Source: Streptomyces seoulensis
Lineage (GTDB): Bacteria; Actinomycetota; Actinomycetes; Streptomycetales; Streptomycetaceae
Reading direction: 5' to 3'
NCBI RefSeq assembly: GCF_004328625.1
Contig: NZ_CP032229.1
Coordinates: 3,162,001-3,226,000 of the forward strand
Length of the DNA: 64,000 bases
The notes beneath the pieces are model-generated. The model ran no database searches and was not told the DNA's origin. It saw nothing but the letters and a program-made list of their open reading frames with translations. The stretch's first letter is position 1, and every line of letters starts with the position of its first letter. Positions 1-64,000 of this stretch are shown one piece after another. Position numbers and translations under genes: made by a program.

Positions 1-1126
1 CCATGATGCCCGCCAGGCCCAGCTCCTCGCCGAAGGTGGCGAGGATGAAGTCGGAGTTGGCGGCGAAGCGGATCAGCTCGGAGTGGCCCTGGCCCCAGCC
101 GGTGCCGAGGGTGCCGCCGGAGCCGAACGCCCACAGGGCCTGCTGGAGCTGGTCGGAATGCACACCGGTGACGCCCGGGGTGCGGCTCAGCTCGTACTCG
201 TGCATCGGGTTGAGCCATGCCTGCACACGTGTCTGGACGTGTGGCTCGAAGGTGGCCACGCCCACGGCGCCGGCCGCGGACATCAGCAGACCGAAGACGA
301 TCCAGCTGGTCCGCTCGGTGGCGACGTACAGCATGATCACGAACATGCCGAAGAACAGCAGCGAGGTACCGAGGTCGGTCTCGAAGACCAGGATCAGGAT
401 CGAGATGAACCAGACGACCAGGATCGGGCCGAGGTCGCGGCCGCGCGGCAGGTAGAGACCCATGAAGCGGCGGCTGGCGAGCGCGAGCGCGTCCCGCTTG
501 ACCATCAGGTAGCCGGCGAAGAAGACCGCGAGCACGATCTTGGCGAACTCACCGGGCTGGATGGTGAAGCTGCCGATCTTGATCCAGATCTTGGCGCCGT
601 AGGTCAGGTCGGCACCGAGGCCGGGCACCAGCGGGAGCAGCAGCAGCACCAGCGCGGCCACCATGGAGATGTAGGTGTACCGCTGCAGCGTGCGGTGTTC
701 CTTGAGGAAGATCAGCACGACGGCGAACAGAATGATGCCCAGCGCGGTGTAGACGAGCTGGTTGGTGGCCTTGCCGCCCGCCTGGCCGATGGACTGCAGC
801 AGCTTCGACTGGTCCAGGCGCCAGATGCACACCAGGCCGAGCCCGTTGAGCAGGGTGGCCAGCGGCAGCAGCAGCGGGTCGGAGTACGGCGCGAACTTGC
901 GCACCGCGAGGTGGGCGACGCCCGCCAGCAGGCCGAGGCCCAGGCCGTAGCCGAGCAGGCCCGCGGGGACCTGGTCGTTGAGGGCCAGGCCCACGTTGGC
1001 GTAGGCGAACACCGGGATGACCACCGCGAAGATCAGCAGGGCCAGCTCGGTGTTGCGGCGGCTCGGCGCACCGATCGAGCCGATCGTGGACGTGTGGTGC
1101 GTCGGCGTGTTCGTAGTACTGCTCAT
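1..1126 (-). CDS. rodA: FtsW/RodA/SpoVE-family SEDS glycosyltransferase (C-terminus cut by window edge)
   Basis: Polytopic SEDS-family protein that polymerises lipid II glycan strands at the membrane, normally with a cognate class B PBP. It starts at ATG 1126 (MSSTTNTPTHH) and at least nine hydrophobic segments follow. Typical SEDS stretches are visible: KIGSFTIQPGEFAKIVL, FETDLGTSLLFFGMF and SGGTLGTGWGQG. The end lies outside the window. It follows the PP2C gene by 27 bp, and the order fhaA-fhaB-pstP-rodA matches the mycobacterial and Streptomyces cluster in which pbpA and pknB come next. RodA is preferred over FtsW because of this context. Confidence 0.93.
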   Translation of the reverse strand, partial: MSSTTNTPTHHTSTIGSIGAPSRRNTELALLIFAVVIPVFAYANVGLALNDQVPAGLLGYGLGLGLLAGVAHLAVRKFAPYSDPLLLPLATLLNGLGLVCIWRLDQSKLLQSIGQAGGKATNQLVYTALGIILFAVVLIFLKEHRTLQRYTYISMVAALVLLLLPLVPGLGADLTYGAKIWIKIGSFTIQPGEFAKIVLAVFFAGYLMVKRDALALASRRFMGLYLPRGRDLGPILVVWFISILILVFETDLGTSLLFFGMFVIMLYVATERTSWIVFGLLMSAAGAVGVATFEPHVQTRVQAWLNPMHEYELSRTPGVTGVHSDQLQQALWAFGSGGTLGTGWGQGHSELIRFAANSDFILATFGEELGLAGIM

Positions 1127-1153
1127 CGTGTGACGGGGCCTCTCACGGCTTGC

Positions 1154-2707
1154 CTACTGCTTGCCGCACTGATCGGCGACCTTCTGCTCATCCTCGGAGA
1201 GGCTGGGGCCGGGCCGGGGAGTGGCGGACGCGGTCGGGGACTTCGAGGGCGACGCCTGCGACTTCGACCCGGAGGCCGAGGGGTCCGGCGAGGGGCTGGC
1301 CTTGGTGAAGGCGGTCTTGGTGGCACCGGTGGTGCCGCCGGCCGTGTCCTGGCCCGTCCTGGACTTCTGCTGCTCGCGCTCGGCGGCGGTGCGCTCGGCC
1401 TCCTTGCGGCAGGCGGACGCCTGCACGGAGAGGGCCTGCACCTTGGAGCGGGCCTGGGAAAGACCGCCCGCCACCACGATCGTGTTCTTGACCTGCTTCT
1501 GCTGGTACGACGGCAGGTACTTGAGTTCGATCTCGGGGTGGTCCTGCTCGACCTTGGACAGCGAGACCCAGGCGAGATCCTGGCTGATGCCCTGATAGAG
1601 CGCGACGTGCTCCCCGTTGACCCCGACGTAGTACTGGGTCTGGGTCCAGCGCCAGCCGCCGTAGACGGCGCCGCCGATCACCGCGAGGGCCAGCGCGCTC
1701 CAGAGGGAACGCTTCACCCAGCGCCGGCCCTTGCGGGGCTTGGTGAAGTCCTCCTCGGAGTACTCGCCGAAGCTGCCCTCGGGGACGTATTCCTCGGTGT
1801 CGCCGGAGGGCCCGCCGTGCCGGCCGCCGCCGGACTGCCTGCGGCCCTGGCGGCCGAGGTGCGAGGCCCGGCCGGCCGGGGTCTGCATGATGCCGTTGTC
1901 GTGGTTCAGGTGGTGCTGGTTCTCGGCGACGGCGCCGACCACGACCGGGGTGTCGGAGAGCTGCCCGGCGAGGGTGTCGCCGGTCTCCAGGTCGAGCACG
2001 TCGGCGACGATCACCGTGATGTTGTCGGGGCCGCCGCCGCGCAGCGCGAGCTGGATCAGCTCCTGCACGGTCTCCTGCGGGCCCTGGTAGCTGGCGAGCG
2101 CCTCCTCCATCGTCTGGTGGGAGACGACACCGGAGAGCCCGTCGGAGCAGATCAGGTAGCGGTCGCCGGCGCGGACCTCGCGGATGGAGAGGTCGGGCTC
2201 GACGTGGTCGCCGCTGCCGAGGGCGCGCATCAGCAGGGCGCGCTGCGGGTGGGCGCCGGCCTCCTCCTCGGTGATCCGGCCCTCGTCGACCAGGCGCTGC
2301 ACCCAGGTGTGGTCCTGGGTGATCTGGCTGAGCATGCCGTCGCGCAGCAGGTAGGCGCGCGAGTCGCCGACGTGTACGAGGCCGAGCCGCTGGCCGGTCC
2401 ACAGCAGCGCGGTGAGGGTGGTCCCCATGCCTTCGAGCTGGGGGTCCTCCTCGACCATGGAGCGCAGCTGCTCGTTGGCGCGGCGCACGGCGGTGCCGAG
2501 CGAGGTGAGGATGTCGGAGCCGGGCACGTCGTCGTCGAGCGTGACCAGGGTGGAGATGACCTCCGAGGAGGCGACCTCACCGGCGGCCTGGCCGCCCATG
2601 CCGTCGGCGATGGCGAGCAGGCGCGGACCGGCGTAACCGGAGTCCTCGTTGCCCTCCCGGATCATGCCCTTGTGCGATCCGGCGGCGAAGCGCAGTGACA
2701 GGCTCAT
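1154..2707 (-). CDS. pstP: PP2C-type Ser/Thr protein phosphatase, membrane anchored (PstP-like)
   Basis: Metal-dependent PP2C phosphatase expected to reverse PknB-type phosphorylation of cell-wall and division proteins. The catalytic domain fills the N-terminal half: SHKGMIREGNEDSGYAG, IADGMGGQAAGEVAS, HVGDSRAYLLRDG, LICSDGLSG and GGPDNITVIVADV carry the metal-binding Asp residues. A linker, one transmembrane helix (SLWSALALAVIGGAVYGGW) and an extracellular Ser/Thr/Pro-rich tail follow. ATG 2707 is chosen because GAGGTG lies about 5 nt upstream and MSLSLRFAAGSHKG is the usual family start; the frame stays open to 2764. It sits between fhaB and rodA in one transcription unit. 517 aa. Confidence 0.95.
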   Translation of the reverse strand: MSLSLRFAAGSHKGMIREGNEDSGYAGPRLLAIADGMGGQAAGEVASSEVISTLVTLDDDVPGSDILTSLGTAVRRANEQLRSMVEEDPQLEGMGTTLTALLWTGQRLGLVHVGDSRAYLLRDGMLSQITQDHTWVQRLVDEGRITEEEAGAHPQRALLMRALGSGDHVEPDLSIREVRAGDRYLICSDGLSGVVSHQTMEEALASYQGPQETVQELIQLALRGGGPDNITVIVADVLDLETGDTLAGQLSDTPVVVGAVAENQHHLNHDNGIMQTPAGRASHLGRQGRRQSGGGRHGGPSGDTEEYVPEGSFGEYSEEDFTKPRKGRRWVKRSLWSALALAVIGGAVYGGWRWTQTQYYVGVNGEHVALYQGISQDLAWVSLSKVEQDHPEIELKYLPSYQQKQVKNTIVVAGGLSQARSKVQALSVQASACRKEAERTAAEREQQKSRTGQDTAGGTTGATKTAFTKASPSPDPSASGSKSQASPSKSPTASATPRPGPSLSEDEQKVADQCGKQ

Positions 2708-2848
2708 GCGCACCTCGCCAGTCGGCTCCGGGTACAGCCGGTCGTGTCGAGCCACACTGCCCACCCTCCGGTCGGGAGCGCGCCGGGGACCGGATTGCGA
2801 TCCGCCGCCGCGTGCTCGCTCCGCTCGCGCTCATTCATTGGTGTAGCA

Positions 2849-3382
2849 CTACTTCCGCAGCTCGATGACGGTCTTGCCGATGCGGATCGCCCCGCCCACC
2901 GGGATCGGCGTCGGGGTCGTCAGCCGGGACCGGTCCAGGTAGGTGCCGTTGGTGGAGCCGAGGTCCTCGACGATCCACTGGCCGTCGCGGTCGGGGTAGA
3001 TCCTGGCATGCCTGCTGGAGGCGTAGTCGTCGTCCAGGACGATCGTGGAGTCGTGCGCACGGCCCAGGGTGATGGTCTGGCCCTGGAGCGCCACGGTGGT
3101 CCCGGCGAGGGTGCCCTCGGTGACGACGAGCTTGCTGGGCGCGTTGCGCCGCTGGCGGCCGCCGCTCTGCTGGGCCCGCTGTCCGCGCTGGCCGCGCTGC
3201 TGCGGGGGTGCGGACTGCTGCCGGGCCGCGGTCTGCGGGCGCTGGGCCTCCCGGCGTGCTCCCCGCTGTGTGACACGCGTACCGAACAGGTCGCTGCGGA
3301 TGACCTGCACGGCCACGATCACGAACAGCCACAGTACGGCCAGGAAACCCAGCCGCATGACCGTGAGGGTCAGCTCTGACAT
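2849..3382 (-). CDS. fhaB: FHA-domain membrane protein FhaB (FipA-like)
   Basis: 177-aa protein with one N-terminal transmembrane helix (LGFLAVLWLFVIVAVQVI), a Gln/Arg-rich linker, and a C-terminal FHA domain from about residue 85. The phosphothreonine-binding signature is clear: ITLGRAHDSTIVLDD, SSRHARI, and VEDLGSTNGTYLD. It should dock phosphorylated partners of the PknB pathway at the membrane. It lies 10 nt downstream of fhaA and 141 nt upstream of pstP, all co-directional, which supports an operon. Confidence 0.94.
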   Translation of the reverse strand: MSELTLTVMRLGFLAVLWLFVIVAVQVIRSDLFGTRVTQRGARREAQRPQTAARQQSAPPQQRGQRGQRAQQSGGRQRRNAPSKLVVTEGTLAGTTVALQGQTITLGRAHDSTIVLDDDYASSRHARIYPDRDGQWIVEDLGSTNGTYLDRSRLTTPTPIPVGGAIRIGKTVIELRK

Positions 3383-3392
3383 TGCCCCCGCT

Positions 3393-4247
3393 TCACCCTT
3401 CGGCTTGCCTATAGATAACGGTGGTGCTGCCCACGACGATCCGCGAGCCGTCGCGGAGCGTAGCGCGGGTGGTGTGCTGCCCGTCCACCACGATGCCGTT
3501 GGTGGACCCGAGGTCCTGGATCGTCGAGGGCGTCCCGGTGCGGATCTCGCAGTGCCTGCGGGAGACGCCGGGGTCGTCGATGCGCACGTCCGCCTCGGTG
3601 CTGCGGCCCATCACGAGGGTCGCGCGGGAGATCTGGTGGCGGGTGCCGTTGACCTCGATCCAGTACCGGGTCGCGGCGCCGCCCATCGGGGCGGCGGCGG
3701 GGCGCTGGGTCGCGGGCTGGGGGTAGCCGTAGCCGCCGGGCCGGGCGCCGGGGGGCGGCGCGGACGGCATCGGGGGGGCTCCGGCGGGCGGGTAGCCGTA
3801 TCCGCCCTGGGGGGACTGGGGTGCCGCCGGGCCCGGGCCGCCGGAGTGCGGGGCCTGGGGCTCCTGGCTGCTGGAGGAGGCGAGGGTGCGGCTGCGCACC
3901 CGGTACAGACCGGTGTCCAGGTCGGGGGCCTTCTCCAGGGTGACCTTGATCGGCCCCATGAAGGTGTAGCGCTGCTGCTTGGCGTAGTCGCGCACCATTC
4001 CGGCCAGCTCGTCACCGAGTTGTCCGGAGTACGGGCTGAGGCGCTCGTGGTCGGGCGTGCTCAGCTCCACGATGAAGTCGTTGGGCACGACGGTCCGGTC
4101 GCGGTTCCAGATCGTCGCGTTGTTGTCGCACTCCCGCTGGAGCGCGCCGGCGATCTCCACCGGCTGGACCTCGGACTTGAACACCTTGGCGAAGGTGCCG
4201 TTGACCAGACCTTCGAGACGCTGCTCGAATTTCTTCAGGACTCCCAT
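3393..4247 (-). CDS. fhaA: FHA-domain protein FhaA with DUF3662 N-terminal domain
   Basis: 284-aa cytoplasmic adaptor. The N-terminal DUF3662 domain (MGVLKKFEQRLEGLVNGTF, VQPVEIAGALQREC, VPNDFIVELS) is followed by a Gly/Pro/Tyr-rich linker (residues about 135-190) and a C-terminal FHA domain (LVMGRSTEADVRIDDPGVSRRH, QDLGSTNGIVVDG). In mycobacteria FhaA binds the PknB-phosphorylated pseudokinase of MviN, linking signalling to peptidoglycan precursors; the same role is inferred here. The start is fixed by a strong GGAGGAGGTG site just upstream of ATG 4247, although the frame stays open further. It is the first gene of the rodA-direction operon. Confidence 0.94.
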   Translation of the reverse strand: MGVLKKFEQRLEGLVNGTFAKVFKSEVQPVEIAGALQRECDNNATIWNRDRTVVPNDFIVELSTPDHERLSPYSGQLGDELAGMVRDYAKQQRYTFMGPIKVTLEKAPDLDTGLYRVRSRTLASSSSQEPQAPHSGGPGPAAPQSPQGGYGYPPAGAPPMPSAPPPGARPGGYGYPQPATQRPAAAPMGGAATRYWIEVNGTRHQISRATLVMGRSTEADVRIDDPGVSRRHCEIRTGTPSTIQDLGSTNGIVVDGQHTTRATLRDGSRIVVGSTTVIYRQAEG

Positions 4248-4327
4248 GGGGCACCTCCTCCGTCGCTGCCGTTCTGCCGTGCCGTGCTCGGCGCGGCAGC
4301 CTCGCCGGTACTGCTCACTGATCGTAT

Positions 4328-4354
4328 CTACGCGCCCGGCAATCAGCCGGTTCC
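4328..4354 (-). promoter_or_regulatory. Candidate ECF-sigma promoter upstream of fhaA
   Basis: Read on the minus strand, GGAAC and CGTAG are separated by 17 bases, the layout of ECF-type (SigE-like) promoters in Streptomyces. The site would start transcription some 70-80 nt upstream of the fhaA start codon. It would link the phosphosignalling operon to cell-envelope stress. This is inferred from spacing only. Confidence 0.35.
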
Positions 4355-4493
4355 CCCAGCGGACCCCCTTCGAACTCCTTCGGAGGAGGATCGTAGAGGT
4401 GGTCCCGGTCCAGTGTCCCGCACCCGGCGCCCGGTCCGGTCCCCCTGTGGATGAGATGGCCGGGACCGGTACGAGGTTGATACGTGAACAGCT

Positions 4494-4502
4494 TTGTCCA
4501 CA
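4494..4502 (+). promoter_or_regulatory. DnaA-type box TTGTCCACA
   Basis: Exact match to the preferred Streptomyces DnaA box TTGTCCACA, in the gap between fhaA and tRNA-Leu. Identical boxes lie between genes at 36085-36093, 48042-48050 (complement) and 50733-50741. Confidence 0.45.
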
Positions 4503-4625
4503 GGGGCGGGGGTTGCGGGAGCGTCCGCCGGGGCCGCCGTGCGGTGCGGGTTCCCGGGCCGTGCGGGACAGATGGCCTGGTGGGGGGCCTGGGGAAGGGA
4601 TGTGATTCCACCCCTGGGGCCGTGC

Positions 4626-4631
4626 TAATGT
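4626..4631 (+). promoter_or_regulatory. Candidate -10 (TAATGT) of the tRNA-Leu promoter
   Basis: TAATGT lies about 55 bp upstream of the tRNA, with a weak GTGATT -35-like hexamer about 18 bp further up. The rest of the 4248-4686 gap holds the ECF-like site and the DnaA-type box described separately; I see no gene in it. Confidence 0.3.
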
Positions 4632-4686
4632 TCTGCATGTCGGAAGGGGCCAGCCCGCAAGGGCCGAACCGGAAGACACACCCAAT

Positions 4687-4773
4687 GCGCGGGTGGCGGA
4701 ATAGGCAGACGCGCTGGATTCAGGTTCCAGTGCCCGAAAGGGCGTGGGGGTTCAACTCCCCCCTCGCGCACCA
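4687..4773 (+). tRNA. tRNA-Leu (anticodon CAG)
   Basis: 87-nt class II tRNA. The acceptor stem GCGCGGG pairs with CTCGCGC (one G-U), the discriminator is A, and CCA is encoded. The anticodon stem CTGGA/TCCAG encloses loop TTCAGGT with anticodon CAG, and a long variable arm (TGCCCGAAAGGGCG) precedes the T arm GGGGGTTCAACTCCCCC. Terminator hairpins follow directly. The accessory island begins about 170 bp downstream, but I find no duplicated tRNA 3' end at the island's far side, so the tRNA is not shown to be the integration target. Confidence 0.97.
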
Positions 4774-4774
4774 G

Positions 4775-4796
4775 GGAGCACCGACGAAAGTGCTCC
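4775..4796 (+). terminator. Hairpin directly after tRNA-Leu
   Basis: GGAGCAC and GTGCTCC form a 7-bp stem with an 8-nt loop, starting 2 nt after the CCA end. It probably ends or helps process the tRNA transcript. Confidence 0.6.
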
Positions 4797-4808
4797 TGAC
4801 GCACCGAC

Positions 4809-4846
4809 GGAACGGGCGGCATCGTGATCACGATGCCGCCCGTTCC
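4809..4846. terminator. 38-bp perfect palindrome, strong terminator hairpin
   Basis: The whole 38-bp segment is its own reverse complement (arm GGAACGGGCGGCATCGTGA), giving a very stable stem. A related core, GGGCGGCATC...GATGCCGCCC, is found in the terminator at 35919-35951, just inside the other end of the island. Confidence 0.75.
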
Positions 4847-4869
4847 TCTGTGTATGGGTAAAAACACGT

Positions 4870-4909
4870 GGACCGCCGACGGCTTGGGGCCGTCGGCGGT
4901 CCGGTTTTT
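4870..4909 (+). terminator. Rho-independent terminator
   Basis: GACCGCCGACGGC and GCCGTCGGCGGTC form a 13-bp stem with a 5-nt loop, followed by GGTTTTT. The T-run makes this the clearest intrinsic terminator downstream of the tRNA. Confidence 0.8.
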
Positions 4910-4952
4910 GGGTGTGGATCTTCGATTGCGCTGCGGCGGGCTACGGGTGGCT

Positions 4953-4970
4953 TGTGATGAAGGTCTCAGG
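4953..4970 (+). repeat. Left copy of imperfect 18-bp direct repeat bounding the island
   Basis: TGTGATGAAGGTCTCAGG matches TGTGAGGAAGGTCTCAGG at 35999-36016 with one mismatch. A shared GGGTGGC lies a few bases further upstream in both copies (4945-4951 and 35988-35994). The two copies sit just outside all accessory genes, so they are candidate attachment or target-duplication sequences. Confidence 0.45.
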
Positions 4971-4982
4971 TCTGGGTGACTC

Positions 4983-6743
4983 TCAGGGCTGGTTGACGTG
5001 GCCCTTGGGGGTCCAGGTGCCCAGTGGCTTGGTCTTGCGGCGACGGGTGGGCCGACGGTGGGGCCGGTCGCCGTGGAGGGCGATGGAGTTCGCCCAGGCG
5101 GTGAGCTTGCGGCGGTTGGCGTGGGCGAGTTGGAAGGCCAGCAGGAGGGTCTGGGCGGCGATGCCGCGGATGCGGCGGGTGCCGGCATCCTCGAGGCGCT
5201 CGTGGAGGGGGTCCTTGGCGTAGCCGTTGATGCCCTCGACGCTGTTGCGGAGCCGGAAGTACACGCGCTGCCAGGCTTCGGAGCCGTACTGGAGGGGCTG
5301 CCAGAGGCTGGCGCCGGCTTCTGGTGGGACAGTGACGGTCTTCTGGATGCAGCACGGGGGTGAGCCTGCAGGGCTCGGAGCGGGGTCGACGAGGGGCAGG
5401 TGGATGCCACGGCCGAGGGTGTGCTTCTTGAGGGAGCACTGGGTGCGGTTGGCTTCGGCGGGGCACATCACACGGCGGTGACCTTCGGAGTCGGGGCGCT
5501 GTTTGGGCATGAAGAGGTACGCGGCGCGGGCACGGATGCGGTCGATCCAGGTCTGCTTGTCGATCTTCTCGGCGATCAGATCCTTGGTGGCGTCCTTGAG
5601 TTCCTGGGGCATGGATGGGCAGTACCAGTTGCCCTCGACGAGTTGAGCGCCGGCGAATCCTGCCTGGACGCCGAGCTGGTCCTTCGCGTAGTCGTAGACG
5701 GGCTCGTAGCCCATGGCGCGGATGGGGAGTTGGAAGTTCTCCGGCTTCTGGCCGTTGTAGGCGCGATCGCCTGCCAGGTAGCCGCGCGGAAGGCTGTCGT
5801 CGATCTGCTGGAGGGCTTCGACGGCGACATGTCCGGGGCGATGGCTGGGCTTGTCGACGGAGAAGGCGATGACGAGGGCGGGTACGACGTCGGGGTTCGC
5901 GGAGCCGTCGGGCAGCGGGGCGCCGTCTTGGTCGGGGTCGCGGGCGATGACGAGGGAGGCGTCGTAGCCGAACAGCCGCTTCTTGATGCGTTCCGCCTTC
6001 CTCTGGAGCCCGGCGCCTTTCTTGCCCCGCTGGGCGGGGGCGAGGTCGTCGAGGGCGAGAGGGTCCTCGTGCTTGGCGGTGCGCACGTACCAGCCGGCGT
6101 CGGGGTCGGTGGAGGTGACGGGGCCATCGGAGGCGAGGCCCTTCGCGTACGTGCCGATGACAGTGGCGTCGACGCAGACTGAGCCGTGCCAGTGGTCTTC
6201 CAGGAGGGGGAGGGCCTCGCGTAGGGACATGGCGAGGATCATGTTGGTCACGCGGAGCATGAGCGTGCGCTTACGAGCAAGCTCGCCGCGGTCTGCCTTT
6301 GCTAGGAACTTCTCTGCTTGGCGGCGGGCCAAGCGGTGGTTCTTGGGCAGCGGGGACGGGTCGATCGCATCGAGGACGCTGTGGATGCGGCGGCGGACGA
6401 CGGCGTAGGCGGCCTCGAAGCCGCGATCATGGTCGGGATAGCGGCGCAGGCCGAGTAGCTGGCGCATCTCGTCGGAGAGCGCGAAGTACAGCAGGTCCGT
6501 GACGGCGGTGAAAAGGATGACGCCGCCGTTGCGTGCGGCGGTCAGGCACATGCCGACCAGCAGGGCCTCGACCGGAAGGGTGCAAGGGCTGCCTGTTCCG
6601 CGGGCGACGAGCGGTTCGATTTCCTCGATCAGGCCGGAGCCGGCCACTTCGTCGAGGACCTCCATGACCTCGTGGTCGAGGACAAGCGCGCGCTGAGAGC
6701 GCAGGCGGGCGATACGGGGGTGGCGCGCGAGACGGCTGTTCAT
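4983..6743 (-). CDS. DDE transposase, IS4/IS1182-like
   Basis: 586-aa transposase with an apparently complete DDE set: D192 (VCVDATVIGTY), D326 (YLAGDRAYNGQKPE) and E503 (LRNSVEGINGYAK). The YAK and later LHERLEDAGTRRIRG segments resemble RNase H-fold IS transposases. An insertion with four or more Cys (about residues 375-465: YCP, MCP, QC, CC) separates the last two acidic residues and may bind zinc. ATG 6743 has AAGGAG about 8 nt upstream. The stop codon of the upstream integrase-like gene is 2 nt away, so the two are co-translated. No flanking terminal inverted repeats were found by eye, so it may not be a free-standing IS. Confidence 0.8.
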   Translation of the reverse strand: MNSRLARHPRIARLRSQRALVLDHEVMEVLDEVAGSGLIEEIEPLVARGTGSPCTLPVEALLVGMCLTAARNGGVILFTAVTDLLYFALSDEMRQLLGLRRYPDHDRGFEAAYAVVRRRIHSVLDAIDPSPLPKNHRLARRQAEKFLAKADRGELARKRTLMLRVTNMILAMSLREALPLLEDHWHGSVCVDATVIGTYAKGLASDGPVTSTDPDAGWYVRTAKHEDPLALDDLAPAQRGKKGAGLQRKAERIKKRLFGYDASLVIARDPDQDGAPLPDGSANPDVVPALVIAFSVDKPSHRPGHVAVEALQQIDDSLPRGYLAGDRAYNGQKPENFQLPIRAMGYEPVYDYAKDQLGVQAGFAGAQLVEGNWYCPSMPQELKDATKDLIAEKIDKQTWIDRIRARAAYLFMPKQRPDSEGHRRVMCPAEANRTQCSLKKHTLGRGIHLPLVDPAPSPAGSPPCCIQKTVTVPPEAGASLWQPLQYGSEAWQRVYFRLRNSVEGINGYAKDPLHERLEDAGTRRIRGIAAQTLLLAFQLAHANRRKLTAWANSIALHGDRPHRRPTRRRKTKPLGTWTPKGHVNQP

Positions 6744-6745
6744 GG

Positions 6746-7657
6746 TCAGAACTCCTTCAGTGCGGCTGCGGCCTGGTCGGGTGAGAGGTTCCGTACGTGG
6801 GGCAGGACCCGGTCGATGGAGCGCAGGGTGGTCAGGCCGGCGGCGGCCATCAGGGTGGGCAGGTGCATACGGGCTTCGATGGCGTCGACGAGCCACGTGG
6901 CGCGGGCCCGGCCTATGACCAGCGGTGGTGTTCCGGGCGGCTTCTTTGTGCGGGCGAGGAAGTTGGTGACGGTGTTGGTGCCGCGGGCGTAGCTGCTCGG
7001 GCGGAAGAGGTAGCGGGCCTGGCCGGGGCGAGAGGCCCAGGCGGTGGCCTCGGTGAGGACCGGCGCCCAGGCGGTGCGGCACAGCACTACGCGGGCGCGT
7101 GGCCCACGGACGGCGACGGCCACGGCTCCGTTGGGTGCCTCGCGTACGTCGTGGGTGCGCAGCGGGATGATCTCGGGTGAGTCCAGGGCGCAGCCGAAGC
7201 CTAGAGCGAGCAGGAGCAGGCAGTTGTAGCGCAGTTCGTCGGTGGGCTGAGCGCGGGCTGTGGCGTACAGCTGGGCTTGTTCGGGCTGCGTATAGGGGCG
7301 GGAGGCGTCTGAGCCGGAGTACGCGGCCGGGTTGCCGGTGATCAGGTCGGGGCCGAGCAAAGCGCGGCGGAGTTTGTTGAGGCGGCAGCGGCGGTTGGAG
7401 CGGGAGGACTCCTCCAGGTGCAGACAGCCGGTGGCCAGGTACCACTCGATCGCTTCCGCGGTGAGCAGGTGCTCGGCCTTTGTGGGGCGTCCGCTGGCAT
7501 CGGCGTATGCCGCGGCGTGCGCGAGGGCGCCGAGCCAGTCCCGTGCCTCCTTCGGCGTGACCGGTTTGGCTGCGGCCACCGCACGGCGGCAGTCGGGGCC
7601 GACGCGGTCCCAGACAGGGCCGGGCAACTTAGGCCGGTAGCGCTCGATCGCGTCCAT
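6746..7657 (-). CDS. Integrase-like protein lacking tyrosine-recombinase catalytic residues
   Basis: 303-aa protein with the fold signature of phage-integrase/tyrosine-recombinase proteins: an N-terminal helical SAM-like part, then NCLLLLALGFGCALDSPEIIPLRTHDV where Arg I would sit in active enzymes, and HLPTLMAAAGLTTLRSIDRVLPHV near the end. The expected Arg is replaced (CALDSPEI), no HxxR box is seen, and there is no C-terminal Tyr, so strand cleavage looks impossible. It is probably a DNA-binding partner of the DDE transposase, whose start codon follows its stop by 2 nt. ATG 7657 follows GGTGGAGA. Confidence 0.6.
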   Translation of the reverse strand: MDAIERYRPKLPGPVWDRVGPDCRRAVAAAKPVTPKEARDWLGALAHAAAYADASGRPTKAEHLLTAEAIEWYLATGCLHLEESSRSNRRCRLNKLRRALLGPDLITGNPAAYSGSDASRPYTQPEQAQLYATARAQPTDELRYNCLLLLALGFGCALDSPEIIPLRTHDVREAPNGAVAVAVRGPRARVVLCRTAWAPVLTEATAWASRPGQARYLFRPSSYARGTNTVTNFLARTKKPPGTPPLVIGRARATWLVDAIEARMHLPTLMAAAGLTTLRSIDRVLPHVRNLSPDQAAAALKEF

Positions 7658-7692
7658 CGTGACTCTCCACCAGGAAAGGACCCCGGGAGGGG

Positions 7693-7708
7693 TGCTATTC
7701 CAATAGCA
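7693..7708. promoter_or_regulatory. Palindromic operator candidate TGCTATTCCAATAGCA
   Basis: A 7-bp inverted repeat (TGCTATT/AATAGCA) with a CC centre lies in the divergent gap between the integrase-like gene and the XRE regulator. A near copy (TGCTATTCTAATAACG) occurs at 12000-12015 in the other divergent promoter region of the mobile module, which suggests one shared regulator. Confidence 0.45.
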
Positions 7709-7768
7709 TGAGGCGGAGGCGGCGGACACTGTCATGCGGGGAGGGCCGGATGGGCGACACTCTTCGAC

Positions 7769-8080
7769 GTGCCCCAGGGAGACAAGCGACGACTCAAGCC
7801 CCACACGTACGTGGTCGAGGGCATCTGGCCGCACGCCGTGCTCGGTGACCACCACGGGGCCTGGGTGGCGCAGGAGGTGGCAGCCAGGCTGCGCCGGGTG
7901 ATCGACGCCAATGGCTGGTCGGTCGCCGAGGTGTCCCGGCGTGCCGGGGTGTCCCGGATGACGATCGTGCAGGTGCTCGACGGCGCGGTTTGGTGCGACC
8001 TGCTGACGATCGCAAACCTGGAGAAGGCGCTCGAGGTGGACCTGTGGCCCGGCCGTGAGCCGGGCAATCCTCCGCGATGA
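7769..8080 (+). CDS. XRE-family helix-turn-helix regulator
   Basis: 103-aa protein with a central HTH_3-type domain, about residues 30-88: VAARLRRVIDANGWSVAEVSRRAGVSRMTIVQVLDGAVWCDLLTIANLEKAL. The GTG start at 7769 is chosen from the length of the homology; no strong ribosome site is visible. It is divergent from the integrase-like/transposase pair and is a natural candidate to bind the palindrome at 7693-7708. Two hairpins downstream end its transcript. Confidence 0.75.
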   Translation: MPQGDKRRLKPHTYVVEGIWPHAVLGDHHGAWVAQEVAARLRRVIDANGWSVAEVSRRAGVSRMTIVQVLDGAVWCDLLTIANLEKALEVDLWPGREPGNPPR

Positions 8081-8108
8081 ATTCGCATGAGCATTCGGAC
8101 TCCTCAAA

Positions 8109-8130
8109 CTGCCTCTCGAGAAAGAGGCAG
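8109..8130. terminator. Hairpin downstream of the XRE gene
   Basis: CTGCCTCT and AGAGGCAG form an 8-bp stem with a 6-nt loop in the convergent gap between the XRE gene and the minus-strand winged-helix gene. A second hairpin, GGTCCAG...CTGGACC, lies at 8220-8240. Confidence 0.5.
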
Positions 8131-8306
8131 GGGAATATGGCCGAATGCCGGACACGCCCGGGTGGCGCCGGGTAGTGTCGGAAACGGCCTTAGCGGGTCA
8201 CGACCGCCGTCGCATGAAGGGTCCAGGGGCAAACTGGACCTGCGGCGGCGGTCTCTTATCTATCGGCGGCGGTGCTGTGTGGGTGCCGCATTGTCGGTGG
8301 TGGGGG

Positions 8307-8939
8307 TCAGGCGAATTTCCAGTTCATGCGGGGCCGGTAGTAGACGTGTCGGTCGTCTTCGCGTGTGATGCGTTCCAGGGCGCCGGAAATCGACAGGGCC
8401 TGCAAGGAGTTGCGCAGGCTCTTGCGTGCCTGGGGGGCCTGGGGAATGCAGAGGGCCCGGGCCAGATCCTCGCTGCCCCACGGCGGGTCGGGGCGTTGGG
8501 CGATGACGTTCAGGATCTCCTGCTGCTTCTTGCTGCGGATGATGATCTCAGCAGAGGGATGTCCCGCGTCCGTCGCCGGCGGGACTGTGCATTCTTCGGG
8601 TTCAGCGGCTGCAGGGGATGTCGTCCTAGTGGTCTGCGGGTCCGGGACGACGCGCAGGGCCACCGGAGGGGCGGGCGGCGATGAGCTGAAGATGCCGTGC
8701 TCCCGGGCATGTTCGTTCATGGCCTGCAGGCGCGACTGCATCCCCACCAGACTCAGCGCTTCCTCGCGGTACGCGATCAGCAGCTCATACCTCTCGGTCT
8801 CCTCGCGTGCAGCCGCGTTGTGTTTTTCGATGGCAGCCTTGGACTTCTCGATCAGGGCGTTGTACTGACGGACCGCATACTCTGCTTCGTCGTCCCCGGA
8901 CTCGGCCGGGGGACTCGAAAAAGTCTCCTGGTACGTCAT
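8307..8939 (-). CDS. Coiled-coil / winged-helix protein of unknown role, downstream of TnsB-TnsC fusion
   Basis: 210-aa protein. The N-terminal half is highly charged and helical (AVRQYNALIEKSKAAIEKHNAAAREETERYELL), a likely coiled coil. A Pro/Ala-rich linker leads to a C-terminal winged-helix-like domain (KKQQEILNVIAQRPDPPWGSEDLARALCIPQAPQARKSLRNSLQAL...ITREDDRHVYYRPRM). ATG 8939 is used; a GTG at 8948 is an alternative. It lies 184 bp downstream of the transposition gene on the same strand, where Tn7-like elements carry a target selector, but it does not resemble TniQ/TnsD. Its function is unknown. Confidence 0.6.
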   Translation of the reverse strand: MTYQETFSSPPAESGDDEAEYAVRQYNALIEKSKAAIEKHNAAAREETERYELLIAYREEALSLVGMQSRLQAMNEHAREHGIFSSSPPAPPVALRVVPDPQTTRTTSPAAAEPEECTVPPATDAGHPSAEIIIRSKKQQEILNVIAQRPDPPWGSEDLARALCIPQAPQARKSLRNSLQALSISGALERITREDDRHVYYRPRMNWKFA

Positions 8940-9123
8940 GCGCACCACGGTAGAGGGCAGCCAGGATGGCTGTCTGGCTTTTGAGTGGCCAGGTGGCTGG
9001 CTTATGGACTGGGGGCCTTTTATCGCGGACTTTTCTCGGCCGCGCGTTCGCTATTCGCTTTTATGTGTGGCCGGATTGGGTATTTCTGAGCTGCCACCCG
9101 GTCTCGTATCTGGTCTCTGCTCC

Positions 9124-11772
9124 TCAGGCAGTCCAGATCGGCTGACCGCACTCGGCTTCACCCGACTGGCCGGGGAGGGGCAGCTCGGACAGCAGCGAAG
9201 CGGTCAGTTGTTCAGTGCCCTCGCGAATGGCACGGACGGCTGCGGTGCGCAGCAGGAACGCCAGCCGGCCCACATTGCCACCGGTGCGCTCGTGCAGGAA
9301 GCCGGCTTGAGCGGTGAGGGTGCCTGGTTCGTGCGCATGCAGGCGCAGTGCCGCCTCGGTCTCACTGATCATCCGGACCCAGTCCTCGTCCGGTGGCAGG
9401 TCGGACAGGTGGACGGGTGCCAGTCGACGGTACGGGCTGCGTGTCACCTCGCCGGCGAGAGCGTCGGGGGCGCCGATGCCGGCGAAGGCGAAAGTCGCCG
9501 GGATGCGGTCGCACAAGTAGTCCAGGACTTCGACCACAGACGTGCCGGCTCCGCCAGGACTGCGCAGATGCTGGATCTCATCGACCAGGATCAGCCTGGT
9601 CCGGGCGGTCTCCATGGCCTTGCTCACCTGAACCACCAGATCGGCGGTCGTCAGTGAGCCACGCAGGGGGAGGCCAAGGCGGCGGCCCAGTTCGGCCAGC
9701 AGTAGACGCGGTGAGGTGGCCGGAGCCAGCCGGGTGTAGACCACTGGGACGGTTTCCTCGTCCGGCTCCTGGGCGGTGCAGCGGCGGGCCGATTCCCACA
9801 GCGCGGTCGTCTTCCCCGTGCCGGCCTGGCCGGTCAGCAGAACCCCATAACGGGCGCCTGACGTATGTCTGTTGATGGTCCGTGCGTCCTCGATCTGCCG
9901 CGCGGCGGCCGTAACTCCAGGCGCGCGCAGGGGAAGTCGGGCGTGGTAGGTCAGGCGGACCTCCTCCGGAAGTGCGCGTGTGGGATCTGCCAGGGTGGGG
10001 AGCTGGGAGACGGAGTTCATCCAGTTTTTGAAGCGCCTCCAATCGTGCAACGACGGTCTGTCCGCGGGGGCATGGGTGGGAGCTGGCTGGTTGCCGACGG
10101 ACGGCTCCGGGCCGGCCTGATCGGCGTCGGCGTAGCGGGAGGTGTGGTCAAGTGGCCTGTTTCCCAAGGTGAGGTGGAGGGAAGGCGGCTCGGCAGGAGG
10201 CATGACACGAGCCGTGATCCACTCGGCGTCCCCGGACCGCAGCCACACGTTTCTGAGGTCGTAGGGGTCCCACCGCACTTCCAACGGGCGGCGGCCTGTG
10301 CTGGGCGGCGTAGTCTGCCGCAGCCGCTTCAGGTCGGGGGCGTCATAGAGGCGCCCGCCGAGCCGTATCCCCGAGGACCCGACCACACGCTGGGCCGTCT
10401 TCAGGAACGGCGTGAGGTATTGCGGGGGGATGGGAACTGGTGTCCAGCCCGCCGTGGCGGTCAGCGTCTCATGGCGGGTCCGGGGAGTGTGCGCTCCGCC
10501 TATGGGGGCGGTCGATACTGGCATGTCCGGCCAGACGCGGGCCACCCACACCTCCAGCAGATCCTGCACCATCTCTGGTGGCCACCCCGCCTCGCGGGCC
10601 GACTGCCCGGCAGCGGAGAGCAGATGCTCGCTGAACAGCGACGTGAAGCGCTGTAGCGTGCGCTCCACGCCCACGCGGTCCACCGGGCGCAGGTGCCGCG
10701 CGGACCGGACGTGGATCCCCAGATTGGCGCAGGCTTCACGCAGCGCCCGCAGGCCGGGCGCGTTCACGTCGTCGATCACGAGGGCGGCCGGGCGGACCAC
10801 GAGCGGGGGTGCATGCCGCCGGTTCGGGGGCCGTGCGTTGCCGGACAGCAGGGCGCCCCAGTCCGCCCACAACTCCGTCGGCGCGCACATCCGGGCCAGC
10901 AGCGTCGCGTGCAGCGACGGTCGGGGCCCGGCGTGGACCACGGCGGTCAGGACGAGTCTGGTCGCCTCGTCGAGTGCGACCAGCAGCCGTAGGCGACGGC
11001 CCGGGCCTTCCTGCCCGAAGGGCAGGGGAAGCTCGACCGTCTCCAGGTGAACACGCTCCCCTACCGCCACCACGCTCCCCGTCCTTTCCTTCCCCGTGTG
11101 GACTAGAAGCTGGGCGGCGAGGCGCCGGACGACGGCCCGGGACGGCCGGGGCAACTCGCCCGCCGCGATGGGCACAGCCAGACGTGCCAGCACCCGCTCG
11201 TGCAACTGCCCGGCGGGCAGGGGCCGGTCCGGCGGTTGTGCAGCGACAACTTCCTGCACCACGGCTTGTACTCGGGGGTGCAACCCAGGTCCGTCCGTTG
11301 CTGCGTGCCGTCCGGCTCGTCCGTCGGTGAGACCAGCCAGACCGCGCTGCTGATACCGCTGCCGTTTGCGCCGCACCGTCCGCGCCGCCGCCCCGCCTAC
11401 GCCCAGCACGGCCAGCTCCCTGGCCTTGGCATCCTCTCGCTCAGCCAGCGTGTGGCGGGTGGGGTCGTAGCCAGGGCGCGGCTTGGTACCGGGCGGCGCG
11501 CCGTACGGCACGCCGGTCAGCACCTCAGTGACATGCTGCCGCCACCATAGGGCCCGCTCCGGCACCGACGGATCCGGTGAAGGCGTGCCGCCGCCCCCCA
11601 GGAACGCGAAATCCTCTGCCGCCAGCAGTGCGACCACATCGATGTGGTCAGTGGCGCCCAGGACGTCCCGCAGCGCCACGCGTCCGCCGCACACCCCGGT
11701 CACCGTGCACACCTGCCCGTCGAACCGAACCCGGTCACCTGTGCCGAGCCGGTCGGGCCACGACGCGCCCAT
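9124..11772 (-). CDS. Single-chain fusion of TnsB/TniA-type integrase and TnsC/TniB-type AAA+ ATPase
   Basis: 882-aa protein. Order: small N-terminal domain (RLGTGDRVRFDGQVCTVTG); HTH (LGVGGAAARTVRRKRQRYQQRG, about 123-145); RNase H-fold integrase (about 235-400); Mu-type C-terminal beta region (YDAPDLKRL, WDPYDLRNVWLR); then an AAA+ module with Walker A GQAGTGKTT (about 648-656), Walker B LILVDEIQHL (about 727) and a sensor region (FAFAGIGAPDAL). Catalytic candidates are E244 (VHLETVEL, where Mu/TnsB enzymes have Asp), D334/D335 (LVIDDVN) and E370 (VGVERTLQRF), giving a D-35-E spacing. These activities are normally on two proteins. ATG 11772 follows GAGGGAG; an in-frame ATG at 11793 is possible. 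Confidence 0.8.
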   Translation of the reverse strand: MGASWPDRLGTGDRVRFDGQVCTVTGVCGGRVALRDVLGATDHIDVVALLAAEDFAFLGGGGTPSPDPSVPERALWWRQHVTEVLTGVPYGAPPGTKPRPGYDPTRHTLAEREDAKARELAVLGVGGAAARTVRRKRQRYQQRGLAGLTDGRAGRHAATDGPGLHPRVQAVVQEVVAAQPPDRPLPAGQLHERVLARLAVPIAAGELPRPSRAVVRRLAAQLLVHTGKERTGSVVAVGERVHLETVELPLPFGQEGPGRRLRLLVALDEATRLVLTAVVHAGPRPSLHATLLARMCAPTELWADWGALLSGNARPPNRRHAPPLVVRPAALVIDDVNAPGLRALREACANLGIHVRSARHLRPVDRVGVERTLQRFTSLFSEHLLSAAGQSAREAGWPPEMVQDLLEVWVARVWPDMPVSTAPIGGAHTPRTRHETLTATAGWTPVPIPPQYLTPFLKTAQRVVGSSGIRLGGRLYDAPDLKRLRQTTPPSTGRRPLEVRWDPYDLRNVWLRSGDAEWITARVMPPAEPPSLHLTLGNRPLDHTSRYADADQAGPEPSVGNQPAPTHAPADRPSLHDWRRFKNWMNSVSQLPTLADPTRALPEEVRLTYHARLPLRAPGVTAAARQIEDARTINRHTSGARYGVLLTGQAGTGKTTALWESARRCTAQEPDEETVPVVYTRLAPATSPRLLLAELGRRLGLPLRGSLTTADLVVQVSKAMETARTRLILVDEIQHLRSPGGAGTSVVEVLDYLCDRIPATFAFAGIGAPDALAGEVTRSPYRRLAPVHLSDLPPDEDWVRMISETEAALRLHAHEPGTLTAQAGFLHERTGGNVGRLAFLLRTAAVRAIREGTEQLTASLLSELPLPGQSGEAECGQPIWTA

Positions 11773-11889
11773 CCGCGCTCCCTCGGTCCGCATTTCGGGG
11801 CCGGGCCGAGCCGCACCGAGATGCGCCCGCGCGCGTTCACACCGCGCGCCAGAACACCTCGGCGCCGCTGGCACCGGCCTGCCTCCCGA

Positions 11890-11946
11890 CTAGTGGACTG
11901 GATGCACACCGGCCCTGCACCGGCCTTGTGGCATCCAGTCCACTAG
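11890..11946. repeat. Perfect 16-bp inverted repeat in divergent promoter region
   Basis: CTAGTGGACTGGATGC and its exact complement GCATCCAGTCCACTAG are separated by 25 bp. The repeat lies between the TnsB-TnsC fusion gene (minus) and the Nudix-like gene (plus). It could be an operator for dimer pairs or transposase-binding end sequence. TGGATGC occurs once more just before the motif at 12000. Confidence 0.6.
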
Positions 11947-11999
11947 ACGCCGATAACGGTCTCATCCTGCCCCGTACCACTCGAATGGAACGCCCTGGA

Positions 12000-12015
12000 T
12001 GCTATTCTAATAACG
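12000..12015. promoter_or_regulatory. Second TGCTATTCYAATARC motif, upstream of the Nudix-like gene
   Basis: TGCTATTCTAATAACG matches the palindrome at 7693-7708 at 13 of the first 14 positions, though its right arm is imperfect. It ends 10 bp upstream of the nearest start codon, so a bound regulator would block transcription or translation start. Confidence 0.4.
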
Positions 12016-12034
12016 GATCGGGAAGGTGATCCAT

Positions 12035-12487
12035 GTGACCTTCTCCCCCTCAACCCCCACCGCTGTCGTCCGGCCAGTCGTCATCGACCCGGCTGCTCGC
12101 TGCTTCCTGTTGGTGCCCGCCGAACACCAGGGCACCGAATGCTGGTCAGTGCCAGCCGTACCCGTGAGGGTCGGCGAGTCCTACCGTCGGACCGCGGTGC
12201 GTTACCTGCGACGGCAGGCTGGTCTGCCGCCCGTACGGATCACACCCGTTGTCGGGGTCCTGCCAGCCATCGACGATCGCAGACAGACGGAATACGTGGT
12301 CCTGGCGAGACCGGTCGCCGAGGCCTGGCCGCCAGACGTGCGTGCTCTGCTGGGGGACGGAGCCCGCTGGTGGAGCACTGCCCAACTGCGGGACGCGGGT
12401 GTGCGGGTGGAGCCCGACTCGTTGCCGCTGCTCATGGACGGCTACTGGGAGGGATGGCTGCCCGACGGGGTGATCGCCCTTGAGTGA
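12035..12487 (+). CDS. Nudix-fold protein with degenerate Nudix box
   Basis: About 150 aa with a Nudix-like fold: strand TAVVRPVVIDPAARCFLLVPAE, then VRVGESYRRTAVRYLRRQAGL at the Nudix-box position, then EYVVLARPVAEAW and WWSTAQLRDAGV. The canonical box GX5EX7REUXEEXGU needs the REUXEE glutamates; here the segment reads RYLRRQ, so hydrolase activity is doubtful and a ligand-sensing role is more likely. GTG 12035 is preferred because GGGAAGG lies about 8 nt upstream; GTG 12026 is in the same frame. Nudix-like genes are often carried by actinobacterial integrative elements. Divergent from the transposition gene. Confidence 0.6.
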   Translation: MTFSPSTPTAVVRPVVIDPAARCFLLVPAEHQGTECWSVPAVPVRVGESYRRTAVRYLRRQAGLPPVRITPVVGVLPAIDDRRQTEYVVLARPVAEAWPPDVRALLGDGARWWSTAQLRDAGVRVEPDSLPLLMDGYWEGWLPDGVIALE

Positions 12488-12739
12488 GTTGGAAGGCAGG
12501 AGGAGTGAGGTGTCTCCCGTTGAGATCAGACTGACGCTGGTGGTCGGCGCGGTCGAGCTGAGGGCGGCGCGCCGACCAAGCCGTCTGCCTCCGCCGGCGT
12601 TCGGTGGCGGTAAGCATCTCGTGTTCCTCGTTTCGGCAGAGGATGAGCGCACCAGCGTATGGAAGATCTGGAAGCGGTCGGGCGACGCACTGGCCGCCGA
12701 TGTTCTGTGAGAGTTATCGCGGTCGTTTAGTGCTTCAGG
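12488..12739. other. Non-coding stretch between Nudix-like gene and IS remnant
   Basis: I see no convincing gene, hairpin or promoter here. The only open frame, at 12480-12710, has no ribosome site and no recognisable motif. Confidence 0.4.
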
Positions 12740-12745
12740 AAGACC

Positions 12746-12970
12746 ATGACGGAGGTTGTCCGGGAGCTGGATGTCAGTTCGGAGGGTCTGCGTAACTGGG
12801 GCCGGTGTGAGAAGACTGATCAGGGCGAAGGAGCCGACGACGAGCTTGCGAGTGTCGAGCGGGAGAACCTCCGGCAGTTGCGCAAGCGGAATAGTGAAAG
12901 GCAGCAGGCGGACAGCGACGGCCACCTCGCGAGTGGTTGGAGGTTGCAACCGCGCCGCCGTCCACATTGA
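12746..12970 (+). pseudogene. Remnant of an IS3-family transposase OrfA
   Basis: The reading frame starts inside the HTH of an IS3-type OrfA (VVRELDVSSEGLRNW, compare the usual VARELGVSxETLRNWV). It continues with LASVERENLRQLRKRNSERQQADSD, matching the Leu-zipper part (ERxELxRLRxENxxLR). The N-terminal part is missing, and no OrfB or terminal repeats follow, so this is a decayed fragment. Confidence 0.6.
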
Positions 12971-13182
12971 ACAGTGATCGCCCTCTGGCAGATCCGAAGG
13001 GGCGATGGCGCAGAGGTGACCTTGACCAAGCTCTACGAGACTGGTCCGCTTGGTCAGTTGGGATGTCTTTCTGGGGGTGCCCGCGTGTTCAAGTCGGCTC
13101 TGCATGCGCTGTTCCGGTTCGCTGGCCGCGGAACCGGACTCGTTGGACGCTGCTCGGCCGGCCTGGTGACGCACTCGTGAGG

Positions 13183-15957
13183 GTGAGGCGGGGCGCGATG
13201 ATCGCCGCCGTCGCCGGCGCGGGCGCGATCACCACCATGCTCGTTGGTCTGGTCACGAACGCCGTTTCCGCACAGTCACATTGGCCTTCATGGCTGGGGT
13301 GGTTGCAGGCACATCCCTGGCTGTCCTTCGTCATTCTGGGGGTGGTCACGGCAGGGCTGACGACGTTGCTCACCGCGTTGGGCGATCACCGAGAGCCGGT
13401 GCAGAGGCCCGAGCCGGCAGTGCGCCCGGACGTCGGTTCAGGTCCGCCAGGGGCCGCCCTGGTGCTGCGGTCCTTACCACGCGACACCGCGGCGTTCACT
13501 GATCGGTCAGCAGAGCTGGAGTCGCTGGTGCGCTCGGTACGTGCTGCGCAGGAGACCGGAGAGGCCCTGCTGGTCCACGTCATCGACGGGATGCCCGGAG
13601 TGGGGAAGACGACCTTCGCGGTGCACGCCGGGCACGTGCTCTCCGAGCGGTTCCCTGACGGGCAGCTCTTTGTCAACCTGAACGGGCACACGGCGGGGCG
13701 CAGCCCAGTACAGGCGGCCGAGGCTCTCGCGTCGCTCCTTGCGGCCGCCGGCGTACCGACGCAGCAGATCCCCGTTGGCGATGATGTCGGCGCGATCACG
13801 GAGGCGCGGGCTGCCATGTGGCGCAGCAGGCTCGCGGACAAGAAGGCGCTGCTCATCCTCGACAACGCAGCCAGCTATCGGCAGTTGGAGCCTTTGCTTC
13901 CCGGCGGGAGGGACTGCCTCGTGTTGGTGACCAGCCGCAAGCGGCTGGCGGCCCACGAGGAAGTGGTGCTGCCAGTCGAGGCACTGCCGTCCGATCACGC
14001 GGTGGACCTTTTCGTACGGCTCAGCGGGCGGACGGCGGACACGCTCGACCGGGATGCGGTCGAGGACCTGGTGCGACTGTGTGGATACCTCCCGCTGGGA
14101 GTGTCACTGCTCGCAGCGCGACTACGGCACCATCCCTCCTGGAGCGCCGGGGATCTGCATGAGCGGTTGATGGCGGCCCGGGACCGGCTGGGAGAACTGC
14201 GCGCCGGCGAGCGCGCGGTCGCCGCGACGTTCGAACTGTCCTATCGGGACCTCGCACCGGAACGCCAGCACTTCTTCCAGTGCCTCGGTTTCCACCCGGG
14301 CACGGAACTCGACGTGTACGTGGCGGCTGCGCTCGGATCGGTTTCGGCGGTGGTAGCCCGACAGCAATTGGAAGCGCTCTACGACGCCCATCTGATCGAC
14401 GAACACCCAGGGAGTCGTTACCGGCTTCACGATCTCCTACGCGACTACGCTCGCGGTCTCGCTGACGGAGGAGACAGCATGGCCCACGTACAGGCCGTTC
14501 AGCGTGTGTGCACCTACTACCTGGCCGCTCTGGCTGTCGCGAATGAGCACATCGTCCGCAGCGGTTCGACGGTTCCACCTTCAGCCGGCGACGCGGGGCA
14601 CGTTGAGACTCCGGTCATGGAGTCTCGTACGGCGGCACTGGGCTGGCTGGAGAACGAGCGGCCCAACATTCTGGCCTGCATCCGACAGGCCAACGGGTTC
14701 GCCCTGCATGACCTCGTGGTCCGTCTGGCTGAGTCGATGGCCCCCTTCCTACGGCAGGCCGGCCCCTGGGACCAGGCCGTCGGGCTTCACCGGACGGCTG
14801 CCGGGGCCGCCCGCCGCACTGGTGACCAGCGGGCGTTGGCCGGCGCACTGGCCGAGCTCGGCGTCGTACGGCGCTTCATGGCGTCCTACTCCGAAGCGAC
14901 AGAAGCCCTGAACGAGGCGGTGACGCATTACGACGCGGTCGGGGACCGGAGTGGCAAGGCGGACGCCCTGAATCAGCTGGGCATCGTCTGGTACCTGACC
15001 GCGGACAACGATGCCTCGGCCCGCGCCCAGACTGAGGCACTCGCCCTCTACCGCGAGCTCGGGGACCGGCTCGGTCAGGCCAACGCGCTGGCCGACCTCG
15101 GTATGGTGCGGCGCCAGACCAGCAGGTTCGATGAGGCCGTCGAGGCCCAGTCCGAAGCGCTGTCGATCTACCGCGACCTCAGCGACCGGTACGGAGAGGC
15201 CAACTCCCTGCGGGACCTGGGCATCGTCCACTCCCTCATGGGCGAGTACGGCTTGGCCGCCCAGCGGCAGCGTGAAGCGTTCGACATCTACAAGGCACTG
15301 GACGACCGGGTCCACCAGGCCTACGCCCTGAACGAGATGGGTGTGGTGCAGAGGCTCATCGGTGATCTCGATGGTGCTCGCGGCGCTCATGTTCAGGCCT
15401 TGGAGTACTTCACCGAGCTCGGTGAACGCTTCGGCCGCGCGAACAGCATCCGCCACCTTGGGGTGCTGGACCGCCTGTCCGGCGACATGCCGACGGCGAT
15501 CCGTCTTCTCGAGGAGGCTCTGGAGGCGTATCGCGACCTGGGCAGCCGTGGGGGCGAAGCCGCTGCGTTGAGCGAACTGGGGGTCGCCCGCGGGATCGTC
15601 GGTGAGCAGGACGGTGCTGCTGAGGCGTTCCGGCAGAGCCTGGAGATCCTGCGCGATCTCGGAGACCGCTGCGGCGAGACGGAACTGCTCAACCACTGGG
15701 GAGCGCTCCTGCGCACGTTCGGTGACCCGACTGCCGGGCGCTGGCGCTTCGAACAGGCGCTGGTTCTTGCCCAGGACATCCGCTGCCCGTTGGAGGAGGC
15801 ACGGGCACTGGAAGGGATCGGCCGCTGCGACCGGGTGATCGACGGGCCCGACCGGGCCGAGGGGACGCTACGTGAAGCGCTCACCGTGTACCGGCAGCTG
15901 GGCGTGAGCGCATCGGCCGACGACGTCGAGCGGCTCTTGGTCTCGCAGACGGGATGA
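13183..15957 (+). CDS. Membrane-anchored NB-ARC/TPR STAND protein (FxsT-like)
   Basis: About 924 aa. Two N-terminal hydrophobic segments (MIAAVAGAGAITTMLVGLV and WLSFVILGVVTAGLTTLL) precede an NB-ARC ATPase with entry motif FTDRSAELESLV, Walker A GMPGVGKTT (about 136-144) and Walker B KKALLILDNA. A winged-helix segment and roughly eight TPR repeats follow (YREL/YRDLGDR...A..LGVV pattern, residues about 590-900). STAND proteins of this layout often accompany FxSxx-type radical SAM peptide clusters, and the next two genes fit that. GTG 13183 (RRGAM) follows family starts; ATG 13198 and GTG 13177 are alternatives. About 135 bp separate it from the peptide gene. Confidence 0.75.
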   Translation: MRRGAMIAAVAGAGAITTMLVGLVTNAVSAQSHWPSWLGWLQAHPWLSFVILGVVTAGLTTLLTALGDHREPVQRPEPAVRPDVGSGPPGAALVLRSLPRDTAAFTDRSAELESLVRSVRAAQETGEALLVHVIDGMPGVGKTTFAVHAGHVLSERFPDGQLFVNLNGHTAGRSPVQAAEALASLLAAAGVPTQQIPVGDDVGAITEARAAMWRSRLADKKALLILDNAASYRQLEPLLPGGRDCLVLVTSRKRLAAHEEVVLPVEALPSDHAVDLFVRLSGRTADTLDRDAVEDLVRLCGYLPLGVSLLAARLRHHPSWSAGDLHERLMAARDRLGELRAGERAVAATFELSYRDLAPERQHFFQCLGFHPGTELDVYVAAALGSVSAVVARQQLEALYDAHLIDEHPGSRYRLHDLLRDYARGLADGGDSMAHVQAVQRVCTYYLAALAVANEHIVRSGSTVPPSAGDAGHVETPVMESRTAALGWLENERPNILACIRQANGFALHDLVVRLAESMAPFLRQAGPWDQAVGLHRTAAGAARRTGDQRALAGALAELGVVRRFMASYSEATEALNEAVTHYDAVGDRSGKADALNQLGIVWYLTADNDASARAQTEALALYRELGDRLGQANALADLGMVRRQTSRFDEAVEAQSEALSIYRDLSDRYGEANSLRDLGIVHSLMGEYGLAAQRQREAFDIYKALDDRVHQAYALNEMGVVQRLIGDLDGARGAHVQALEYFTELGERFGRANSIRHLGVLDRLSGDMPTAIRLLEEALEAYRDLGSRGGEAAALSELGVARGIVGEQDGAAEAFRQSLEILRDLGDRCGETELLNHWGALLRTFGDPTAGRWRFEQALVLAQDIRCPLEEARALEGIGRCDRVIDGPDRAEGTLREALTVYRQLGVSASADDVERLLVSQTG

Positions 15958-16091
15958 ACCTGAACGAAATACGTGACGAGTTTCCGTATGTCGCGGTGAG
16001 TGGCAGCACTGCTACGTTGCGAGCTGATCTGTTGCTTCAACCACCATCGCCGCGTTCCAGTCTCTCGGCACGCCATCACGAGGAGCGTTGA

Positions 16092-16283
16092 ATGCCGTCC
16101 AGCATGACTGTTCCCTGCCCATCGCCTTCCGGTCCGGACACCGCGGAGTCCGCGCCCGGCCTCGAAGTCCTGGACCGTGTAGCCGCCCGCGTGCAGCGCC
16201 GTCTGGCCGCTGAGCAGGCCGCCTCGAACAGCATCGGGGATGGCGCCCACGCAGCCTCGCTGATCTGGCCGTGGCCGCTGTAG
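16092..16283 (+). CDS. Candidate RiPP precursor peptide with WPWPL C-terminus
   Basis: 63 codons. An acidic, helix-prone leader (PGLEVLDRVAARVQRRLAAEQAA) is followed by a short variable stretch and the C-terminus AASLIWPWPL. GAGGAG lies about 8 nt before ATG 16092, and the stop is 13 nt before the radical SAM start, which strongly suggests translation as a small peptide. FxsA precursors end in FxSxx; this one does not, but W-P-W matches the aromatic-x-x pattern that related SPASM enzymes turn into three-residue cyclophanes. The core assignment is inference. An in-frame ATG at 16104 is a possible alternative start. Confidence 0.6.
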   Translation: MPSSMTVPCPSPSGPDTAESAPGLEVLDRVAARVQRRLAAEQAASNSIGDGAHAASLIWPWPL

Positions 16284-16296
16284 TCACGGCTGCTTG

Positions 16297-17460
16297 ATGA
16301 CACCGACGCCTCCGCACAGGCCGTTCCACACCTTCATTCTCAAGGTCGCAAATCGATGCAACATTGACTGCGACTACTGCTATGTCTTCAACTCCAAGGA
16401 CCAGGCATGGCGAAGCCTGCCGGCACGGATGAGCGTGGACGTGGCCCAGACGGCGGCTCGGAGGATCGCCGAGCACGTGGTGACGTACCGGCTGCGGACC
16501 GTCCACATCGTGCTGCATGGTGGTGAGCCACTGCTCGCCGGGCCCCGGCATCTGGGGGAGATTCTCCGCGTACTCAAGGACGGCATTCCGCCCGAGGTCG
16601 AGGTGCGCTTCGAACTGCAGACCAACGGGACCCTTGTGTCGGAGGCGTGGCTCGACCTCTTCGAGCAGTATGCGGTGACGGTAGGCGTCAGCCTTGACGG
16701 ACCGCCTGCTGCCAACGATCGGCACCGACTTTCACACGCGTCCAGGTCGAGCGCGGCCTCGGCAGTGCGGGGCATCGAGCTGTTGCGGTCCCGGCCCGGG
16801 CTGTTCGCTGGGCTGCTCGCCGTCGTGGACCTGGCGAACGATCCCCTGGAGGTGCACGACTACCTCGCGTCATTCGAGCCTCCGGTGATCGACTTCGGGC
16901 TGCCGCACGGGACCCACGATGCGCCGCCGGATCGGAACGATCCCGCTACTCCCGAGTACGGGGTGTGGATGAGCCGCGTCTACGACGCATGGCTTGCCCG
17001 GTCTGAGTATCAGCACAGCGTGCGCATGCTGGAGGACATCGTGGCGCTCAGCTCCGGCGCACGCGGCGCGGTGGAGACCCTCGGGCTCGCGCCGCCTGCC
17101 AGCGTCGTGATCGAGTCCGACGGCTCAGTGGAGGGCGTGGACACCCTGCGCTCGGTGGAGGAGAGAGCCTCATGGCTGGGGCTCGACGTCTTCAGTGACT
17201 CCTTCGATGCGGCCATCCACCATCCCAAGCTCCTGCACCGGCAGGAGGACGGAACGGCCGCCCTCTCTGAGGAGTGCCAACGCTGTCCGCTGGTGGCCAT
17301 ATGCGGCGGTGGCTACCTGCCACACCGTTTCAGCGCGGCACGAGGGTATCGGAACCCGTCCGTCTACTGTGCGGACCTGGCGTATCTCATCCGGCATGTC
17401 CAGGGTTCTCTGCAGCGGCACGGCTGGGCCCTGGGGGCTGCTGCCGCCGGGTCCTCGTAG
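16297..17460 (+). CDS. Radical SAM/SPASM peptide maturase, FxsB-type
   Basis: 387-aa enzyme. The radical SAM cluster motif is C21xxxC25xxC28 (VANRCNIDCDYCYVFN), with SAM-binding HGGEPLL and later FELQTNGTL and VGVSLDGP. The C-terminal SPASM-type Cys set is C327, C330, C336 and C358 (CQRCPLVAICGGGYLPHRF...NPSVYC), the FxsB subfamily signature. It lacks the C-terminal HExxH-type extension of long FxsB forms. Expected reaction: radical C-H cross-linking of aromatic side chains in the upstream peptide. ATG 16297 is preferred over the adjoining TTG. The GNAT gene follows 39 bp downstream. Confidence 0.82.
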   Translation: MTPTPPHRPFHTFILKVANRCNIDCDYCYVFNSKDQAWRSLPARMSVDVAQTAARRIAEHVVTYRLRTVHIVLHGGEPLLAGPRHLGEILRVLKDGIPPEVEVRFELQTNGTLVSEAWLDLFEQYAVTVGVSLDGPPAANDRHRLSHASRSSAASAVRGIELLRSRPGLFAGLLAVVDLANDPLEVHDYLASFEPPVIDFGLPHGTHDAPPDRNDPATPEYGVWMSRVYDAWLARSEYQHSVRMLEDIVALSSGARGAVETLGLAPPASVVIESDGSVEGVDTLRSVEERASWLGLDVFSDSFDAAIHHPKLLHRQEDGTAALSEECQRCPLVAICGGGYLPHRFSAARGYRNPSVYCADLAYLIRHVQGSLQRHGWALGAAAAGSS

Positions 17461-17499
17461 CAAACGAACGACCGCACGAGCGATAGGAGTTGCACGCTG

Positions 17500-17979
17500 A
17501 TGACCGCGACGATCCGGCCCGCCGAGAAAAGTGACGTCCGGGGACTGGCTGAACTGATCGAGGAGATCGAGCGGTTCTACGGCACGGCCGATGCTGACAT
17601 CCAGCCTTTCGACGAGCGCCAGGACCAGATCGAGGGGGCTCTCTTCGGCTCACCGCCTCTCGCCTCAGCCCTGCTGGTCGAGGACGAGGCCGGGGACGTC
17701 GTCGGTCTCGCCGCGTACTCGTTCCTCTGGCCGTCGGCGGGGTCCACCCACTCCCTCTTCCTCAAGGAACTGTACGTCCGTGACACCCTCCGTCGACAGG
17801 GAGTCGGCGAACGCCTCATGAAGGAGTTGCGTGCCATCGCTGCCGCACGCCCTGGGTGCAGCCGGGTCGAGTGGATGACTGACCGTGTAAATCCTGGCGC
17901 GCGTGCTTTCTACAAGTCGCTCGGGTTCGCAGAATTCGACGGGAAGATCGTCTACCGAGTCGAGATCGGTAAGACATGA
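17500..17979 (+). CDS. GNAT-family N-acetyltransferase
   Basis: 159 aa, one GNAT domain. The acetyl-CoA pyrophosphate-binding loop is LRRQGVGERLM (consensus Q/RxxGxG/A), preceded by LKELYVRDT and followed by VNPGARAFYKSLGF. AGGAG lies about 10 nt before ATG 17500. It follows the radical SAM gene at 39 bp on the same strand and may acetylate the modified peptide for export or self-protection. That role is inferred from position; the substrate cannot be read from sequence. Confidence 0.8.
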   Translation: MTATIRPAEKSDVRGLAELIEEIERFYGTADADIQPFDERQDQIEGALFGSPPLASALLVEDEAGDVVGLAAYSFLWPSAGSTHSLFLKELYVRDTLRRQGVGERLMKELRAIAAARPGCSRVEWMTDRVNPGARAFYKSLGFAEFDGKIVYRVEIGKT

Positions 17980-18069
17980 GAAGGCTCGAGGTATGCCGGC
18001 CGTACCTGCAGGCGGTGGCGTTGGGAGCCAAGGCCGCGGTGTTACTCGCCGCTCGTCTCGGCGTGCAGG

Positions 18070-18192
18070 CTAAGAGACGTGGGCGATGACGGTGTAGCCC
18101 CGGACTGCGATGTTTGAGGCGGTAGCCAGAGCGTGACGGCCGGCCGGTGAGTTCCAGTCGACGGGATCCGGAGGATATGTGGCTGCGGGCAT
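18070..18192 (-). CDS. Small protein of unknown function (40 aa)
   Basis: MPAATYPPDPVDWNSPAGRH... ending in GYTVIAHVS. Supported mainly by a good AAGGAGG site 5 nt upstream of ATG 18192. The frame is also open upstream to 18399 and there includes a hydrophobic segment (LACLIITLVASLSLVTGL), so a longer membrane protein starting at 18399 is possible. No family is recognised. Confidence 0.4.
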   Translation of the reverse strand: MPAATYPPDPVDWNSPAGRHALATASNIAVRGYTVIAHVS

Positions 18193-18373
18193 CGCGGCCT
18201 CCTTGTCTTGTAGGCGGTGGCATGCCAGGCCTGTGACGAGGGAGAGGCTGGCGACCAGGGTAATGATCAGACAGGCCAGATAGGGTGATCTAGCACAGGC
18301 TGGGCAGCGATGGCCCCGTGCCGCCTCCAACAGATCCGCGTTGCTAGTGCAGGCTCTGGCCGTAGTCAAAGGG

Positions 18374-18559
18374 TTACCGGGGGCGATCGGCGATCTCACC
18401 TTTACCTTGGACGACCCCGCCCCGCTCGACTTCGAACACCGTCACCGGCAGCTTCTGGCTCGTGAACACACGCGGAAGCTGGGTGACGTGGGTGAGCACG
18501 ACGACCTGCCGGTGCTTGCCGAGTGCTGGTAGACCAGCGGACCGCCGTAAAACTCGAAA
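18374..18559 (-). pseudogene. C-terminal fragment of an AAA/ABC-type ATPase
   Basis: In this frame the minus strand reads LPALGKHRQVVVLTHVTQLPRVFTSQ up to a TAA. The VVVLTH element resembles the beta-strand and H-loop near the end of RecF/SMC-like or AAA_13-type ATPases. No Walker A region or start codon is left; the frame is stopped at 18560-18562. It is a relic of an older gene. Confidence 0.35.
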
Positions 18560-18651
18560 TTAGGTCATGGAAGGCGCGCCGTAGCGGATCCGCGAGGCAG
18601 TAGCCAGCCGACCCGGCGTGTTCCCCCTTCTCCATCAGTCATGATGCTCAC

Positions 18652-19035
18652 ATGGCCGTCATCCAGTCATCAGCCGAGATCATGTCCCTGCTAGAGCCCC
18701 TCAAGGGGCAGAGGATCGCTGCGCTCCAGGTGCTTGGCGTCAACTCGCTGAAGACGTTCTCGCCGACTCCAGAGGCTCTGGTGGGGGAGGTTGTGGAAGC
18801 GGCGGATGTCGTCGAGCGCACTATCAACGTCGACACAGCAAACCATGTCATCTCGTTCGATCTGCAGCGCACCGGGCGGCTTGTCCTGCTTGAGTCCGCG
18901 GAGCCCTATCGGCTTGTTGCTGGGACCGCTCGTCCCACCGTCCGCCTGTTGATGGCTGACGGATCAGGCATGGATTTGACCGAACCAGCCAAGACTAAGC
19001 GGATCACGGTCACGCTCGTGGTCAAGCCCGCGTGA
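18652..19035 (+). CDS. Stand-alone Fpg/Nei N-terminal-domain-like protein
   Basis: 127 aa resembling the beta-sandwich N-terminal domain of formamidopyrimidine-DNA glycosylases: LEPLKGQRIAALQVLGVNSLKTFSP, then TARPTVRLLMADGSGMDLTEPAKTKRITVTLV, parallel to the usual ...VRLxLDDGxxLxFxDPRKFGRVT. It lacks the catalytic N-terminal Pro-Glu of Fpg, the H2TH region and the zinc finger, so it cannot be a normal glycosylase. It may bind damaged or modified DNA. It starts a co-directional group with the GHKL ATPase (89 bp downstream) and the DUF4338-like protein. No strong ribosome site is seen at ATG 18652. Confidence 0.5.
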   Translation: MAVIQSSAEIMSLLEPLKGQRIAALQVLGVNSLKTFSPTPEALVGEVVEAADVVERTINVDTANHVISFDLQRTGRLVLLESAEPYRLVAGTARPTVRLLMADGSGMDLTEPAKTKRITVTLVVKPA

Positions 19036-19124
19036 CCCCTGCCGCACCGAAATGATCTACTTCCCAGGCCGCCTCGATGCAGCTACTCTCGATGCAGGAT
19101 CTGAGCAAGTCATGGAGAGTGGCG

Positions 19125-20582
19125 ATGGGCCAGCAGACGCACCGTAGGGACGACCTCCTGGTCTCCTCCAACTTCATTCGAGCCATCCGTGAGTCGGGCT
19201 ACGTCAGCCTCTCGACCGCACTCGCAGAACTCATCGACAACTCGCTCCAAGCGGCAGCGACCGAGGTCGCCATCACGATCGTGCGGACCAAGGCTGGCGA
19301 GGATCCGGAGATCCATGTCGAGGACAACGGCGAAGGTATGTCGCGCTCCGAAATCGAGGCGTGTCTCCGCTTCGGCGGCTCGTCACGCTTCGACGAGCGG
19401 CAATCGTTCGGACGGTTTGGCATGGGGTTGCCCACTGCATCGCTCAGTCAGGCTCGACAGATCGAGGTAACCTCCTGGCAGAACGGTCGCGCCGCAAACC
19501 AGGTCTTCTTGGACGTCGAGACCGTCGCTACCGGAGTTCCAGTCGATCTTCGTGCCCGTCGGCAACCTGGCAACACTGTGGGCTCAGGGTGCCGAGTGGT
19601 TTGGCGAAACTGCGACCGTATCGAGTACCGGCGCCTCGCCTGGCTCGAGCGGGCCCTGCGTCGTGACCTTGGACGCCTGTATCGCCGCTTCCTGAGCAGT
19701 GGCGAACTTGTCTTGACCATTAACGGGAAGCGGGTCGATCCAGTCGATCCCATGCTCCTCACGGCGAAAGCCGAGGGCCGTAGTGCACGGCTGGCCTTCG
19801 AGCCGCTCCGCTACGAACTTGCTGCCTCGTCGGGCGAGACTGCCTTCGTCACAGTTCGGTTTGCGATGCTGCCGGTTCACCACTGGCATCACCTGGACAA
19901 TGCGACCAAACGACGTATGGGCATCGTCGGCGGGGCTGGCGTCTCCATCCTGCGTGCCGGTCGCGAGATCGCGAGTGGCTGGCACCTCATGGGCGCGAAG
20001 CGCAAGGAGAACTACGATGACTGGTGGCGATGCGAGATCGACTTTGCTCCCGTCCTCGATGAGCACTTCGGCATCACTGTCAACAAGCAGGGCATCCGCC
20101 CCTCTCAGGAACTTCAGGAGGCCCTCGGGGCGGAGTTGGAGTCGATCGCCCGGCTGTTGAACGCGCGCGTGCGCCAGGCTTTCGAGGAGGTCAAATTCCA
20201 AGCGGCGACGGAGACGTCATGCCGTATAGCGGCGGCTGCGGACGTTGACCTGCCCGTCATACGGTCGGCTGGGAAGGGCTCGGGTGCACTGAGCTACCGG
20301 ATCGGATCCGAGCAACTTCCGATTGAGACGATGTTCACCTCCGTCCTGAAGAAGCGCACACTCGACGTCACGCTGAACGTTGACCATCCAGCCTTCGTGG
20401 CGTTGTACCGACCCCTCCAGACGCTGGGTGACGAGGCAGGAAGAGAACTGCGCACTGCGCTCGAACTGTTCCTCCTGTCCTTCGCCCGCACCACAACCCT
20501 CCTGCTTCGCGACGGCCACAACTGCGACGACCTCCTGCGAGTATGGAGCAAAACCTACGGACGGATGCTCCAGAAGTCATGA
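19125..20582 (+). CDS. GHKL (HSP90/MORC-like) ATPase
   Basis: 485 aa. The N-terminal ATP-binding fold carries the Bergerat motifs ELIDNS (E35-S40), VEDNGEGM (65-72, G1) and FGRFGMGLPTAS (95-106, G2 lid). The rest is unlike histidine kinases and lacks a DHp domain, so it is a stand-alone MORC/MutL-type ATPase, a class found in several phage-defence systems. ATG 19125 is chosen because GGAGAG precedes it; the frame is open to 19077. Its TGA overlaps the next gene's ATG by 4 bp (ATGA), so the two products are probably made in fixed ratio and work together. Confidence 0.75.
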   Translation: MGQQTHRRDDLLVSSNFIRAIRESGYVSLSTALAELIDNSLQAAATEVAITIVRTKAGEDPEIHVEDNGEGMSRSEIEACLRFGGSSRFDERQSFGRFGMGLPTASLSQARQIEVTSWQNGRAANQVFLDVETVATGVPVDLRARRQPGNTVGSGCRVVWRNCDRIEYRRLAWLERALRRDLGRLYRRFLSSGELVLTINGKRVDPVDPMLLTAKAEGRSARLAFEPLRYELAASSGETAFVTVRFAMLPVHHWHHLDNATKRRMGIVGGAGVSILRAGREIASGWHLMGAKRKENYDDWWRCEIDFAPVLDEHFGITVNKQGIRPSQELQEALGAELESIARLLNARVRQAFEEVKFQAATETSCRIAAAADVDLPVIRSAGKGSGALSYRIGSEQLPIETMFTSVLKKRTLDVTLNVDHPAFVALYRPLQTLGDEAGRELRTALELFLLSFARTTTLLLRDGHNCDDLLRVWSKTYGRMLQKS

Positions 20583-22558
20583 AAGAAGAGGCCAAGCCCG
20601 TTACCCTCCGCCTCCCTGCCGACGCCTCTCGCCAAGAACAGCAAGGATTTGCCCGCCTTTGCACCCTGCTTGCGAGTGCCCCCGTCGGTTCCACAGGTGT
20701 GAACGGTCACGAGCACTGGATCCAGGCTGCCAAGATCAAAAAGCTGTACGAGCAGCCACTGCTCGCAGCAGCTGCACATACCGCCATCGACCTGGTGGAT
20801 CAAGGTTGGACGATCCGGACCGACAAGTCTGGGTACACCTTCACCCCTCCGTTGGCAAGCGGTGACCGTGAGAGGGAGAAGGCCCGGGTTCGACGTCAAG
20901 AACATCTGCGTCGTGATGAGCAACTTAGGCAGAGCAGCGTTCGACGCTTCGTCGAGAACATGGAGCGTACGCATCAGCACGGCGACCGGTTGGTCTCCAT
21001 CTTCAATTTGATGCGCGACGGCCGCGAACTGGCAGACGCGCTAGAGCGTGCCGGCGCGTCCACAGACATCATCAAGCCGTACGTTCAGATCGTCGACGCC
21101 TCGACCTGCGAGCTGACCGGTTTCAAGCTTCACGACATCTGGCGTTACTTCCGCCACACCTGGTCCAACGCCTACGCGACTGTCCCCGGCCGCTCGATGC
21201 CCATCTTGATCCGGGATGCAGCCACAGAGTTCCACACCGTGATTGGGCTAGCGGCGATCTCAAGCCCAGTCGTCCAGATCGCCGAGCGTGACCACTGGAT
21301 GGGATGGGAAACCGATCAGTTTCTCGAACAAGTGAGAACTAACCCCACCGTTGACATCGCCTGCTGGTTGGCTCGTCGGATCAATAGTCAGCAAGAAGAG
21401 ATCTATGTCGACGATCTCCTCAGGGACGGAATCCTTCAACCGACCGACCTGACGGCGCCCACTCCGGAGGTGATTGCCCGACTGCGTGATGACGCTGAAC
21501 GGCACCGTCAGCGGCACCACCAAGCCAGCTCAATCCGTGAGGTCCGCAACATAGAGCGCAATGCATGGGTGGATCGAGCCACGACAGATCTGTTTCGGAG
21601 TAAGCGCTCATCGGCGCTCGCCGAGACCTTGGAGATCAGTACTGTGCTGGGAGTGTATCTCTCCCCGCCCACGGCTGAAGGACTCACCAAAGCCTTCTCT
21701 GATTCAAAGGCACGGACTCAGATGCGCCGCGTTGTGCGCCGTGCACGTGGAGAGCGGGTTGGCACCGTCATCGCCGACCTCACTGTCTGTGGTGCCGTGG
21801 CCCCCTATAGCGCGCTAACGGCGGGGAAGCTTGTGGGGGCGCTAGCCGTCTCGCCGCAGGTACTGACTGCTTACCGGAAGAAGTACGCACGTCCCAGCGA
21901 AATCGCCTCGGCAATGGCCGGCCGACCGATCCTGCGGGAGCCTCGCCTTTCCTTCATCGGAACCACGTCGCTCTACGGCACTGGTTCAAGCCAGTACAAT
22001 CGGCTATTTTGGCCCGCTGATGTCATGGGGGGCAACAGCAATGTCCGGATGGGGTTCCACGAACTCGGACGGTCGCGCTCTTTCGGAACCTCACACTTCT
22101 CCAGTGAGACAGTCGATGCTCTGGTTCGGCTTTCGACGCTGCGTGGGTCGCTCGTACGGGTCAATAATCTGTTTGGTGAGGGTGTCAGCCCCCGTCTACG
22201 TAAGGTGCGGCTAGGCATCGCAGCTCTCGGGTGGCCCGCCAATGAACTCCTCAAGCACGGGCGTGAACGTATCCTCTACGGCGTTCCACTGGTCGCAAAT
22301 CTGCGAGACTACTCACTCGGCATCGACGAGGAACCGGAGTACCTAATCAATCCCGAGCTGCCCGAAGCAGACACCAGGGTCGCCGAATGGTGGTTCGAGC
22401 GCTGGTGCCATCAGAGGGCGGCCCGCCAGGACGTCCTTGAGTCCATGCGTTCCCATCGGCTGGTCCGTCCGGTCCGGCACGGTGCCCGGGTACCGCTGCC
22501 CATCGGAGACGGAATGCAGGCGATTGACGAAGAAATGCTCCCAATTTTCACAACATGA
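20579..22558 (+). CDS. DUF4338-like protein (resembles Druantia DruA family)
   Basis: 659 aa from ATG 20579, which overlaps the GHKL stop; ATG 20543 is in frame and possible. A charged helical N-terminus precedes FRHTWSNAYATVPGRSMPILIRDA...VIGLAAISSPVVQIAERDHWMGW, similar to the GRxxxYLI...LG...RDxWIGW pattern of DUF4338. The second half has LTAGKLVGALAVSPQVLTAYRKKY, a TTSLYGTGSSQYNR segment, and VNNLFGEGVSPRLRKVRLG. DUF4338 is the domain of Druantia DruA. The family call rests on remembered patterns, not a search; the function is unknown, with a defence role inferred from its neighbours. Confidence 0.5.
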   Translation: MKEEAKPVTLRLPADASRQEQQGFARLCTLLASAPVGSTGVNGHEHWIQAAKIKKLYEQPLLAAAAHTAIDLVDQGWTIRTDKSGYTFTPPLASGDREREKARVRRQEHLRRDEQLRQSSVRRFVENMERTHQHGDRLVSIFNLMRDGRELADALERAGASTDIIKPYVQIVDASTCELTGFKLHDIWRYFRHTWSNAYATVPGRSMPILIRDAATEFHTVIGLAAISSPVVQIAERDHWMGWETDQFLEQVRTNPTVDIACWLARRINSQQEEIYVDDLLRDGILQPTDLTAPTPEVIARLRDDAERHRQRHHQASSIREVRNIERNAWVDRATTDLFRSKRSSALAETLEISTVLGVYLSPPTAEGLTKAFSDSKARTQMRRVVRRARGERVGTVIADLTVCGAVAPYSALTAGKLVGALAVSPQVLTAYRKKYARPSEIASAMAGRPILREPRLSFIGTTSLYGTGSSQYNRLFWPADVMGGNSNVRMGFHELGRSRSFGTSHFSSETVDALVRLSTLRGSLVRVNNLFGEGVSPRLRKVRLGIAALGWPANELLKHGRERILYGVPLVANLRDYSLGIDEEPEYLINPELPEADTRVAEWWFERWCHQRAARQDVLESMRSHRLVRPVRHGARVPLPIGDGMQAIDEEMLPIFTT

Positions 22559-22649
22559 AGAGCGTTTACTCGCCCGATCCACAGTAGTTCTTACGGCCAG
22601 TGTGGTCACCCCTGCCCTGGCTGGTACGGCTCTCGATGAACCTGGTCTC

Positions 22650-22675
22650 TTACAACGGCTTCTAAGCCGTTGTAA
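22650..22675. terminator. Convergent terminator hairpin
   Basis: TTACAACGGCTT and AAGCCGTTGTAA form a perfect 12-bp stem with a 2-nt loop. It lies in the 146-bp gap between the plus-strand DUF4338-like gene and the minus-strand pair, and probably serves both. Confidence 0.75.
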
Positions 22676-22704
22676 TCACCTTGGTGGCCAGCATTGCTCC
22701 ATTC

Positions 22705-23898
22705 TCAATTCTCGCTTGAGTCAGGTGTTTCCAAACCTGAAAGATGGCACAGGAATCTCGAATCGACCTCGATATGGCCTGTTAGACGCCAAGCGCGCCG
22801 CTCGTAAGACAGGTCTCCCGTCACAGTAAAAGGCAGTTGGCGCTCGTAGGCCATTATCGCCCAACCGTGGTCATCCCCTACAAGCGGAACATGGACTCGC
22901 AGAGTCTTTCCGTTCACCTCTGCCGCGACAATAGCCGTTGCTGTCTCTCCCTCGCCGGGAGTCGAGTCGTCCCGTGCGAGTGACTTAACAGGTCCAACCA
23001 GCGTTTCTCGTCGTACGGGCTCCTCCCTTCTCAGGAGCTGTTCTCGAACACGCGGGAGCTCAACAATCAAGTCTCGGTCCAGCATAATAGTTGCTAGACC
23101 TACATCCGGCTTACGTTCGGCTGCTGCCCATTCGAAGGACAAGTCCAGCGAACGAAGATGCTCTGGCTGCGACATTTCTTCGAGTGACTCCACGAGTCCA
23201 GCACTGAGGCCCACGCTGCTTGGAGATGAAAGGGATTTTTGGTCCCAAGATTGCGTCAGACGCTTTGTGGTCTCAATTCCCCTGGCTAGGGTCTCCATCA
23301 CTTGCCGCGGGAAAGGCACAGTGCGTCGATCGCGGCCATCGATTGGTTCTGGGCTAACGTCCCCTAGACGGGATACTACGGTGAACACAAAGCTGCCGCG
23401 CTTCGTGTGTCCAAGCCTTATATCTTCATCCAAATATTCATTCACCATCGCCGGCCGACGCCCTCTATGCGGGTGATGAGGGTCGGCCGCTGTTGTTGCA
23501 GCTGCCTTCATTATCTTGAGGATAGCCTGCAGTGTCTTTTCGGCCTGTTGAAACGGAATCGTCCCGTCGAGCATCTCTTGATCGAGACGTACGAAGAACA
23601 GATCTGCGCGTGTCGCAATCACGCGTTCCAAAAGTTGTCCAGCGTCCCAGTCATGGATGTGTCCGAGGGATTCCAGTGCATCCACAAAGCGTGGAGTGAA
23701 GTCTACGAAGTCCGTGGCCAGTGGGATCATGACACGAGGTGCCGTAGGCAACGGGCTGGAACGATAGCGCCAGATCTCGCGGACTCTCGGCTGCTGCAGT
23801 TCCAGTTCCCAATCGTGAGAAGCCAGGAACTGGGAGACAGCAGAGGGCGTAAGCGTGGACGCAACCTCGCGGTAACTGTCAAGTGCAGATCGGGTCAC
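22705..23898 (-). CDS. Hypothetical protein co-translated with DUF4365-type nuclease
   Basis: 397 aa, no recognised domain. The N-terminal 130 residues contain MIPLATDFVDFTPRFVDALESL and are mostly helical. The C-terminal 100 residues (GETATAIVAAEVNGKTLRVHVPL...YERQLPFTVTGDLSYERRAWRLTGHIEVD) look beta-rich. Base composition is clearly less GC-rich than the flanking core. Its ATG overlaps the stop of the DUF4365 gene by 4 bp, so the two form a unit, possibly a nuclease with its regulator. No transmembrane segment is seen. Confidence 0.65.
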   Translation of the reverse strand: MTRSALDSYREVASTLTPSAVSQFLASHDWELELQQPRVREIWRYRSSPLPTAPRVMIPLATDFVDFTPRFVDALESLGHIHDWDAGQLLERVIATRADLFFVRLDQEMLDGTIPFQQAEKTLQAILKIMKAAATTAADPHHPHRGRRPAMVNEYLDEDIRLGHTKRGSFVFTVVSRLGDVSPEPIDGRDRRTVPFPRQVMETLARGIETTKRLTQSWDQKSLSSPSSVGLSAGLVESLEEMSQPEHLRSLDLSFEWAAAERKPDVGLATIMLDRDLIVELPRVREQLLRREEPVRRETLVGPVKSLARDDSTPGEGETATAIVAAEVNGKTLRVHVPLVGDDHGWAIMAYERQLPFTVTGDLSYERRAWRLTGHIEVDSRFLCHLSGLETPDSSEN

Positions 23899-24461
23899 CT
23901 CGAACCCCCCTCTAGATCGCCGATTGACTTCATGATGCCCAAAAGCTGCTCACCTGTGAACAGGTTCCGGCGTGGCAAGTGCACAGTGTGGTGATCCTTG
24001 ATCGGACCGTCGTATCTCAGATTGTCCGCAGACTCCCAGAACATGCGGCTCCCCGTGAACAGGCCGTACTCATTAGCGCGAACCCATGGCTCTGGATCGC
24101 GCGGGATGAGGAGCACACCGAGATAGGCAGGAATATACCGCTTTCTGCGAGTCAGCTTCTGAAACGGCTTTGCTTTCATTTTCCAAGTCATGCTGTCATC
24201 TTTAAGCAGACTCTCCTGGTAAGTGCACTTCAGTTGAAGTTCGAACTGCGGGCCGTAGTAACCGCGATACTCCGTTGAGGATACGACCGTGATATCGACG
24301 CCCTCATAATCAGTCTCATGGGGCTTTATGGAACAGCCGGCCGCATAGGCAACCATTCGCGTAAATGACACGCTAAAGTGTTCCTGTAGTGCCGTAATCG
24401 GCACCTGCCCTTCTGCGAGGTCCTCTTCACCCAGCTTCCTTTCCATGCCATCTTCGGACAT
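23895..24461 (-). CDS. DUF4365-type PD-(D/E)xK nuclease-fold protein
   Basis: 188 aa. After a helix that would position the fold (VSFTRMVAYAAGCSIK), the core shows D-Y-E-G-V-D-I-T (about 50-57) and FELQLKCTY (about 72-80). These fit the D...(E/Q)xK catalytic pattern of restriction-like nucleases and DUF4365. AGGAGAG lies about 7 nt upstream of ATG 24461. It is translationally coupled to the 397-aa protein. Candidate DNA-cleaving effector; the target is unknown. Confidence 0.65.
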   Translation of the reverse strand: MSEDGMERKLGEEDLAEGQVPITALQEHFSVSFTRMVAYAAGCSIKPHETDYEGVDITVVSSTEYRGYYGPQFELQLKCTYQESLLKDDSMTWKMKAKPFQKLTRRKRYIPAYLGVLLIPRDPEPWVRANEYGLFTGSRMFWESADNLRYDGPIKDHHTVHLPRRNLFTGEQLLGIMKSIGDLEGGSR

Positions 24462-24595
24462 ATTCTCTCTCCTGGAATCCCTTCATTAGCGGCAAGTCAA
24501 GTCGCGAGAACAATAGGGCGTCGAGCACGGCAACGTGTCCGGTCGTTTGGGCCCGTCTTCGGCTCACACTGAAACCTGCAGGTGACAGCGACGTG

Positions 24596-24627
24596 ATGAC
24601 GGCCTACATCACGATGTAGGCCGTCAT
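24596..24627. terminator. 15-bp hairpin between the helicase and DUF4365 genes
   Basis: ATGACGGCCTACATC and GATGTAGGCCGTCAT form a perfect 15-bp stem with a 2-nt loop. It would end the three-gene helicase operon. There is no T-run. The rest of the 24462-24794 gap shows nothing else I can support. Confidence 0.65.
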
Positions 24628-24794
24628 CCCTTTGCGTGCTCTGCGTCACTTCATGCATGGCGAAATTCCCGGCCGGGCCGTAGCTGCTCCGCCCGGCATT
24701 CTCTGCACTATCTTTTCGGGGCCCCGTTTAGCGGGCAGTGGCGCAGGACCTTTTTGAGTACCATATGCTGACGTCATATCGGATCAGCTCGAGC

Positions 24795-27700
24795 TCACTG
24801 CAGAGCTTGCTGAACGAGTTGGGCCGCGAATGGCAGATTGCGAGAGATCACCAGGTCATCGATTAGACGGACTTGTACGTCACTCTCTTTGGCATCCTGC
24901 AGCCTGTCGGTCGGCGCCACGTCAGGGGTCAGCGGGCTATGGACACCAAAGATCCATTGCTGGTCTCCCCGCCTTGCAAGGATGGGAGCAACAACCGTGC
25001 CGACACCCTTAATATCGACCTCGATGTTTCTTTCGAATGAGACGCCGTCGACCTCTCGGCTGGTGAGGTCCTCGTAGAGTTTGTCAGCAGATCGCGCGAG
25101 CCGCTCTGCGTCCAGAGCCGGAGGCGTCTCGTCGATCAGGTAGCGCAGCAGGCCGGCTCCGACGCGACGATCAAGAAGGTTGTGCTCGAACCGATTGCGG
25201 AAGCTACGCAGGCAGCGGTAGCAAGACTCATCGCAGTTTGCTGGACAGGTTTCGAGGAGTTCCAGCGTCTGCTCAAAGATCTCAATACCGTAGTCATTGA
25301 CCCGACGGGTGAAACCGGCGCCACCAGCGAGTGTGTCGTACAGGTAGATCTCAGCCTCAAGACCTTCGCCACCGCGGGGGGTGAGTGCTGGTCGATACTC
25401 CGCTTGCAGCTCTGCCGCCTCGATATCAAGCTTTCTGGTTGCGGCAATAGTTAGTGCCTCAGCGATTGTGCGCAGCGCGATGTGTGTAGACAGGTATGCC
25501 GGCATAAGCGTTAGGGGCGATTCCACCTTCAGGCGGACCAGGAGCACGTCAGAGATGAAGTCGGTTCCCAGAACTAGGCCGCGTGTCGAGCGAGCGCCGG
25601 GGCAATTTGGCTCCTTCTCGTCGGGGAATGGCTTCTTGTGCGTGCCGTGGACCACACCTGAGGAAGTTGCCGTCGGCTCGATGAGCCCGCAGCTTGTGCA
25701 GTAGGTGTACCCCTCATTGCGGGGGCCAGTGTTAGTCACGAGGAGCGTCTCGCGACGGTATGTCTGAGCTAGCCGCTCAGTGACTTGCTGCCAGGCATTC
25801 TCCTCGGTAGGCCCGGGGGCCATGAGCTTGGCGCGTGTGGCATAACTGCGCGCTGGGGCTTTGTCGGGACTGGTGCCGGGATCTTTCTTGACAGGGTGCG
25901 CAAATCCTGGAGGACGCATCCAGTTCTTTGCCTCGCCAAATGCCTCCTCGGTCCGACAGGCCGGACACGGGCGCGTTTCTCCGCGCTTGGCTTCCTGGTA
26001 GGAGAAGTGCTTGGCGTAATGACAGACCTGGCACTCGAAGTAGAGCAGCCTGTCCCGCCAGGCTTGGTAGCGGGTGTCCTGAACCGGTGCGTAAATAGCT
26101 CCAGAGGACCATTCTTTGCTATCGATCCATACTGCCTTTCCGGGGGCGTACTGGCTGAGTGCCACGGCAAGTCCCTGGCTGGGCGCATAGTGGAACTCAG
26201 GCCTGAACGGCGTCGATCGATGGATATCGAACACATAGAATGCGACGACATCTGTAGGGAAGGCGTAGCGAGGCAGTACTCCCTTGTACAGCAGTCGATC
26301 AAGCAGATTCTTCTGACCTCGCCGGGCGTCGGGCTCCTCCAGATCTTCAGTCAGCTCATCCCTATTTGCCTCTTCGCCCTCGGTTGGCGTATCCCTTTCG
26401 GAGGCAGTAACTGAGTTTCCACTGGAATCTAGGTCGAGAGCTTTGTCGATCTCGTGGAGAGTCCTTGTGGTGATTTCTGCTAGGAGGGACTGGCGGCTCT
26501 CCTTGCTTAGTTCGTCTGGGAGCCACGCCGCAACCTCTTCACGAAGGTGATCTTCGTTGGTTTTCAGCCACACCTCTAGGTCAGCTCGGTTCAGCGGAGA
26601 GGTTGATCCTGTGAAATCTCCAACTCTTCCGAGGACCTCGAAGAGCTGCGGTTGCTCGTCGGGCTCGATTGCAGGTAGGCGGTCCTGGTGGTAGCGCTGT
26701 AGCAGGTACGCGATGACATGACGCCGCGTGATTTCGTCGTTGTTCATCGTTAGTACTGGGTCATCGACTTCCCCGCGGATCATGAGATCTGGTTGGCGGA
26801 AGTAGTGGTCATCGTGGGTGTCGGCGCTGCCAAAAGCGAGGACTGTGGCGACGGCGTTGCCCCGACGCCCTGCTCGGCCTGCACGTTGCTGGTAGTTCGC
26901 GCGCGAAGGCGGCATATTGCGTAGCGCTACACCAGACAGATTGCCGATGTCGATGCCCACTTCCATAGTGGTCGTACAGGACAGAACATCGATGGCAGCG
27001 CGTTTCTGCTGATCTCCCGATCCAGGCAAGCCGAGGTCGACGTCCTGGAACAACAACTCGTGCTCTTCTGCTTTGGAGAAGACCGCATCTGACTGTGCCG
27101 CATTGAGCTGAGCCGTGTGCTCTGCAGCGATAATGCTCATTGGCAATTCGGGCGGGTTACGCAGAGCTCTAGCGGCGCTGGCGCGATAGTAGCCCATGCG
27201 AGCTTGGAAGACGGAGTCCGTTTCGGGATCGATTACACGAACTCGGGGGGCACAGCAGCTGACACACCGAGAAGTGCCGGGGAACGGCCTCTGAGTGAAG
27301 CGGCAGCGTTCGCAGTACCCCCAATCCTCCCTGAGATCCAAATAAATTTTCGACGCTGACAGTCGGTACTTTCCGCCTATGCCTTCGCAGAAGTGGCGAA
27401 GTAGTACGGGCAGCCAGTCATCGTTGAACTGCTTCTTCGAAGCTCTAGAATTAAGCCATCGTTCGAGTGGTTGGAATTTACCTGAATGAGGATGGACGCC
27501 GCCTTCCGTCATCCACCAGTCACCGTCGGTCATCGACGAAAACCAGATTCCACGATTCATCCATTGCATCAGCCACAACCGCACGAGGGCCAGCTTGGAA
27601 TCATCGCTGGTGGCGATATTTTCGATGTTGGGAAGTGCTGCGAGAAGTTCTGCGGATTTGGCTGGCGGTTCACGGAGAGAGGCCAGTCCAAGAGGTGTCA

Positions 27701-30344
27701 ATCCAAGATATTTATGTGTCAGTGCTGCGTACATCGTCCGCATCAGCGAGTGTGGTGGCGGATCGGTGATCGCGAACAATTCCATCAATTCGCCGAAGTT
27801 ACCGTCGAGTGCGCCATTGTCGATTGCTTTTGTGACGTTCTCCAAAGCCTGCAGAGACTCAGTGGGGCGGAGTTCTGGGCGAAGCCTGACCGACAATTTT
27901 CGGGCTCCTACCATTGCCGCCAGGTAAAGTCGGTCCAAATTCAGTGCGCGATCAAACGGCGGCGTATCTAGTTCTTTCCATCCCCGCAAAATGAGAGGAC
28001 GGATTACGTCACGCATTGAGTAATTCTGCAAGTGGGGTGCAAGCCGGGCGGCGACCTGTCGGGAATCGGAGAAGGCGAGCACTTTACGCCCACGCAACGG
28101 CGCGAAGTCGGTGGTCGGCTGCCTTCCTGGTGGTTGGACTTCGATCTGACGCGTCACCAAGGCCTGGAAAGGCTGGTCACCCTTGGTTTGGTGGTCTTGT
28201 ACGGACGAACGGCCGAAGGTCGCGGACTTTCCGCAGACGCCGCAGGGATTGAATTCTCCGTTTGCCTCGGCTTCGTTGTCATCGTCGTCCTTGACTGACT
28301 CTCCGCTCCGGAACCGAGGGATGAAGACGCTGCGGATTCGAGAACCGAGCTTTTCCGGGTTGAGTCTGCCCGTGACCAGATCGATGTCGGCGGGTTCGAC
28401 GTTGTCCTCGTATGGATCCTCGAGTAGCAGGTCGAGGGCATGGAGCTCCGGGATGGAACCGTATGCGGACTGGAAGGTTCCCCCTGGCTCGTGCCAGAGG
28501 TGTGCTGGGTCAGCGGGGTCATCGGTGTAAGCCCGCGCATAGGAGGAGCCGCAGTGACGGCATGTGTATAGTTCGAAGACTCTGGCGCCACAGTTACAGG
28601 TTGCTCTGGGCTGAGCATAGAGCTGACCCACCGGCCCCGGCTGTGGATAAGCTACTCGGTCGACTTCCGGGCAGTTGGTGTCGAGACAAGCCCAGAGCCC
28701 AGGCAGACCGCGGAAGAAAGCATGTACACGGCAGGGCAGCAGTCCCGCACCATCTGCCGACTTCCGTGCCGCGCTACCCAAGGCGACCAGCGCAGAAACG
28801 GCTCTGTCCGCGAGTTCTACCTGTGCCGTTGGGAAGATAAGCGTGCCCAACTCATTTACCGGCTGCGCCTGCTTCATCGTCTCATTGACCAGAAGGTTCA
28901 TTGGACCGAAGGTGTTGAGCGCATCGTGCAGCAGTTCACCTACCGTTGCGCTCCCTGTCATCGTCACCGCACGGTAGTCCAGGAGACCTTGAACGGCGGC
29001 GATACGAGCTTCATCGCTGTCACCCTCATAGAAGTCTTTCAGAGGCACGGCGGCCAAAGCCTGAGCATCCTGCAGGCTTCCCGTACTGGCGGATTCCTGG
29101 AGGGAGAGTTTGCCCTCGACGCTCTTGAAGTCAGCTTCGGACTTGCCGCTCAACTGTGCGGCGAACTGACGTGCATACTCGGAGCTCTTGAAGCTGGCAC
29201 TTGTGCAGATCACCTGGAGTCGCTCGGCAGGGACTCCAAGCCGTGCGCGTAGACGGCGCAACAGGAGTGCAACCTCGGCGCCGGCGGCACCGCGGTACAT
29301 GTGAGCCTCATCAATGATCAGGAGGAACTTCTCATCGGGGTTGTTCGCCAACCAGGCTCGGGTGGCATCGAATACAGGACGCTCGAGCGGACGCATGAGC
29401 ATGTATTCGAGCATCGAGTAGTTGGTGATCAGAACATCCGGAGGCTCCCCCAGCACTTCGTGACGCGTCAGAAGTTCTGGATCTTCGTGGCGCAGGACAG
29501 CGCGCACGAACTCACCAGCGTTATTCTTCCAACGAGTACCATGCTTGCCGTACCACGCCTTCAGATCTGGCTTAGCCGGCCACTTTCCGCGTGACTCCAA
29601 TTCTTTGATGAGAGCTGCCGATTCTTCGTGCTTCGGCGATGAAGTGTCGTTCGCCAGATCGATCAGGTTGATGTAGAAGTCTTCGATAGAGCGAAGGCGC
29701 GTTTGATCCTTCTGGACCTTGCGCACGCCGGGATACAGCGTTCGGCTGGTGTAACGAGCAAAGCGTGCCGGGCGGCCGGCCCACGCGTTGAACTTGGCGG
29801 TGACGCGTGGATCGCTCAGCAGGAGGCGAAGCCGGCCCAACTGGTCGTTCACCAGCGCGTTCATCGGGTAAAGGATCAAAGACCGCACAGCCGGGGCCTT
29901 GAAGGACGTGGGTTTGTGCGAGGCCTCCATCACAAGCTTTGCCAGCATTGGCAGAAGGAACGACTCGGTCTTGCCTGAGCCCGTGCCGGTGGTGACGGCC
30001 AGGCTACGGCCGTCACGAGCAGTCCACTCCAGCGCCTCAGCCTGATGGGTGTAGGGCGGGTCGTACAGCAGAGGCTTCAAGTCGGCCGTAGCGGCCGACA
30101 GGCTTCCGAAGAGGTCTTGGACGGCTTCGTCAAGTTCAAGATCACCGAAGGTTCGGTTCGTCTGGTAGCGAGGGGTGCTCTCGATGTAGGGGGCTTGAAA
30201 CAGCACGCCCTCCTGCTCGAGCAACTCGCGCCGCTGATCGAGCACTGTGGGATGCCCGACGTGATAGGTGGCCTCGATGTAGTCCCGAAGGGCCTCCTGA
30301 ATCTTGCTGATCGTCCCCGCGATCGTTGGCGCTTCCACTGTCAC
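24795..30344 (-). CDS. Giant DEAH helicase with DUF1998 C-terminus (Druantia DruE-like)
   Basis: 1849 aa. Superfamily 2 motifs: Q-like THQAEALEW, Walker A TGTGSGKTESF (about 119-129), TNYSMLEYMLMRP, DEAH box IIDEAHMYRGA (about 343-353), VGIDIGNLSGVALRNMPPSR and QRAGRAGRRG. Cys pairs (YCERCRFTQRPF...CVSC, CPAC, YCTSC) suggest zinc knuckles. The C-terminal DUF1998/MrfA-type segment includes LYDTLAGGAGFTRRV and CPANCDESCYRCLRSFRN (to about residue 1718). Size and layout match the helicase hallmark of Druantia (DruE); DISARM DrmA/DrmB and DpdJ are related alternatives. GTG 30344 overlaps the upstream stop by 4 bp (GTGA) after GAGGGAGGGG. GC is lower than in the core genes. Confidence 0.8.
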   Translation of the reverse strand: MTVEAPTIAGTISKIQEALRDYIEATYHVGHPTVLDQRRELLEQEGVLFQAPYIESTPRYQTNRTFGDLELDEAVQDLFGSLSAATADLKPLLYDPPYTHQAEALEWTARDGRSLAVTTGTGSGKTESFLLPMLAKLVMEASHKPTSFKAPAVRSLILYPMNALVNDQLGRLRLLLSDPRVTAKFNAWAGRPARFARYTSRTLYPGVRKVQKDQTRLRSIEDFYINLIDLANDTSSPKHEESAALIKELESRGKWPAKPDLKAWYGKHGTRWKNNAGEFVRAVLRHEDPELLTRHEVLGEPPDVLITNYSMLEYMLMRPLERPVFDATRAWLANNPDEKFLLIIDEAHMYRGAAGAEVALLLRRLRARLGVPAERLQVICTSASFKSSEYARQFAAQLSGKSEADFKSVEGKLSLQESASTGSLQDAQALAAVPLKDFYEGDSDEARIAAVQGLLDYRAVTMTGSATVGELLHDALNTFGPMNLLVNETMKQAQPVNELGTLIFPTAQVELADRAVSALVALGSAARKSADGAGLLPCRVHAFFRGLPGLWACLDTNCPEVDRVAYPQPGPVGQLYAQPRATCNCGARVFELYTCRHCGSSYARAYTDDPADPAHLWHEPGGTFQSAYGSIPELHALDLLLEDPYEDNVEPADIDLVTGRLNPEKLGSRIRSVFIPRFRSGESVKDDDDNEAEANGEFNPCGVCGKSATFGRSSVQDHQTKGDQPFQALVTRQIEVQPPGRQPTTDFAPLRGRKVLAFSDSRQVAARLAPHLQNYSMRDVIRPLILRGWKELDTPPFDRALNLDRLYLAAMVGARKLSVRLRPELRPTESLQALENVTKAIDNGALDGNFGELMELFAITDPPPHSLMRTMYAALTHKYLGLTPLGLASLREPPAKSAELLAALPNIENIATSDDSKLALVRLWLMQWMNRGIWFSSMTDGDWWMTEGGVHPHSGKFQPLERWLNSRASKKQFNDDWLPVLLRHFCEGIGGKYRLSASKIYLDLREDWGYCERCRFTQRPFPGTSRCVSCCAPRVRVIDPETDSVFQARMGYYRASAARALRNPPELPMSIIAAEHTAQLNAAQSDAVFSKAEEHELLFQDVDLGLPGSGDQQKRAAIDVLSCTTTMEVGIDIGNLSGVALRNMPPSRANYQQRAGRAGRRGNAVATVLAFGSADTHDDHYFRQPDLMIRGEVDDPVLTMNNDEITRRHVIAYLLQRYHQDRLPAIEPDEQPQLFEVLGRVGDFTGSTSPLNRADLEVWLKTNEDHLREEVAAWLPDELSKESRQSLLAEITTRTLHEIDKALDLDSSGNSVTASERDTPTEGEEANRDELTEDLEEPDARRGQKNLLDRLLYKGVLPRYAFPTDVVAFYVFDIHRSTPFRPEFHYAPSQGLAVALSQYAPGKAVWIDSKEWSSGAIYAPVQDTRYQAWRDRLLYFECQVCHYAKHFSYQEAKRGETRPCPACRTEEAFGEAKNWMRPPGFAHPVKKDPGTSPDKAPARSYATRAKLMAPGPTEENAWQQVTERLAQTYRRETLLVTNTGPRNEGYTYCTSCGLIEPTATSSGVVHGTHKKPFPDEKEPNCPGARSTRGLVLGTDFISDVLLVRLKVESPLTLMPAYLSTHIALRTIAEALTIAATRKLDIEAAELQAEYRPALTPRGGEGLEAEIYLYDTLAGGAGFTRRVNDYGIEIFEQTLELLETCPANCDESCYRCLRSFRNRFEHNLLDRRVGAGLLRYLIDETPPALDAERLARSADKLYEDLTSREVDGVSFERNIEVDIKGVGTVVAPILARRGDQQWIFGVHSPLTPDVAPTDRLQDAKESDVQVRLIDDLVISRNLPFAAQLVQQALQ

Positions 30345-31432
30345 GCCACCCCTCCCTCTTCGCTGACATGCATCCATAGCATGTCAGCGAAGAACACCGA
30401 CAACTCACCGATCGCCGACATCGGTACGCGGTACGAGACCAAGGTCCCTCTTGCCCGTGAGACGGGGATCCCCACGAGTTCGAGGTAGCGCTGCGCCCAC
30501 GCAGGTACAGGGCTGAACAGGTCTAGACGCAGATCGCCGACTGTTCCTGCAGCGAGGTGCACGTGCATGGCTTGCGGAGTGCCCGTCAGAGCATCGATTG
30601 CTGCCTGCGTGCGCCACGCCTCGTCGCAGCCAGTTGCAGCGAGGTCATCAACGGGCAGATCGACCAGTGCTCGAGGTACGCCACGCACTACGCGTACAAA
30701 GCACCACAAGTCGGCACCATACGCTTGCGGGCGCCGACCAACGAAGTCTCCCGAGTCTGTGATGTCGATCGGCCGCCAGCGACCTCGGTAGTAGAGAACT
30801 GACGTCTGAGGATCAATGATCTTCAGGCCATCGACTTGACCAGACTCTCCTGCCCCGTCCAAGCGCTGGCGCATCACATCAACGACTGTGGCCGCACGCT
30901 CCGCCCTAGGTCGCTTGAGCCAGTGGTCGCGGAGAATCGCCTGCAGGCCGGCGGCCTGCAGGCGATCGGGGGCGACCTTAGCGTCGAGTTCGAGACACCG
31001 GGCATGGCCCTCGTGATGCACCTCCGCACCTAGTGCCTCGTTGACAAGCGGTGCGCCGTTGGGCCGCACGCCGAGCAGGAGATACCGTCCGGGCGCCTTT
31101 GTCACATACGAGGGCGGTGCCAAGTAGATCTGCCGGCTCGTGCGATCGCCATGGTGAGGGAGCTCGATTAGGTCACCGATTGACACCAAGAGATCCAATT
31201 GTGCAGCGACATCGTGGCGGGTCATCAAGGATGACTCGGCCAACGGGCTGAGAGCTTCAAGTACTGCGTCTACCAGTCGACGCGGGCTTGCCGGACACAA
31301 GACAGAGGCAGCGCGGCGGAGCAAAGCGCAGAGCGCTTCTGAAGAGAACAAGTCAGTTGATGTCTCGTCCAGCCAAAGCGCGCGAACTGTTCGTTCTGCA
31401 ACCATTTGATCGCTGAGCACGGTTATTTTCAC
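30341..31432 (-). CDS. Hypothetical protein of the DruE-like operon (middle gene)
   Basis: 363 aa, no domain recognised. The N-terminal 100 residues are helical (RTVRALWLDETSTDLFSSEALCALLRRAASVL), with a possible winged-helix part (LMTRHDVAAQLDLLVSIGDLIELPHHGDR). The C-terminal half is mixed (YYRGRWRPIDITDSGDFVGRRPQAYGADLWCFVRV). It overlaps both neighbours by 4 bp, a sign of tight translational coupling with the 963-aa protein and the helicase. It is most likely a subunit of the same defence complex. It contains an inverted repeat, CGCCTGCAGGCCGGCGGCCTGCAGGCG, at about 30938-30964. Confidence 0.7.
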   Translation of the reverse strand: MKITVLSDQMVAERTVRALWLDETSTDLFSSEALCALLRRAASVLCPASPRRLVDAVLEALSPLAESSLMTRHDVAAQLDLLVSIGDLIELPHHGDRTSRQIYLAPPSYVTKAPGRYLLLGVRPNGAPLVNEALGAEVHHEGHARCLELDAKVAPDRLQAAGLQAILRDHWLKRPRAERAATVVDVMRQRLDGAGESGQVDGLKIIDPQTSVLYYRGRWRPIDITDSGDFVGRRPQAYGADLWCFVRVVRGVPRALVDLPVDDLAATGCDEAWRTQAAIDALTGTPQAMHVHLAAGTVGDLRLDLFSPVPAWAQRYLELVGIPVSRARGTLVSYRVPMSAIGELSVFFADMLWMHVSEEGGVA

Positions 31433-34320
31433 TGGCTGTCCCTAATAGCCGACTGCTCTGGAGCGTCTCGAAGGTCTTCAGTGCCCAGTACCGCGAATCG
31501 AGCTGCACGAATGAGGACGGGGGAGCGCAGCACACACCTCAGCATCATGTCTCGTTCAGTCTCGTCCCAACCAGCCAAGGAGCCAGGCCTACTTGCTAGA
31601 AGCAAGAGGAACTCTGCCGCGGTGCGAGAGTTGCCGATACCGCTATCTGCCGCGATGACATCAATAGCGTCCCTGAACCCCTCCTGTAGTGCCAACGGTG
31701 AATCCAACCACTGCCAGAGGTGGCTGGCGATATACCGGGCCACTGCTCGCTGTGTCGGCGCCTCGCCTACAAGATTTCGCATTTCATCCAACATGCCTGG
31801 TGGTTTGCGGGTGGTGAGGCGAACCCGCTTGCGCTCCAGGTGAGCCCACCTGGCCCCAGCTACGAGGGACACAAGGGACGTTGTGACTGCGTCGAGAACC
31901 AACTGCTGCTGGCGATAGGAGAACGGGTCGGCCGACAGATCGGCATCGGCCCAGTGGTGGTGACCACAGATAAGTGTCCGCACTGCGGGCAGCGAATTGT
32001 CCTTGCAGCGGATGATCGGGTGGTCGCTCGGCCTCTGGCGTAGCCAGTTTGGATCAGGTGGCAGGATGATGGCGGCGGTCGAATTCCCAGCCGTGGCCCG
32101 GAGCATTCCGCCACTTGCTGGAGCGGTAATCGGTCTGTGCGCATACTGCTGCTCGCCCGCCAAGGGATCTTCCACGGAAAACAGGAGCACGTTAGTGTCA
32201 TCGCCGTCTGTACGGTCAATCAGACGTGCTTCGTGCCCACTATTGTGCTGTTTGGTGAGAACCCAACGGAGTGGATGGAAACCTCGTTCGCAGACTAGAG
32301 ATGCGAAGCCCACTCCGCTTCGGGAAACCGATAGTTCACAAGACTCTGCCGCGTTGTAGGCGCTGAGCAGCTTTCCTCTGCGAAATTCCTGAGTCGCCAG
32401 CCTTGTCCATGCATTGTCGCTAAAAGGGAGCGAGATTCCGTGACGCTGCCGCACTAGTTCCATCCCAGTGTCGTCACGTAGGACGATCGTGAGTTCAGCT
32501 TTCGTGCCAATAGGGCCGTTCACCGAGAGGCTTGCGCGGCCGTCCCAGATCTCGGGTAGCTTCGGGCGGGCTGGAGTGGCGAACAGGCGGATGCCTGCCC
32601 CGTCTGTTCCTTCTTCCAGGTTCGGATGGGGGTCGCGAATCGTGACAGCGAGTGAACCGTTCGCGAAAGGCGTCCCATTATCTGCGGTCAGCAGCGCGAC
32701 ATGCACCTCGTGTTCGCCTACGGGGAGGTCCTCCAGGCCGAATGTCAGCTGCTGGCTCCCCATGGGCCACTCCAGCAAAAAGGGAAGGCCGCTGTTTACC
32801 CTCACTGAGCATTTTTCCGTAGCCTGAGCGGACTTAACTGTGAGCATCACTGGATCGCCGGCCAGCCACTCGACAGAGCCTTCCCCGTCCCAATAAGCCG
32901 GAGTGAGGCCGACTGGCTGAATCGACACATCCGAGACCACTGACAAGCCAATTGTCGCGAGCTGGGCGACTTCTTCCTCGCTAATGACAGACGGCGTCTT
33001 CACATCGAAAGCATGCACTCCATCGGCGAGAATTGCTGCTTCAGTCACCCCAGTGGGCGTTGGGACGTTACTTCCCGCGCAGCCGACCAGGATATATTCT
33101 CGACCCGGCCGGACAAACTTTCCCTTAACCTCAGTAGCCAACCCTCCGGGCTGCTTGTGAAATACCCACCATGGGCCTCGAGTGATAGTGCAGCGCCTGG
33201 AGATTAGCTCGTTAACTTCCGCTGAACCCTGCTCCAGTTGAATGATGGGCATTTCCTGCTGGGGCCACGTAGACAGGGGCACTTTGCCCGGGTATAGAAG
33301 TGCTCCCCGGGGCAACGGCTGGCGGCGTCCTTCAATCCGTGGTCGCAGTTTTCGCAGTTCCTCGCCGACCTGATTATTCTCGGCTTGAAGAGTCGTGAGA
33401 TCAGGTAGTTCCAGATGCGGACGCCATCCGCCAATTTCCTGCCGCAGGAGAAGCTTCGGATTTGTGACACTCGAGAGGAACTGTTCGCGCCGTGGGGGTC
33501 GTTGGGTCGCATTTGTTGGGAGGAAGCCCCGAGAGCGGATCGAACGCGCCGAGCGTTTAGCCTGCGCCAGCCAGGTTCGTGACTCATTTTCGTTAGTCAA
33601 ATCGGCAGCCAAGCGGACGAGCGTTGACTGCAATAGATATGGCGATCCTTCGTCGTCGCCTGAGAGAAGAGCTGCAGCTATATGCCCGAGCAGGCTCTGA
33701 TTGGAGCAGAGTTTTTGGAATCGATCACTGTATCCACCCGTGCGGGCGGCCAGATGGGCACCGAGCACATTTGGATCGTCAAGCATCGCTGACGTCAGTA
33801 CCGCACGCGCCTCAAACAGTAGCTGAGCCATCTGCCGTTGCAGGTCGGCCGGCATAATGGCATGTGTGATCGGCCAGGCAATGATGTTGAAGTTTGCAGC
33901 GAAGGCGCCCTTAGGTTCGATCCCGCCGTACTCGGCCGCAAACTGCTTGAACCACTGCTTGATCAGTTTGCGCTTACTGTCAATCTTCCATTGCGGGCCA
34001 TGATCCCAGCCCGGGGTCTTCTGGGAAAATAGTGGCCAGTACTCGTCTCCGGTATAGAGGTAACCGATCTCTGCGGCATGTATTACGAAAGGCAGCCATT
34101 GAGTGTGGTGGCGAACATCCAAACCCTCTGCGACGGCACCGCGGACTGCACTCGAAAGCAAGTCGAGGTCATCATCATTGAGATCGTGCTCCAAGGCGAA
34201 GACGGGGGCCGCCGGCCGCAGCGCTTGGCGATGCTCGTGAAGCGTCCGAAAGTGGCTATCGAGGTACTCGTGTAGGTGCTTGAGGACCTCTATCGAACCG
34301 CCAGGTGTCGTCCCTGTCAC
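31429..34320 (-). CDS. Large first gene of the DruE-like operon (DruH-like candidate)
   Basis: 963 aa from GTG 34320, preceded by GGGGAGGGGAG. The N-terminal 250 residues are helical with HTQWLPFVIHAAEIGYLYTGDEYWPLF and FNIIAWPITHAIMPADLQRQMAQLLFEA. The middle part is beta-rich and Ig-like (VEWLAGDPVMLTVKSAQ, LPVGEHEVHVALL), and the C-terminal part is again helical. No catalytic motif is recognised. Druantia type III pairs DruE with one protein of about this size (DruH), but a third gene sits between them here, so the subtype is open. First gene of the overlapping operon. Confidence 0.7.
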   Translation of the reverse strand: MTGTTPGGSIEVLKHLHEYLDSHFRTLHEHRQALRPAAPVFALEHDLNDDDLDLLSSAVRGAVAEGLDVRHHTQWLPFVIHAAEIGYLYTGDEYWPLFSQKTPGWDHGPQWKIDSKRKLIKQWFKQFAAEYGGIEPKGAFAANFNIIAWPITHAIMPADLQRQMAQLLFEARAVLTSAMLDDPNVLGAHLAARTGGYSDRFQKLCSNQSLLGHIAAALLSGDDEGSPYLLQSTLVRLAADLTNENESRTWLAQAKRSARSIRSRGFLPTNATQRPPRREQFLSSVTNPKLLLRQEIGGWRPHLELPDLTTLQAENNQVGEELRKLRPRIEGRRQPLPRGALLYPGKVPLSTWPQQEMPIIQLEQGSAEVNELISRRCTITRGPWWVFHKQPGGLATEVKGKFVRPGREYILVGCAGSNVPTPTGVTEAAILADGVHAFDVKTPSVISEEEVAQLATIGLSVVSDVSIQPVGLTPAYWDGEGSVEWLAGDPVMLTVKSAQATEKCSVRVNSGLPFLLEWPMGSQQLTFGLEDLPVGEHEVHVALLTADNGTPFANGSLAVTIRDPHPNLEEGTDGAGIRLFATPARPKLPEIWDGRASLSVNGPIGTKAELTIVLRDDTGMELVRQRHGISLPFSDNAWTRLATQEFRRGKLLSAYNAAESCELSVSRSGVGFASLVCERGFHPLRWVLTKQHNSGHEARLIDRTDGDDTNVLLFSVEDPLAGEQQYAHRPITAPASGGMLRATAGNSTAAIILPPDPNWLRQRPSDHPIIRCKDNSLPAVRTLICGHHHWADADLSADPFSYRQQQLVLDAVTTSLVSLVAGARWAHLERKRVRLTTRKPPGMLDEMRNLVGEAPTQRAVARYIASHLWQWLDSPLALQEGFRDAIDVIAADSGIGNSRTAAEFLLLLASRPGSLAGWDETERDMMLRCVLRSPVLIRAARFAVLGTEDLRDAPEQSAIRDSQ

Positions 34321-34599
34321 GACCGGTCTCCCCTCCCCTGGGTCCCGCCTTGAACACTAGAGACAGTCTGGGGCAAGCCAACGACACTCGTGACATCGGT
34401 GGGCGAGATCGACTTCTTGGATGGCAAATGCCAGACGGCCTTCTGTGCTGCCCCTGCCTGCCGTGACTGACCTGCTTGCATGCGTGATGCCGTCATAGTG
34501 GACCGCGGATGAGTCCATGCCGGTGGGGCAGTTGGCCAGCACGTCGCTGCGGTATGCATGCACTACTTCAGATGCGCCTGCGCCGGAGACTCCCCTCGC
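34321..34599. other. Upstream region of the DruE-like operon
   Basis: Holds the promoter region of the minus-strand operon. A short minus-strand frame (34357-34563) ending HRCHECRWLAPDCL has no ribosome site and I do not call it a gene. Confidence 0.35.
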
Positions 34600-34942
34600 A
34601 TGTACACGACCACGGAGCTCATCGCCAAGCTCGTCAGATGGCGAACGAGGCCAGGGACGACGTCAACCGCGGTGAGAAGTTCGAGGCACCGCTGGATCGG
34701 CGCGAGCTAGCGTTCCACGATGCTGTGGCTGGCCACGGTGCCGCGTGCTCGGTGATGGGCGACGAAGGGCTGGCAACATCGGCCGCTAGCTCGTCGCCGA
34801 GGTGTGCAGCAAGCTCAAGCCCGACTGGATCGCCTGCGAACCGGTCATCGCCCGCCTCCGTCGTGCCATCAAGCGTCTCGTGATTCAGCGCAACTCCCTG
34901 CCGGACCACGAAGTTGAGGTCATCAACCTGATACCGAAGTAG
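34600..34942 (+). pseudogene. Decayed C-terminus of a type I restriction HsdR subunit
   Basis: Pieces of the HsdR C-terminal domain appear in successive frames: MYTTTELIAKLVR; MANEARDDVNRGEKFEAPLDRRELAFHDAVA...SVMGDEGLAT; then LVAEVCSKLKPDWIACEPVIARLRRAIKRLVIQ to a TAG at 34940-34942. The order and wording match the DUF3387-type tail (ELAFYDAL...VMGDExLxxIA...DW...RAxxRxxVKRLL). At least two frameshifts and one stop make it non-functional. No HsdM or HsdS genes are nearby. Confidence 0.55.
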
Positions 34943-35205
34943 ACGGAGGACCTAGCCAATGAGTGGTCCGGAACCGGTGTTCGGGAGGGCTGACGTCGCC
35001 CTCGGGGGCTTCGCGGGGTCATGTCCCACCTCGTGGTGGAGCGCCAGGACGCTACGACTTCGCAGTTCAAGGCTGCGATAGGCCCGACGCTGCGTCAGGT
35101 TGCTGTCGCTGGCAGCCATGGCGGCGCGGATGCCCGCACACCGGCCCGACCCGCGTCCCGAGAGCCCGAGCGGCTACGCCACCTGACGGGATGCCGCCTT
35201 GCAGG
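34943..35205. other. Gap downstream of the HsdR remnant
   Basis: No gene or clear signal seen. It leads into the inverted repeat at 35206-35253. Confidence 0.35.
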
Positions 35206-35253
35206 TTCGTGTACGAATCCATACGGTTTCAATCGTGCGACTTCGTACACGAA
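35206..35253. promoter_or_regulatory. Paired TTCGTGTACGAA / TTCGTACACGAA operator candidate
   Basis: Two 12-bp elements, exact reverse complements of each other and each nearly palindromic, are separated by 24 bp and end 19 bp upstream of ATG 35273. The layout suggests two dimer-binding half-sites that regulate the following gene. Confidence 0.5.
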
Positions 35254-35272
35254 ACTGAACCAGGAGCTTGCG

Positions 35273-35725
35273 ATGGATCATGCGAATCTGCGCGCCGCTG
35301 TCGTCGCCGCGCTGGTTGACGTCGAATCCCTCAATGTCAAGCTCACGGGACTGCTCGCGGAGCTCGATGGCACCGACACTGCTATCGATCTTGGACGCCA
35401 GGGGCTGTGGACGAAGGCGCAGGTTGCCCTTCTGTGGGGCAAGGTGAACCACCTTCCCGGAGTTCGCGCGCTGTTCGAGGCAACCGCCGAGCGTCCTGAC
35501 GAAAAGGTCACCTTCACGGAGGTTCTCGAGCGTTCTGGACTTCCCGGACGCCAGCAGAGCAACGAGCATGCAGCTCTGAGCCGGATCTCAGCGCAACTGT
35601 TCAAGGAGAAGCGCTGGCCCATCGAGAACACTCAAGGCGGCTCTAACAGTGTGACTGGCAAGGCCGAGATGCTCTATTGGATGGACGGCCGTGTTGCCGA
35701 ATGGTGGCGGGAAGCCACACGGTGA
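35273..35725 (+). CDS. Hypothetical protein, last gene of the island
   Basis: 150 aa, acidic and soluble: helical N-terminus (LRAAVVAALVDVESLNVKLTGLLAEL), then LWTKAQVALLWGKVNHLPGVRALFEATAERPDEKVTFTEVLERSGLPGRQQ, and a C-terminus rich in Trp. The TFTEVLERSGLPGRQQSNEHAALSRI segment could be a DNA-binding helix pair, but I recognise no family. AGGAG lies about 7 nt before ATG 35273. A paired inverted repeat precedes it. Confidence 0.65.
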   Translation: MDHANLRAAVVAALVDVESLNVKLTGLLAELDGTDTAIDLGRQGLWTKAQVALLWGKVNHLPGVRALFEATAERPDEKVTFTEVLERSGLPGRQQSNEHAALSRISAQLFKEKRWPIENTQGGSNSVTGKAEMLYWMDGRVAEWWREATR

Positions 35726-35918
35726 GGGCCCTGGTTGCTAGTGGTACCTGACGGCGGCCGAGCCTCGGTGCAGCGGTCGCGGAGTGGTTCGTCCGCAGTA
35801 TCTAGGTGGGTGAGTTCACCTGGGCTGTGGGAAATGATCACATTCATCGCGGGAATCGATCTTCGTCAACGCCGAGAGGTGCCTGACCAGAGCGTTTCGT
35901 CGGTGCCCCACCAGTCCC

Positions 35919-35951
35919 AAGTGGGCGGCATCGCTTAGATGCCGCCCACTT
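35919..35951. terminator. Terminator hairpin at the right end of the island
   Basis: AAGTGGGCGGCATC and GATGCCGCCCACTT form a 14-bp stem with a 5-nt loop. Its core is nearly the same as that of the palindrome at 4809-4846 near the left end. The 35726-35918 stretch before it shows nothing else. Confidence 0.75.
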
Positions 35952-35998
35952 CGGCGTTTCCGGGGTCCGGGGTGGGCTTGGGCCTTGGGGTGGCGCTC

Positions 35999-36016
35999 TG
36001 TGAGGAAGGTCTCAGG
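35999..36016 (+). repeat. Right copy of imperfect 18-bp direct repeat bounding the island
   Basis: TGTGAGGAAGGTCTCAGG, 17 of 18 identical to 4953-4970. Both copies lie 44-48 bp after a terminator stem. Core-type coding DNA (DUF2252 gene) follows about 175 bp further on. Confidence 0.45.
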
Positions 36017-36084
36017 GGTGTGCGGACCGCGCCGAGGGGTGGATGCGGCCGGCGAAGACGCCGTGGATGTCCGCAAGTGGTGAG

Positions 36085-36093
36085 TTGTCCACA
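36085..36093 (+). promoter_or_regulatory. DnaA-type box TTGTCCACA
   Basis: Exact TTGTCCACA about 100 bp upstream of the DUF2252 gene, between genes. Confidence 0.45.
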
Positions 36094-36191
36094 GGGTCTG
36101 ACGCGTTTCGGTCACCGCATGTACCTTCGGCACGAGTTGATGTTCGAGACGCTCGTGCGGGGGCGTTCGGGGTGCGGGGGAGGCGGTCAGG

Positions 36192-37616
36192 GTGACCGGA
36201 GTCGCGGTGGAGCCGGCCGGGGTGCGGGCGGTGGGCAGGGTGCCGAGGCTGCGCGGGTTCGCGCAGTGGCCGCCGGCCGGGTCCGCCAAGCGTCAGGGCA
36301 AGGCGCTGCGGGCCGACGTGCCCCGCGCCGCCCACCAGGACCTCGTGGTGGACGAGGCGCGTCCGGACGCGGTGGCCGCGGTCGAGGAGTCCAACGCGGG
36401 ACGCCTGCCCGAGCTGACCCCGATACGGGTGGGCCGCATGGCCGCCTCTCCCTTCGCCTTCCTGCGCGGCTCGGCCGGCCTCATGGGGTACGACCTGGCC
36501 CGCACCCCGGTGACCGGCATCGGCACCCAGCTCTGCGGCGACGCCCACGCGGCCAACTTCGGCCTGTACGGGGACGCGCGCGGCGGTCTCGTCATCGACC
36601 TCAACGACTTCGACGAGACCGTGCACGGGCCCTGGGAGTGGGACCTGAAACGGCTCGCCGCCTCCCTGGTGCTGGCCGGGCGCGAGGCCGGGGCCGGCGA
36701 GGACACCTGTCACGCGGCCGCGCGGGACGCCGTCGGGGCGTACCGGCGCACCATGCGGCTGCTGGCCAAGCTGCCCGCGCTGGACGCCTGGAACGCCATC
36801 GCGGACGAGGAACTCGTCTCCCACGCCGACGCGCACGACCTGCTCGGCACCCTGGAGCGGGTCTCGGCGAAGGCGCGGGCCAACACCAGTGGCCGCTTCG
36901 CCGCCAGGTCGACCGAGGAGTGCGCGGACGGCGGGCGCCGCTTCGTGGACGCGCCCCCGGTGCTGCGCCGTGTCCCGGACGCCGAGGCCGCCGCCGTCGC
37001 CGCCTCGCTGGAGCCGTATCTGTCGACGCTCGGCGCGGACCGGCACCCGCTGCTCGCGCGGTACGCGGTGCAGGACGTCGCCTTCCGCGTCGTCGGCACC
37101 GGCAGCGTGGGCACCCGGTCCTACGTGGTGCTGCTCCTCGACCATCGCGGTGAGCCGCTCGTCCTCCAGGTGAAGGAGGCCCGGCCCTCGGCGCTCGCCC
37201 CGCACCTGGCCACCGCGGGCTTCCCGGTGCCGCCCGCCGAGCACGAGGGGCGGCGCGTGGTCCTCGGGCAGAAGCGGATGCAGGTGGTCAGCGACATATT
37301 GCTGGGCTGGACCACGGTCGACGAACGCGGCTTCCAGGTACGGCAGTTCCGCAACCGCAAGGGCAGCGTCGACCCGGCCGCCCTCGCGCCCGACCAGGTC
37401 GACGACTACGGCCGGATGACCGGCGCCCTGCTGGCCCGCGCCCACTCGCACAGCGCCGACCCCCGCCTCATCGCCGGGTACTGCGGCAAGAACGAGGAAC
37501 TGGACGACGCCGTGGCCGACTTCGCCACCGCCTACGCCGACCTCACCGAGTCCGACCACGCGCGCCTGATGGAGGCGGTGCGCTCCGGGCGGATCGCGGC
37601 CGAGACCGGGGTGTGA
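36192..37616 (+). CDS. DUF2252 family protein
   Basis: 474 aa, full-length DUF2252. Marker segments: RMAASPFAFLRGSAGLMGYDLA, CGDAHAANFGLYG, VIDLNDFDETVHGPWEWDLKRLAASL, VQDVAFRVVGTGSVGTRSYVVLL and VLGQKRMQVVSDILLGW. The GDxHxxNFG and DLNDFDE elements resemble the catalytic and metal-binding loops of aminoglycoside-phosphotransferase-like kinases, so a small-molecule kinase is possible but unproven. GTG 36192 is used; a GGGGGAGG stretch lies about 10 nt upstream. High-GC core gene, the first right of the island. Confidence 0.88.
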   Translation: MTGVAVEPAGVRAVGRVPRLRGFAQWPPAGSAKRQGKALRADVPRAAHQDLVVDEARPDAVAAVEESNAGRLPELTPIRVGRMAASPFAFLRGSAGLMGYDLARTPVTGIGTQLCGDAHAANFGLYGDARGGLVIDLNDFDETVHGPWEWDLKRLAASLVLAGREAGAGEDTCHAAARDAVGAYRRTMRLLAKLPALDAWNAIADEELVSHADAHDLLGTLERVSAKARANTSGRFAARSTEECADGGRRFVDAPPVLRRVPDAEAAAVAASLEPYLSTLGADRHPLLARYAVQDVAFRVVGTGSVGTRSYVVLLLDHRGEPLVLQVKEARPSALAPHLATAGFPVPPAEHEGRRVVLGQKRMQVVSDILLGWTTVDERGFQVRQFRNRKGSVDPAALAPDQVDDYGRMTGALLARAHSHSADPRLIAGYCGKNEELDDAVADFATAYADLTESDHARLMEAVRSGRIAAETGV

Positions 37617-37689
37617 GCGGGGATGCGGAGACGAGTGCCGTCGCCGGGCCGGCCGCTGTGCGCGGGAAGAGGGCGTCCGGGGTGCTGAG

Positions 37690-38160
37690 ATGAAGTACGT
37701 CGAACTGCGCGGCGGCGGCGGTGAGGAGCCCGTGCTCGCCGATCCGCGTCCCTACCTCGCCCGGCTGCCCGGCATCGCAGCCGGACTGCCGCCCGGTGCC
37801 CGTGCCTTCGCCACCGACCCGGCGCACTACGACCCCGAGGCCAAGCGCTGCGTCCGCGACCTGCTGCCGACGCGGGTCCACCGCACGGCCGACGGTGACA
37901 TCGAGATCCGCTTCCGGCACAACTGCTTCCGGCACGAGGAGGATCTGCTGGTCCGCTACTCCGGGGTCTCCGACTTCCAGTCGGACGTGCTGGACGTGTG
38001 CGATCCGGCCTCGCTGGGCGATGTGATCCTGGACGAGATCCTCCCGCTGCCGGGCGGCTGCACGCATGAGGTGGCCTGCCGTCCCGGGCGGCTGGTGGTG
38101 GCGTGCCGGGATCTGGTGGCCGAGTGGGTTCCGGCGGCCTGTCCGGAGGTGGGTTCCTAG
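37690..38160 (+). CDS. Conserved hypothetical protein
   Basis: 156 aa, no recognised domain. It contains FATDPAHYDPEAKRCVRDLLPTRVHRT and RFRHNCFRHEEDLLVRYSGVSDFQSDVLD, with three Cys and several His that could bind a metal. It follows the DUF2252 gene by 73 bp on the same strand. High third-position GC supports coding. Confidence 0.7.
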   Translation: MKYVELRGGGGEEPVLADPRPYLARLPGIAAGLPPGARAFATDPAHYDPEAKRCVRDLLPTRVHRTADGDIEIRFRHNCFRHEEDLLVRYSGVSDFQSDVLDVCDPASLGDVILDEILPLPGGCTHEVACRPGRLVVACRDLVAEWVPAACPEVGS

Positions 38161-38223
38161 GCGGGGAAGGCGAGTTGGCGCGGTCGTTCCGCTCCGTCGG
38201 GGGAGGCCCTTGTGGGTGTGGCC

Positions 38224-38229
38224 TAGGCT
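38224..38229 (+). promoter_or_regulatory. -10 element of a leaderless promoter for the J-domain gene
   Basis: TAGGCT lies 6 nt before GTG 38236 and there is no ribosome site, so the transcript should start at or next to the start codon. The same TANNNT-N7-ATG layout precedes the genes at 39099, 45421 and 57990. Confidence 0.45.
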
Positions 38230-38235
38230 GGTCGG

Positions 38236-39057
38236 GTGACGACCCCGGAAGCTGAGCAGACCGAGCAGTCCCAGTCGCCGCGGCCCGAGGAACGGCTGGA
38301 AAAGGCCGTCCGGGTCGCCGAGCAGGCGCTGATCGACTTCGAGATCGCCGTGGAGACCTTCCGCGTCGAGGTCGAGAACTTCGCCCGGCTGCACGAACAG
38401 CGGCTCGGCCCGCTGTACGCCCGTATCGAGGAGCTGGACGCCTCGATCGCCGAGGCGCGGGCCGCCCGTACCCAGGACCCCGAGGACATCCGGCGCGCGG
38501 CCGAGGCCCGCGCCAACCTGTCGCCCATTCCGGGCGTCGAGGAGCTGCTGCACGGCTGGATGGACGGTCAGGGGCTGTTCCCCGAGGCCACCGCGATGCT
38601 CACCGACCAGCCGGTGCGGCCGCCGGAGCGGGTGCGGCCCAGCGAGGAGGTCCGCAAGCTCTACCGCGACCTCGCCCGCAAGGCCCACCCCGACCTCGCC
38701 CAGGAGGAAGCCGAGCGCGCCCGTCGCGAGGAGTTCATCACCCGGGTCAACGCGGCCTACGCCCGTGGCGACGAGGCCCAGCTGCTGGAACTCGCCGCGG
38801 AGTGGGCCGCCGGTCCGGTGCCGCCGGAGCGGAAGCCCAGCCCCAGCGACGAGCTGTACGCCCGCCTGGAGTGGCTCGCCCAGCGCAAGGAACTCCTCAC
38901 CCTGGTCGCCCGGGAACTGGAGAACGGTGCCATCGCCGGCATGCTCCGCCTCGCCCCGGACGACCCCGACAGCCTCCTCACCGAGATCGCCGACCGGCTG
39001 CACGGCGACATCGCCCGCCGGGAGTCCGACCTCGCGGCGCTGCTGACGCAGGAGTGA
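38236..39057 (+). CDS. J-domain (DnaJ-like) protein with coiled coil
   Basis: 273 aa. An N-terminal coiled coil (VRVAEQALIDFEIAVETFRVEVENFARLHEQRLG, residues about 25-80) is followed by a J-like segment VRKLYRDLARKAHPDLAQEEAERARREEFITRVNAAYARGD. It contains the HPD tripeptide needed to stimulate DnaK, but a shortened helix I. A C-terminal helical region ends the protein. Probably a co-chaperone recruiting Hsp70 to a specific client. Apparent leaderless start. Confidence 0.8.
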   Translation: MTTPEAEQTEQSQSPRPEERLEKAVRVAEQALIDFEIAVETFRVEVENFARLHEQRLGPLYARIEELDASIAEARAARTQDPEDIRRAAEARANLSPIPGVEELLHGWMDGQGLFPEATAMLTDQPVRPPERVRPSEEVRKLYRDLARKAHPDLAQEEAERARREEFITRVNAAYARGDEAQLLELAAEWAAGPVPPERKPSPSDELYARLEWLAQRKELLTLVARELENGAIAGMLRLAPDDPDSLLTEIADRLHGDIARRESDLAALLTQE

Positions 39058-39098
39058 CGCCCGGCGTCGCGTGCGGCGCTTCGGGTAGCGTCGGGGGC

Positions 39099-39446
39099 AT
39101 GAGTTTCGGAGCTGGTGTGCCCACGGTCGAGGTCACGGACCTCAAGGACGGCGATTTCCTGCTGGACGTCCGCGAGGACGACGAGTGGCAGGCCGGTCAT
39201 GCCGAAGGGGCGCTGCACATCCCGATCAGCGAGTTCGTCGCCCGCTACGGCGAGCTGACCGAGGCCGCCCCCCAGGACGGCCGCGTCAACGTCATCTGCC
39301 GCTCCGGCGGCCGCTCCGCCCAGGTCACCATGTACCTCGTCCAGCAGGGCATCGACGCGGTCAACATCGACGGCGGCATGAAGCACTGGGAGGCCGCGGG
39401 CCGCCCGGTCGTGACGGACGCGGGGCAGGCCGGGGTCGTGATCTAG
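39099..39446 (+). CDS. Rhodanese-like sulfurtransferase
   Basis: 115 aa, one rhodanese domain. LLDVREDDEWQAGHAEGALHIPISEF is the family entry motif, and the active-site loop is CRSGGRS with the catalytic Cys present. Single-domain enzymes of this kind carry persulfide sulfur. Probably leaderless: TAGCGT ends 7 nt before ATG 39099. Convergent with paaE, 24 bp apart. Confidence 0.9.
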   Translation: MSFGAGVPTVEVTDLKDGDFLLDVREDDEWQAGHAEGALHIPISEFVARYGELTEAAPQDGRVNVICRSGGRSAQVTMYLVQQGIDAVNIDGGMKHWEAAGRPVVTDAGQAGVVI

Positions 39447-39470
39447 GGACCCCGCGTCCAGGGACCCCGC

Positions 39471-40535
39471 TCAGCGGTCGAAGTCCACCTCCACCTTCTC
39501 TGTCATGGGGTGGGACTGGCAGGCGAGGACGTAGCCGGCTTCGGTTTCCTCGGGTTCGAGGGCGAAGTTGCGGTCCATGCGGACTTCGCCGGTGACCAGG
39601 AAGGCGCGGCAGGTGCCGCAGACGCCGCCCTTGCAGGCATAGGGGGCGTCGGGGCGGTTGCGCAGGACGGTGTCCAGGAGGGACTCGCCCTGCTGGGCCG
39701 GCCAGCTGCCGCCGCGGCCGTCGAGGCGGGCGGTGACCGTGCTGTGGGCGGCTGCCGGAGCGGTGATGGCCGGGGCGGTGCCGCCGTCCACGTGGAAGAT
39801 CTCCTGGTGGATTCCGGAGCGGTCCACGCCGAGGCCGCGCAGGGCCCGTTCCGCGTCCTCCACCAGGCCGTACGGGCCGCACAGGAACCAGCCCCTGACC
39901 TGGTCCACGGGGAGCAGCGCGGGCAGCAGGCCGGTGAGCCGGTCCCGGTCGAGGCGGCCGGAGGGCAGGCCCGCCTGCTGCTCCTCGCGGGAGAGCACCG
40001 TCACCAGCTGGAACCGCTCCGGGTAACGGTCCTTCAGGTCCGCCACGTCCTCCAGGAACATGGTCGAGGCGGCCGTACGGTCGGCCCGGATCAGACAGAA
40101 CCGCGCGCCCGGCTCGCGGGCCAGCAGCGTGGCGGCGATCGACAGCACCGGGGTGATGCCGCTGCCGCCGACGACGGCCGCGAAGAGACCCGGCGCCGGG
40201 TCCAGGGTGAAGCGCCCGGCCGGGGTCATCACCTCCAGCTCGTCCCCGGCGGCGATCTCCTTGAACGCGTACGTCGAGAACACGCCCCCGTCGACCAGCC
40301 GCACGCCCACCCGCAGCGTGCCCGGTCCTGGCCCGGCCGGGTCGGGGGCCGGGGAGCAGATGGAGTAGGTGCGGCGGATGTCCCCGCCGTCCACGCGGCG
40401 GCGCAGGGTGAGGTGCTGGCCCGGCTTGTGCCGGTACTCCTCGCGCAGCTCGGGCGGTACGGCGAGGGTGACGGCGACCGAGTCGTCGGTCAGCCGCTCG
40501 ATCTCGGCCACCCGGAGCCGGTGGAAGCGTGCCAT
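39471..40535 (-). CDS. paaE: PaaE, reductase of the phenylacetyl-CoA epoxidase complex
   Basis: 354 aa. The N-terminal ferredoxin-NADP reductase module binds FAD (RRTYSICS) and NADPH (AVVGGSGITPVLSI; FLCGPYGLVEDAE). The C-terminal plant-type 2Fe-2S domain has CKGGVCGTC...VLACQ. It delivers electrons to PaaA for ring 1,2-epoxidation of phenylacetyl-CoA. ATG 40535 overlaps the paaD stop by one base (TGATG), with GGAG upstream. Last gene of paaABCDE. Confidence 0.95.
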   Translation of the reverse strand: MARFHRLRVAEIERLTDDSVAVTLAVPPELREEYRHKPGQHLTLRRRVDGGDIRRTYSICSPAPDPAGPGPGTLRVGVRLVDGGVFSTYAFKEIAAGDELEVMTPAGRFTLDPAPGLFAAVVGGSGITPVLSIAATLLAREPGARFCLIRADRTAASTMFLEDVADLKDRYPERFQLVTVLSREEQQAGLPSGRLDRDRLTGLLPALLPVDQVRGWFLCGPYGLVEDAERALRGLGVDRSGIHQEIFHVDGGTAPAITAPAAAHSTVTARLDGRGGSWPAQQGESLLDTVLRNRPDAPYACKGGVCGTCRAFLVTGEVRMDRNFALEPEETEAGYVLACQSHPMTEKVEVDFDR

Positions 40536-41083
40536 CACAACTCCTTGAAGTGGTCGAAGGGTTCACGGCAGGTGAGACACCGGCGCAGCGCCTTGCAGGC
40601 CGTGGAGGAGAAGCGGCTCAGCAGCTCGGTGTCGGCGGAGTCGCAGTGGGGGCAGCGGATGGCCTCCGGTGCCGCACCCCTCTCCGCGTCGCCGGCGTCG
40701 CCGGTGCGGGTCGGGCCGAGGGTCAGGGTGACCGGTCCCGAGGGGTGCTGGGTGCGCGGCGGGGCTATGCCGGACTCCTGGAGCTTGCGGCGGCCCTCGG
40801 GGGTGATGTCGTCCGTGGACCAGGCGGGGGTGAGGACCGTGCGGACGGTCACCTCCCGCATGCCGTGGGCGCGCAGGATCTGTTCTATGTCCGCGCTCAT
40901 CACCTCCACCGCCGGGCAGCCGGTGTAGGTCGGGGTGAGGTCGACCTCGACCGCGCCGGTGCCGGTGAGGTGCACGGCGCGCACGACGCCCAGCTCGTGC
41001 AGGGTGAGCACGGGGAGTTCGGGGTCGGGCACCGAGCCGGCCAGCTCCAGCAGCTCGGTCTCCAGCGCGGTGGCGGTCACCAT
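40535..41083 (-). CDS. paaD: PaaD, iron-sulfur assembly factor for PaaE
   Basis: 182 aa. N-terminal MIP18/DUF59 domain (LAGSVPDPELPVLTLHELGVVRAV, TPTYTGCPAVEVMSADI) and C-terminal zinc-ribbon-like RCPHCDSADTELLSRFSSTACKALRRCLTCREPFDHFK. PaaD is thought to help insert the Fe-S cluster of PaaE. ATG 41083 overlaps the paaC end by 7 bp. The frame stays open far upstream, antisense and shadowed, but the homology starts here. Confidence 0.93.
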   Translation of the reverse strand: MVTATALETELLELAGSVPDPELPVLTLHELGVVRAVHLTGTGAVEVDLTPTYTGCPAVEVMSADIEQILRAHGMREVTVRTVLTPAWSTDDITPEGRRKLQESGIAPPRTQHPSGPVTLTLGPTRTGDAGDAERGAAPEAIRCPHCDSADTELLSRFSSTACKALRRCLTCREPFDHFKEL

Positions 41084-41796
41084 GTCGCCCCCGGGTGACT
41101 GCGGTGCAGGTGCTGCATCTCGGCGAGCATCCGTCCGAACGGCTCGGTGTGCAGACCCTGCCGGCCCGCGCCCGCCGCCCACGCGCCCGTGCGGGGACCC
41201 TCGGGCACGCTCAAGGTGGCGCGCCCGAGCACCTCGGTGACGGAGGCGAGCCAACTGGCCTCCAGGGCGGCCCAGTCGACGTCCACGCCGGGGACCGGCT
41301 GGAACATCTCGCCGGTGAAGCGCCACAGCGCCTCGCAGGCCCGGCTCATCCGGTCGTGGCTGAGTTCGGTGCCGTCGCCGAGGCGCACGGTCCACTGCTC
41401 GGCGTGGTCGCGGTGGTAGGCGACCTCCTTGACCGCCTTGCCGGCCAGCGGCTGGAACGGGCCTTCCCGCAAGGCCAGTTCGGCGTACAGCAGGTGCTGG
41501 TAGGTGGAGAAGTAGAGCTGCCGGGCGATGGTGTGGGCGAAGTCGCCGTTCGGCTGCTCGACCAACTGGAGGTTGCGGAAGGCGCGTTCCTCGCGGAGGT
41601 AGGCCAGCTCGTCCTCGTCGCCGGTCATGGAGAGCAGCACGCGGGCCTGGCCGAGCAGGTCGAGCGCGATGTTGGCGAGGGCGACCTCCTCCTCCAGGAC
41701 GGGGGCGTGGCCGGCCCACTCCCCGAGGCGGTGGGAGAGCACCAGGGCGTCGTCGCCGAGGGCCAGCGCGGCGGTGGCGGGGACGGTGGCGGTCAC
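41077..41796 (-). CDS. paaC: PaaC, structural subunit of phenylacetyl-CoA epoxidase
   Basis: 239 aa ferritin-like helical protein: ALVLSHRLGEWAGHAPVLEEEVALANIALDLLGQAR, then LYFSTYQHLLYAELA and AVKEVAYHRDHAEQWTVRLGDG. It resembles PaaA but lacks a full di-iron ligand set and supports PaaA structurally. GTG 41796 overlaps the paaB stop (GTGA). Confidence 0.95.
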   Translation of the reverse strand: MTATVPATAALALGDDALVLSHRLGEWAGHAPVLEEEVALANIALDLLGQARVLLSMTGDEDELAYLREERAFRNLQLVEQPNGDFAHTIARQLYFSTYQHLLYAELALREGPFQPLAGKAVKEVAYHRDHAEQWTVRLGDGTELSHDRMSRACEALWRFTGEMFQPVPGVDVDWAALEASWLASVTEVLGRATLSVPEGPRTGAWAAGAGRQGLHTEPFGRMLAEMQHLHRSHPGATW

Positions 41797-42080
41797 AGGT
41801 GCTTCACCCCTTCCGGGATCTCGTAGAAGGTCGGGTGCCGGTAGGGCTTGTCGGCGGAGGGCTCGAAGAAGGGGTCCTTCTCGTCGGGCGAGGAGGCGGT
41901 GACGGCGGTGGCCGGGACGACCCAGATGGAGACGCCCTCGCCGCGCCGGGTGTAGAGGTCACGGGCGTTGCGCAGGGCCAGCTCCGCGTCGGGCGCGTGC
42001 AGGCTGCCGGCGTGGGTGTGGGAGAGGCCGCGGCGGGAGCGGACGAAGACCTCCCACAGGGGCCAGTCGGTGTGGGTCAT
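41793..42080 (-). CDS. paaB: PaaB, small subunit of phenylacetyl-CoA epoxidase
   Basis: 95 aa. The typical PaaB start [41 protein letters not shown] and ending [13 protein letters not shown] are intact. It bridges PaaAC dimers in the complex. ATG 42080 overlaps the paaA stop by 4 bp. Confidence 0.96.
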
Positions 42081-43096
42081 GCGCGCGTCGCTCCTGTCCG
42101 GCCGGTGTCCCCGGCGTGTCTGGCCGCGTGGGCGGCGGCCGCTTCCCTGACCCAGGCGCCCTCGTCGTGTGCGCGGCGGCGCTGGGTGATGCGCTGTTCG
42201 TTGCAGGGGCCGTTGCCCTTGAGGACTTCCTTGAACTCGGTCCAGTCGATGGCGCCGAAGTCGTGGTGCCCGCGCTCCTCGTTCCACCTGAGGTCCGGGT
42301 CGGGGAGGGTGAGGCCGAGGGATTCGGCCTGGGGGACGGCGATGTCGACGAAGCGCTGGCGCAGTTCGTCGTTGGAGTGGCGCTTGATCTTCCACTCCAT
42401 GGACTGGGCCGAGTGCTGGGAGGTGTCGTCGGGCGGCCCGAACATCATCAGCGAGGGCCACCACCAGCGGTCGACCGCGTCCTGCGCCATGGCGTGCTGC
42501 TCGGGGGTGCCCTGGCTCAGGGCGAGCAGCAGCTCGTACCCCTGGCGCTGGTGGAAGGACTCCTCCTTGCAGATGCGGACCATCGCGCGGGCGTACGGGC
42601 CGTAGGAGCAGCGGCACAGCGGGACCTGGTTGGTGATGGCGGCGCCGTCCACCAGCCAGCCGATGGCGCCCACGTCGGCCCAGGTCAGGGTGGGGTAGTT
42701 GAAGATCGAGGAGTACTTCTGGCGGCCGCTGTGCAGCTTGTCGAGCAGCTCCTCGCGGCTGGTGCCGAGGGTTTCGGCGGCGCTGTAGAGATAGAGGCCG
42801 TGGCCCGCCTCGTCCTGGACCTTGGCCATCAGGATCGCCTTGCGGCGCAGGCTGGGGGCGCGGGTGATCCAGTTCGCCTCGGGCTGCATGCCGATGATCT
42901 CGGAGTGCGCGTGCTGGGCGATCTGGCGGACGAGGGTGGCGCGGTAGGCGTCCGGCATCCAGTCGCGTGGCTCGATGCGCTCCTCGGCGGCCACCGCCGT
43001 GTCGAAGGCGTGCTGGTGCGCCGCGGTGTCCGCGGTGGCGCCGGGTGCGCCGTCCGCGGGTGTGCGGTCCGTGCGAGGCGCGGCTGCTGTGGCCAT
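42077..43096 (-). CDS. paaA: PaaA, catalytic di-iron subunit of phenylacetyl-CoA epoxidase
   Basis: 339 aa. Di-iron carboxylate ligands lie in helices such as [19 protein letters not shown] (DExxH) and [18 protein letters not shown] (ExxxH-type). It epoxidises phenylacetyl-CoA at C1-C2 using O2 and electrons from PaaE. First gene of the paaABCDE operon, all joined by overlaps. The upstream region holds an 18-bp palindrome identical, in reverse, to that upstream of paaH. Confidence 0.96.
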
Positions 43097-43134
43097 GCGG
43101 TCCCCCTGACCTAGGACTCTGCCGGAAACACGCC

Positions 43135-43152
43135 CCGACCGATCGTTCGGTT
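43135..43152. promoter_or_regulatory. Operator candidate of the TetR regulator PaaR, upstream of paaA
   Basis: CCGACCGATCGTTCGGTT is the exact reverse complement of 48003-48020 in front of paaH. It is 38 bp upstream of the paaA start. TetR proteins bind palindromes of this size. Confidence 0.65.
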
Positions 43153-43349
43153 CGTGCGTGTCAATGGTGTGCCGGGGCGTCGTCGGGTGTCAACCGCTGT
43201 GGACAGCGCGGCCGCGCACCTGTGGAAAACCTCCGTGGCCGGTCCGCGTTCCCACCGGGCCCGGGGCTGCGCGGGGCGGGTGGGGCTGAGTACCGTTCCG
43301 TGCGGGTGCCAAGCGGAAGCAAAGGCGTCCGAGGACCAGGGGGCGCCCC

Positions 43350-44201
43350 GTGACGGGCGCGTCGATGCCGGAGCGGAAGCGGGACGGGGCGGGGATGGAC
43401 GCGTACGACGAGGAGCCGGAGGCCCTGAGCGGGCCGGAGGGCCCGGCCGGGGCGCGTCGCGCGGGCAACCCCGGCACACCGGACGAGGACAGCGGGTCCG
43501 AGCACACCGAATCCGAGGAGACCGGACGCGATCGCGCGGCGGAACCGGCCCCGCGCGCCGGACTCGCCGCCCTCTCCCCCCGCTACCGCCTCGTCGCGGG
43601 CGGCGCGCTCGCCGTCGTCGCGGCCGTCGCCGCCGTGCACCTCGGCATGGTGTTCCTGAGCCTCGCCCCCGCCAACCCCGTGAGCAAGCAGCACGCCAAG
43701 GCGGTGGAGGGATGGGTGTACCCGGAGTTCGAGCAGAACTGGAAGCTGTTCGCGCCCAACCCGCTGCAACAGAACGTCGCCGTACAGGTACGCGCCCAGG
43801 TCCGGGGCGGGGACGGGGAGCCGCGCACCACCGGCTGGACCGACCTGTCCGCCGAGGACGGCGCCGCCATCGACGGCAACCTGCTGCCCAGCCACACCCA
43901 GCAGAACGAACTGCGCCGCGCCTGGGACTTCTACGGCACCACCCACGGCACCGACAACCGCCCCGTGGGCGTGCGCGGGGCGCTCGCCGAGCAGTACGTG
44001 CGCCGGATAGTGGTGCTGCGCCTGCTGCGGGACGAGGGCCTCGACCGCGCCGGAACCATCGAGCGCGTGCAAGTGCGCTCCCGCACCGTCAATGTCCCTC
44101 CGCCCGGTTGGAGCCGGGAGAAGGTCTCCACCAGCCCCGCCTACCGTGTGCTGCCCTGGTGGACGGTGACCGGTGACGAGACCGAGGCGGGTGCACGATG
44201 A
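43350..44201 (+). CDS. DUF5819-like membrane protein
   Basis: 283 aa. A charged disordered N-terminus (to about 75) precedes one transmembrane helix (LVAGGALAVVAAVAAVHLGMVFLSLAP). A soluble part with EGWVYPEFEQNWKLFAPNPLQQNVAVQVRAQV follows; the FxQNWxLFAPxP motif is typical of DUF5819. The outside part probably works with the next gene, an HTTM membrane enzyme overlapping by 4 bp (ATGA). GTG 43350 is taken; ATG 43395 (MDAYDEEPE) after GGGGCGGGG is equally possible. Confidence 0.75.
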   Translation: MTGASMPERKRDGAGMDAYDEEPEALSGPEGPAGARRAGNPGTPDEDSGSEHTESEETGRDRAAEPAPRAGLAALSPRYRLVAGGALAVVAAVAAVHLGMVFLSLAPANPVSKQHAKAVEGWVYPEFEQNWKLFAPNPLQQNVAVQVRAQVRGGDGEPRTTGWTDLSAEDGAAIDGNLLPSHTQQNELRRAWDFYGTTHGTDNRPVGVRGALAEQYVRRIVVLRLLRDEGLDRAGTIERVQVRSRTVNVPPPGWSREKVSTSPAYRVLPWWTVTGDETEAGAR

Positions 44202-45424
44202 ACCGGCTCTCCCAGAACGTCGCCCGGACCTTCGCCGGTGGCGTCGAGCGCGTCACGAGCGCTGCCCTCGGCCCGTACCAGACCGCCGTGATCCGGATCG
44301 GGTTCGCCGCGACCTGGCTGCTGTTCCTGCTGCGCGAGTTTCCGCACCGGCAGGAGCTGTACGGGCCGGCCGGGCCCTGGAGCTGGAACCTGGCCCGTCA
44401 GCTCATCGACGGCAACCACGCCTTCACGGCGCTGATGTGGTCCGACAGCCGGCTCTGGTTCGAGCTCTGCTACCTCTTCGCGGTCCTGGCGAGTGCCGCG
44501 CTGCTGGTCGGCTGGCGCACCCGGACCGCCTCGGTGCTGTTCATGGTGGGCGTGCTGTCGCTCCAGAACCGCAGCGTGTTCATGGGGGACGGCGGCGACA
44601 ACGTGCTGCACCTGATGTCCTTCTATCTGGTGTTCACCCGCTGCGGCCAGGTCTGGTCGCTGGACGCGCGCCGGGCCGCGCGGTCGGAGGCGGCACGCGC
44701 GCGTGGGGAGCGTGTTCCCGCCGACCGGGTGGGCCCGGTGCTGTGGGCGCTGTCCGGCGCTGTACTGGTCACGGCTACGGTGGCGGGCCGGTTCGGCGGG
44801 AGCTGGCTGGTGCCCGCGCTGCTGTGGGCGGCGTGGGCCGGGCTCGGCCTGTGGTGGGTGGCGGGCCGCTGGACGCGGTCGAGGGAGCCCCGGATGCTGC
44901 TCGACGTGCTGGCGAACGTGCTGCACAACGCCGGTCTCGTCGTGATCATGGCGGAGGCGTGCCTGATCTACGCCACGGCCGGCTGGTACAAGATCCAGGG
45001 CTCGCGCTGGCAGGACGGCACCGCCGTCTACTACCCGCTGCACCTGGACTACTTCTCGCCCTGGCCCGCCCTCGCCGACCTGATGTCCGCCAGCGGCGTC
45101 CTGATGACGATCGTGACCTACGGGACGGTCATGGTGCAGGTCGCCTTCCCCTTCACCCTGTTCAACCGGCGGGTCAAGAACGTCCTGCTGGTGCTGATGA
45201 TGACCGAGCACGCGGTGATCGCCGTCGTCCTCGGACTGCCCTTCTTCTCGCTGGCGATGATCACGGCGGACGCCGTCTTCCTGCCCACCGCCTTCCTGCT
45301 GCTGCTCGGCGGCTGGGCCGCACGCGCGCGTGGACGGCTGGCACGGCGCGGCGGAACGGGCCGGGTGCCCCCGCCCCGCGCCCCGGAGGAGTCCACCGCC
45401 GGGCACGTAGGGTTCAGGGCATGA
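44198..45424 (+). CDS. HTTM-domain (vitamin K-dependent carboxylase-like) membrane protein
   Basis: 408 aa polytopic protein. RIGFAATWLLFLLREFPHRQELYG, YLFAVLASAALLVGW, SVLFMVGVLSLQNRSVFMGDGGDNVLHLMSFYLVF and CLIYATAGWYKIQGSRWQDGTAVYYPL match the HTTM/VKGC four-helix domain, including the GDGGDN and YKIQGSRWQDG motifs. Its substrate is unknown; DUF5819-HTTM pairs are common in actinobacteria and suggest a membrane redox or carboxylation partner system. Overlaps both neighbours by 4 bp. Confidence 0.85.
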   Translation: MNRLSQNVARTFAGGVERVTSAALGPYQTAVIRIGFAATWLLFLLREFPHRQELYGPAGPWSWNLARQLIDGNHAFTALMWSDSRLWFELCYLFAVLASAALLVGWRTRTASVLFMVGVLSLQNRSVFMGDGGDNVLHLMSFYLVFTRCGQVWSLDARRAARSEAARARGERVPADRVGPVLWALSGAVLVTATVAGRFGGSWLVPALLWAAWAGLGLWWVAGRWTRSREPRMLLDVLANVLHNAGLVVIMAEACLIYATAGWYKIQGSRWQDGTAVYYPLHLDYFSPWPALADLMSASGVLMTIVTYGTVMVQVAFPFTLFNRRVKNVLLVLMMTEHAVIAVVLGLPFFSLAMITADAVFLPTAFLLLLGGWAARARGRLARRGGTGRVPPPRAPEESTAGHVGFRA

Positions 45425-46161
45425 CCGACCCCCTGAACCGCTGGCGCGAGCGCGCCGCGGACGCCGTGCTGCTGGACGGCTTCCACGCCCTCAAGCACGC
45501 GCTGCGCTTCGGGGCCGAGGTGCCCGTGGCGGTCACCACCGACCGGGAGGCCACGCTCGCCCTCGCCGGTGAACTCGCCGGGGACGTCAGGGACCCGCTG
45601 GACGCCCTGCTCACCGAGGTGCCCCAGGCGGTGTACGCCTCCCTGGTGCCCCGCCCGCACCCGACCGGCGTGGCCGCGCTCGCCGTACGGCCGTCCCGTG
45701 AGGCCAACCTCAAGGCGCTGGCCCACCTGCCGCGCACCGCGCCCGTGGTGGTGCTGGACGAGCCGCGCAACCTCGGCAACGCGGGCGCGGTGATCCGGCT
45801 GGCCGCCGGGTTCGGCGCGACCGGGGTCGTCACCACCGGCACGCTGGACCCCTGGCACCCCACCGTGGTGCGCGGCGGGGCGGGGCTGCACTTCGCCACC
45901 GCCGTGGAGCGCCTCGGTGTAGACGAACTGCCGGCCGGCCCGCTGTTCGCCCTCGACCCCGAGGGCGACGACATCCGGCGGACCGAGCTGCCCGACGACG
46001 CGGTGCTCGCGTTCGGCTCGGAGCGCAGCGGGCTCTCGGCGCCGCTGCGGGCCCGTGCCGACCGGCTGCTGGCGCTGCCCATGCGGCCGCAGGTCTCCAG
46101 CTACAACCTGGCCACCAGCGTGGCCATGACGCTGTACCACTGGAGCCTGCGCGCCGCCTGA
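45421..46161 (+). CDS. TrmH/SpoU-family RNA 2'-O-methyltransferase
   Basis: 246 aa. The C-terminal SPOUT domain has the three TrmH motifs: VVVLDEPRNLGNAGAVIRLAAGFGATGVV, LAFGSERSGLS, and LPMRPQVSSYNLATSVAMTLY (SAM-binding knot and catalytic region). The N-terminal part is a divergent RNA-binding domain. ATG 45421 overlaps the HTTM stop. TAGGGT ends 7 nt upstream, so an additional leaderless transcript is possible. Confidence 0.9.
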   Translation: MTDPLNRWRERAADAVLLDGFHALKHALRFGAEVPVAVTTDREATLALAGELAGDVRDPLDALLTEVPQAVYASLVPRPHPTGVAALAVRPSREANLKALAHLPRTAPVVVLDEPRNLGNAGAVIRLAAGFGATGVVTTGTLDPWHPTVVRGGAGLHFATAVERLGVDELPAGPLFALDPEGDDIRRTELPDDAVLAFGSERSGLSAPLRARADRLLALPMRPQVSSYNLATSVAMTLYHWSLRAA

Positions 46162-46169
46162 GCCCCGGC

Positions 46170-47861
46170 TCACACCTCCTTGCGGACCTCCACCACGCGG
46201 AAGCGACTGGCCACGTACGCGCCGTCGGTGAGGGCCGCGTTCGCCGCCGGGTTGCCGCCGGAGCCGTGGAAGTCGGAGAAGGCGGCGGTCTGGTTGACGT
46301 AGACCCCGCCGGTCAGGTTCAGGGAGAGCTGGGCGGGCTCCTCCAGGCAGACCTCCTCGACGGCCCGCGCGACCTCCGGGTCGATGGTGTGGGCGCCGAC
46401 GGTCATCGCGCCCTGTTCGCGGACGGTGCGCCGCAGCAGGTCCACCGCGTCGGCGACCGAGTCGACGGCCACCGCGAAGGACACCGGGCCGAAGCACTCG
46501 CCGAGGCAGGCGGCCTCGTCGTCCGGCTTGGCGGCGTCCAGCTTCACGATCACCGGGGTGCGCACCACCGCGTCCGGGAAGTCCGGGTTGGTGACCTCGC
46601 GGGAGGCGAGGGCGACCTCACCGAGGTCGGCGGCGGCCTCCAGACGGGCCTTCACATCCGGGTTGACGATGGCGCCCAGCAGGGCGTTGGCGCGGGCGTC
46701 GTCCCCGAGGAGGGCGTCGACGGCGCGGGCGAGGTCGGCGGTCACCTCGTCGAAGGACTTGTGGCCCGCGTCGGTGCTGATGCCCTCGCGCGGGATCAGC
46801 AGGTTCTGCGGGGTGGTGCACATCTGGCCGCTGTACAGGGAGAGCGAGAAGGCGAGGTTGGCCAGCATGCCCTGGTAGTCGTCGGTGGACTCCACGATCA
46901 CCGTGTTGACGCCGGCCTTCTCGGTGTAGACCTGCGCCTGGCGGGCGTTGGCCTCCAGCCAGTCGCCGAAGGCGGTGGAGCCGGTGTAGTCGATGATGCG
47001 GATCTCGGGGCGGGTGGCGAGGGCCTTGGCGATGCCCTCACCCGGCCGCTCGGCGGCCAGCGCCACCAGATTGGGGTCGAACCCGGCCTCGGCCAGCACC
47101 TCGCGGGCCACCTGGACGGTGAGCGCCAGCGGCAGCACCGCGCGCGGGTGCGGCTTGACCAGGACCGCGTTGCCGGTCGCCAGGGAGGCGAACAGGCCCG
47201 GATAGCCGTTCCACGTCGGGAAGGTGTTGCAGCCGATCATCAGGGCGACGCCGCGCGGGACCGGCGTGAAGGTCTTGGTCAGCGTCAGCGGGTCGCGCTT
47301 GCCCTGCGGCTTGCTCCACTCCGCCGTCTCCGGCGTGCGCGTCTGCTCCGCGTACGCGTACGCCACCGCCTCCAGGCCGCGGTCCTGGGCGTGCGGGCCG
47401 CCAGCCTGGAACGCCATCATGAACGCCTGGCCGCTCGTGTGCATGACCGCGTGCGCGAACTCGTGCGTCCGGTCGCTGATCCGCTTGAGGATCTCCAGAC
47501 AGACCGCCGCGCGTGTCTCCGGGCCCGCGTCGCGCCAGGCGGCCTGCCCGGCGCGCATCGCGGGGAGCAGTACGTCCAGGTCGGCGTGCGGGTAGCTCAC
47601 GCCCAGCTCGATGCCGTACGGCGAGACCTCGCCGCCCACCCAGTCGTCCGTGCCGGGCTGGTCCAGCTCCAGACGGGTGCCGAGGAGGGCGTCGAAGGCG
47701 GCCTTGCCCGCGGCCGCGTCCAGGCTGCCGTGCTCGCCGTACGCCTTGGGGTGCTCGGGGTGCGGGGACCAGTACGCGCGGGTGCGGATCGCCTCAAGGG
47801 CCTGGTCGAGGGTGGGGCGGTGCGTGGCGATCAGCTCGTGTGCGGTCGGTCGGGCGGTCAT
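46170..47861 (-). CDS. paaN: PaaN, phenylacetate-pathway aldehyde dehydrogenase
   Basis: 563 aa aldehyde dehydrogenase. NAD-binding and catalytic segments: MIGCNTFPTWNGYPGLFASLATGNAVLVKPHP, IDYTGSTAFGDWL, YTEKAGVNTVIVESTDDYQGM, and the catalytic Cys in SGQMCTTPQNLLIP. It acts on the semialdehyde formed after ring opening. PaaN lacks the hydratase domain of PaaZ. The start is ATG 47861 with GAGGAG about 11 nt upstream; the frame is open further but not conserved-looking. Convergent with the methyltransferase gene, 8 bp apart, and divergent from paaH. Confidence 0.92.
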   Translation of the reverse strand: MTARPTAHELIATHRPTLDQALEAIRTRAYWSPHPEHPKAYGEHGSLDAAAGKAAFDALLGTRLELDQPGTDDWVGGEVSPYGIELGVSYPHADLDVLLPAMRAGQAAWRDAGPETRAAVCLEILKRISDRTHEFAHAVMHTSGQAFMMAFQAGGPHAQDRGLEAVAYAYAEQTRTPETAEWSKPQGKRDPLTLTKTFTPVPRGVALMIGCNTFPTWNGYPGLFASLATGNAVLVKPHPRAVLPLALTVQVAREVLAEAGFDPNLVALAAERPGEGIAKALATRPEIRIIDYTGSTAFGDWLEANARQAQVYTEKAGVNTVIVESTDDYQGMLANLAFSLSLYSGQMCTTPQNLLIPREGISTDAGHKSFDEVTADLARAVDALLGDDARANALLGAIVNPDVKARLEAAADLGEVALASREVTNPDFPDAVVRTPVIVKLDAAKPDDEAACLGECFGPVSFAVAVDSVADAVDLLRRTVREQGAMTVGAHTIDPEVARAVEEVCLEEPAQLSLNLTGGVYVNQTAAFSDFHGSGGNPAANAALTDGAYVASRFRVVEVRKEV

Positions 47862-48002
47862 CCGGGACCAACTCCTCGTCTGCGTGAACTCGTCGTCGAG
47901 CTCGTGACCTGGGGGTTTGAAGAGACGGCAGGGTTGCGGCGGGCGCGGCCCGCGGAGCCTTCCGCCGGACGGTGGTGGGCCGCGGGCGGTCAGGGCTAGA
48001 GT

Positions 48003-48020
48003 AACCGAACGATCGGTCGG
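48003..48020. promoter_or_regulatory. Operator candidate of PaaR between paaN and paaH
   Basis: AACCGAACGATCGGTCGG, exact reverse complement of 43135-43152. It sits in the divergent promoter region and can control both paaN and the paaH-paaR operon (autoregulation). Confidence 0.65.
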
Positions 48021-48041
48021 GACAAGGGGGTCCGCCGCATC

Positions 48042-48050
48042 TGTGGACAA
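48042..48050 (-). promoter_or_regulatory. DnaA-type box TTGTCCACA (minus strand)
   Basis: TGTGGACAA on the plus strand, exact complement of TTGTCCACA, 24 bp upstream of paaH. Confidence 0.4.
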
Positions 48051-48073
48051 CGTCGTGCGGGAGGATCGCGCAC

Positions 48074-49588
48074 ATGACAGCTATCGACCTCAGCAGCCCC
48101 GTGGCCGTGGTCGGCACCGGCACCATGGGCCAGGGCATCGCCCAGGTCGCGCTGAGTGCCGGCCACCCGGTTCTGCTGCATGACGCGGTGCCCGGCCGGG
48201 CGCGGGAGGCCGCCGAGGCCATCGGTGCCCGTCTCGACCGGCTCGTGGCCAAGGGCCGGCTCGGCGCGGACGAGCGGGACGCGGCGCGCGCCAGGCTCAC
48301 GCCCGTCGAGCACCTGACCGGGCTGGCCGACTGCGCGCTCGTCGTGGAGGCCGTGCTGGAGCGGCTGGACGTCAAGCAGGAGCTGTTCCGGGAGCTGGAG
48401 GGCATCGTCTCCGAGGACTGCCTCCTCGCCACCAACACCTCCTCCCTGTCGGTGACCGCCGTCGGCGGCGCGCTCGCTTCCCCGGACCGCTTCCTGGGCC
48501 TGCACTTCTTCAACCCGGCCCCGCTGCTGCCCCTGGTGGAGGTCGTCTCCGGGTACGCCACCGACGTCACGTCCGTCACGCGCGCGTACGAGACCGCCCG
48601 CGCCTGGGGGAAGACCCCGGTGGCCTGCGCGGACACCCCCGGTTTCATCGTCAACCGGATCGCCCGGCCCTTCTACGCCGAGGCGTTCGCCGTGCTGGAG
48701 GCCCAGGGCGCCGACCCGGCCACCATCGACGCGGTGCTGCGCGAGAGCGGCGGCTTCCGCATGGGCGCCTTCGAGCTGACCGACCTCATCGGGCAGGACG
48801 TCAACGAATCCGTCACCCACTCGGTGTGGAGCTCCTTCTTCCAGGACGTCCGCTTCACGCCCTCGCTCGCCCAGCGCCGGCTGGTGGAGTCGGGCCGGCT
48901 CGGCCGCAAGAGCGGTCAGGGCTGGTTCGACTACGCCGAGGACGCCGAGCGTCCCGAGCCGCACACCGCCGAGAAGGAGAAGCCCCCGGCGCACGTCACC
49001 GTCGAGGGCGATCTCGGCCCGGCCGCCGGGCTGCTCCCGCTGATCCGCGAGGCGGGCATCGCCGTCCACGAGGAGGGCGAGGACCAGGGCAGCCGGCTGG
49101 CCCTGCCGAGCGGCGGCCAACTGGTCCTCGCCGACGGCCAGACCGCCGTGGAGTTCCGGGACGTCGTCTACTTCGACCTCGCCCTCGACTACCGCGCCGC
49201 CACCCGGATCGCGCTCTCCGCCTCCCAGGACACCTCGCCGCGCACCCTCGCCGAGGCCATCGGCCTCTTCCAGGCGCTCGGCAAGGACGTCAGCGTCATC
49301 GGGGACGTGCCCGGCATGATCGTCGCCCGCGCGGTCGCCCGCATCGTCGACCTCGCGCACGACGCCGTCGCCAAGGGCGTGGCCACCGAGGAGGACATCG
49401 ACACCGCGATGCGCCTGGGCGTCAACTACCCCCTCGGGCCCTTCGAGTGGAGCCGCAGGCTCGGCCGGAGCTGGGCGTACGAGCTGCTGGACGACCTGCA
49501 CCTGCGCGACCCCTCCGGCCGGTACGCGCCGTCCCTCGCGCTCTACCGCCACGCGTACGCCACCGACAAGCGGGAGGGCACCTCATGA
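48074..49588 (+). CDS. paaH: PaaH, 3-hydroxyacyl-CoA dehydrogenase (two C-terminal domains)
   Basis: 504 aa. The N-terminal Rossmann fold is VAVVGTGTMGQGIAQVAL. Then LLATNTSSLSVTAVG and RFLGLHFFNPAPLLPLVEVV carry the catalytic His region. Two 3HCDH C-terminal domains follow (DTPGFIVNRIARPFYAEAF; DVPGMIVARAVARIVDLAHDAV), as in long PaaH/PaaC proteins. It oxidises 3-hydroxyadipyl-CoA to 3-oxoadipyl-CoA. Its stop overlaps the regulator's start by 4 bp. Confidence 0.93.
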   Translation: MTAIDLSSPVAVVGTGTMGQGIAQVALSAGHPVLLHDAVPGRAREAAEAIGARLDRLVAKGRLGADERDAARARLTPVEHLTGLADCALVVEAVLERLDVKQELFRELEGIVSEDCLLATNTSSLSVTAVGGALASPDRFLGLHFFNPAPLLPLVEVVSGYATDVTSVTRAYETARAWGKTPVACADTPGFIVNRIARPFYAEAFAVLEAQGADPATIDAVLRESGGFRMGAFELTDLIGQDVNESVTHSVWSSFFQDVRFTPSLAQRRLVESGRLGRKSGQGWFDYAEDAERPEPHTAEKEKPPAHVTVEGDLGPAAGLLPLIREAGIAVHEEGEDQGSRLALPSGGQLVLADGQTAVEFRDVVYFDLALDYRAATRIALSASQDTSPRTLAEAIGLFQALGKDVSVIGDVPGMIVARAVARIVDLAHDAVAKGVATEEDIDTAMRLGVNYPLGPFEWSRRLGRSWAYELLDDLHLRDPSGRYAPSLALYRHAYATDKREGTS

Positions 49589-50172
49589 CCACCGCCAGGC
49601 GCGACACGTACACCCCCGAGACCCTGCTCTCGGTCGCCGTGGGGGTGTTCAACGAGCGCGGCTACGACGGCACCTCCATGGAGCACCTCTCCCGGGCCGC
49701 GGGCATCTCCAAGTCCTCGATCTACCACCACGTCAGCGGCAAGGAGGAACTGCTGCGCCGGGCCGTCAGCCGGGCGCTGGACGGGCTGTTCGCCATCCTC
49801 GACGAGGAGCACGCGCGCGTGGGGCGGCCGGTGGACCGGCTGGAGCACGTCGTACGGCGCATGGTCGAGGTGCTCATAGCCGAGCTGCCCTACGTGACGC
49901 TGCTGCTGCGCGTCCGGGGCAACACCGAGGCGGAGCGGTGGGCGCTGGAGCGGCGCCGGGACTTCGACCACCGGGTGGCCGCCCTGCTGCGGGCGGCCGC
50001 CGAGGACGGGGACGTGCGGGGGGACGTGGAGGTCCGGCTGGCGACCCGGCTGGTCTTCGGAATGATCAACTCCATCGTGGAGTGGTACCGGCCCGAGACG
50101 GGCGGGGCCGGCGGGCGCGAGGTGGCCGACGCGGTGGTGCGGCTGGTCTTCGCCGGGCTCCGTGAGGAGTAG
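49585..50172 (+). CDS. paaR: PaaR, TetR-family repressor of phenylacetate genes
   Basis: 195 aa. The N-terminal TetR HTH is TPETLLSVAVGVFNERGYDGTSMEHLSRAAGISKSSIYHHVSGKEELL (residues 9-56). The C-terminal ligand domain is helical (TetR_C with RMVEVLIAELPYVTLLLRVRGN). Coupled to paaH, it is the obvious binder of the ACCGAACGATCGGT palindromes upstream of paaA and paaH, and probably of the one upstream of bkdA. The inducer is expected to be phenylacetyl-CoA. Confidence 0.88.
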   Translation: MTTARRDTYTPETLLSVAVGVFNERGYDGTSMEHLSRAAGISKSSIYHHVSGKEELLRRAVSRALDGLFAILDEEHARVGRPVDRLEHVVRRMVEVLIAELPYVTLLLRVRGNTEAERWALERRRDFDHRVAALLRAAAEDGDVRGDVEVRLATRLVFGMINSIVEWYRPETGGAGGREVADAVVRLVFAGLREE

Positions 50173-50175
50173 AGG

Positions 50176-50673
50176 TCACGCGTCCGGCTCCAGGTCCTCC
50201 TCCTCGAACACCAGCAGCGTGCGGGTGCCGAGCACCTCGGGGATCGACTGGAGCCGGGTGAGCACCAGCTCGCGCAGCGCCCTGTTGTCCGGCGTGTGCA
50301 CCAGCAGCAGCACGTCGAAGTCGCCGCCGACCAGCGCCATGTGGGATGCGCCGGGCAGGCGGCGAAGCTGTTCCCGGACCGTGCGCCAGGTGTTCTGGAC
50401 GATGTTGAGCGTGATGTACGCCGAGGTGCCGTGCCCGGCCCGCTCGTGGTCGACCCGGGCGCCGAAGCCCCGGATCACCCCGTCCTCCACCAGTCGGTTG
50501 ATCCGCGCGTAGGCGTTGGCGCGGGAGACGTGGACCCGCTCGGCGACCGACCGTATCGAGGCGCGGCCGTCCGCCTGGAGGATCTTGAGGATGTCCTGAT
50601 CTATGGCATCCAGCGGGCGGGGCGGGGGTGCGCCATGCGCCTCCGCCGCCTGGGCCATTTGTTCAGGCGTCAT
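50176..50673 (-). CDS. bkdR: Lrp/AsnC-family regulator of the bkd operon
   Basis: 165 aa. N-terminal winged HTH LDAIDQDILKILQADGRASIRSVAERVHVSRANAYARINRLVEDGVIRGF; C-terminal RAM ligand-binding domain (LVGGDFDVLLLVHTPDNRALRELVLTRLQSIPEVLGTRTLLVF). Divergent from the bkd genes, it should sense branched-chain amino acids or their keto acids. ATG 50673 follows a G-rich GCGGGGGGAC site; ATG 50688 is the alternative. Convergent with paaR, 3 bp apart. Confidence 0.9.
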   Translation of the reverse strand: MTPEQMAQAAEAHGAPPPRPLDAIDQDILKILQADGRASIRSVAERVHVSRANAYARINRLVEDGVIRGFGARVDHERAGHGTSAYITLNIVQNTWRTVREQLRRLPGASHMALVGGDFDVLLLVHTPDNRALRELVLTRLQSIPEVLGTRTLLVFEEEDLEPDA

Positions 50674-50732
50674 GTCCCCCCGCTTCATCGCCGTGGACGT
50701 CCTGCATTCATTCCAGGCTGTGCAAAACCGTT

Positions 50733-50741
50733 TGTCCACAG
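50733..50741 (+). promoter_or_regulatory. DnaA-type box TTGTCCACA
   Basis: Exact TTGTCCACA in the bkdR/bkdA divergent gap. Confidence 0.4.
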
Positions 50742-50774
50742 CCTGAGGGGGCCAGTAGCCAAAATGCGCCGACG

Positions 50775-50791
50775 ACCGAACAATCGGTAGG
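50775..50791. promoter_or_regulatory. PaaR-like operator upstream of bkdA
   Basis: ACCGAACAATCGGTAGG differs from ACCGAACGATCGGTCGG (48004-48020) at two positions and keeps the CCGA...TCGG arms. It lies 57 bp upstream of bkdA. Confidence 0.5.
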
Positions 50792-50848
50792 TGAGACGGG
50801 TCACAGCCGACCCGCCTCTCGTAGCCGCTCCCACGAGGAGGTGCCGTC

Positions 50849-51994
50849 ATGACGGTCATGGAGCAGCAGGGCGCGTACCGGCCATCGCCGCCGCCCGCCT
50901 GGCAGCCCCGCACGGACCCCGCGCCGCTGCTGCCCGACGCCGAGCCCCATCGCGTCCTCGGCACCGGCGCGGCCGCCGATGCCGACCCGGACCTGCTGCG
51001 CCGGCTCTACGCCCAGGTGGTCCGCGGCCGTCGCTACAACACGCAGGCGACCGCGCTCACCAAACAGGGCCGGCTCGCCGTGTACCCCTCCAGCACGGGA
51101 CAGGAGGCGAGCGAGGTCGCCGCCGCCCTGGCCCTGGAGGAGCGCGACTGGCTCTTCCCCAGCTACCGCGACACCCTCGCGGTGGTCGCCCGGGGCGTCG
51201 ACCCGGTGGAGACGCTCACCCTGCTGCGCGGCGACTGGCACACCGGCTACGACCCGCACACCCACCGCGTGGCCCCGCTCAGCACCCCGCTCGCCACCCA
51301 GTTGCCGCACGCGGTGGGCCTCGCGCACGCCGCGCGGCTCAAGGGGGACGACGTGGTCGCGCTCGCCATGGTCGGCGACGGCGGCACCAGCGAGGGCGAC
51401 TTCCACGAGGCGCTGAACTTCGCCGCCGTCTGGCAGGCCCCGGTCGTCTTCCTGGTGCAGAACAACGGCTTCGCGATCTCCGTCCCGCTCGCCAAGCAGA
51501 CCGCCGCGCCCTCCCTCGCCCACAAGGCGGTCGGGTACGGCATGCCGGGCCGCCTGGTCGACGGCAACGACGCGGTCGCGGTGCACGAGGTGCTCAGCGA
51601 GGCGGTACGACGCGCCCGCGCGGGCGGCGGCCCGACCCTGGTCGAGGCGGTGACCTACCGCGTGGAGGCCCACACCAACGCCGACGACGCGACCCGCTAC
51701 CGCGAGGACGACGAGGTCGAGGCGTGGCGGCGGCACGACCCGGTCCAGCTGCTGGAACGCGAGCTGACCGCACGCGGGCTGCTGGACGAGGAGGCGATCG
51801 ACGCGGTCCGGCAGGACGCCGAGGCGATGGCCGCCGACCTGCGCGAACGCATGAACCAGGACCCCCGGCTCGACCCGATGGACCTCTTCGACCACGTGTA
51901 CGCCGAGCCCACCGCGCAGCTCCGCGAGCAGCGCGCGCTGCTCGGGACCGAGCTGGCCGCCGAACAGGACGACCAGGAAGGCGACCCGCGATGA
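50849..51994 (+). CDS. bkdA: Branched-chain 2-oxoacid dehydrogenase E1 alpha
   Basis: 381 aa. The thiamine-diphosphate motif is GDGGTSEGDFHEALNFAAVWQAPVVFLVQNN, with the substrate-pocket region QEASEVAAALALEERDWLFPSYRDTLAVVARG and an E1alpha C-terminus (YREDDEVEAWRRHDPVQLLE). It decarboxylates keto acids of Val, Leu and Ile, supplying branched acyl-CoA primers for fatty acids and polyketides. GAGGAGGTG precedes the ATG. Overlaps E1 beta by 4 bp. Confidence 0.93.
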   Translation: MTVMEQQGAYRPSPPPAWQPRTDPAPLLPDAEPHRVLGTGAAADADPDLLRRLYAQVVRGRRYNTQATALTKQGRLAVYPSSTGQEASEVAAALALEERDWLFPSYRDTLAVVARGVDPVETLTLLRGDWHTGYDPHTHRVAPLSTPLATQLPHAVGLAHAARLKGDDVVALAMVGDGGTSEGDFHEALNFAAVWQAPVVFLVQNNGFAISVPLAKQTAAPSLAHKAVGYGMPGRLVDGNDAVAVHEVLSEAVRRARAGGGPTLVEAVTYRVEAHTNADDATRYREDDEVEAWRRHDPVQLLERELTARGLLDEEAIDAVRQDAEAMAADLRERMNQDPRLDPMDLFDHVYAEPTAQLREQRALLGTELAAEQDDQEGDPR

Positions 51995-52995
51995 CCACCG
52001 TCGCCGTCAAGCCCGCCACCATGGCGCAGGCCCTCACCCGCGCGATGCGCGACGCGATGGCCGCCGACCCCGCCGTCCATGTCATGGGCGAGGACGTCGG
52101 CACCCTCGGCGGTGTCTTCCGGGTCACCGACGGGCTCGCCGCCGAGTTCGGCGAGGACCGCTGCACGGACACCCCGCTGGCCGAGGCGGGCATCCTCGGC
52201 GCCGCCGTCGGCATGGCCATGTACGGCCTCAGGCCCGTGGTGGAGATGCAGTTCGACGCGTTCGCCTACCCGGCGTTCGAGCAGCTGGTCAGCCATGTCT
52301 CCCGGATGCGCAACCGCACCCGGGGCCGTATGCCCCTGCCGATCACGGTCCGTGTCCCCTACGGCGGCGGCATCGGCGGCGTCGAGCACCACAGCGACTC
52401 CTCCGAGGCGTACTACATGGCCACCCCCGGCCTGCACGTCGTCACCCCGGCCACGGTCGCCGACGCCTACGGGCTGCTGCGGCAGGCCATCGCCTCCGAC
52501 GACCCCGTGGTGTTCCTGGAGCCCAAGCGGCTCTACTGGTCCAAGGACACCTGGAACGCCGACCACCCCACCGAGGTGGAGCCCATCGGGCGCGCGGTCG
52601 TCCGGCGCCCCGGCACCAGCGCCACCCTGATCACCTACGGCCCGTCCCTCCCGGTGTGCATGGAGGCCGCCGAGGCCGCCCGCGCCGAGGGCTGGGACCT
52701 GGAGGTCGTCGACCTGCGCTCGCTGGTGCCCTTCGACGACGAGACGGTCTGCGCCTCCGTCCGGCGCACCGGCCGCGCGGTCGTCGTGCACGAGTCGACC
52801 GGGTTCGGCGGTCCCGGCGGCGAGATCGCGGCCCGGATCACCGAGCGCTGCTTCCACCATCTGGAGGCACCGGTGCTGCGCGTGGCCGGGTTCGACCTGC
52901 CCTACCCGCCGCCGATGCTGGAGCGGCACCACCTGCCCGGTGTCGACCGTGTGCTGGACGCGGTGGCCCGCCTCCAGTGGGAGGCGGAGAACTGA
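51991..52995 (+). CDS. bkdB: Branched-chain 2-oxoacid dehydrogenase E1 beta
   Basis: 334 aa. VMGEDVGTLGGVFRVTDGLAAEFGEDRCTDTPLAEAGILGAAVGMAMYGLRPVVEMQF is the E1beta signature. The C-terminal transketolase domain has RPGTSATLITYGPSL, VVDLRSLVPFDDETV and VVHESTGFGGPGGEIAARI. Forms an alpha2beta2 E1 with the upstream product. Its stop and the E2 start share a base (TGATG). Confidence 0.94.
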   Translation: MTTVAVKPATMAQALTRAMRDAMAADPAVHVMGEDVGTLGGVFRVTDGLAAEFGEDRCTDTPLAEAGILGAAVGMAMYGLRPVVEMQFDAFAYPAFEQLVSHVSRMRNRTRGRMPLPITVRVPYGGGIGGVEHHSDSSEAYYMATPGLHVVTPATVADAYGLLRQAIASDDPVVFLEPKRLYWSKDTWNADHPTEVEPIGRAVVRRPGTSATLITYGPSLPVCMEAAEAARAEGWDLEVVDLRSLVPFDDETVCASVRRTGRAVVVHESTGFGGPGGEIAARITERCFHHLEAPVLRVAGFDLPYPPPMLERHHLPGVDRVLDAVARLQWEAEN

Positions 52996-54329
52996 TGGCA
53001 CAGGTACTGGAGTTCAAGCTGCCCGACCTCGGCGAGGGGCTCACCGAGGCGGAGATCGTGCGCTGGCTGGTGGCCGTCGGTGACGTGGTCGCCATCGACC
53101 AGCCGGTCGTCGAGGTCGAGACGGCCAAGGCGATGGTGGAGGTCCCCTGCCCCTACGGCGGTGTGGTCACCGCCCGCTACGGCGAGGAGGGCACCGAACT
53201 GCCCGTCGGCGCACCCCTGATCACCGTCGCGGTCGGCTCCCCCGATGCCGCCGCCGTAGGACCGGCGGGAGAGCCCGCCGCCGAGGCCGAGGGCTCGGGC
53301 AACGTCCTGGTCGGCTACGGCACCCAGGCCCCCGCCCGCCGCCGGCGCCGGGTACGCACCCAGCTCACGGTGGCCAACGGCACCGCACCGGCCGCCCCGG
53401 CACCCGCGCCCGCACCCACCCTCACCCCGGAGCCGGCCGCTCCGGAATCCCTCGCCCCCCAAGGGCCAGTCCCCGTCATCTCCCCCCTCGTCCGCAAGCT
53501 CGCCCGGGACAACGGCGTCGACCTGCACGCCCTGCGCGGCACCGGCCCCGACGGCCTCATCCTGCGCGCGGACGTCGAAGCGGCCCTCCGCGTCGAAGCC
53601 ACCGCACCCCCGACCACCGCACCCCCCACCGCAGCCTCCGAAGGCACCCGCATCCCCCTCAAGGGCGTGCGCGGGGCCGTCGCCGAGAAGCTGAGCCGGA
53701 GCCGCCGGGAGATCCCGGACGCCACCTGCTGGGTCGACGCCGACGCGACCGAACTCCTGCGCGCGCGGGCCGCGATGAACGCGACCGGGGCACCGAAGAT
53801 CTCCCTGGTCGCCCTGCTCGCCCGTATCTGTGCTGCCGCCCTCGCCCGGTTCCCGGAGCTGAACTCCTACGTCGACACCGAGGCCCGCGAGGTCGTCCAA
53901 CTGCCCGGTGTGCACCTGGGGTTCGCCGCGCAGACCGAGCGCGGACTGGTCGTGCCGGTCGTCCGGGACGCGCATACGCGGGACGCCGAGTCGCTCACCG
54001 CCGAGTTCGCCCGCCTCACCGAGGCCGCCCGCGCCGGACGGCTGACGCCGGGTGAACTCACCGGGGGCACCTTCACGCTGAACAACTACGGCGTCTTCGG
54101 GGTCGACGGCTCCACCCCCATCATCAACCACCCCGAGGCCGCGATGCTCGGCGTCGGCCGCATCGTCCCCAAGCCGTGGGTGCACGAGGGCGAACTGGCC
54201 GTGCGCCAGGTCGTGCAGCTCTCGCTCACCTTCGACCACCGGGTCTGCGACGGCGGCACGGCGGGCGGCTTCCTGAGGTACGTGGCGGACTGCGTGGAGC
54301 AGCCCGCCGTACTGCTGCGCACCGTGTGA
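52995..54329 (+). CDS. bkdC: Branched-chain 2-oxoacid dehydrogenase E2 (dihydrolipoyl acyltransferase)
   Basis: 444 aa. Lipoyl domain with modified Lys K45 (EVETAKAMVEV); Ala/Pro-rich hinges; peripheral-subunit-binding domain (ISPLVRKLARDNGVDLHALRGTGPDGLILRADV); catalytic acyltransferase domain ending LTFDHRVCDGGTAGGFL with the H415xxxDG active site. Carries acyl groups between E1 and CoA. The E3 gene is not in the window. Confidence 0.94.
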   Translation: MAQVLEFKLPDLGEGLTEAEIVRWLVAVGDVVAIDQPVVEVETAKAMVEVPCPYGGVVTARYGEEGTELPVGAPLITVAVGSPDAAAVGPAGEPAAEAEGSGNVLVGYGTQAPARRRRRVRTQLTVANGTAPAAPAPAPAPTLTPEPAAPESLAPQGPVPVISPLVRKLARDNGVDLHALRGTGPDGLILRADVEAALRVEATAPPTTAPPTAASEGTRIPLKGVRGAVAEKLSRSRREIPDATCWVDADATELLRARAAMNATGAPKISLVALLARICAAALARFPELNSYVDTEAREVVQLPGVHLGFAAQTERGLVVPVVRDAHTRDAESLTAEFARLTEAARAGRLTPGELTGGTFTLNNYGVFGVDGSTPIINHPEAAMLGVGRIVPKPWVHEGELAVRQVVQLSLTFDHRVCDGGTAGGFLRYVADCVEQPAVLLRTV

Positions 54330-54393
54330 CAGCGGCCGGCCGGTTCCGCCGGGCGGGGTCCGCCCCCGAGTGCCGACCGGCCATACTCGAAGG

Positions 54394-55440
54394 GTGACCG
54401 ACAACGCCCCGGCCGGCCCCCCGTCGCCCGCATCCCCCGAGACCAGCGGGTCCGGCCCGGGGGCCGGTGCCCCGTACGACGCCGTCGTGCTGGCCGGAGG
54501 CGGGGCGCGGCGGCTCGGCGGGGCCGACAAGCCCGGCGTCCGGGTCGGCGGCCGGGCGCTGCTGGACCGGGTGCTGGCGGCCTGCGCCGACGCGGCCACC
54601 ACCGTCGTCGTGGCCGACCCCCGGGCCACCGCCCGGCCGGTGCGCTGGGCACGGGAGGAGCCGGCCGGCGGCGGACCCGTCGCCGCGCTCGACGCGGGGC
54701 TGCGGCTCACCACGGCGGAGTACGCGGTGGTGCTCTCCGCCGACCTGCCGTTCCTCGGCGCGGACACCGTGCACCGGCTGCTGGCCGCCCTGCGGGACAG
54801 CGACGCCGACGGGGCGATGCTCACCGACGACGACGGCCGCGACCAGCCGCTGGTGGCCGCGTACCGCACCGCCTCCCTGCGCGGCGCCCTCGCCGCCCTC
54901 GCCACCGGCCAGGCCGAGCACACCGGCCAGGCTGAGCACACCGGCCGGGCCAAGCACACCGGCCAGGCCGAGCACACCGACAAGGCCAAGCGCGCCGACA
55001 AGGCCGAGCACGCAGCGCACACCGGCCGAGGCACCCTCACCGGCCTGCCCCTGCGCCGCCTGACCGGCGCCCTGCGCCTGACGCGCCTCATCGACCCGCT
55101 CGCCTCCTTCGACTGCGACACCTGGGAAGACATCGCCCACGCCAGGGCACGGATCAGGGAGCATGGGCACGTGCTGAACGAATGGATCACCGCAGTCAAG
55201 AACGAGCTGGGCATCGAGCTCGACGTCGACACCCGCGTCCTGCTGGACGCCGCCCGTGACGTCGCCCACGGTGTGGCCCGCCCCGCCGCCCCGCTCACCA
55301 CCTTCCTCATCGGCTACGCCGCCGCTCAGGGCAAGGGCGACGCCGAGTCCATCGCCGAGGCGTCCGCGAAGGTCGCCGACCTCGCCATCCGCTGGGAAGC
55401 CGAGCACAGCGGGGGCGGGTCCGCCCCGGACGCCGGATGA
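54394..55440 (+). CDS. mobA: MobA-type molybdenum cofactor nucleotidyltransferase fused to DUF6457
   Basis: 348 aa. The NTP-transferase domain (VVLAGGGARRLGGADKPGVRVGGRALLDRVL; SADLPFLGADTVHRLL) attaches GMP to molybdopterin. A low-complexity repeat TGQAEH/TGRAKH/DKAKRA interrupts it at about residues 170-210. The C-terminal 85 residues (LNEWITAVKNELGIELDVDTRVLLDAARDVAHGVARPAAPLTTFLIGYAAAQG) form a DUF6457 domain. GTG 54394 (TDNAPAG) is chosen; CATACT lies 6 nt upstream, so the transcript may be leaderless. Overlaps moeA by 4 bp. Confidence 0.85.
   Translation: MTDNAPAGPPSPASPETSGSGPGAGAPYDAVVLAGGGARRLGGADKPGVRVGGRALLDRVLAACADAATTVVVADPRATARPVRWAREEPAGGGPVAALDAGLRLTTAEYAVVLSADLPFLGADTVHRLLAALRDSDADGAMLTDDDGRDQPLVAAYRTASLRGALAALATGQAEHTGQAEHTGRAKHTGQAEHTDKAKRADKAEHAAHTGRGTLTGLPLRRLTGALRLTRLIDPLASFDCDTWEDIAHARARIREHGHVLNEWITAVKNELGIELDVDTRVLLDAARDVAHGVARPAAPLTTFLIGYAAAQGKGDAESIAEASAKVADLAIRWEAEHSGGGSAPDAG
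54904..55022 (+). repeat. In-frame 18-bp tandem repeat inside mobA
   Basis: About six degenerate copies of ACCGGCCAGGCCGAGCAC encode TGQAEH-type hexapeptides. A multiple of three keeps the frame. A similar RTGRTDRADR run occurs early in moeA. Copy number is expected to vary between strains. Confidence 0.75.
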
Positions 55441-56849
55441 CCGCCTCCGGCACCCATACCGGACCGCCCGCCGGGCCCGGTGACGCCTCCGCCCTCGACG
55501 ACCTCGACGTGGAGGAAGCCCTGGCCCTCGTCCGCGCACCCGGAAACGACCGGACAGGCCGGACGGACCGGGCAGACCGGCTGGAGAAGGCGGCCCGACC
55601 CGACCGGACCGACCGGACCGGCCGGACGGCCCCCGCCCACCTCCACGACCACGCCACCTCCTGGCCCGAGGCCCGCGAGATCGCCGCCCTGGCCGCCCGC
55701 CGGGCCACGAAGCGCCCCGCCGCCTCCGTCGCCCTGGCCGACGCCCTCGGCCTGGTCCTCGCCGCCCCCCTGGAAGCGCTCAGCGACCTGCCCTCCTTCG
55801 ACACCTCCGCCATGGACGGCTGGGCGGTGGCCGGCCCAGGTCCCTGGCGGGTCCGCGACGGCGGCGTGCTCGCCGGCCACGCGCTCCCCGAGCCGCTCAC
55901 CGACGGCGAGGCGGTCCGGATCGCCACCGGCGCCCGCGTCCCCACCGGCGTCACCGCCGTCCTGCGCAGCGAGCACGGCCGCACCGGCCCCCAGGACCGG
56001 CTGCACGCCACGGGCGAGACGAGCCACGGCCAGGACATCCGCCCGCGCGGCCAGGAGTGCCGGCGCGGTGACCAGCTGCTGCCCACCGGCACCCTGGTCA
56101 CCCCGGCCGTGCTGGGCCTCGCCGCGGCGGCCGGGTACGACACCCTCGCCGTGGTCCCGCGCCCGCGTGCCGAGATCCTCGTCCTCGGCGACGAACTCCT
56201 CACGGAGGGGCTGCCGCACGACGGGCTGATCCGGGACGCGCTCGGCCCGATGCTGGCGCCCTGGCTGCGCGTGCTCGGCGCCGAGGTCGTCGCCGTCCGC
56301 AGGCTCGGCGACGACGCCAAGGCGCTGCGCAGGGCGATCACCACCTCCCGCGCCGACCTGATCGTCACCACCGGAGGCACCGCCGGCGGACCCGTGGACC
56401 ACGTCCACCCCACGCTGGAGCGGATCGGCGCCGAACTCCTCGTCGACGGCGTCGCGGTGCGCCCCGGCCACCCCATGCTGCTGGCCCGTACCAAGGCGGA
56501 CCAGCACCTCGTCGGGCTGCCCGGCAACCCACTCGCGGCCGTCTCCGGGCTGCTCACCCTGGCCGAGCCGCTGCTGCGGGCGCTGGCCGCCCACCCGGCG
56601 CCCGAGCCGTACCGGATGCCACTGAGGGAAGCGGTGCAGGGACACGCGCACGACACCCGGCTCGTCCCCGTGGCGCTGCGCGGGGAGTGGGCCGTGCCGC
56701 TGCACTACAGCGGGCCCGCCATGCTGCGCGGGATCGCCACCGCCGACGCGCTCGCCGTCGTCCCGCCGGGCGGGGCGGCGCAGGGCGCCGGACTGGAATT
56801 GCTGGACCTGCCGTGGGACACGGCCGGAATCGGAGTGTGTTTCACGTGA
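55437..56849 (+). CDS. moeA: MoeA molybdopterin molybdenumtransferase
   Basis: 470 aa. An Asp/Arg/Thr-rich low-complexity N-terminus (to about 75) is followed by MoeA domains: ALADALGLVLAAPLEALSDLPSFDTSAMDGWAV, IATGARVPTGVTAVLRSE, the MPT-binding domain EILVLGDELL and IVTTGGTAGGPVDHV, and domain IV VRPGHPMLLAR...GLPGNPLAAVSGLL. Inserts molybdenum into adenylylated molybdopterin. Overlaps mobA and the downstream channel gene; the 3' end lies inside a parS palindrome. Confidence 0.92.
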   Translation: MTASGTHTGPPAGPGDASALDDLDVEEALALVRAPGNDRTGRTDRADRLEKAARPDRTDRTGRTAPAHLHDHATSWPEAREIAALAARRATKRPAASVALADALGLVLAAPLEALSDLPSFDTSAMDGWAVAGPGPWRVRDGGVLAGHALPEPLTDGEAVRIATGARVPTGVTAVLRSEHGRTGPQDRLHATGETSHGQDIRPRGQECRRGDQLLPTGTLVTPAVLGLAAAAGYDTLAVVPRPRAEILVLGDELLTEGLPHDGLIRDALGPMLAPWLRVLGAEVVAVRRLGDDAKALRRAITTSRADLIVTTGGTAGGPVDHVHPTLERIGAELLVDGVAVRPGHPMLLARTKADQHLVGLPGNPLAAVSGLLTLAEPLLRALAAHPAPEPYRMPLREAVQGHAHDTRLVPVALRGEWAVPLHYSGPAMLRGIATADALAVVPPGGAAQGAGLELLDLPWDTAGIGVCFT

Positions 56850-56852
56850 AAC
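56839..56852. promoter_or_regulatory. parS centromere site GTTTCACGTGAAAC
   Basis: A perfect 14-bp palindrome identical to the Streptomyces/Bacillus-type parS core bound by ParB. It spans the moeA stop and the channel gene start. Streptomyces parS sites cluster around oriC, which agrees with the conserved gene content here. Confidence 0.85.
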
Positions 56853-57943
56853 TTCCGGGCCACGACGCCATAGCCCGCCAGGCCGGCGAACATCTGGTGC
56901 CCTCCCGGGTGAAGCTCCCGAGGAAGGCCGTGGAACGCCCCATCCGCCAGGTCGCCAAGCGCCTGGTGATGGCGCTGCTGGTGCTGGTCGCCACCGCGTT
57001 CGTCGTCTACGCGGACCGCAGCGGCTACCACGACAACTCCGACGGTCCCGTCGACCTGCTCGACGCGTTCTACTACGCGACGGTCACCCTCTCCACCACC
57101 GGGTACGGCGACATCACCCCGGTCAGCGACGGTGCCCGGCTCATCAACATTCTCGTCATCACCCCGTTGCGCGTGCTCTTCCTGATCATCCTGGTCGGCA
57201 CCACGCTGGAGGTCCTCACCGAACGCACCCGTGAGGAATGGCGGCTCAATCGCTGGAGGTCCACCTTGCGCGACCACACCGTGGTCATCGGCTTCGGCAC
57301 GAAGGGGCGTTCGGCGATCCAGACCGTCTGCGCGACCGGACTGAAGAAGGAACAGGTCGTCGTGGTCGACCCCAGTTCCAAGGCGATCGAGGCGGCCACC
57401 GCCGAGGGATACGCGGGCGTGACCGGCGACGCGACCCGCAGTGAGGTGCTGCGCCGCGCGGAGCTGCACAAGGCCCGGCAGATCATCATCGCCCCGCAGC
57501 GCGACGACACCGCCGTGCTGGTCGCCCTGACGGCTCGCCAGCTCAACCGGGGCGCGAAGATCGTGGCCTGTGTCCGCGAGGAGGAGAACGCCCCGCTGCT
57601 CAAGCAGTCCGGCGCGGACGCGGTCATCACCAGCTCCGGCGCGGCGGGCCGGCTGCTCGGTCTCTCCGTGCTCAGCCCCGCCGCCGGCATGGTGATGGAG
57701 GACCTGATCCAGCAGGGCAGTGGCCTGGACATCGTCGACCGCCCGGTGGTCCGCGCCGAGGTGGGCCGCCGTCCGCGCGACACGGAGGACCTCGTGGTCA
57801 GCGTCGTACGCGGGCACCGGGTGCTGGGCTATGACGACCCGTCCGTCGGGGAGTTGCAGCTCACCGACCGGCTGATCACCATCGTCCGGGCCAGCCCCAC
57901 CGCGCATGTCGCCCCGCACGCGCGTCCACTGCCGGGCGACTGA
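56846..57943 (+). CDS. Two-helix K+ channel with RCK/TrkA domains
   Basis: 365 aa. TM1 (LVMALLVLVATAFVVYA), pore helix and selectivity filter TVTLSTTGYGDITP, and TM2 (ILVITPLRVLFLIILVGTTL) form an ion-channel-2 pore. A TrkA-N domain follows (HTVVIGFGTKGRSAIQTV; GDATRSEVLRRAEL; ALTARQLNRGAKIVA) and a C-terminal TrkA-C part. Gated potassium flux is expected. Start GTG 56846 (GTGA overlap with moeA) lies within parS; GTG 56837 is in frame as well. Confidence 0.88.
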   Translation: MKLPGHDAIARQAGEHLVPSRVKLPRKAVERPIRQVAKRLVMALLVLVATAFVVYADRSGYHDNSDGPVDLLDAFYYATVTLSTTGYGDITPVSDGARLINILVITPLRVLFLIILVGTTLEVLTERTREEWRLNRWRSTLRDHTVVIGFGTKGRSAIQTVCATGLKKEQVVVVDPSSKAIEAATAEGYAGVTGDATRSEVLRRAELHKARQIIIAPQRDDTAVLVALTARQLNRGAKIVACVREEENAPLLKQSGADAVITSSGAAGRLLGLSVLSPAAGMVMEDLIQQGSGLDIVDRPVVRAEVGRRPRDTEDLVVSVVRGHRVLGYDDPSVGELQLTDRLITIVRASPTAHVAPHARPLPGD

Positions 57944-57976
57944 GCGGGCCGCCGGGCCTGTGGCGCGGTCGGGGAG

Positions 57977-57982
57977 TAGCGT
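57977..57982 (+). promoter_or_regulatory. -10 (TAGCGT) of a leaderless promoter
   Basis: TAGCGT ends 7 nt before ATG 57990 with no ribosome site between, as at 39086-39091 in front of the rhodanese gene. Confidence 0.45.
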
Positions 57983-57989
57983 CGCGGGC

Positions 57990-58976
57990 ATGCATGCGAT
58001 CACGATTTCCGAACCCGGCGGGCCCGAGAACCTGACCTGGACCGAGGTGCCCGACCCGGTGCCCGGCGAGGGCGAGGTGCTGGTCGAGGTGGTGGCCAGC
58101 GCCGTCAACCGGGCCGACATCATGCAGCGCCAGGGCTACTACGACCCGCCGCCCGGCGCCTCCGCCTACCCCGGTCTGGAGTGCTCCGGCCGGATCGCCG
58201 CGCTCGGCCCCGGTGTCTCCGGCTGGTCCGTGGGCGACGAGGTGTGCGCGCTGCTCTCGGGCGGCGGTTACGCGCAGAAGGTCGTCGTCCCGGCCGGGCA
58301 GCTGCTGCCGGTGCCCGAGGGCGTCGACCTCAAGCAGGCGGCCGCGCTGCCCGAGGTGGCCTGCACGGTCTGGTCCAACGTCTTCATGCTGGCCCACCTC
58401 CGGCCCGGCGAACTGCTGCTGGTGCACGGCGGTTCCAGCGGTATCGGAACCATGGCGATCCAGCTGGCCAAGGCCATCGGGGCGCGGGTCGCGGTGACCG
58501 CCGGGACCAAGGAGAAGCTGGACTTCTGCGCCGAGCTGGGCGCGGACATCCTGATCAACTACCGCGACCAGGACTTCGTGGCCGAGGTCGCGCGGGCCAC
58601 GGACGGCAAGGGCGCCGACGTCATCCTCGACAACATGGGCGCCAAGTACCTGGACCGGAACGTGGAGACGCTGGCCGTCAACGGGCGCCTGATGATCATC
58701 GGGATGCAGGGCGGCACCAAGGGCGAGCTGAACATCGGCCTGCTGCTGGGCAAGCGCGGCGCGGTCAGCGCGACCTCGCTGCGGGCCCGCCCGCTGAGCG
58801 AGAAGGCGGCCATCGTGGCGGCGGTGCGCGAGCACGTGTGGCCGCTGATCGCATCGGGCGTCGTACGTCCCGTCGTCGACCGTGAGGTGCCGATGACGGA
58901 CGCGGCCGAGGGGCACCGGGTGGTGGAGGGCAGCGGCCACATCGGCAAGGTGCTGCTGGTCACGCCGAGCGCCTGA
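57990..58976 (+). CDS. NAD(P)H-quinone oxidoreductase, zinc-independent MDR family
   Basis: 328 aa. VVASAVNRADIMQRQGYYDPPPGASAYPGLECSGRI and the nucleotide-binding loop LLVHGGSSGIGTMAIQLAK identify the PIG3/Qor-type medium-chain reductase group; zinc-ligand Cys residues are absent. ATG 57990 is the first codon after a -10 element. Function beyond quinone or enal reduction cannot be read. Confidence 0.9.
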   Translation: MHAITISEPGGPENLTWTEVPDPVPGEGEVLVEVVASAVNRADIMQRQGYYDPPPGASAYPGLECSGRIAALGPGVSGWSVGDEVCALLSGGGYAQKVVVPAGQLLPVPEGVDLKQAAALPEVACTVWSNVFMLAHLRPGELLLVHGGSSGIGTMAIQLAKAIGARVAVTAGTKEKLDFCAELGADILINYRDQDFVAEVARATDGKGADVILDNMGAKYLDRNVETLAVNGRLMIIGMQGGTKGELNIGLLLGKRGAVSATSLRARPLSEKAAIVAAVREHVWPLIASGVVRPVVDREVPMTDAAEGHRVVEGSGHIGKVLLVTPSA

Positions 58977-58990
58977 CCCCGGAGCGCCCG

Positions 58991-59521
58991 TCAGGTGCTG
59001 CGCAGCCGCAGGCCCAGCCGCGCCATGGCGAGACCGAGGCCCAGCAGCACCAGCCCGCTGCCCAGGGGGAGGACGCGCGGCGCCCGCGCCGCGGTGCTCT
59101 CCCCCTGGCGTACGGCGGCGGGCCGGGAGGCCGGGGCGGACGTGGCGGTCGGCGTGGGCGCGGCGGGGCTGTCGGCGGTCTCCGGCTCCTCCAGGTAGGC
59201 GGCCTCGGGTGTGGCGGGCGTGGCGCTGCCCGACGGGTCCTGGGCCGGGTCGGGCGGATCGGGCCGGCCCGGCCGCATCCGTCCTTCCCCGCCCCGGCTC
59301 CCGGCCCGCGCCGGCTTGGAGACGGTCGGGGACGGCGAGGCGGTGTCGGCGGCGTTCCGGGCCCGTACGGCGGGGGCGGAGAAGCGACCGGAGGGGGTGG
59401 GGGAACCCGGCGGACCGCTCTCCGCGCCGTACGCGGCCGTGGTGCAGACGGGCGCGGCCGTCGCCGCCAGGACGAGCAGCACCCGCACCAGGCGGAGCGT
59501 GAGTCGCAGCCATGGAGTCAC
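58991..59521 (-). CDS. Secreted or wall-associated protein with C-terminal anchor
   Basis: 176 aa from GTG 59521, with GGAGGT 8 nt upstream. Signal peptide RLTLRLVRVLLVLAATAAPVCTTAAYGA; a long Pro/Ser/Thr/Ala-rich disordered stalk; and a C-terminal hydrophobic segment LPLGSGLVLLGLGLAMARLGLRLRST with a basic end. The layout resembles sorted surface proteins, but LPLGS is not a clean LPxTG/LAxTG signal, so a simple membrane tail is as likely. No domain recognised. Convergent with the oxidoreductase gene. Confidence 0.65.
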   Translation of the reverse strand: MTPWLRLTLRLVRVLLVLAATAAPVCTTAAYGAESGPPGSPTPSGRFSAPAVRARNAADTASPSPTVSKPARAGSRGGEGRMRPGRPDPPDPAQDPSGSATPATPEAAYLEEPETADSPAAPTPTATSAPASRPAAVRQGESTAARAPRVLPLGSGLVLLGLGLAMARLGLRLRST

Positions 59522-59663
59522 GTCGGTGACCTCCGGGGAAATGCCGGGGCAGAAGGAATCCAGCCTCACATTCCACGGCTCACCTGGCATTCCGGGCTGG
59601 GCCGTCGGGGGCGGGACGCCGGATCACCGGCATGCGGGGGTGCGGCGGTGAGGGGGTGGGCGG

Positions 59664-60221
59664 GTGCGAGAGAATGACGGCATGGAGATGCCGAGGAACG
59701 AACGGTCGCCCGAGAACCCCCAGATCCTCGTCGTGGGCCAGGACGGGATGGCGCTCGGTGGCGGCACGGACGAGGGTTCCCGCGAGATCCCGGTGACGGA
59801 CCAGGTGGAGCAGCCGGCGAAGGTCATGCGGATCGGCAGCATGATCAAGCAGCTGCTGGAGGAGGTGCGCGCCGCTCCTCTGGACGAGGCGAGCCGGGTC
59901 CGGCTGAAGGAGATCCACGCCAGCTCGGTCAAGGAGCTGGAGGACGGCCTCGCGCCCGAGCTGGTGGCGGAGCTGGAGCGGCTCTCGCTGCCCTTCACCG
60001 ACGAGGCGACGCCGAGTGACGCGGAGTTGCGGATCGCCCAGGCCCAGCTGGTCGGCTGGCTGGAGGGCCTCTTCCACGGCATCCAGACCACGCTGTTCGC
60101 CCAGCAGATGGCCGCCCGCGCCCAGTTGGAGCAGATGCGCCGCGCGCTCCCGCCCGGCAGTGTCCCGGAGGACGCCGAGGAGCAGCACACCGGCGGCCGC
60201 TCGGGCGGACCGTACCTGTAG
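59664..60221 (+). CDS. bpa: Bacterial proteasome activator Bpa (DUF2587)
   Basis: 185 aa. DUF2587 core RIGSMIKQLLEEVRAAPLDEASRVRLKEIHASSVKELEDGLAPELVAELERLSLPF forms the helix bundle of the dodecameric ring. The C-terminal GGPYL is the HbYX-like tail that docks into the 20S proteasome and opens its gate without ATP. GTG 59664 is used; ATG 59682 (MEMPRNERSPE) may be the true start. Divergent from the anchored protein gene. Confidence 0.9.
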   Translation: MRENDGMEMPRNERSPENPQILVVGQDGMALGGGTDEGSREIPVTDQVEQPAKVMRIGSMIKQLLEEVRAAPLDEASRVRLKEIHASSVKELEDGLAPELVAELERLSLPFTDEATPSDAELRIAQAQLVGWLEGLFHGIQTTLFAQQMAARAQLEQMRRALPPGSVPEDAEEQHTGGRSGGPYL

Positions 60222-60235
60222 AGACCCGGAACAGC

Positions 60236-60272
60236 AGAAGGGCCCGGCGGATTCGGTCCGCCGGGCCCTTCT
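60236..60272. terminator. Bidirectional terminator between bpa and the kinase gene
   Basis: AGAAGGGCCCGGCGGA and TCCGCCGGGCCCTTCT form a perfect 16-bp stem with a 5-nt loop between convergent genes. Confidence 0.85.
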
Positions 60273-60282
60273 CGTAAGCCGA

Positions 60283-61893
60283 CTACTGCGGCGGCTCGCC
60301 CGTGGAGACGCTCAGCGAGACCTCGCCCATGGTCTTCGGGTCGACATCCGTGCCCGGCGCGGGGAACTGGTCGAGGACCGTGCCGTCGCCCCAGGTGTTG
60401 TTGTCTTCCTTCTTCACCGAGTACCGCCAGCTCGCGGCCTGGAAGCACGCCTTCACGGAGTCGATGTTCTTGTACCGGAAGTCGGGCAGCCGGATCTTCT
60501 TCTCGTCGTTGTACGACTCCTGCGGCTCGGTGCACTCGGTGTCGTCGATCGTGCGCGAGGTGTCCGGCCCCCGGTAGCCGGCGGCGTGCGAGGACGTGGA
60601 GGCACTGGGGGAGCCGCCCCCGCCCGTCGTGGTGTCGTCCTTCTTGTTCATGTTGAGCGCGATCAGCAGGCCCGCGATCAGCACCGCGGCCACCGCGACC
60701 GCGCCGATCAGCACCGGCTTGTTGTTCCGGCCGCCGCCGCTCCCGGAGGAGGGTACCGCCGTCGCCGGCTGGCCCCCGTAGGCGGGCGCCGGCTGCCCGC
60801 CGTACGCGGGCGGGGTCGGGTAGCCGCCCTGCTGCGGGTAGCCGTAGGACGGGGGCGGGGTGCCGTACGGGTTGGGCGTCGGCTGGTACGGCTGGTGCAC
60901 CTGGCCGGGGTGGGGCTGCGGGGCCGTGTGGTCGATCGGCGGGAACACCGCCGAGCCCACGCCCGAGCCGCTCTGCGCCGGAGCCGCGCCCGGCACGATG
61001 CTGGGCGCCGCCTGCTGGAGGGAGGCGGCCACCCGCAGGCACTCCTCCCGCATGGCCTCGGCGGTGGGGAAGCGTTCGTTGGGGTTCTTCTTCAGCGCGC
61101 GGGCCACCAGGGCGTCCACCGCCGGGGGCAGCGCGCGGTTGATCGAGGAGGGCGCGACCGGCTCCTCCTGGACGTGCGCGTACGCGATGGCCAGCGGGGA
61201 GTCCGCGTCGAACGGCAGCCGGCCGGTGACCAGCTGGAACAGCATGATGCCGACCGAGTACAGGTCGGAGCGGGCGTCCACGCCGCGGCCGAGGGCCTGC
61301 TCGGGGGAGAGGTACTGCGGGGTGCCGACCACCATGCCGGTCTGGGTCATCGAGGTGACGCCGGACTGCATGGCCCGCGCGATGCCGAAGTCCATCACCT
61401 TGACCACACCGCGCTTGGTGGTCATCACGTTGCCCGGCTTGATGTCCCGGTGGACCAGCCCCTTCTCGTGGCTGATCTCCAGCGCGGCCAGCACGTCCGC
61501 GGTGATCTTCAGGGCCTTGTCGGCGGGCATCGCGCCGAACTGCCGTACGTCGTCGGCGAGCACGGAGCCGAGCGGGCGGCCCTCCACGTACTCCATGACG
61601 ATGTAGGGCATGCCGTCCGCTTCGTCCTCGCCGGTGTCGAAGACGGAGACGATGTTGGTGTGCGTGAGCTTGGCCACGGCCTGGGCCTCGCGGCGGAACC
61701 GCTCGCGGAACGCCTGCTCCCGGCCCAGCTCGGTGTGCAGGGTCTTGATGGCCACCTGGCGGTCCAGCACCGCGTCGTGGGCCAGGTGCACGGCGGCCAT
61801 GCCGCCCTCGCCGAGCAGGTCCTGGAGCCGGTAACGGCCGCCGGCCAGTGCCCGCCCCGTGTACCGGCCGCCCTGTGCGCCGTCCTGGCTCAT
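60283..61893 (-). CDS. PknB-type Ser/Thr kinase with one PASTA-like extracellular domain
   Basis: 536 aa. Kinase domain (residues about 20-290): LLGEGGMAAVHLA, VAIK, HRDIKPGN, VMDFGIARA and GTPQYLSPEQA. A Pro/Gly/Tyr-rich linker follows, then a transmembrane helix (VLIGAVAVAAVLIAGLLIALNM). The extracellular part has a single PASTA-like unit (IRLPDFRYKNIDSVKACFQAASWRY...QFPAPGTDVDPKTMGEVSLSVS). The start is ATG 61893. Divergent from a second kinase gene, 359 bp away. Confidence 0.93.
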   Translation of the reverse strand: MSQDGAQGGRYTGRALAGGRYRLQDLLGEGGMAAVHLAHDAVLDRQVAIKTLHTELGREQAFRERFRREAQAVAKLTHTNIVSVFDTGEDEADGMPYIVMEYVEGRPLGSVLADDVRQFGAMPADKALKITADVLAALEISHEKGLVHRDIKPGNVMTTKRGVVKVMDFGIARAMQSGVTSMTQTGMVVGTPQYLSPEQALGRGVDARSDLYSVGIMLFQLVTGRLPFDADSPLAIAYAHVQEEPVAPSSINRALPPAVDALVARALKKNPNERFPTAEAMREECLRVAASLQQAAPSIVPGAAPAQSGSGVGSAVFPPIDHTAPQPHPGQVHQPYQPTPNPYGTPPPSYGYPQQGGYPTPPAYGGQPAPAYGGQPATAVPSSGSGGGRNNKPVLIGAVAVAAVLIAGLLIALNMNKKDDTTTGGGGSPSASTSSHAAGYRGPDTSRTIDDTECTEPQESYNDEKKIRLPDFRYKNIDSVKACFQAASWRYSVKKEDNNTWGDGTVLDQFPAPGTDVDPKTMGEVSLSVSTGEPPQ

Positions 61894-62252
61894 CGTTCCG
61901 TGTCCCCCACTGGCCCGTCGGAGCCGTCATCGACCGGACACGCGCCGCTCGGCACCCGCCTTGATCGAATGTGTCATTCCCGGCCAAGTCTGCCCGAGGG
62001 CACGGACACGTCAAGCCCGGTGCCCGTTCCGTGACCGTACGCGAAAGAAGCGTCGCGCAAGCGTTACAGCGGGCGTACGACCGGTGCACGGAATTTGCAC
62101 GTGGGCCTGTGCTGCGGGTTTCATGGCCGGTCCGTCCTGGGCCCGTCCCGGTGCCGGATCGGGACCGGCGGCCACCGGCGAGGCTGTAGCGTGGCCGACG
62201 GAGTCCGTATCAACACCGCGCGCATCGCGGGCAGAAACGACGGCGAGGACCG
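61894..62252. other. Divergent promoter region of the two kinase genes
   Basis: 359 bp with no gene seen. Contains no clear palindrome; presumably holds both kinase promoters. Confidence 0.4.
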
Positions 62253-63893
62253 ATGGCACAGACGCACGGCGCCCAAGGCCCGTCCGACCCCGAGGCGTCG
62301 GCCGGCGGCGGCATGGCGGAGGCGCCGGAGAACTGGGGCAACGGCGGGCTCGTCGGCGACGGCCGCTACCGGCTCACCCATCGCCTCGGCCGGGGCGGCA
62401 TGGCCGAGGTGTTCGCGGCCGAGGACGTCCGGCTCGGCCGTACGGTCGCGGTCAAGCTGCTGCGCGCCGACCTCGCCGAGGACCCCACCTCCAAGGCCCG
62501 CTTCACGCGTGAGGCCCAGTCGGTGGCCGGGCTCAACCACCACTCGATCGTCGCCGTGTACGACTCCGGCGAGGACCAGGTGAACGGCCAGGCCGTGCCG
62601 TACATCGTGATGGAGCTGGTCGAGGGCCGCACCATCCGCGAGCTGCTGGTCGACGCGGACGCGCCGGGCCCCGAGCAGGCCCTGATCATCGTCTCCGGGG
62701 TGCTGGACGCGCTCGCCTACTCGCACCAGCACGGCATCGTGCACCGCGACATCAAGCCCGCCAACGTCATCATCACCGACAACGGCGCGGTCAAGGTGAT
62801 GGACTTCGGCATCGCCCGCGCCCTGCACGGCGCCTCCACGACGATGACCCAGACCGGCATGGTCATGGGCACCCCGCAGTACCTCTCCCCGGAGCAGGCG
62901 CTCGGCAAGGCCGTCGACCACCGCTCCGACCTGTACGCCACCGGCTGCCTGCTCTACGAACTCCTCGCGCTGCGGCCCCCCTTCACCGGTGAGACCCCGC
63001 TGTCGGTGGTCTACCAGCACGTCCAGGACATGCCGGTGCCGCCCTCGCAGGTCACCGCCGGCTGCCCGCCCGAGCTGGACGGCCTGGTCATGCGCTCCCT
63101 CGCCAAGGAGCCGGACGACCGCTTCCAGACGGCCGAGGAGATGCGCGGCCTGATCCAGTACGGCCTGCAGATGCTGTACGACCAGGGCGCCCACTCCGGC
63201 ACCTGGAACACCGGCCCGGTGGACGCCGTCGCGGGCGCGCCGACCCCGCCCGGCGGCTACGCGGGCACCACCGTGATGCCCCAGTCCGGTGGCTACGGCG
63301 GCGGCACCACGCAGATCCCGCAGCCGATCCTGCCCGGCGGGTACGGGAGCGGCGACGACGGCGGTTTCGAGGGCCACGGGAACAAGGGCAGCGGCAGGGG
63401 CAAGCTCCTGGTGCTGGCCGCGCTCGCCCTGGTCGCGGTCGTGGCCGGTGTCGCGCTCGCGATGAACAACACCGGCGGCGACGAGGGCAAGGGCCCCAAG
63501 CCGACCCCGACGCACTCCCGGACGCACAAGGACGACAAGGCGTCCGAGACGCCGACCGGCGGCACCTCCAAGGAGCCGACGGACGACCCGGCCACCCAGG
63601 GCGGCTCGGGCTGGAACAACGGCTCGGACTACACCCCGTCCTACCGGCCGACCGACCCCGGTACGGCCAAGCCGTCGGACGAGCCGACCGACCCGCAGAC
63701 CTCCGAGCAGCCGAGCACCCCGCAGACCTCGCCGCCCGCCACGGGCGACGCGTCCGGCGGCGGCACGGACGCGGGCACCACGGACGGCACCGGCAACGCG
63801 GGCGGCACCGACCAGGGCACCACGGCCGGTGCGGGCGGTGCGGACGCCGGTGCGGCGGCCGGAGCGGACGCGGCCGGCGCGAACGGCACTTGA
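62253..63893 (+). CDS. PknB-type Ser/Thr kinase with Ser/Thr/Gly-rich extracellular tail
   Basis: 546 aa. The kinase domain (about 38-310) has LGRGGMAEVFAA, VAVKLL, HRDIKPAN, VMDFGIARA and GTPQYLSPEQA. A Gly-rich linker and one transmembrane helix (LLVLAALALVAVVAGVALAM) follow, then a low-complexity extracellular tail (TDGTGNAGGTDQGTTAG) without a PASTA domain. The pair looks like a duplication with different sensor ends. ATG 62253 is used. Confidence 0.92.
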   Translation: MAQTHGAQGPSDPEASAGGGMAEAPENWGNGGLVGDGRYRLTHRLGRGGMAEVFAAEDVRLGRTVAVKLLRADLAEDPTSKARFTREAQSVAGLNHHSIVAVYDSGEDQVNGQAVPYIVMELVEGRTIRELLVDADAPGPEQALIIVSGVLDALAYSHQHGIVHRDIKPANVIITDNGAVKVMDFGIARALHGASTTMTQTGMVMGTPQYLSPEQALGKAVDHRSDLYATGCLLYELLALRPPFTGETPLSVVYQHVQDMPVPPSQVTAGCPPELDGLVMRSLAKEPDDRFQTAEEMRGLIQYGLQMLYDQGAHSGTWNTGPVDAVAGAPTPPGGYAGTTVMPQSGGYGGGTTQIPQPILPGGYGSGDDGGFEGHGNKGSGRGKLLVLAALALVAVVAGVALAMNNTGGDEGKGPKPTPTHSRTHKDDKASETPTGGTSKEPTDDPATQGGSGWNNGSDYTPSYRPTDPGTAKPSDEPTDPQTSEQPSTPQTSPPATGDASGGGTDAGTTDGTGNAGGTDQGTTAGAGGADAGAAAGADAAGANGT

Positions 63894-63959
63894 ATGCCGA
63901 CGTCGCCGGCCCCCGGAACGGGCCCGGACGGGCCCGTCGGCTGACGGGGCCGAAGCGGC

Positions 63960-64000
63960 TCAGCCGGTGAAGGCGTCGCACACCGCGTCGTACTCCCGTG
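63960..64000 (-). CDS. C-terminal end of a minus-strand gene cut by the window
   Basis: The last codons read REYDAVCDAFTG followed by TGA at 63962-63960. Only 12-13 residues are inside the window; the product cannot be identified. Confidence 0.3.
   Translation of the reverse strand, partial: REYDAVCDAFTG

Follow-up and report, generated by a model that had tools for sequence, protein, structure and literature searches.

Gene organization of the locus

The window (the whole stretch of 64000 nucleotides of Streptomyces seoulensis DNA analysed in the present study) contains four co-directional ORFs on the + strand, which together span positions 13183–17979. The first gene, haaT (13183..15957), encodes an NB-ARC/TPR protein with GTG 13183 as its probable start codon. 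A longer ORF can be read from TTG 12937, which is probably not the true start; the alignment with the family profile NF041717 begins at residue 84 of this longer ORF. The second gene, haaA (16092..16283), starts at ATG 16092, encodes a 63-residue RiPP precursor and is preceded by a ribosome-binding site, GAGGAG, at 16080..16085. Within haaA, the codons for His53-Ala54-Ala55-Ser56 (16248..16259) probably specify the cross-link motif, and those for Trp59-Pro60-Trp61-Pro62-Leu63 (16266..16280) encode the C-terminal tail. The third gene, haaB (16297..17460), encodes a putative cyclophane-forming maturase of the FxsB family of radical SAM/SPASM enzymes; its start is ATG 16297 or, alternatively, TTG 16294, and 13 nt separate the haaA stop codon from the ATG. 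The fourth gene, haaN (17500..17979), encodes a GNAT N-acetyltransferase starting at ATG 17500. A domain profile search detected NB-ARC and TPR_12 in HaaT, Radical_SAM in HaaB and Acetyltransf_1 in HaaN.

A sequence-only reading of this DNA had proposed the same layout of NB-ARC/TPR protein, 63-residue peptide, radical SAM enzyme and GNAT, with which both the coordinates and the domains agree. The good ribosome site that it ascribed to the peptide is the GAGGAG above, and the C-terminus AASLIWPWPL and the 13-nt gap are as it described them.

Family membership of the four proteins

We compared the four proteins with NCBIfam models, each applied with its own cut-off. HaaA reached 110.9 bits with NF041708 (RiPP_phane_HaaA; cut-off 55), covering 63 of 63 model positions, showing that the 63-codon frame is not a chance ORF. 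HaaT scored 1575.5 bits with NF041717 (cut-off 1125) and HaaN 293.7 bits with NF041716 (cut-off 250). NCBIfam thus holds equivalog models for HaaA, HaaT and HaaN, and the window passes all three. The radical SAM enzyme matched TIGR04269, the FxsB subfamily model, with 408.2 bits (cut-off 370), and no HaaB-only model was present among its best 25 NCBIfam matches. The assignment to an FxsB-family radical SAM RiPP cluster, already made from the sequence, is therefore upheld by both the enzyme and the precursor models.

The proposal that the locus represents an undescribed subclass did not survive. In addition to the three models, this layout and the Haa names appear in a public record of a Streptomyces plasmid, whose precursor ends in HQASLIWTWPL (this copy lies outside the set of 50 precursors analysed below), and a review that covers HaaB is available, although a literature search under the names HaaA, HaaB, HaaN and HaaT gave no relevant paper among the matches listed. 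The name Haa presumably derives from the HAA motif. The window shares with the Haa triceptide cluster all of the genes, their order, the His-Ala-Ala motif, the full-length precursor match and the profile scores over cut-off, and we found no difference; the characterized HaaB (WP_133931326.1) was likened by its description rather than by its sequence. Thus the locus is a further, ordinary Streptomyces-type copy of an already described RiPP system.

Homologous clusters in other genomes

The HaaA model was searched against 394 genomes from the family of the window (E 10, with rows under the cut-off taken as chance). It scored over the cut-off at 18 places in 17 genomes, the window's own included, and all 18 clusters (the window and 17 others) contained HaaT, HaaA, HaaB and HaaN in that order. 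In 16 of these 18 rows, the precursor is preceded by CGAGGAG. In a class-level draw of 394 genomes, HaaN was over its cut-off in two, the window's own among them, and nine had a match at E 1e-30, suggesting a sparse occurrence of the cluster beyond its family.

An alignment of the 18 HaaN sequences was then scanned over a one-genome-per-species collection, giving 65 loci. A full-length HaaB was present in 45 of them, and each of these also had HaaT and, upstream of HaaB, a precursor. The other 20, in which no HaaB match reached 300 residues, were left uncounted; three of these (L089, L095 and L121) had a partial match and the remaining 17 had none. An earlier regular-expression selection of the precursors had required H-x-A and was partly circular, so the search was repeated without a motif filter by taking every ORF of 30–90 codons that bears a ribosome-binding site and ends just upstream of HaaB. 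A small ORF of this kind with HxAS near its C-terminus was found upstream of all 63 enzymes with a match of at least 300 residues (18 plus 45 loci), and 26 of the 63 loci had an additional such ORF lacking HxAS. After removal of 13 repeated sequences, 50 distinct precursors remained.

Conserved H-x-A-S motif and variable tail of the precursor

The window HaaA reads through to ...GDGAHAASLIWPWPL, and its end can be parsed as GDGA-HAAS-LIWPWPL, with HAAS at residues 53–56. His, Ala at +2 and Ser at +3 were invariant in the 50 distinct precursors. The residue between His and Ala was Ala in 40, Gln in five, Ser in three, and His and Met in one each. The tail was far less constant: W-x-W occurred in 31 precursors, WPW in 26 and the exact WPWPL in 19, and five had no Trp, Phe or Tyr at all after HxAS. 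Since the conserved motif is His-x-Ala-Ser, the ring of the window peptide is probably formed by His53-Ala54-Ala55.

Four of the five aromatic-free tails belong to Micromonosporaceae loci that also carry HaaT, HaaB and HaaN: one Dactylosporangium (L103, ending in HSASIPEHP, whose tail IPEHP holds a His), two Micromonospora (L104, HAASLPAQS, with the tail LPAQS; and L105, HAASIPAQS, with IPAQS) and one Actinoplanes (L108, HSASIPAR, with IPAR). The family was checked for three of these loci, and L104 was placed by its genus. They are remote relatives: two of the precursors scored 26.6 and 31.8 bits, under the HaaA cut-off of 55, and one HaaN gave 228.2 against a cut-off of 250, although HaaT of that locus passed with 1464.6 against 1125. 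The fifth precursor (L055) is from the window's own genus, and its sequence after HAASL is IRPRPS.

To follow these changes, we used a quick tree of the 50 HaaB enzymes together with FxsB of the window's genome. The first Trp required a minimum of nine changes, the second of five and W-x-W of 12; these counts are rough, as 16 of the 48 inner branches are weakly supported. These results bear on the proposal that HaaB links Trp59 to Trp61, or to Pro or Leu, in the WPW tail and so defines an undescribed subclass. The retention of W-x-W in 31 of the 50 precursors would agree with it, as would the fact that other three-residue cyclophane enzymes use a Trp or Phe ring for the cross-link, as summarized in a review (PMC11002830). 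However, W-x-W must have been gained or lost at least 12 times along the enzyme tree and the tail lacks any Trp, Phe or Tyr in five precursors, whereas HxAS never varies; furthermore, the window precursor matches the HaaA model over its full length, and the described enzymes use His-Ala-Ala according to the same review. We therefore regard a cross-link within WPW as very improbable. Conservation of xWPWxx at the C-terminus of homologues, which had been suggested as a check, was not borne out on alignment, with WPW in only 26 of 50 precursors against H-x-A-S in all 50 and clusters of the same genes lacking an aromatic tail. Thus the probable ring, between His53 and Ala55, lies six residues N-terminal to WPW, and WPWPL is probably a variable tail rather than the ring site, as judged from conservation and, for the ring, from analogy with the described enzymes.

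The tail is, however, under some constraint rather than neutral and may matter, as 35 of the 50 precursors have Trp as the third tail residue and 41 as the fifth. This partial conservation could also suit a scheme in which strains with W-x-W carry the His-Ala ring plus a second modification of the tail, made by the same or another enzyme. The tails nevertheless vary while the four-gene set stays constant (these four being the genes looked for), and we consider such a second modification quite unlikely.

HaaB and its probable reaction

HaaB orthologues of the 50 distinct precursors were examined for conserved motifs. CxxxCxxC was present in all 50. CxxCPxxxxCGGGxxxHR was found in 44, the six misses comprising five with a residue other than Pro and L074, which has a garbled stretch, and NPSVYC in 47, the three misses being single-residue changes, one of which (L069) loses the Cys. 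The solved chain nearest to HaaB was ChlB (9gm3; 251.5 bits).

HaaB (WP_133931326.1) has been described as forming a bond between the C2 atom of His and the C-beta atom of Ala (Sugiyama et al. 2022, as cited in PMC11002830). ScaB (WP_184986415.1) is likewise credited with a C2(His)–Cbeta(Ala) link, and its natural substrate is given as a His-Ala-Ala motif (He et al. 2022, as cited in PMC11002830). The window shares this motif with the ScaB system, the likeness again being to the description in the review and not to the sequence. For triceptide enzymes, a mechanism of hydrogen abstraction followed by addition to the aromatic ring is outlined in PMC12257519. By analogy, we infer that the window enzyme performs the same His-Ala reaction as the described HaaB and ScaB.

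A second FxsB cluster in the same genome

The comparison with the FxSxx-COOH system (TIGR04268, TIGR04269 and NF040586) showed both likeness and difference. The window enzyme belongs to the FxsB subfamily by its TIGR04269 score, and both systems have a TPR partner. In contrast, the window precursor has no FxSxx end, as had been noted from the sequence; it ends in WPWPL, and TIGR04268 (FxsA) gave no match to it at E 0.01. HaaT differs as well, with 109.9 bits against the FxsT (NF040586) cut-off of 300.

One further FxsB over the cut-off was found in the window's genome, at C1:4221354 (430.3 bits), with which the window enzyme shares 43% identity over aligned columns, and an FxsT (852.5 bits) lies beside it. 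A small peptide ending in GFNNCL is encoded at C1:4.22 Mb and, tested as a 59-residue piece, scored 41.8 bits with the FxSxx-COOH model (cut-off 28). Its presence raises the question of whether the window enzyme acts on an FxSxx-family precursor elsewhere in the genome, so that the 63-residue ORF would not be its substrate. However, the GFNNCL peptide adjoins an FxsB and an FxsT of its own, and a HaaA-type peptide accompanies all 63 HaaB enzymes. The GFNNCL peptide was accordingly rejected as the true substrate, and the reading as a whole is extremely improbable. Thus the Haa and FxsB/FxsT clusters stand apart in this genome. Two findings had been named that would have spoken against a WPW-type peptide: homologous loci without this ending do exist, as shown above, whereas the FxSxx-family precursor of the genome turned out to belong to a different FxsB.

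HaaN and HaaT

The acetyltransferase had been thought to replace the usual partner of such enzymes. All 18 clusters detected with the HaaA model had a GNAT at this position. The same held for all 45 named loci whose enzyme is full-length; since these loci were found by searching with the HaaN alignment, they carry no independent information on how frequent HaaN is. The GNAT is a standard member of the Haa cluster and not a replacement.

None of the 50 precursors has a Lys between the His and the C-terminal end, and 40 have none anywhere. A Lys of the C-terminal stretch therefore cannot be the target of HaaN, and the N-terminus freed by leader removal would be the simplest one. By sequence, HaaN comes closest among solved chains to an integron-cassette protein, a thialysine acetyltransferase, a probable N-acetyltransferase and diamine acetyltransferases; the thialysine and diamine enzymes among them would suit a small or lysine-like amine no less than an N-terminus. 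HaaT is a probable STAND-type NTPase, whose NB-ARC and TPR domains suggest a function in sensing or regulation. Two hydrophobic stretches were seen by eye near its N-terminus.

Proposed pathway and implications

Taken together, our results make it highly likely that the locus is a HaaA-type triceptide cluster, with a His53–Ala55 cyclophane made by HaaB, WPWPL outside the ring, HaaN probably acetylating and HaaT probably sensing or regulating. In this scheme, the 63-residue HaaA would begin with a leader, of putative extent, that includes the conserved stretch VLDRVAARVQRRL. HaaB would abstract a hydrogen at the Ala55 C-beta and join this carbon to C2 of the His53 imidazole to give a three-residue cyclophane in H-A-A. 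WPWPL would remain as a C-terminal tail outside the ring, drifting from one species to another. An amine of the processed peptide is the probable substrate of HaaN, the simplest candidate being the alpha-amine exposed once the leader has been removed, and HaaT probably senses or regulates. We also put forward, as an unlikely but conceivable extension for Streptomyces with W-x-W, that the tail serves as a second modified or target-binding element and that HaaN acetylates the released core at its N-terminus, which would yield an acetylated cyclophane with a Trp-rich arm.

The window locus opens no new peptide class. The target of HaaN, the role of HaaT and the function of the product are questions of the whole family and not of the window copy in particular. 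Read without an alignment of homologues, the C-terminal residues of a precursor can be misleading; here, 50 aligned precursors separated an invariant ring motif from a drifting tail.

Genes flanking the Haa cluster

Two ORFs on the minus strand lie upstream of haaT, the NB-ARC/TPR protein gene. In the more distant one (window positions 9124–11874, 916 residues), a match to a Mu-type transposase C-terminal domain was accompanied by one to a TniB AAA domain; this single ORF is possibly a fusion of two transposition proteins. The other, a 342-residue ORF adjoining haaT (12146–13174), gave no Pfam or NCBIfam match at E 0.01.

Downstream of the cluster, Druantia type I defence genes were assigned by profile between 20543 and 34320: DruA1 on the plus strand (20543–22558, 953 bits), and DruE1 (24795–30377, 2022 bits) and DruD1 (30341–31432, 449 bits) on the minus strand. 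A minus-strand ORF of 963 residues adjoins DruD (31429–34320), with no PADLOC or Pfam match at E 0.001. The start of DruA is overlapped by an ORF for an MzaB-like HATPase (19077–20582; profile, 70 bits), and a PDC-M02B candidate-defence protein was found at 22705–23898 (profile, 590 bits). Both lie close to the beginning of a region of lower GC content, which was 0.57–0.61 across approximately 20–36 kb of the window compared with 0.735 in the following 4 kb.

Atypical loci among the HaaN relatives

In three named Streptomyces genomes (L107, L110 and L113), the match to the acetyltransferase HaaN was partial, starting at residue 48, 51 and 37 respectively, and the surrounding stretch contained no match to the radical SAM maturase HaaB, so these are possibly decayed Haa clusters. 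In Actinacidiphila soli (L074), the SPASM stretch near the C-terminus of HaaB was garbled with intact neighbours on both sides, a pattern expected from a sequencing error or a local frame shift. Relatives of HaaN with 48–52% identity were present in Frankia, Kribbella, Rhizocola and MAGs (L114–L120) with no HaaB match at all within the stretch; thus the GNAT family of HaaN seems to be found in settings other than the Haa cluster.
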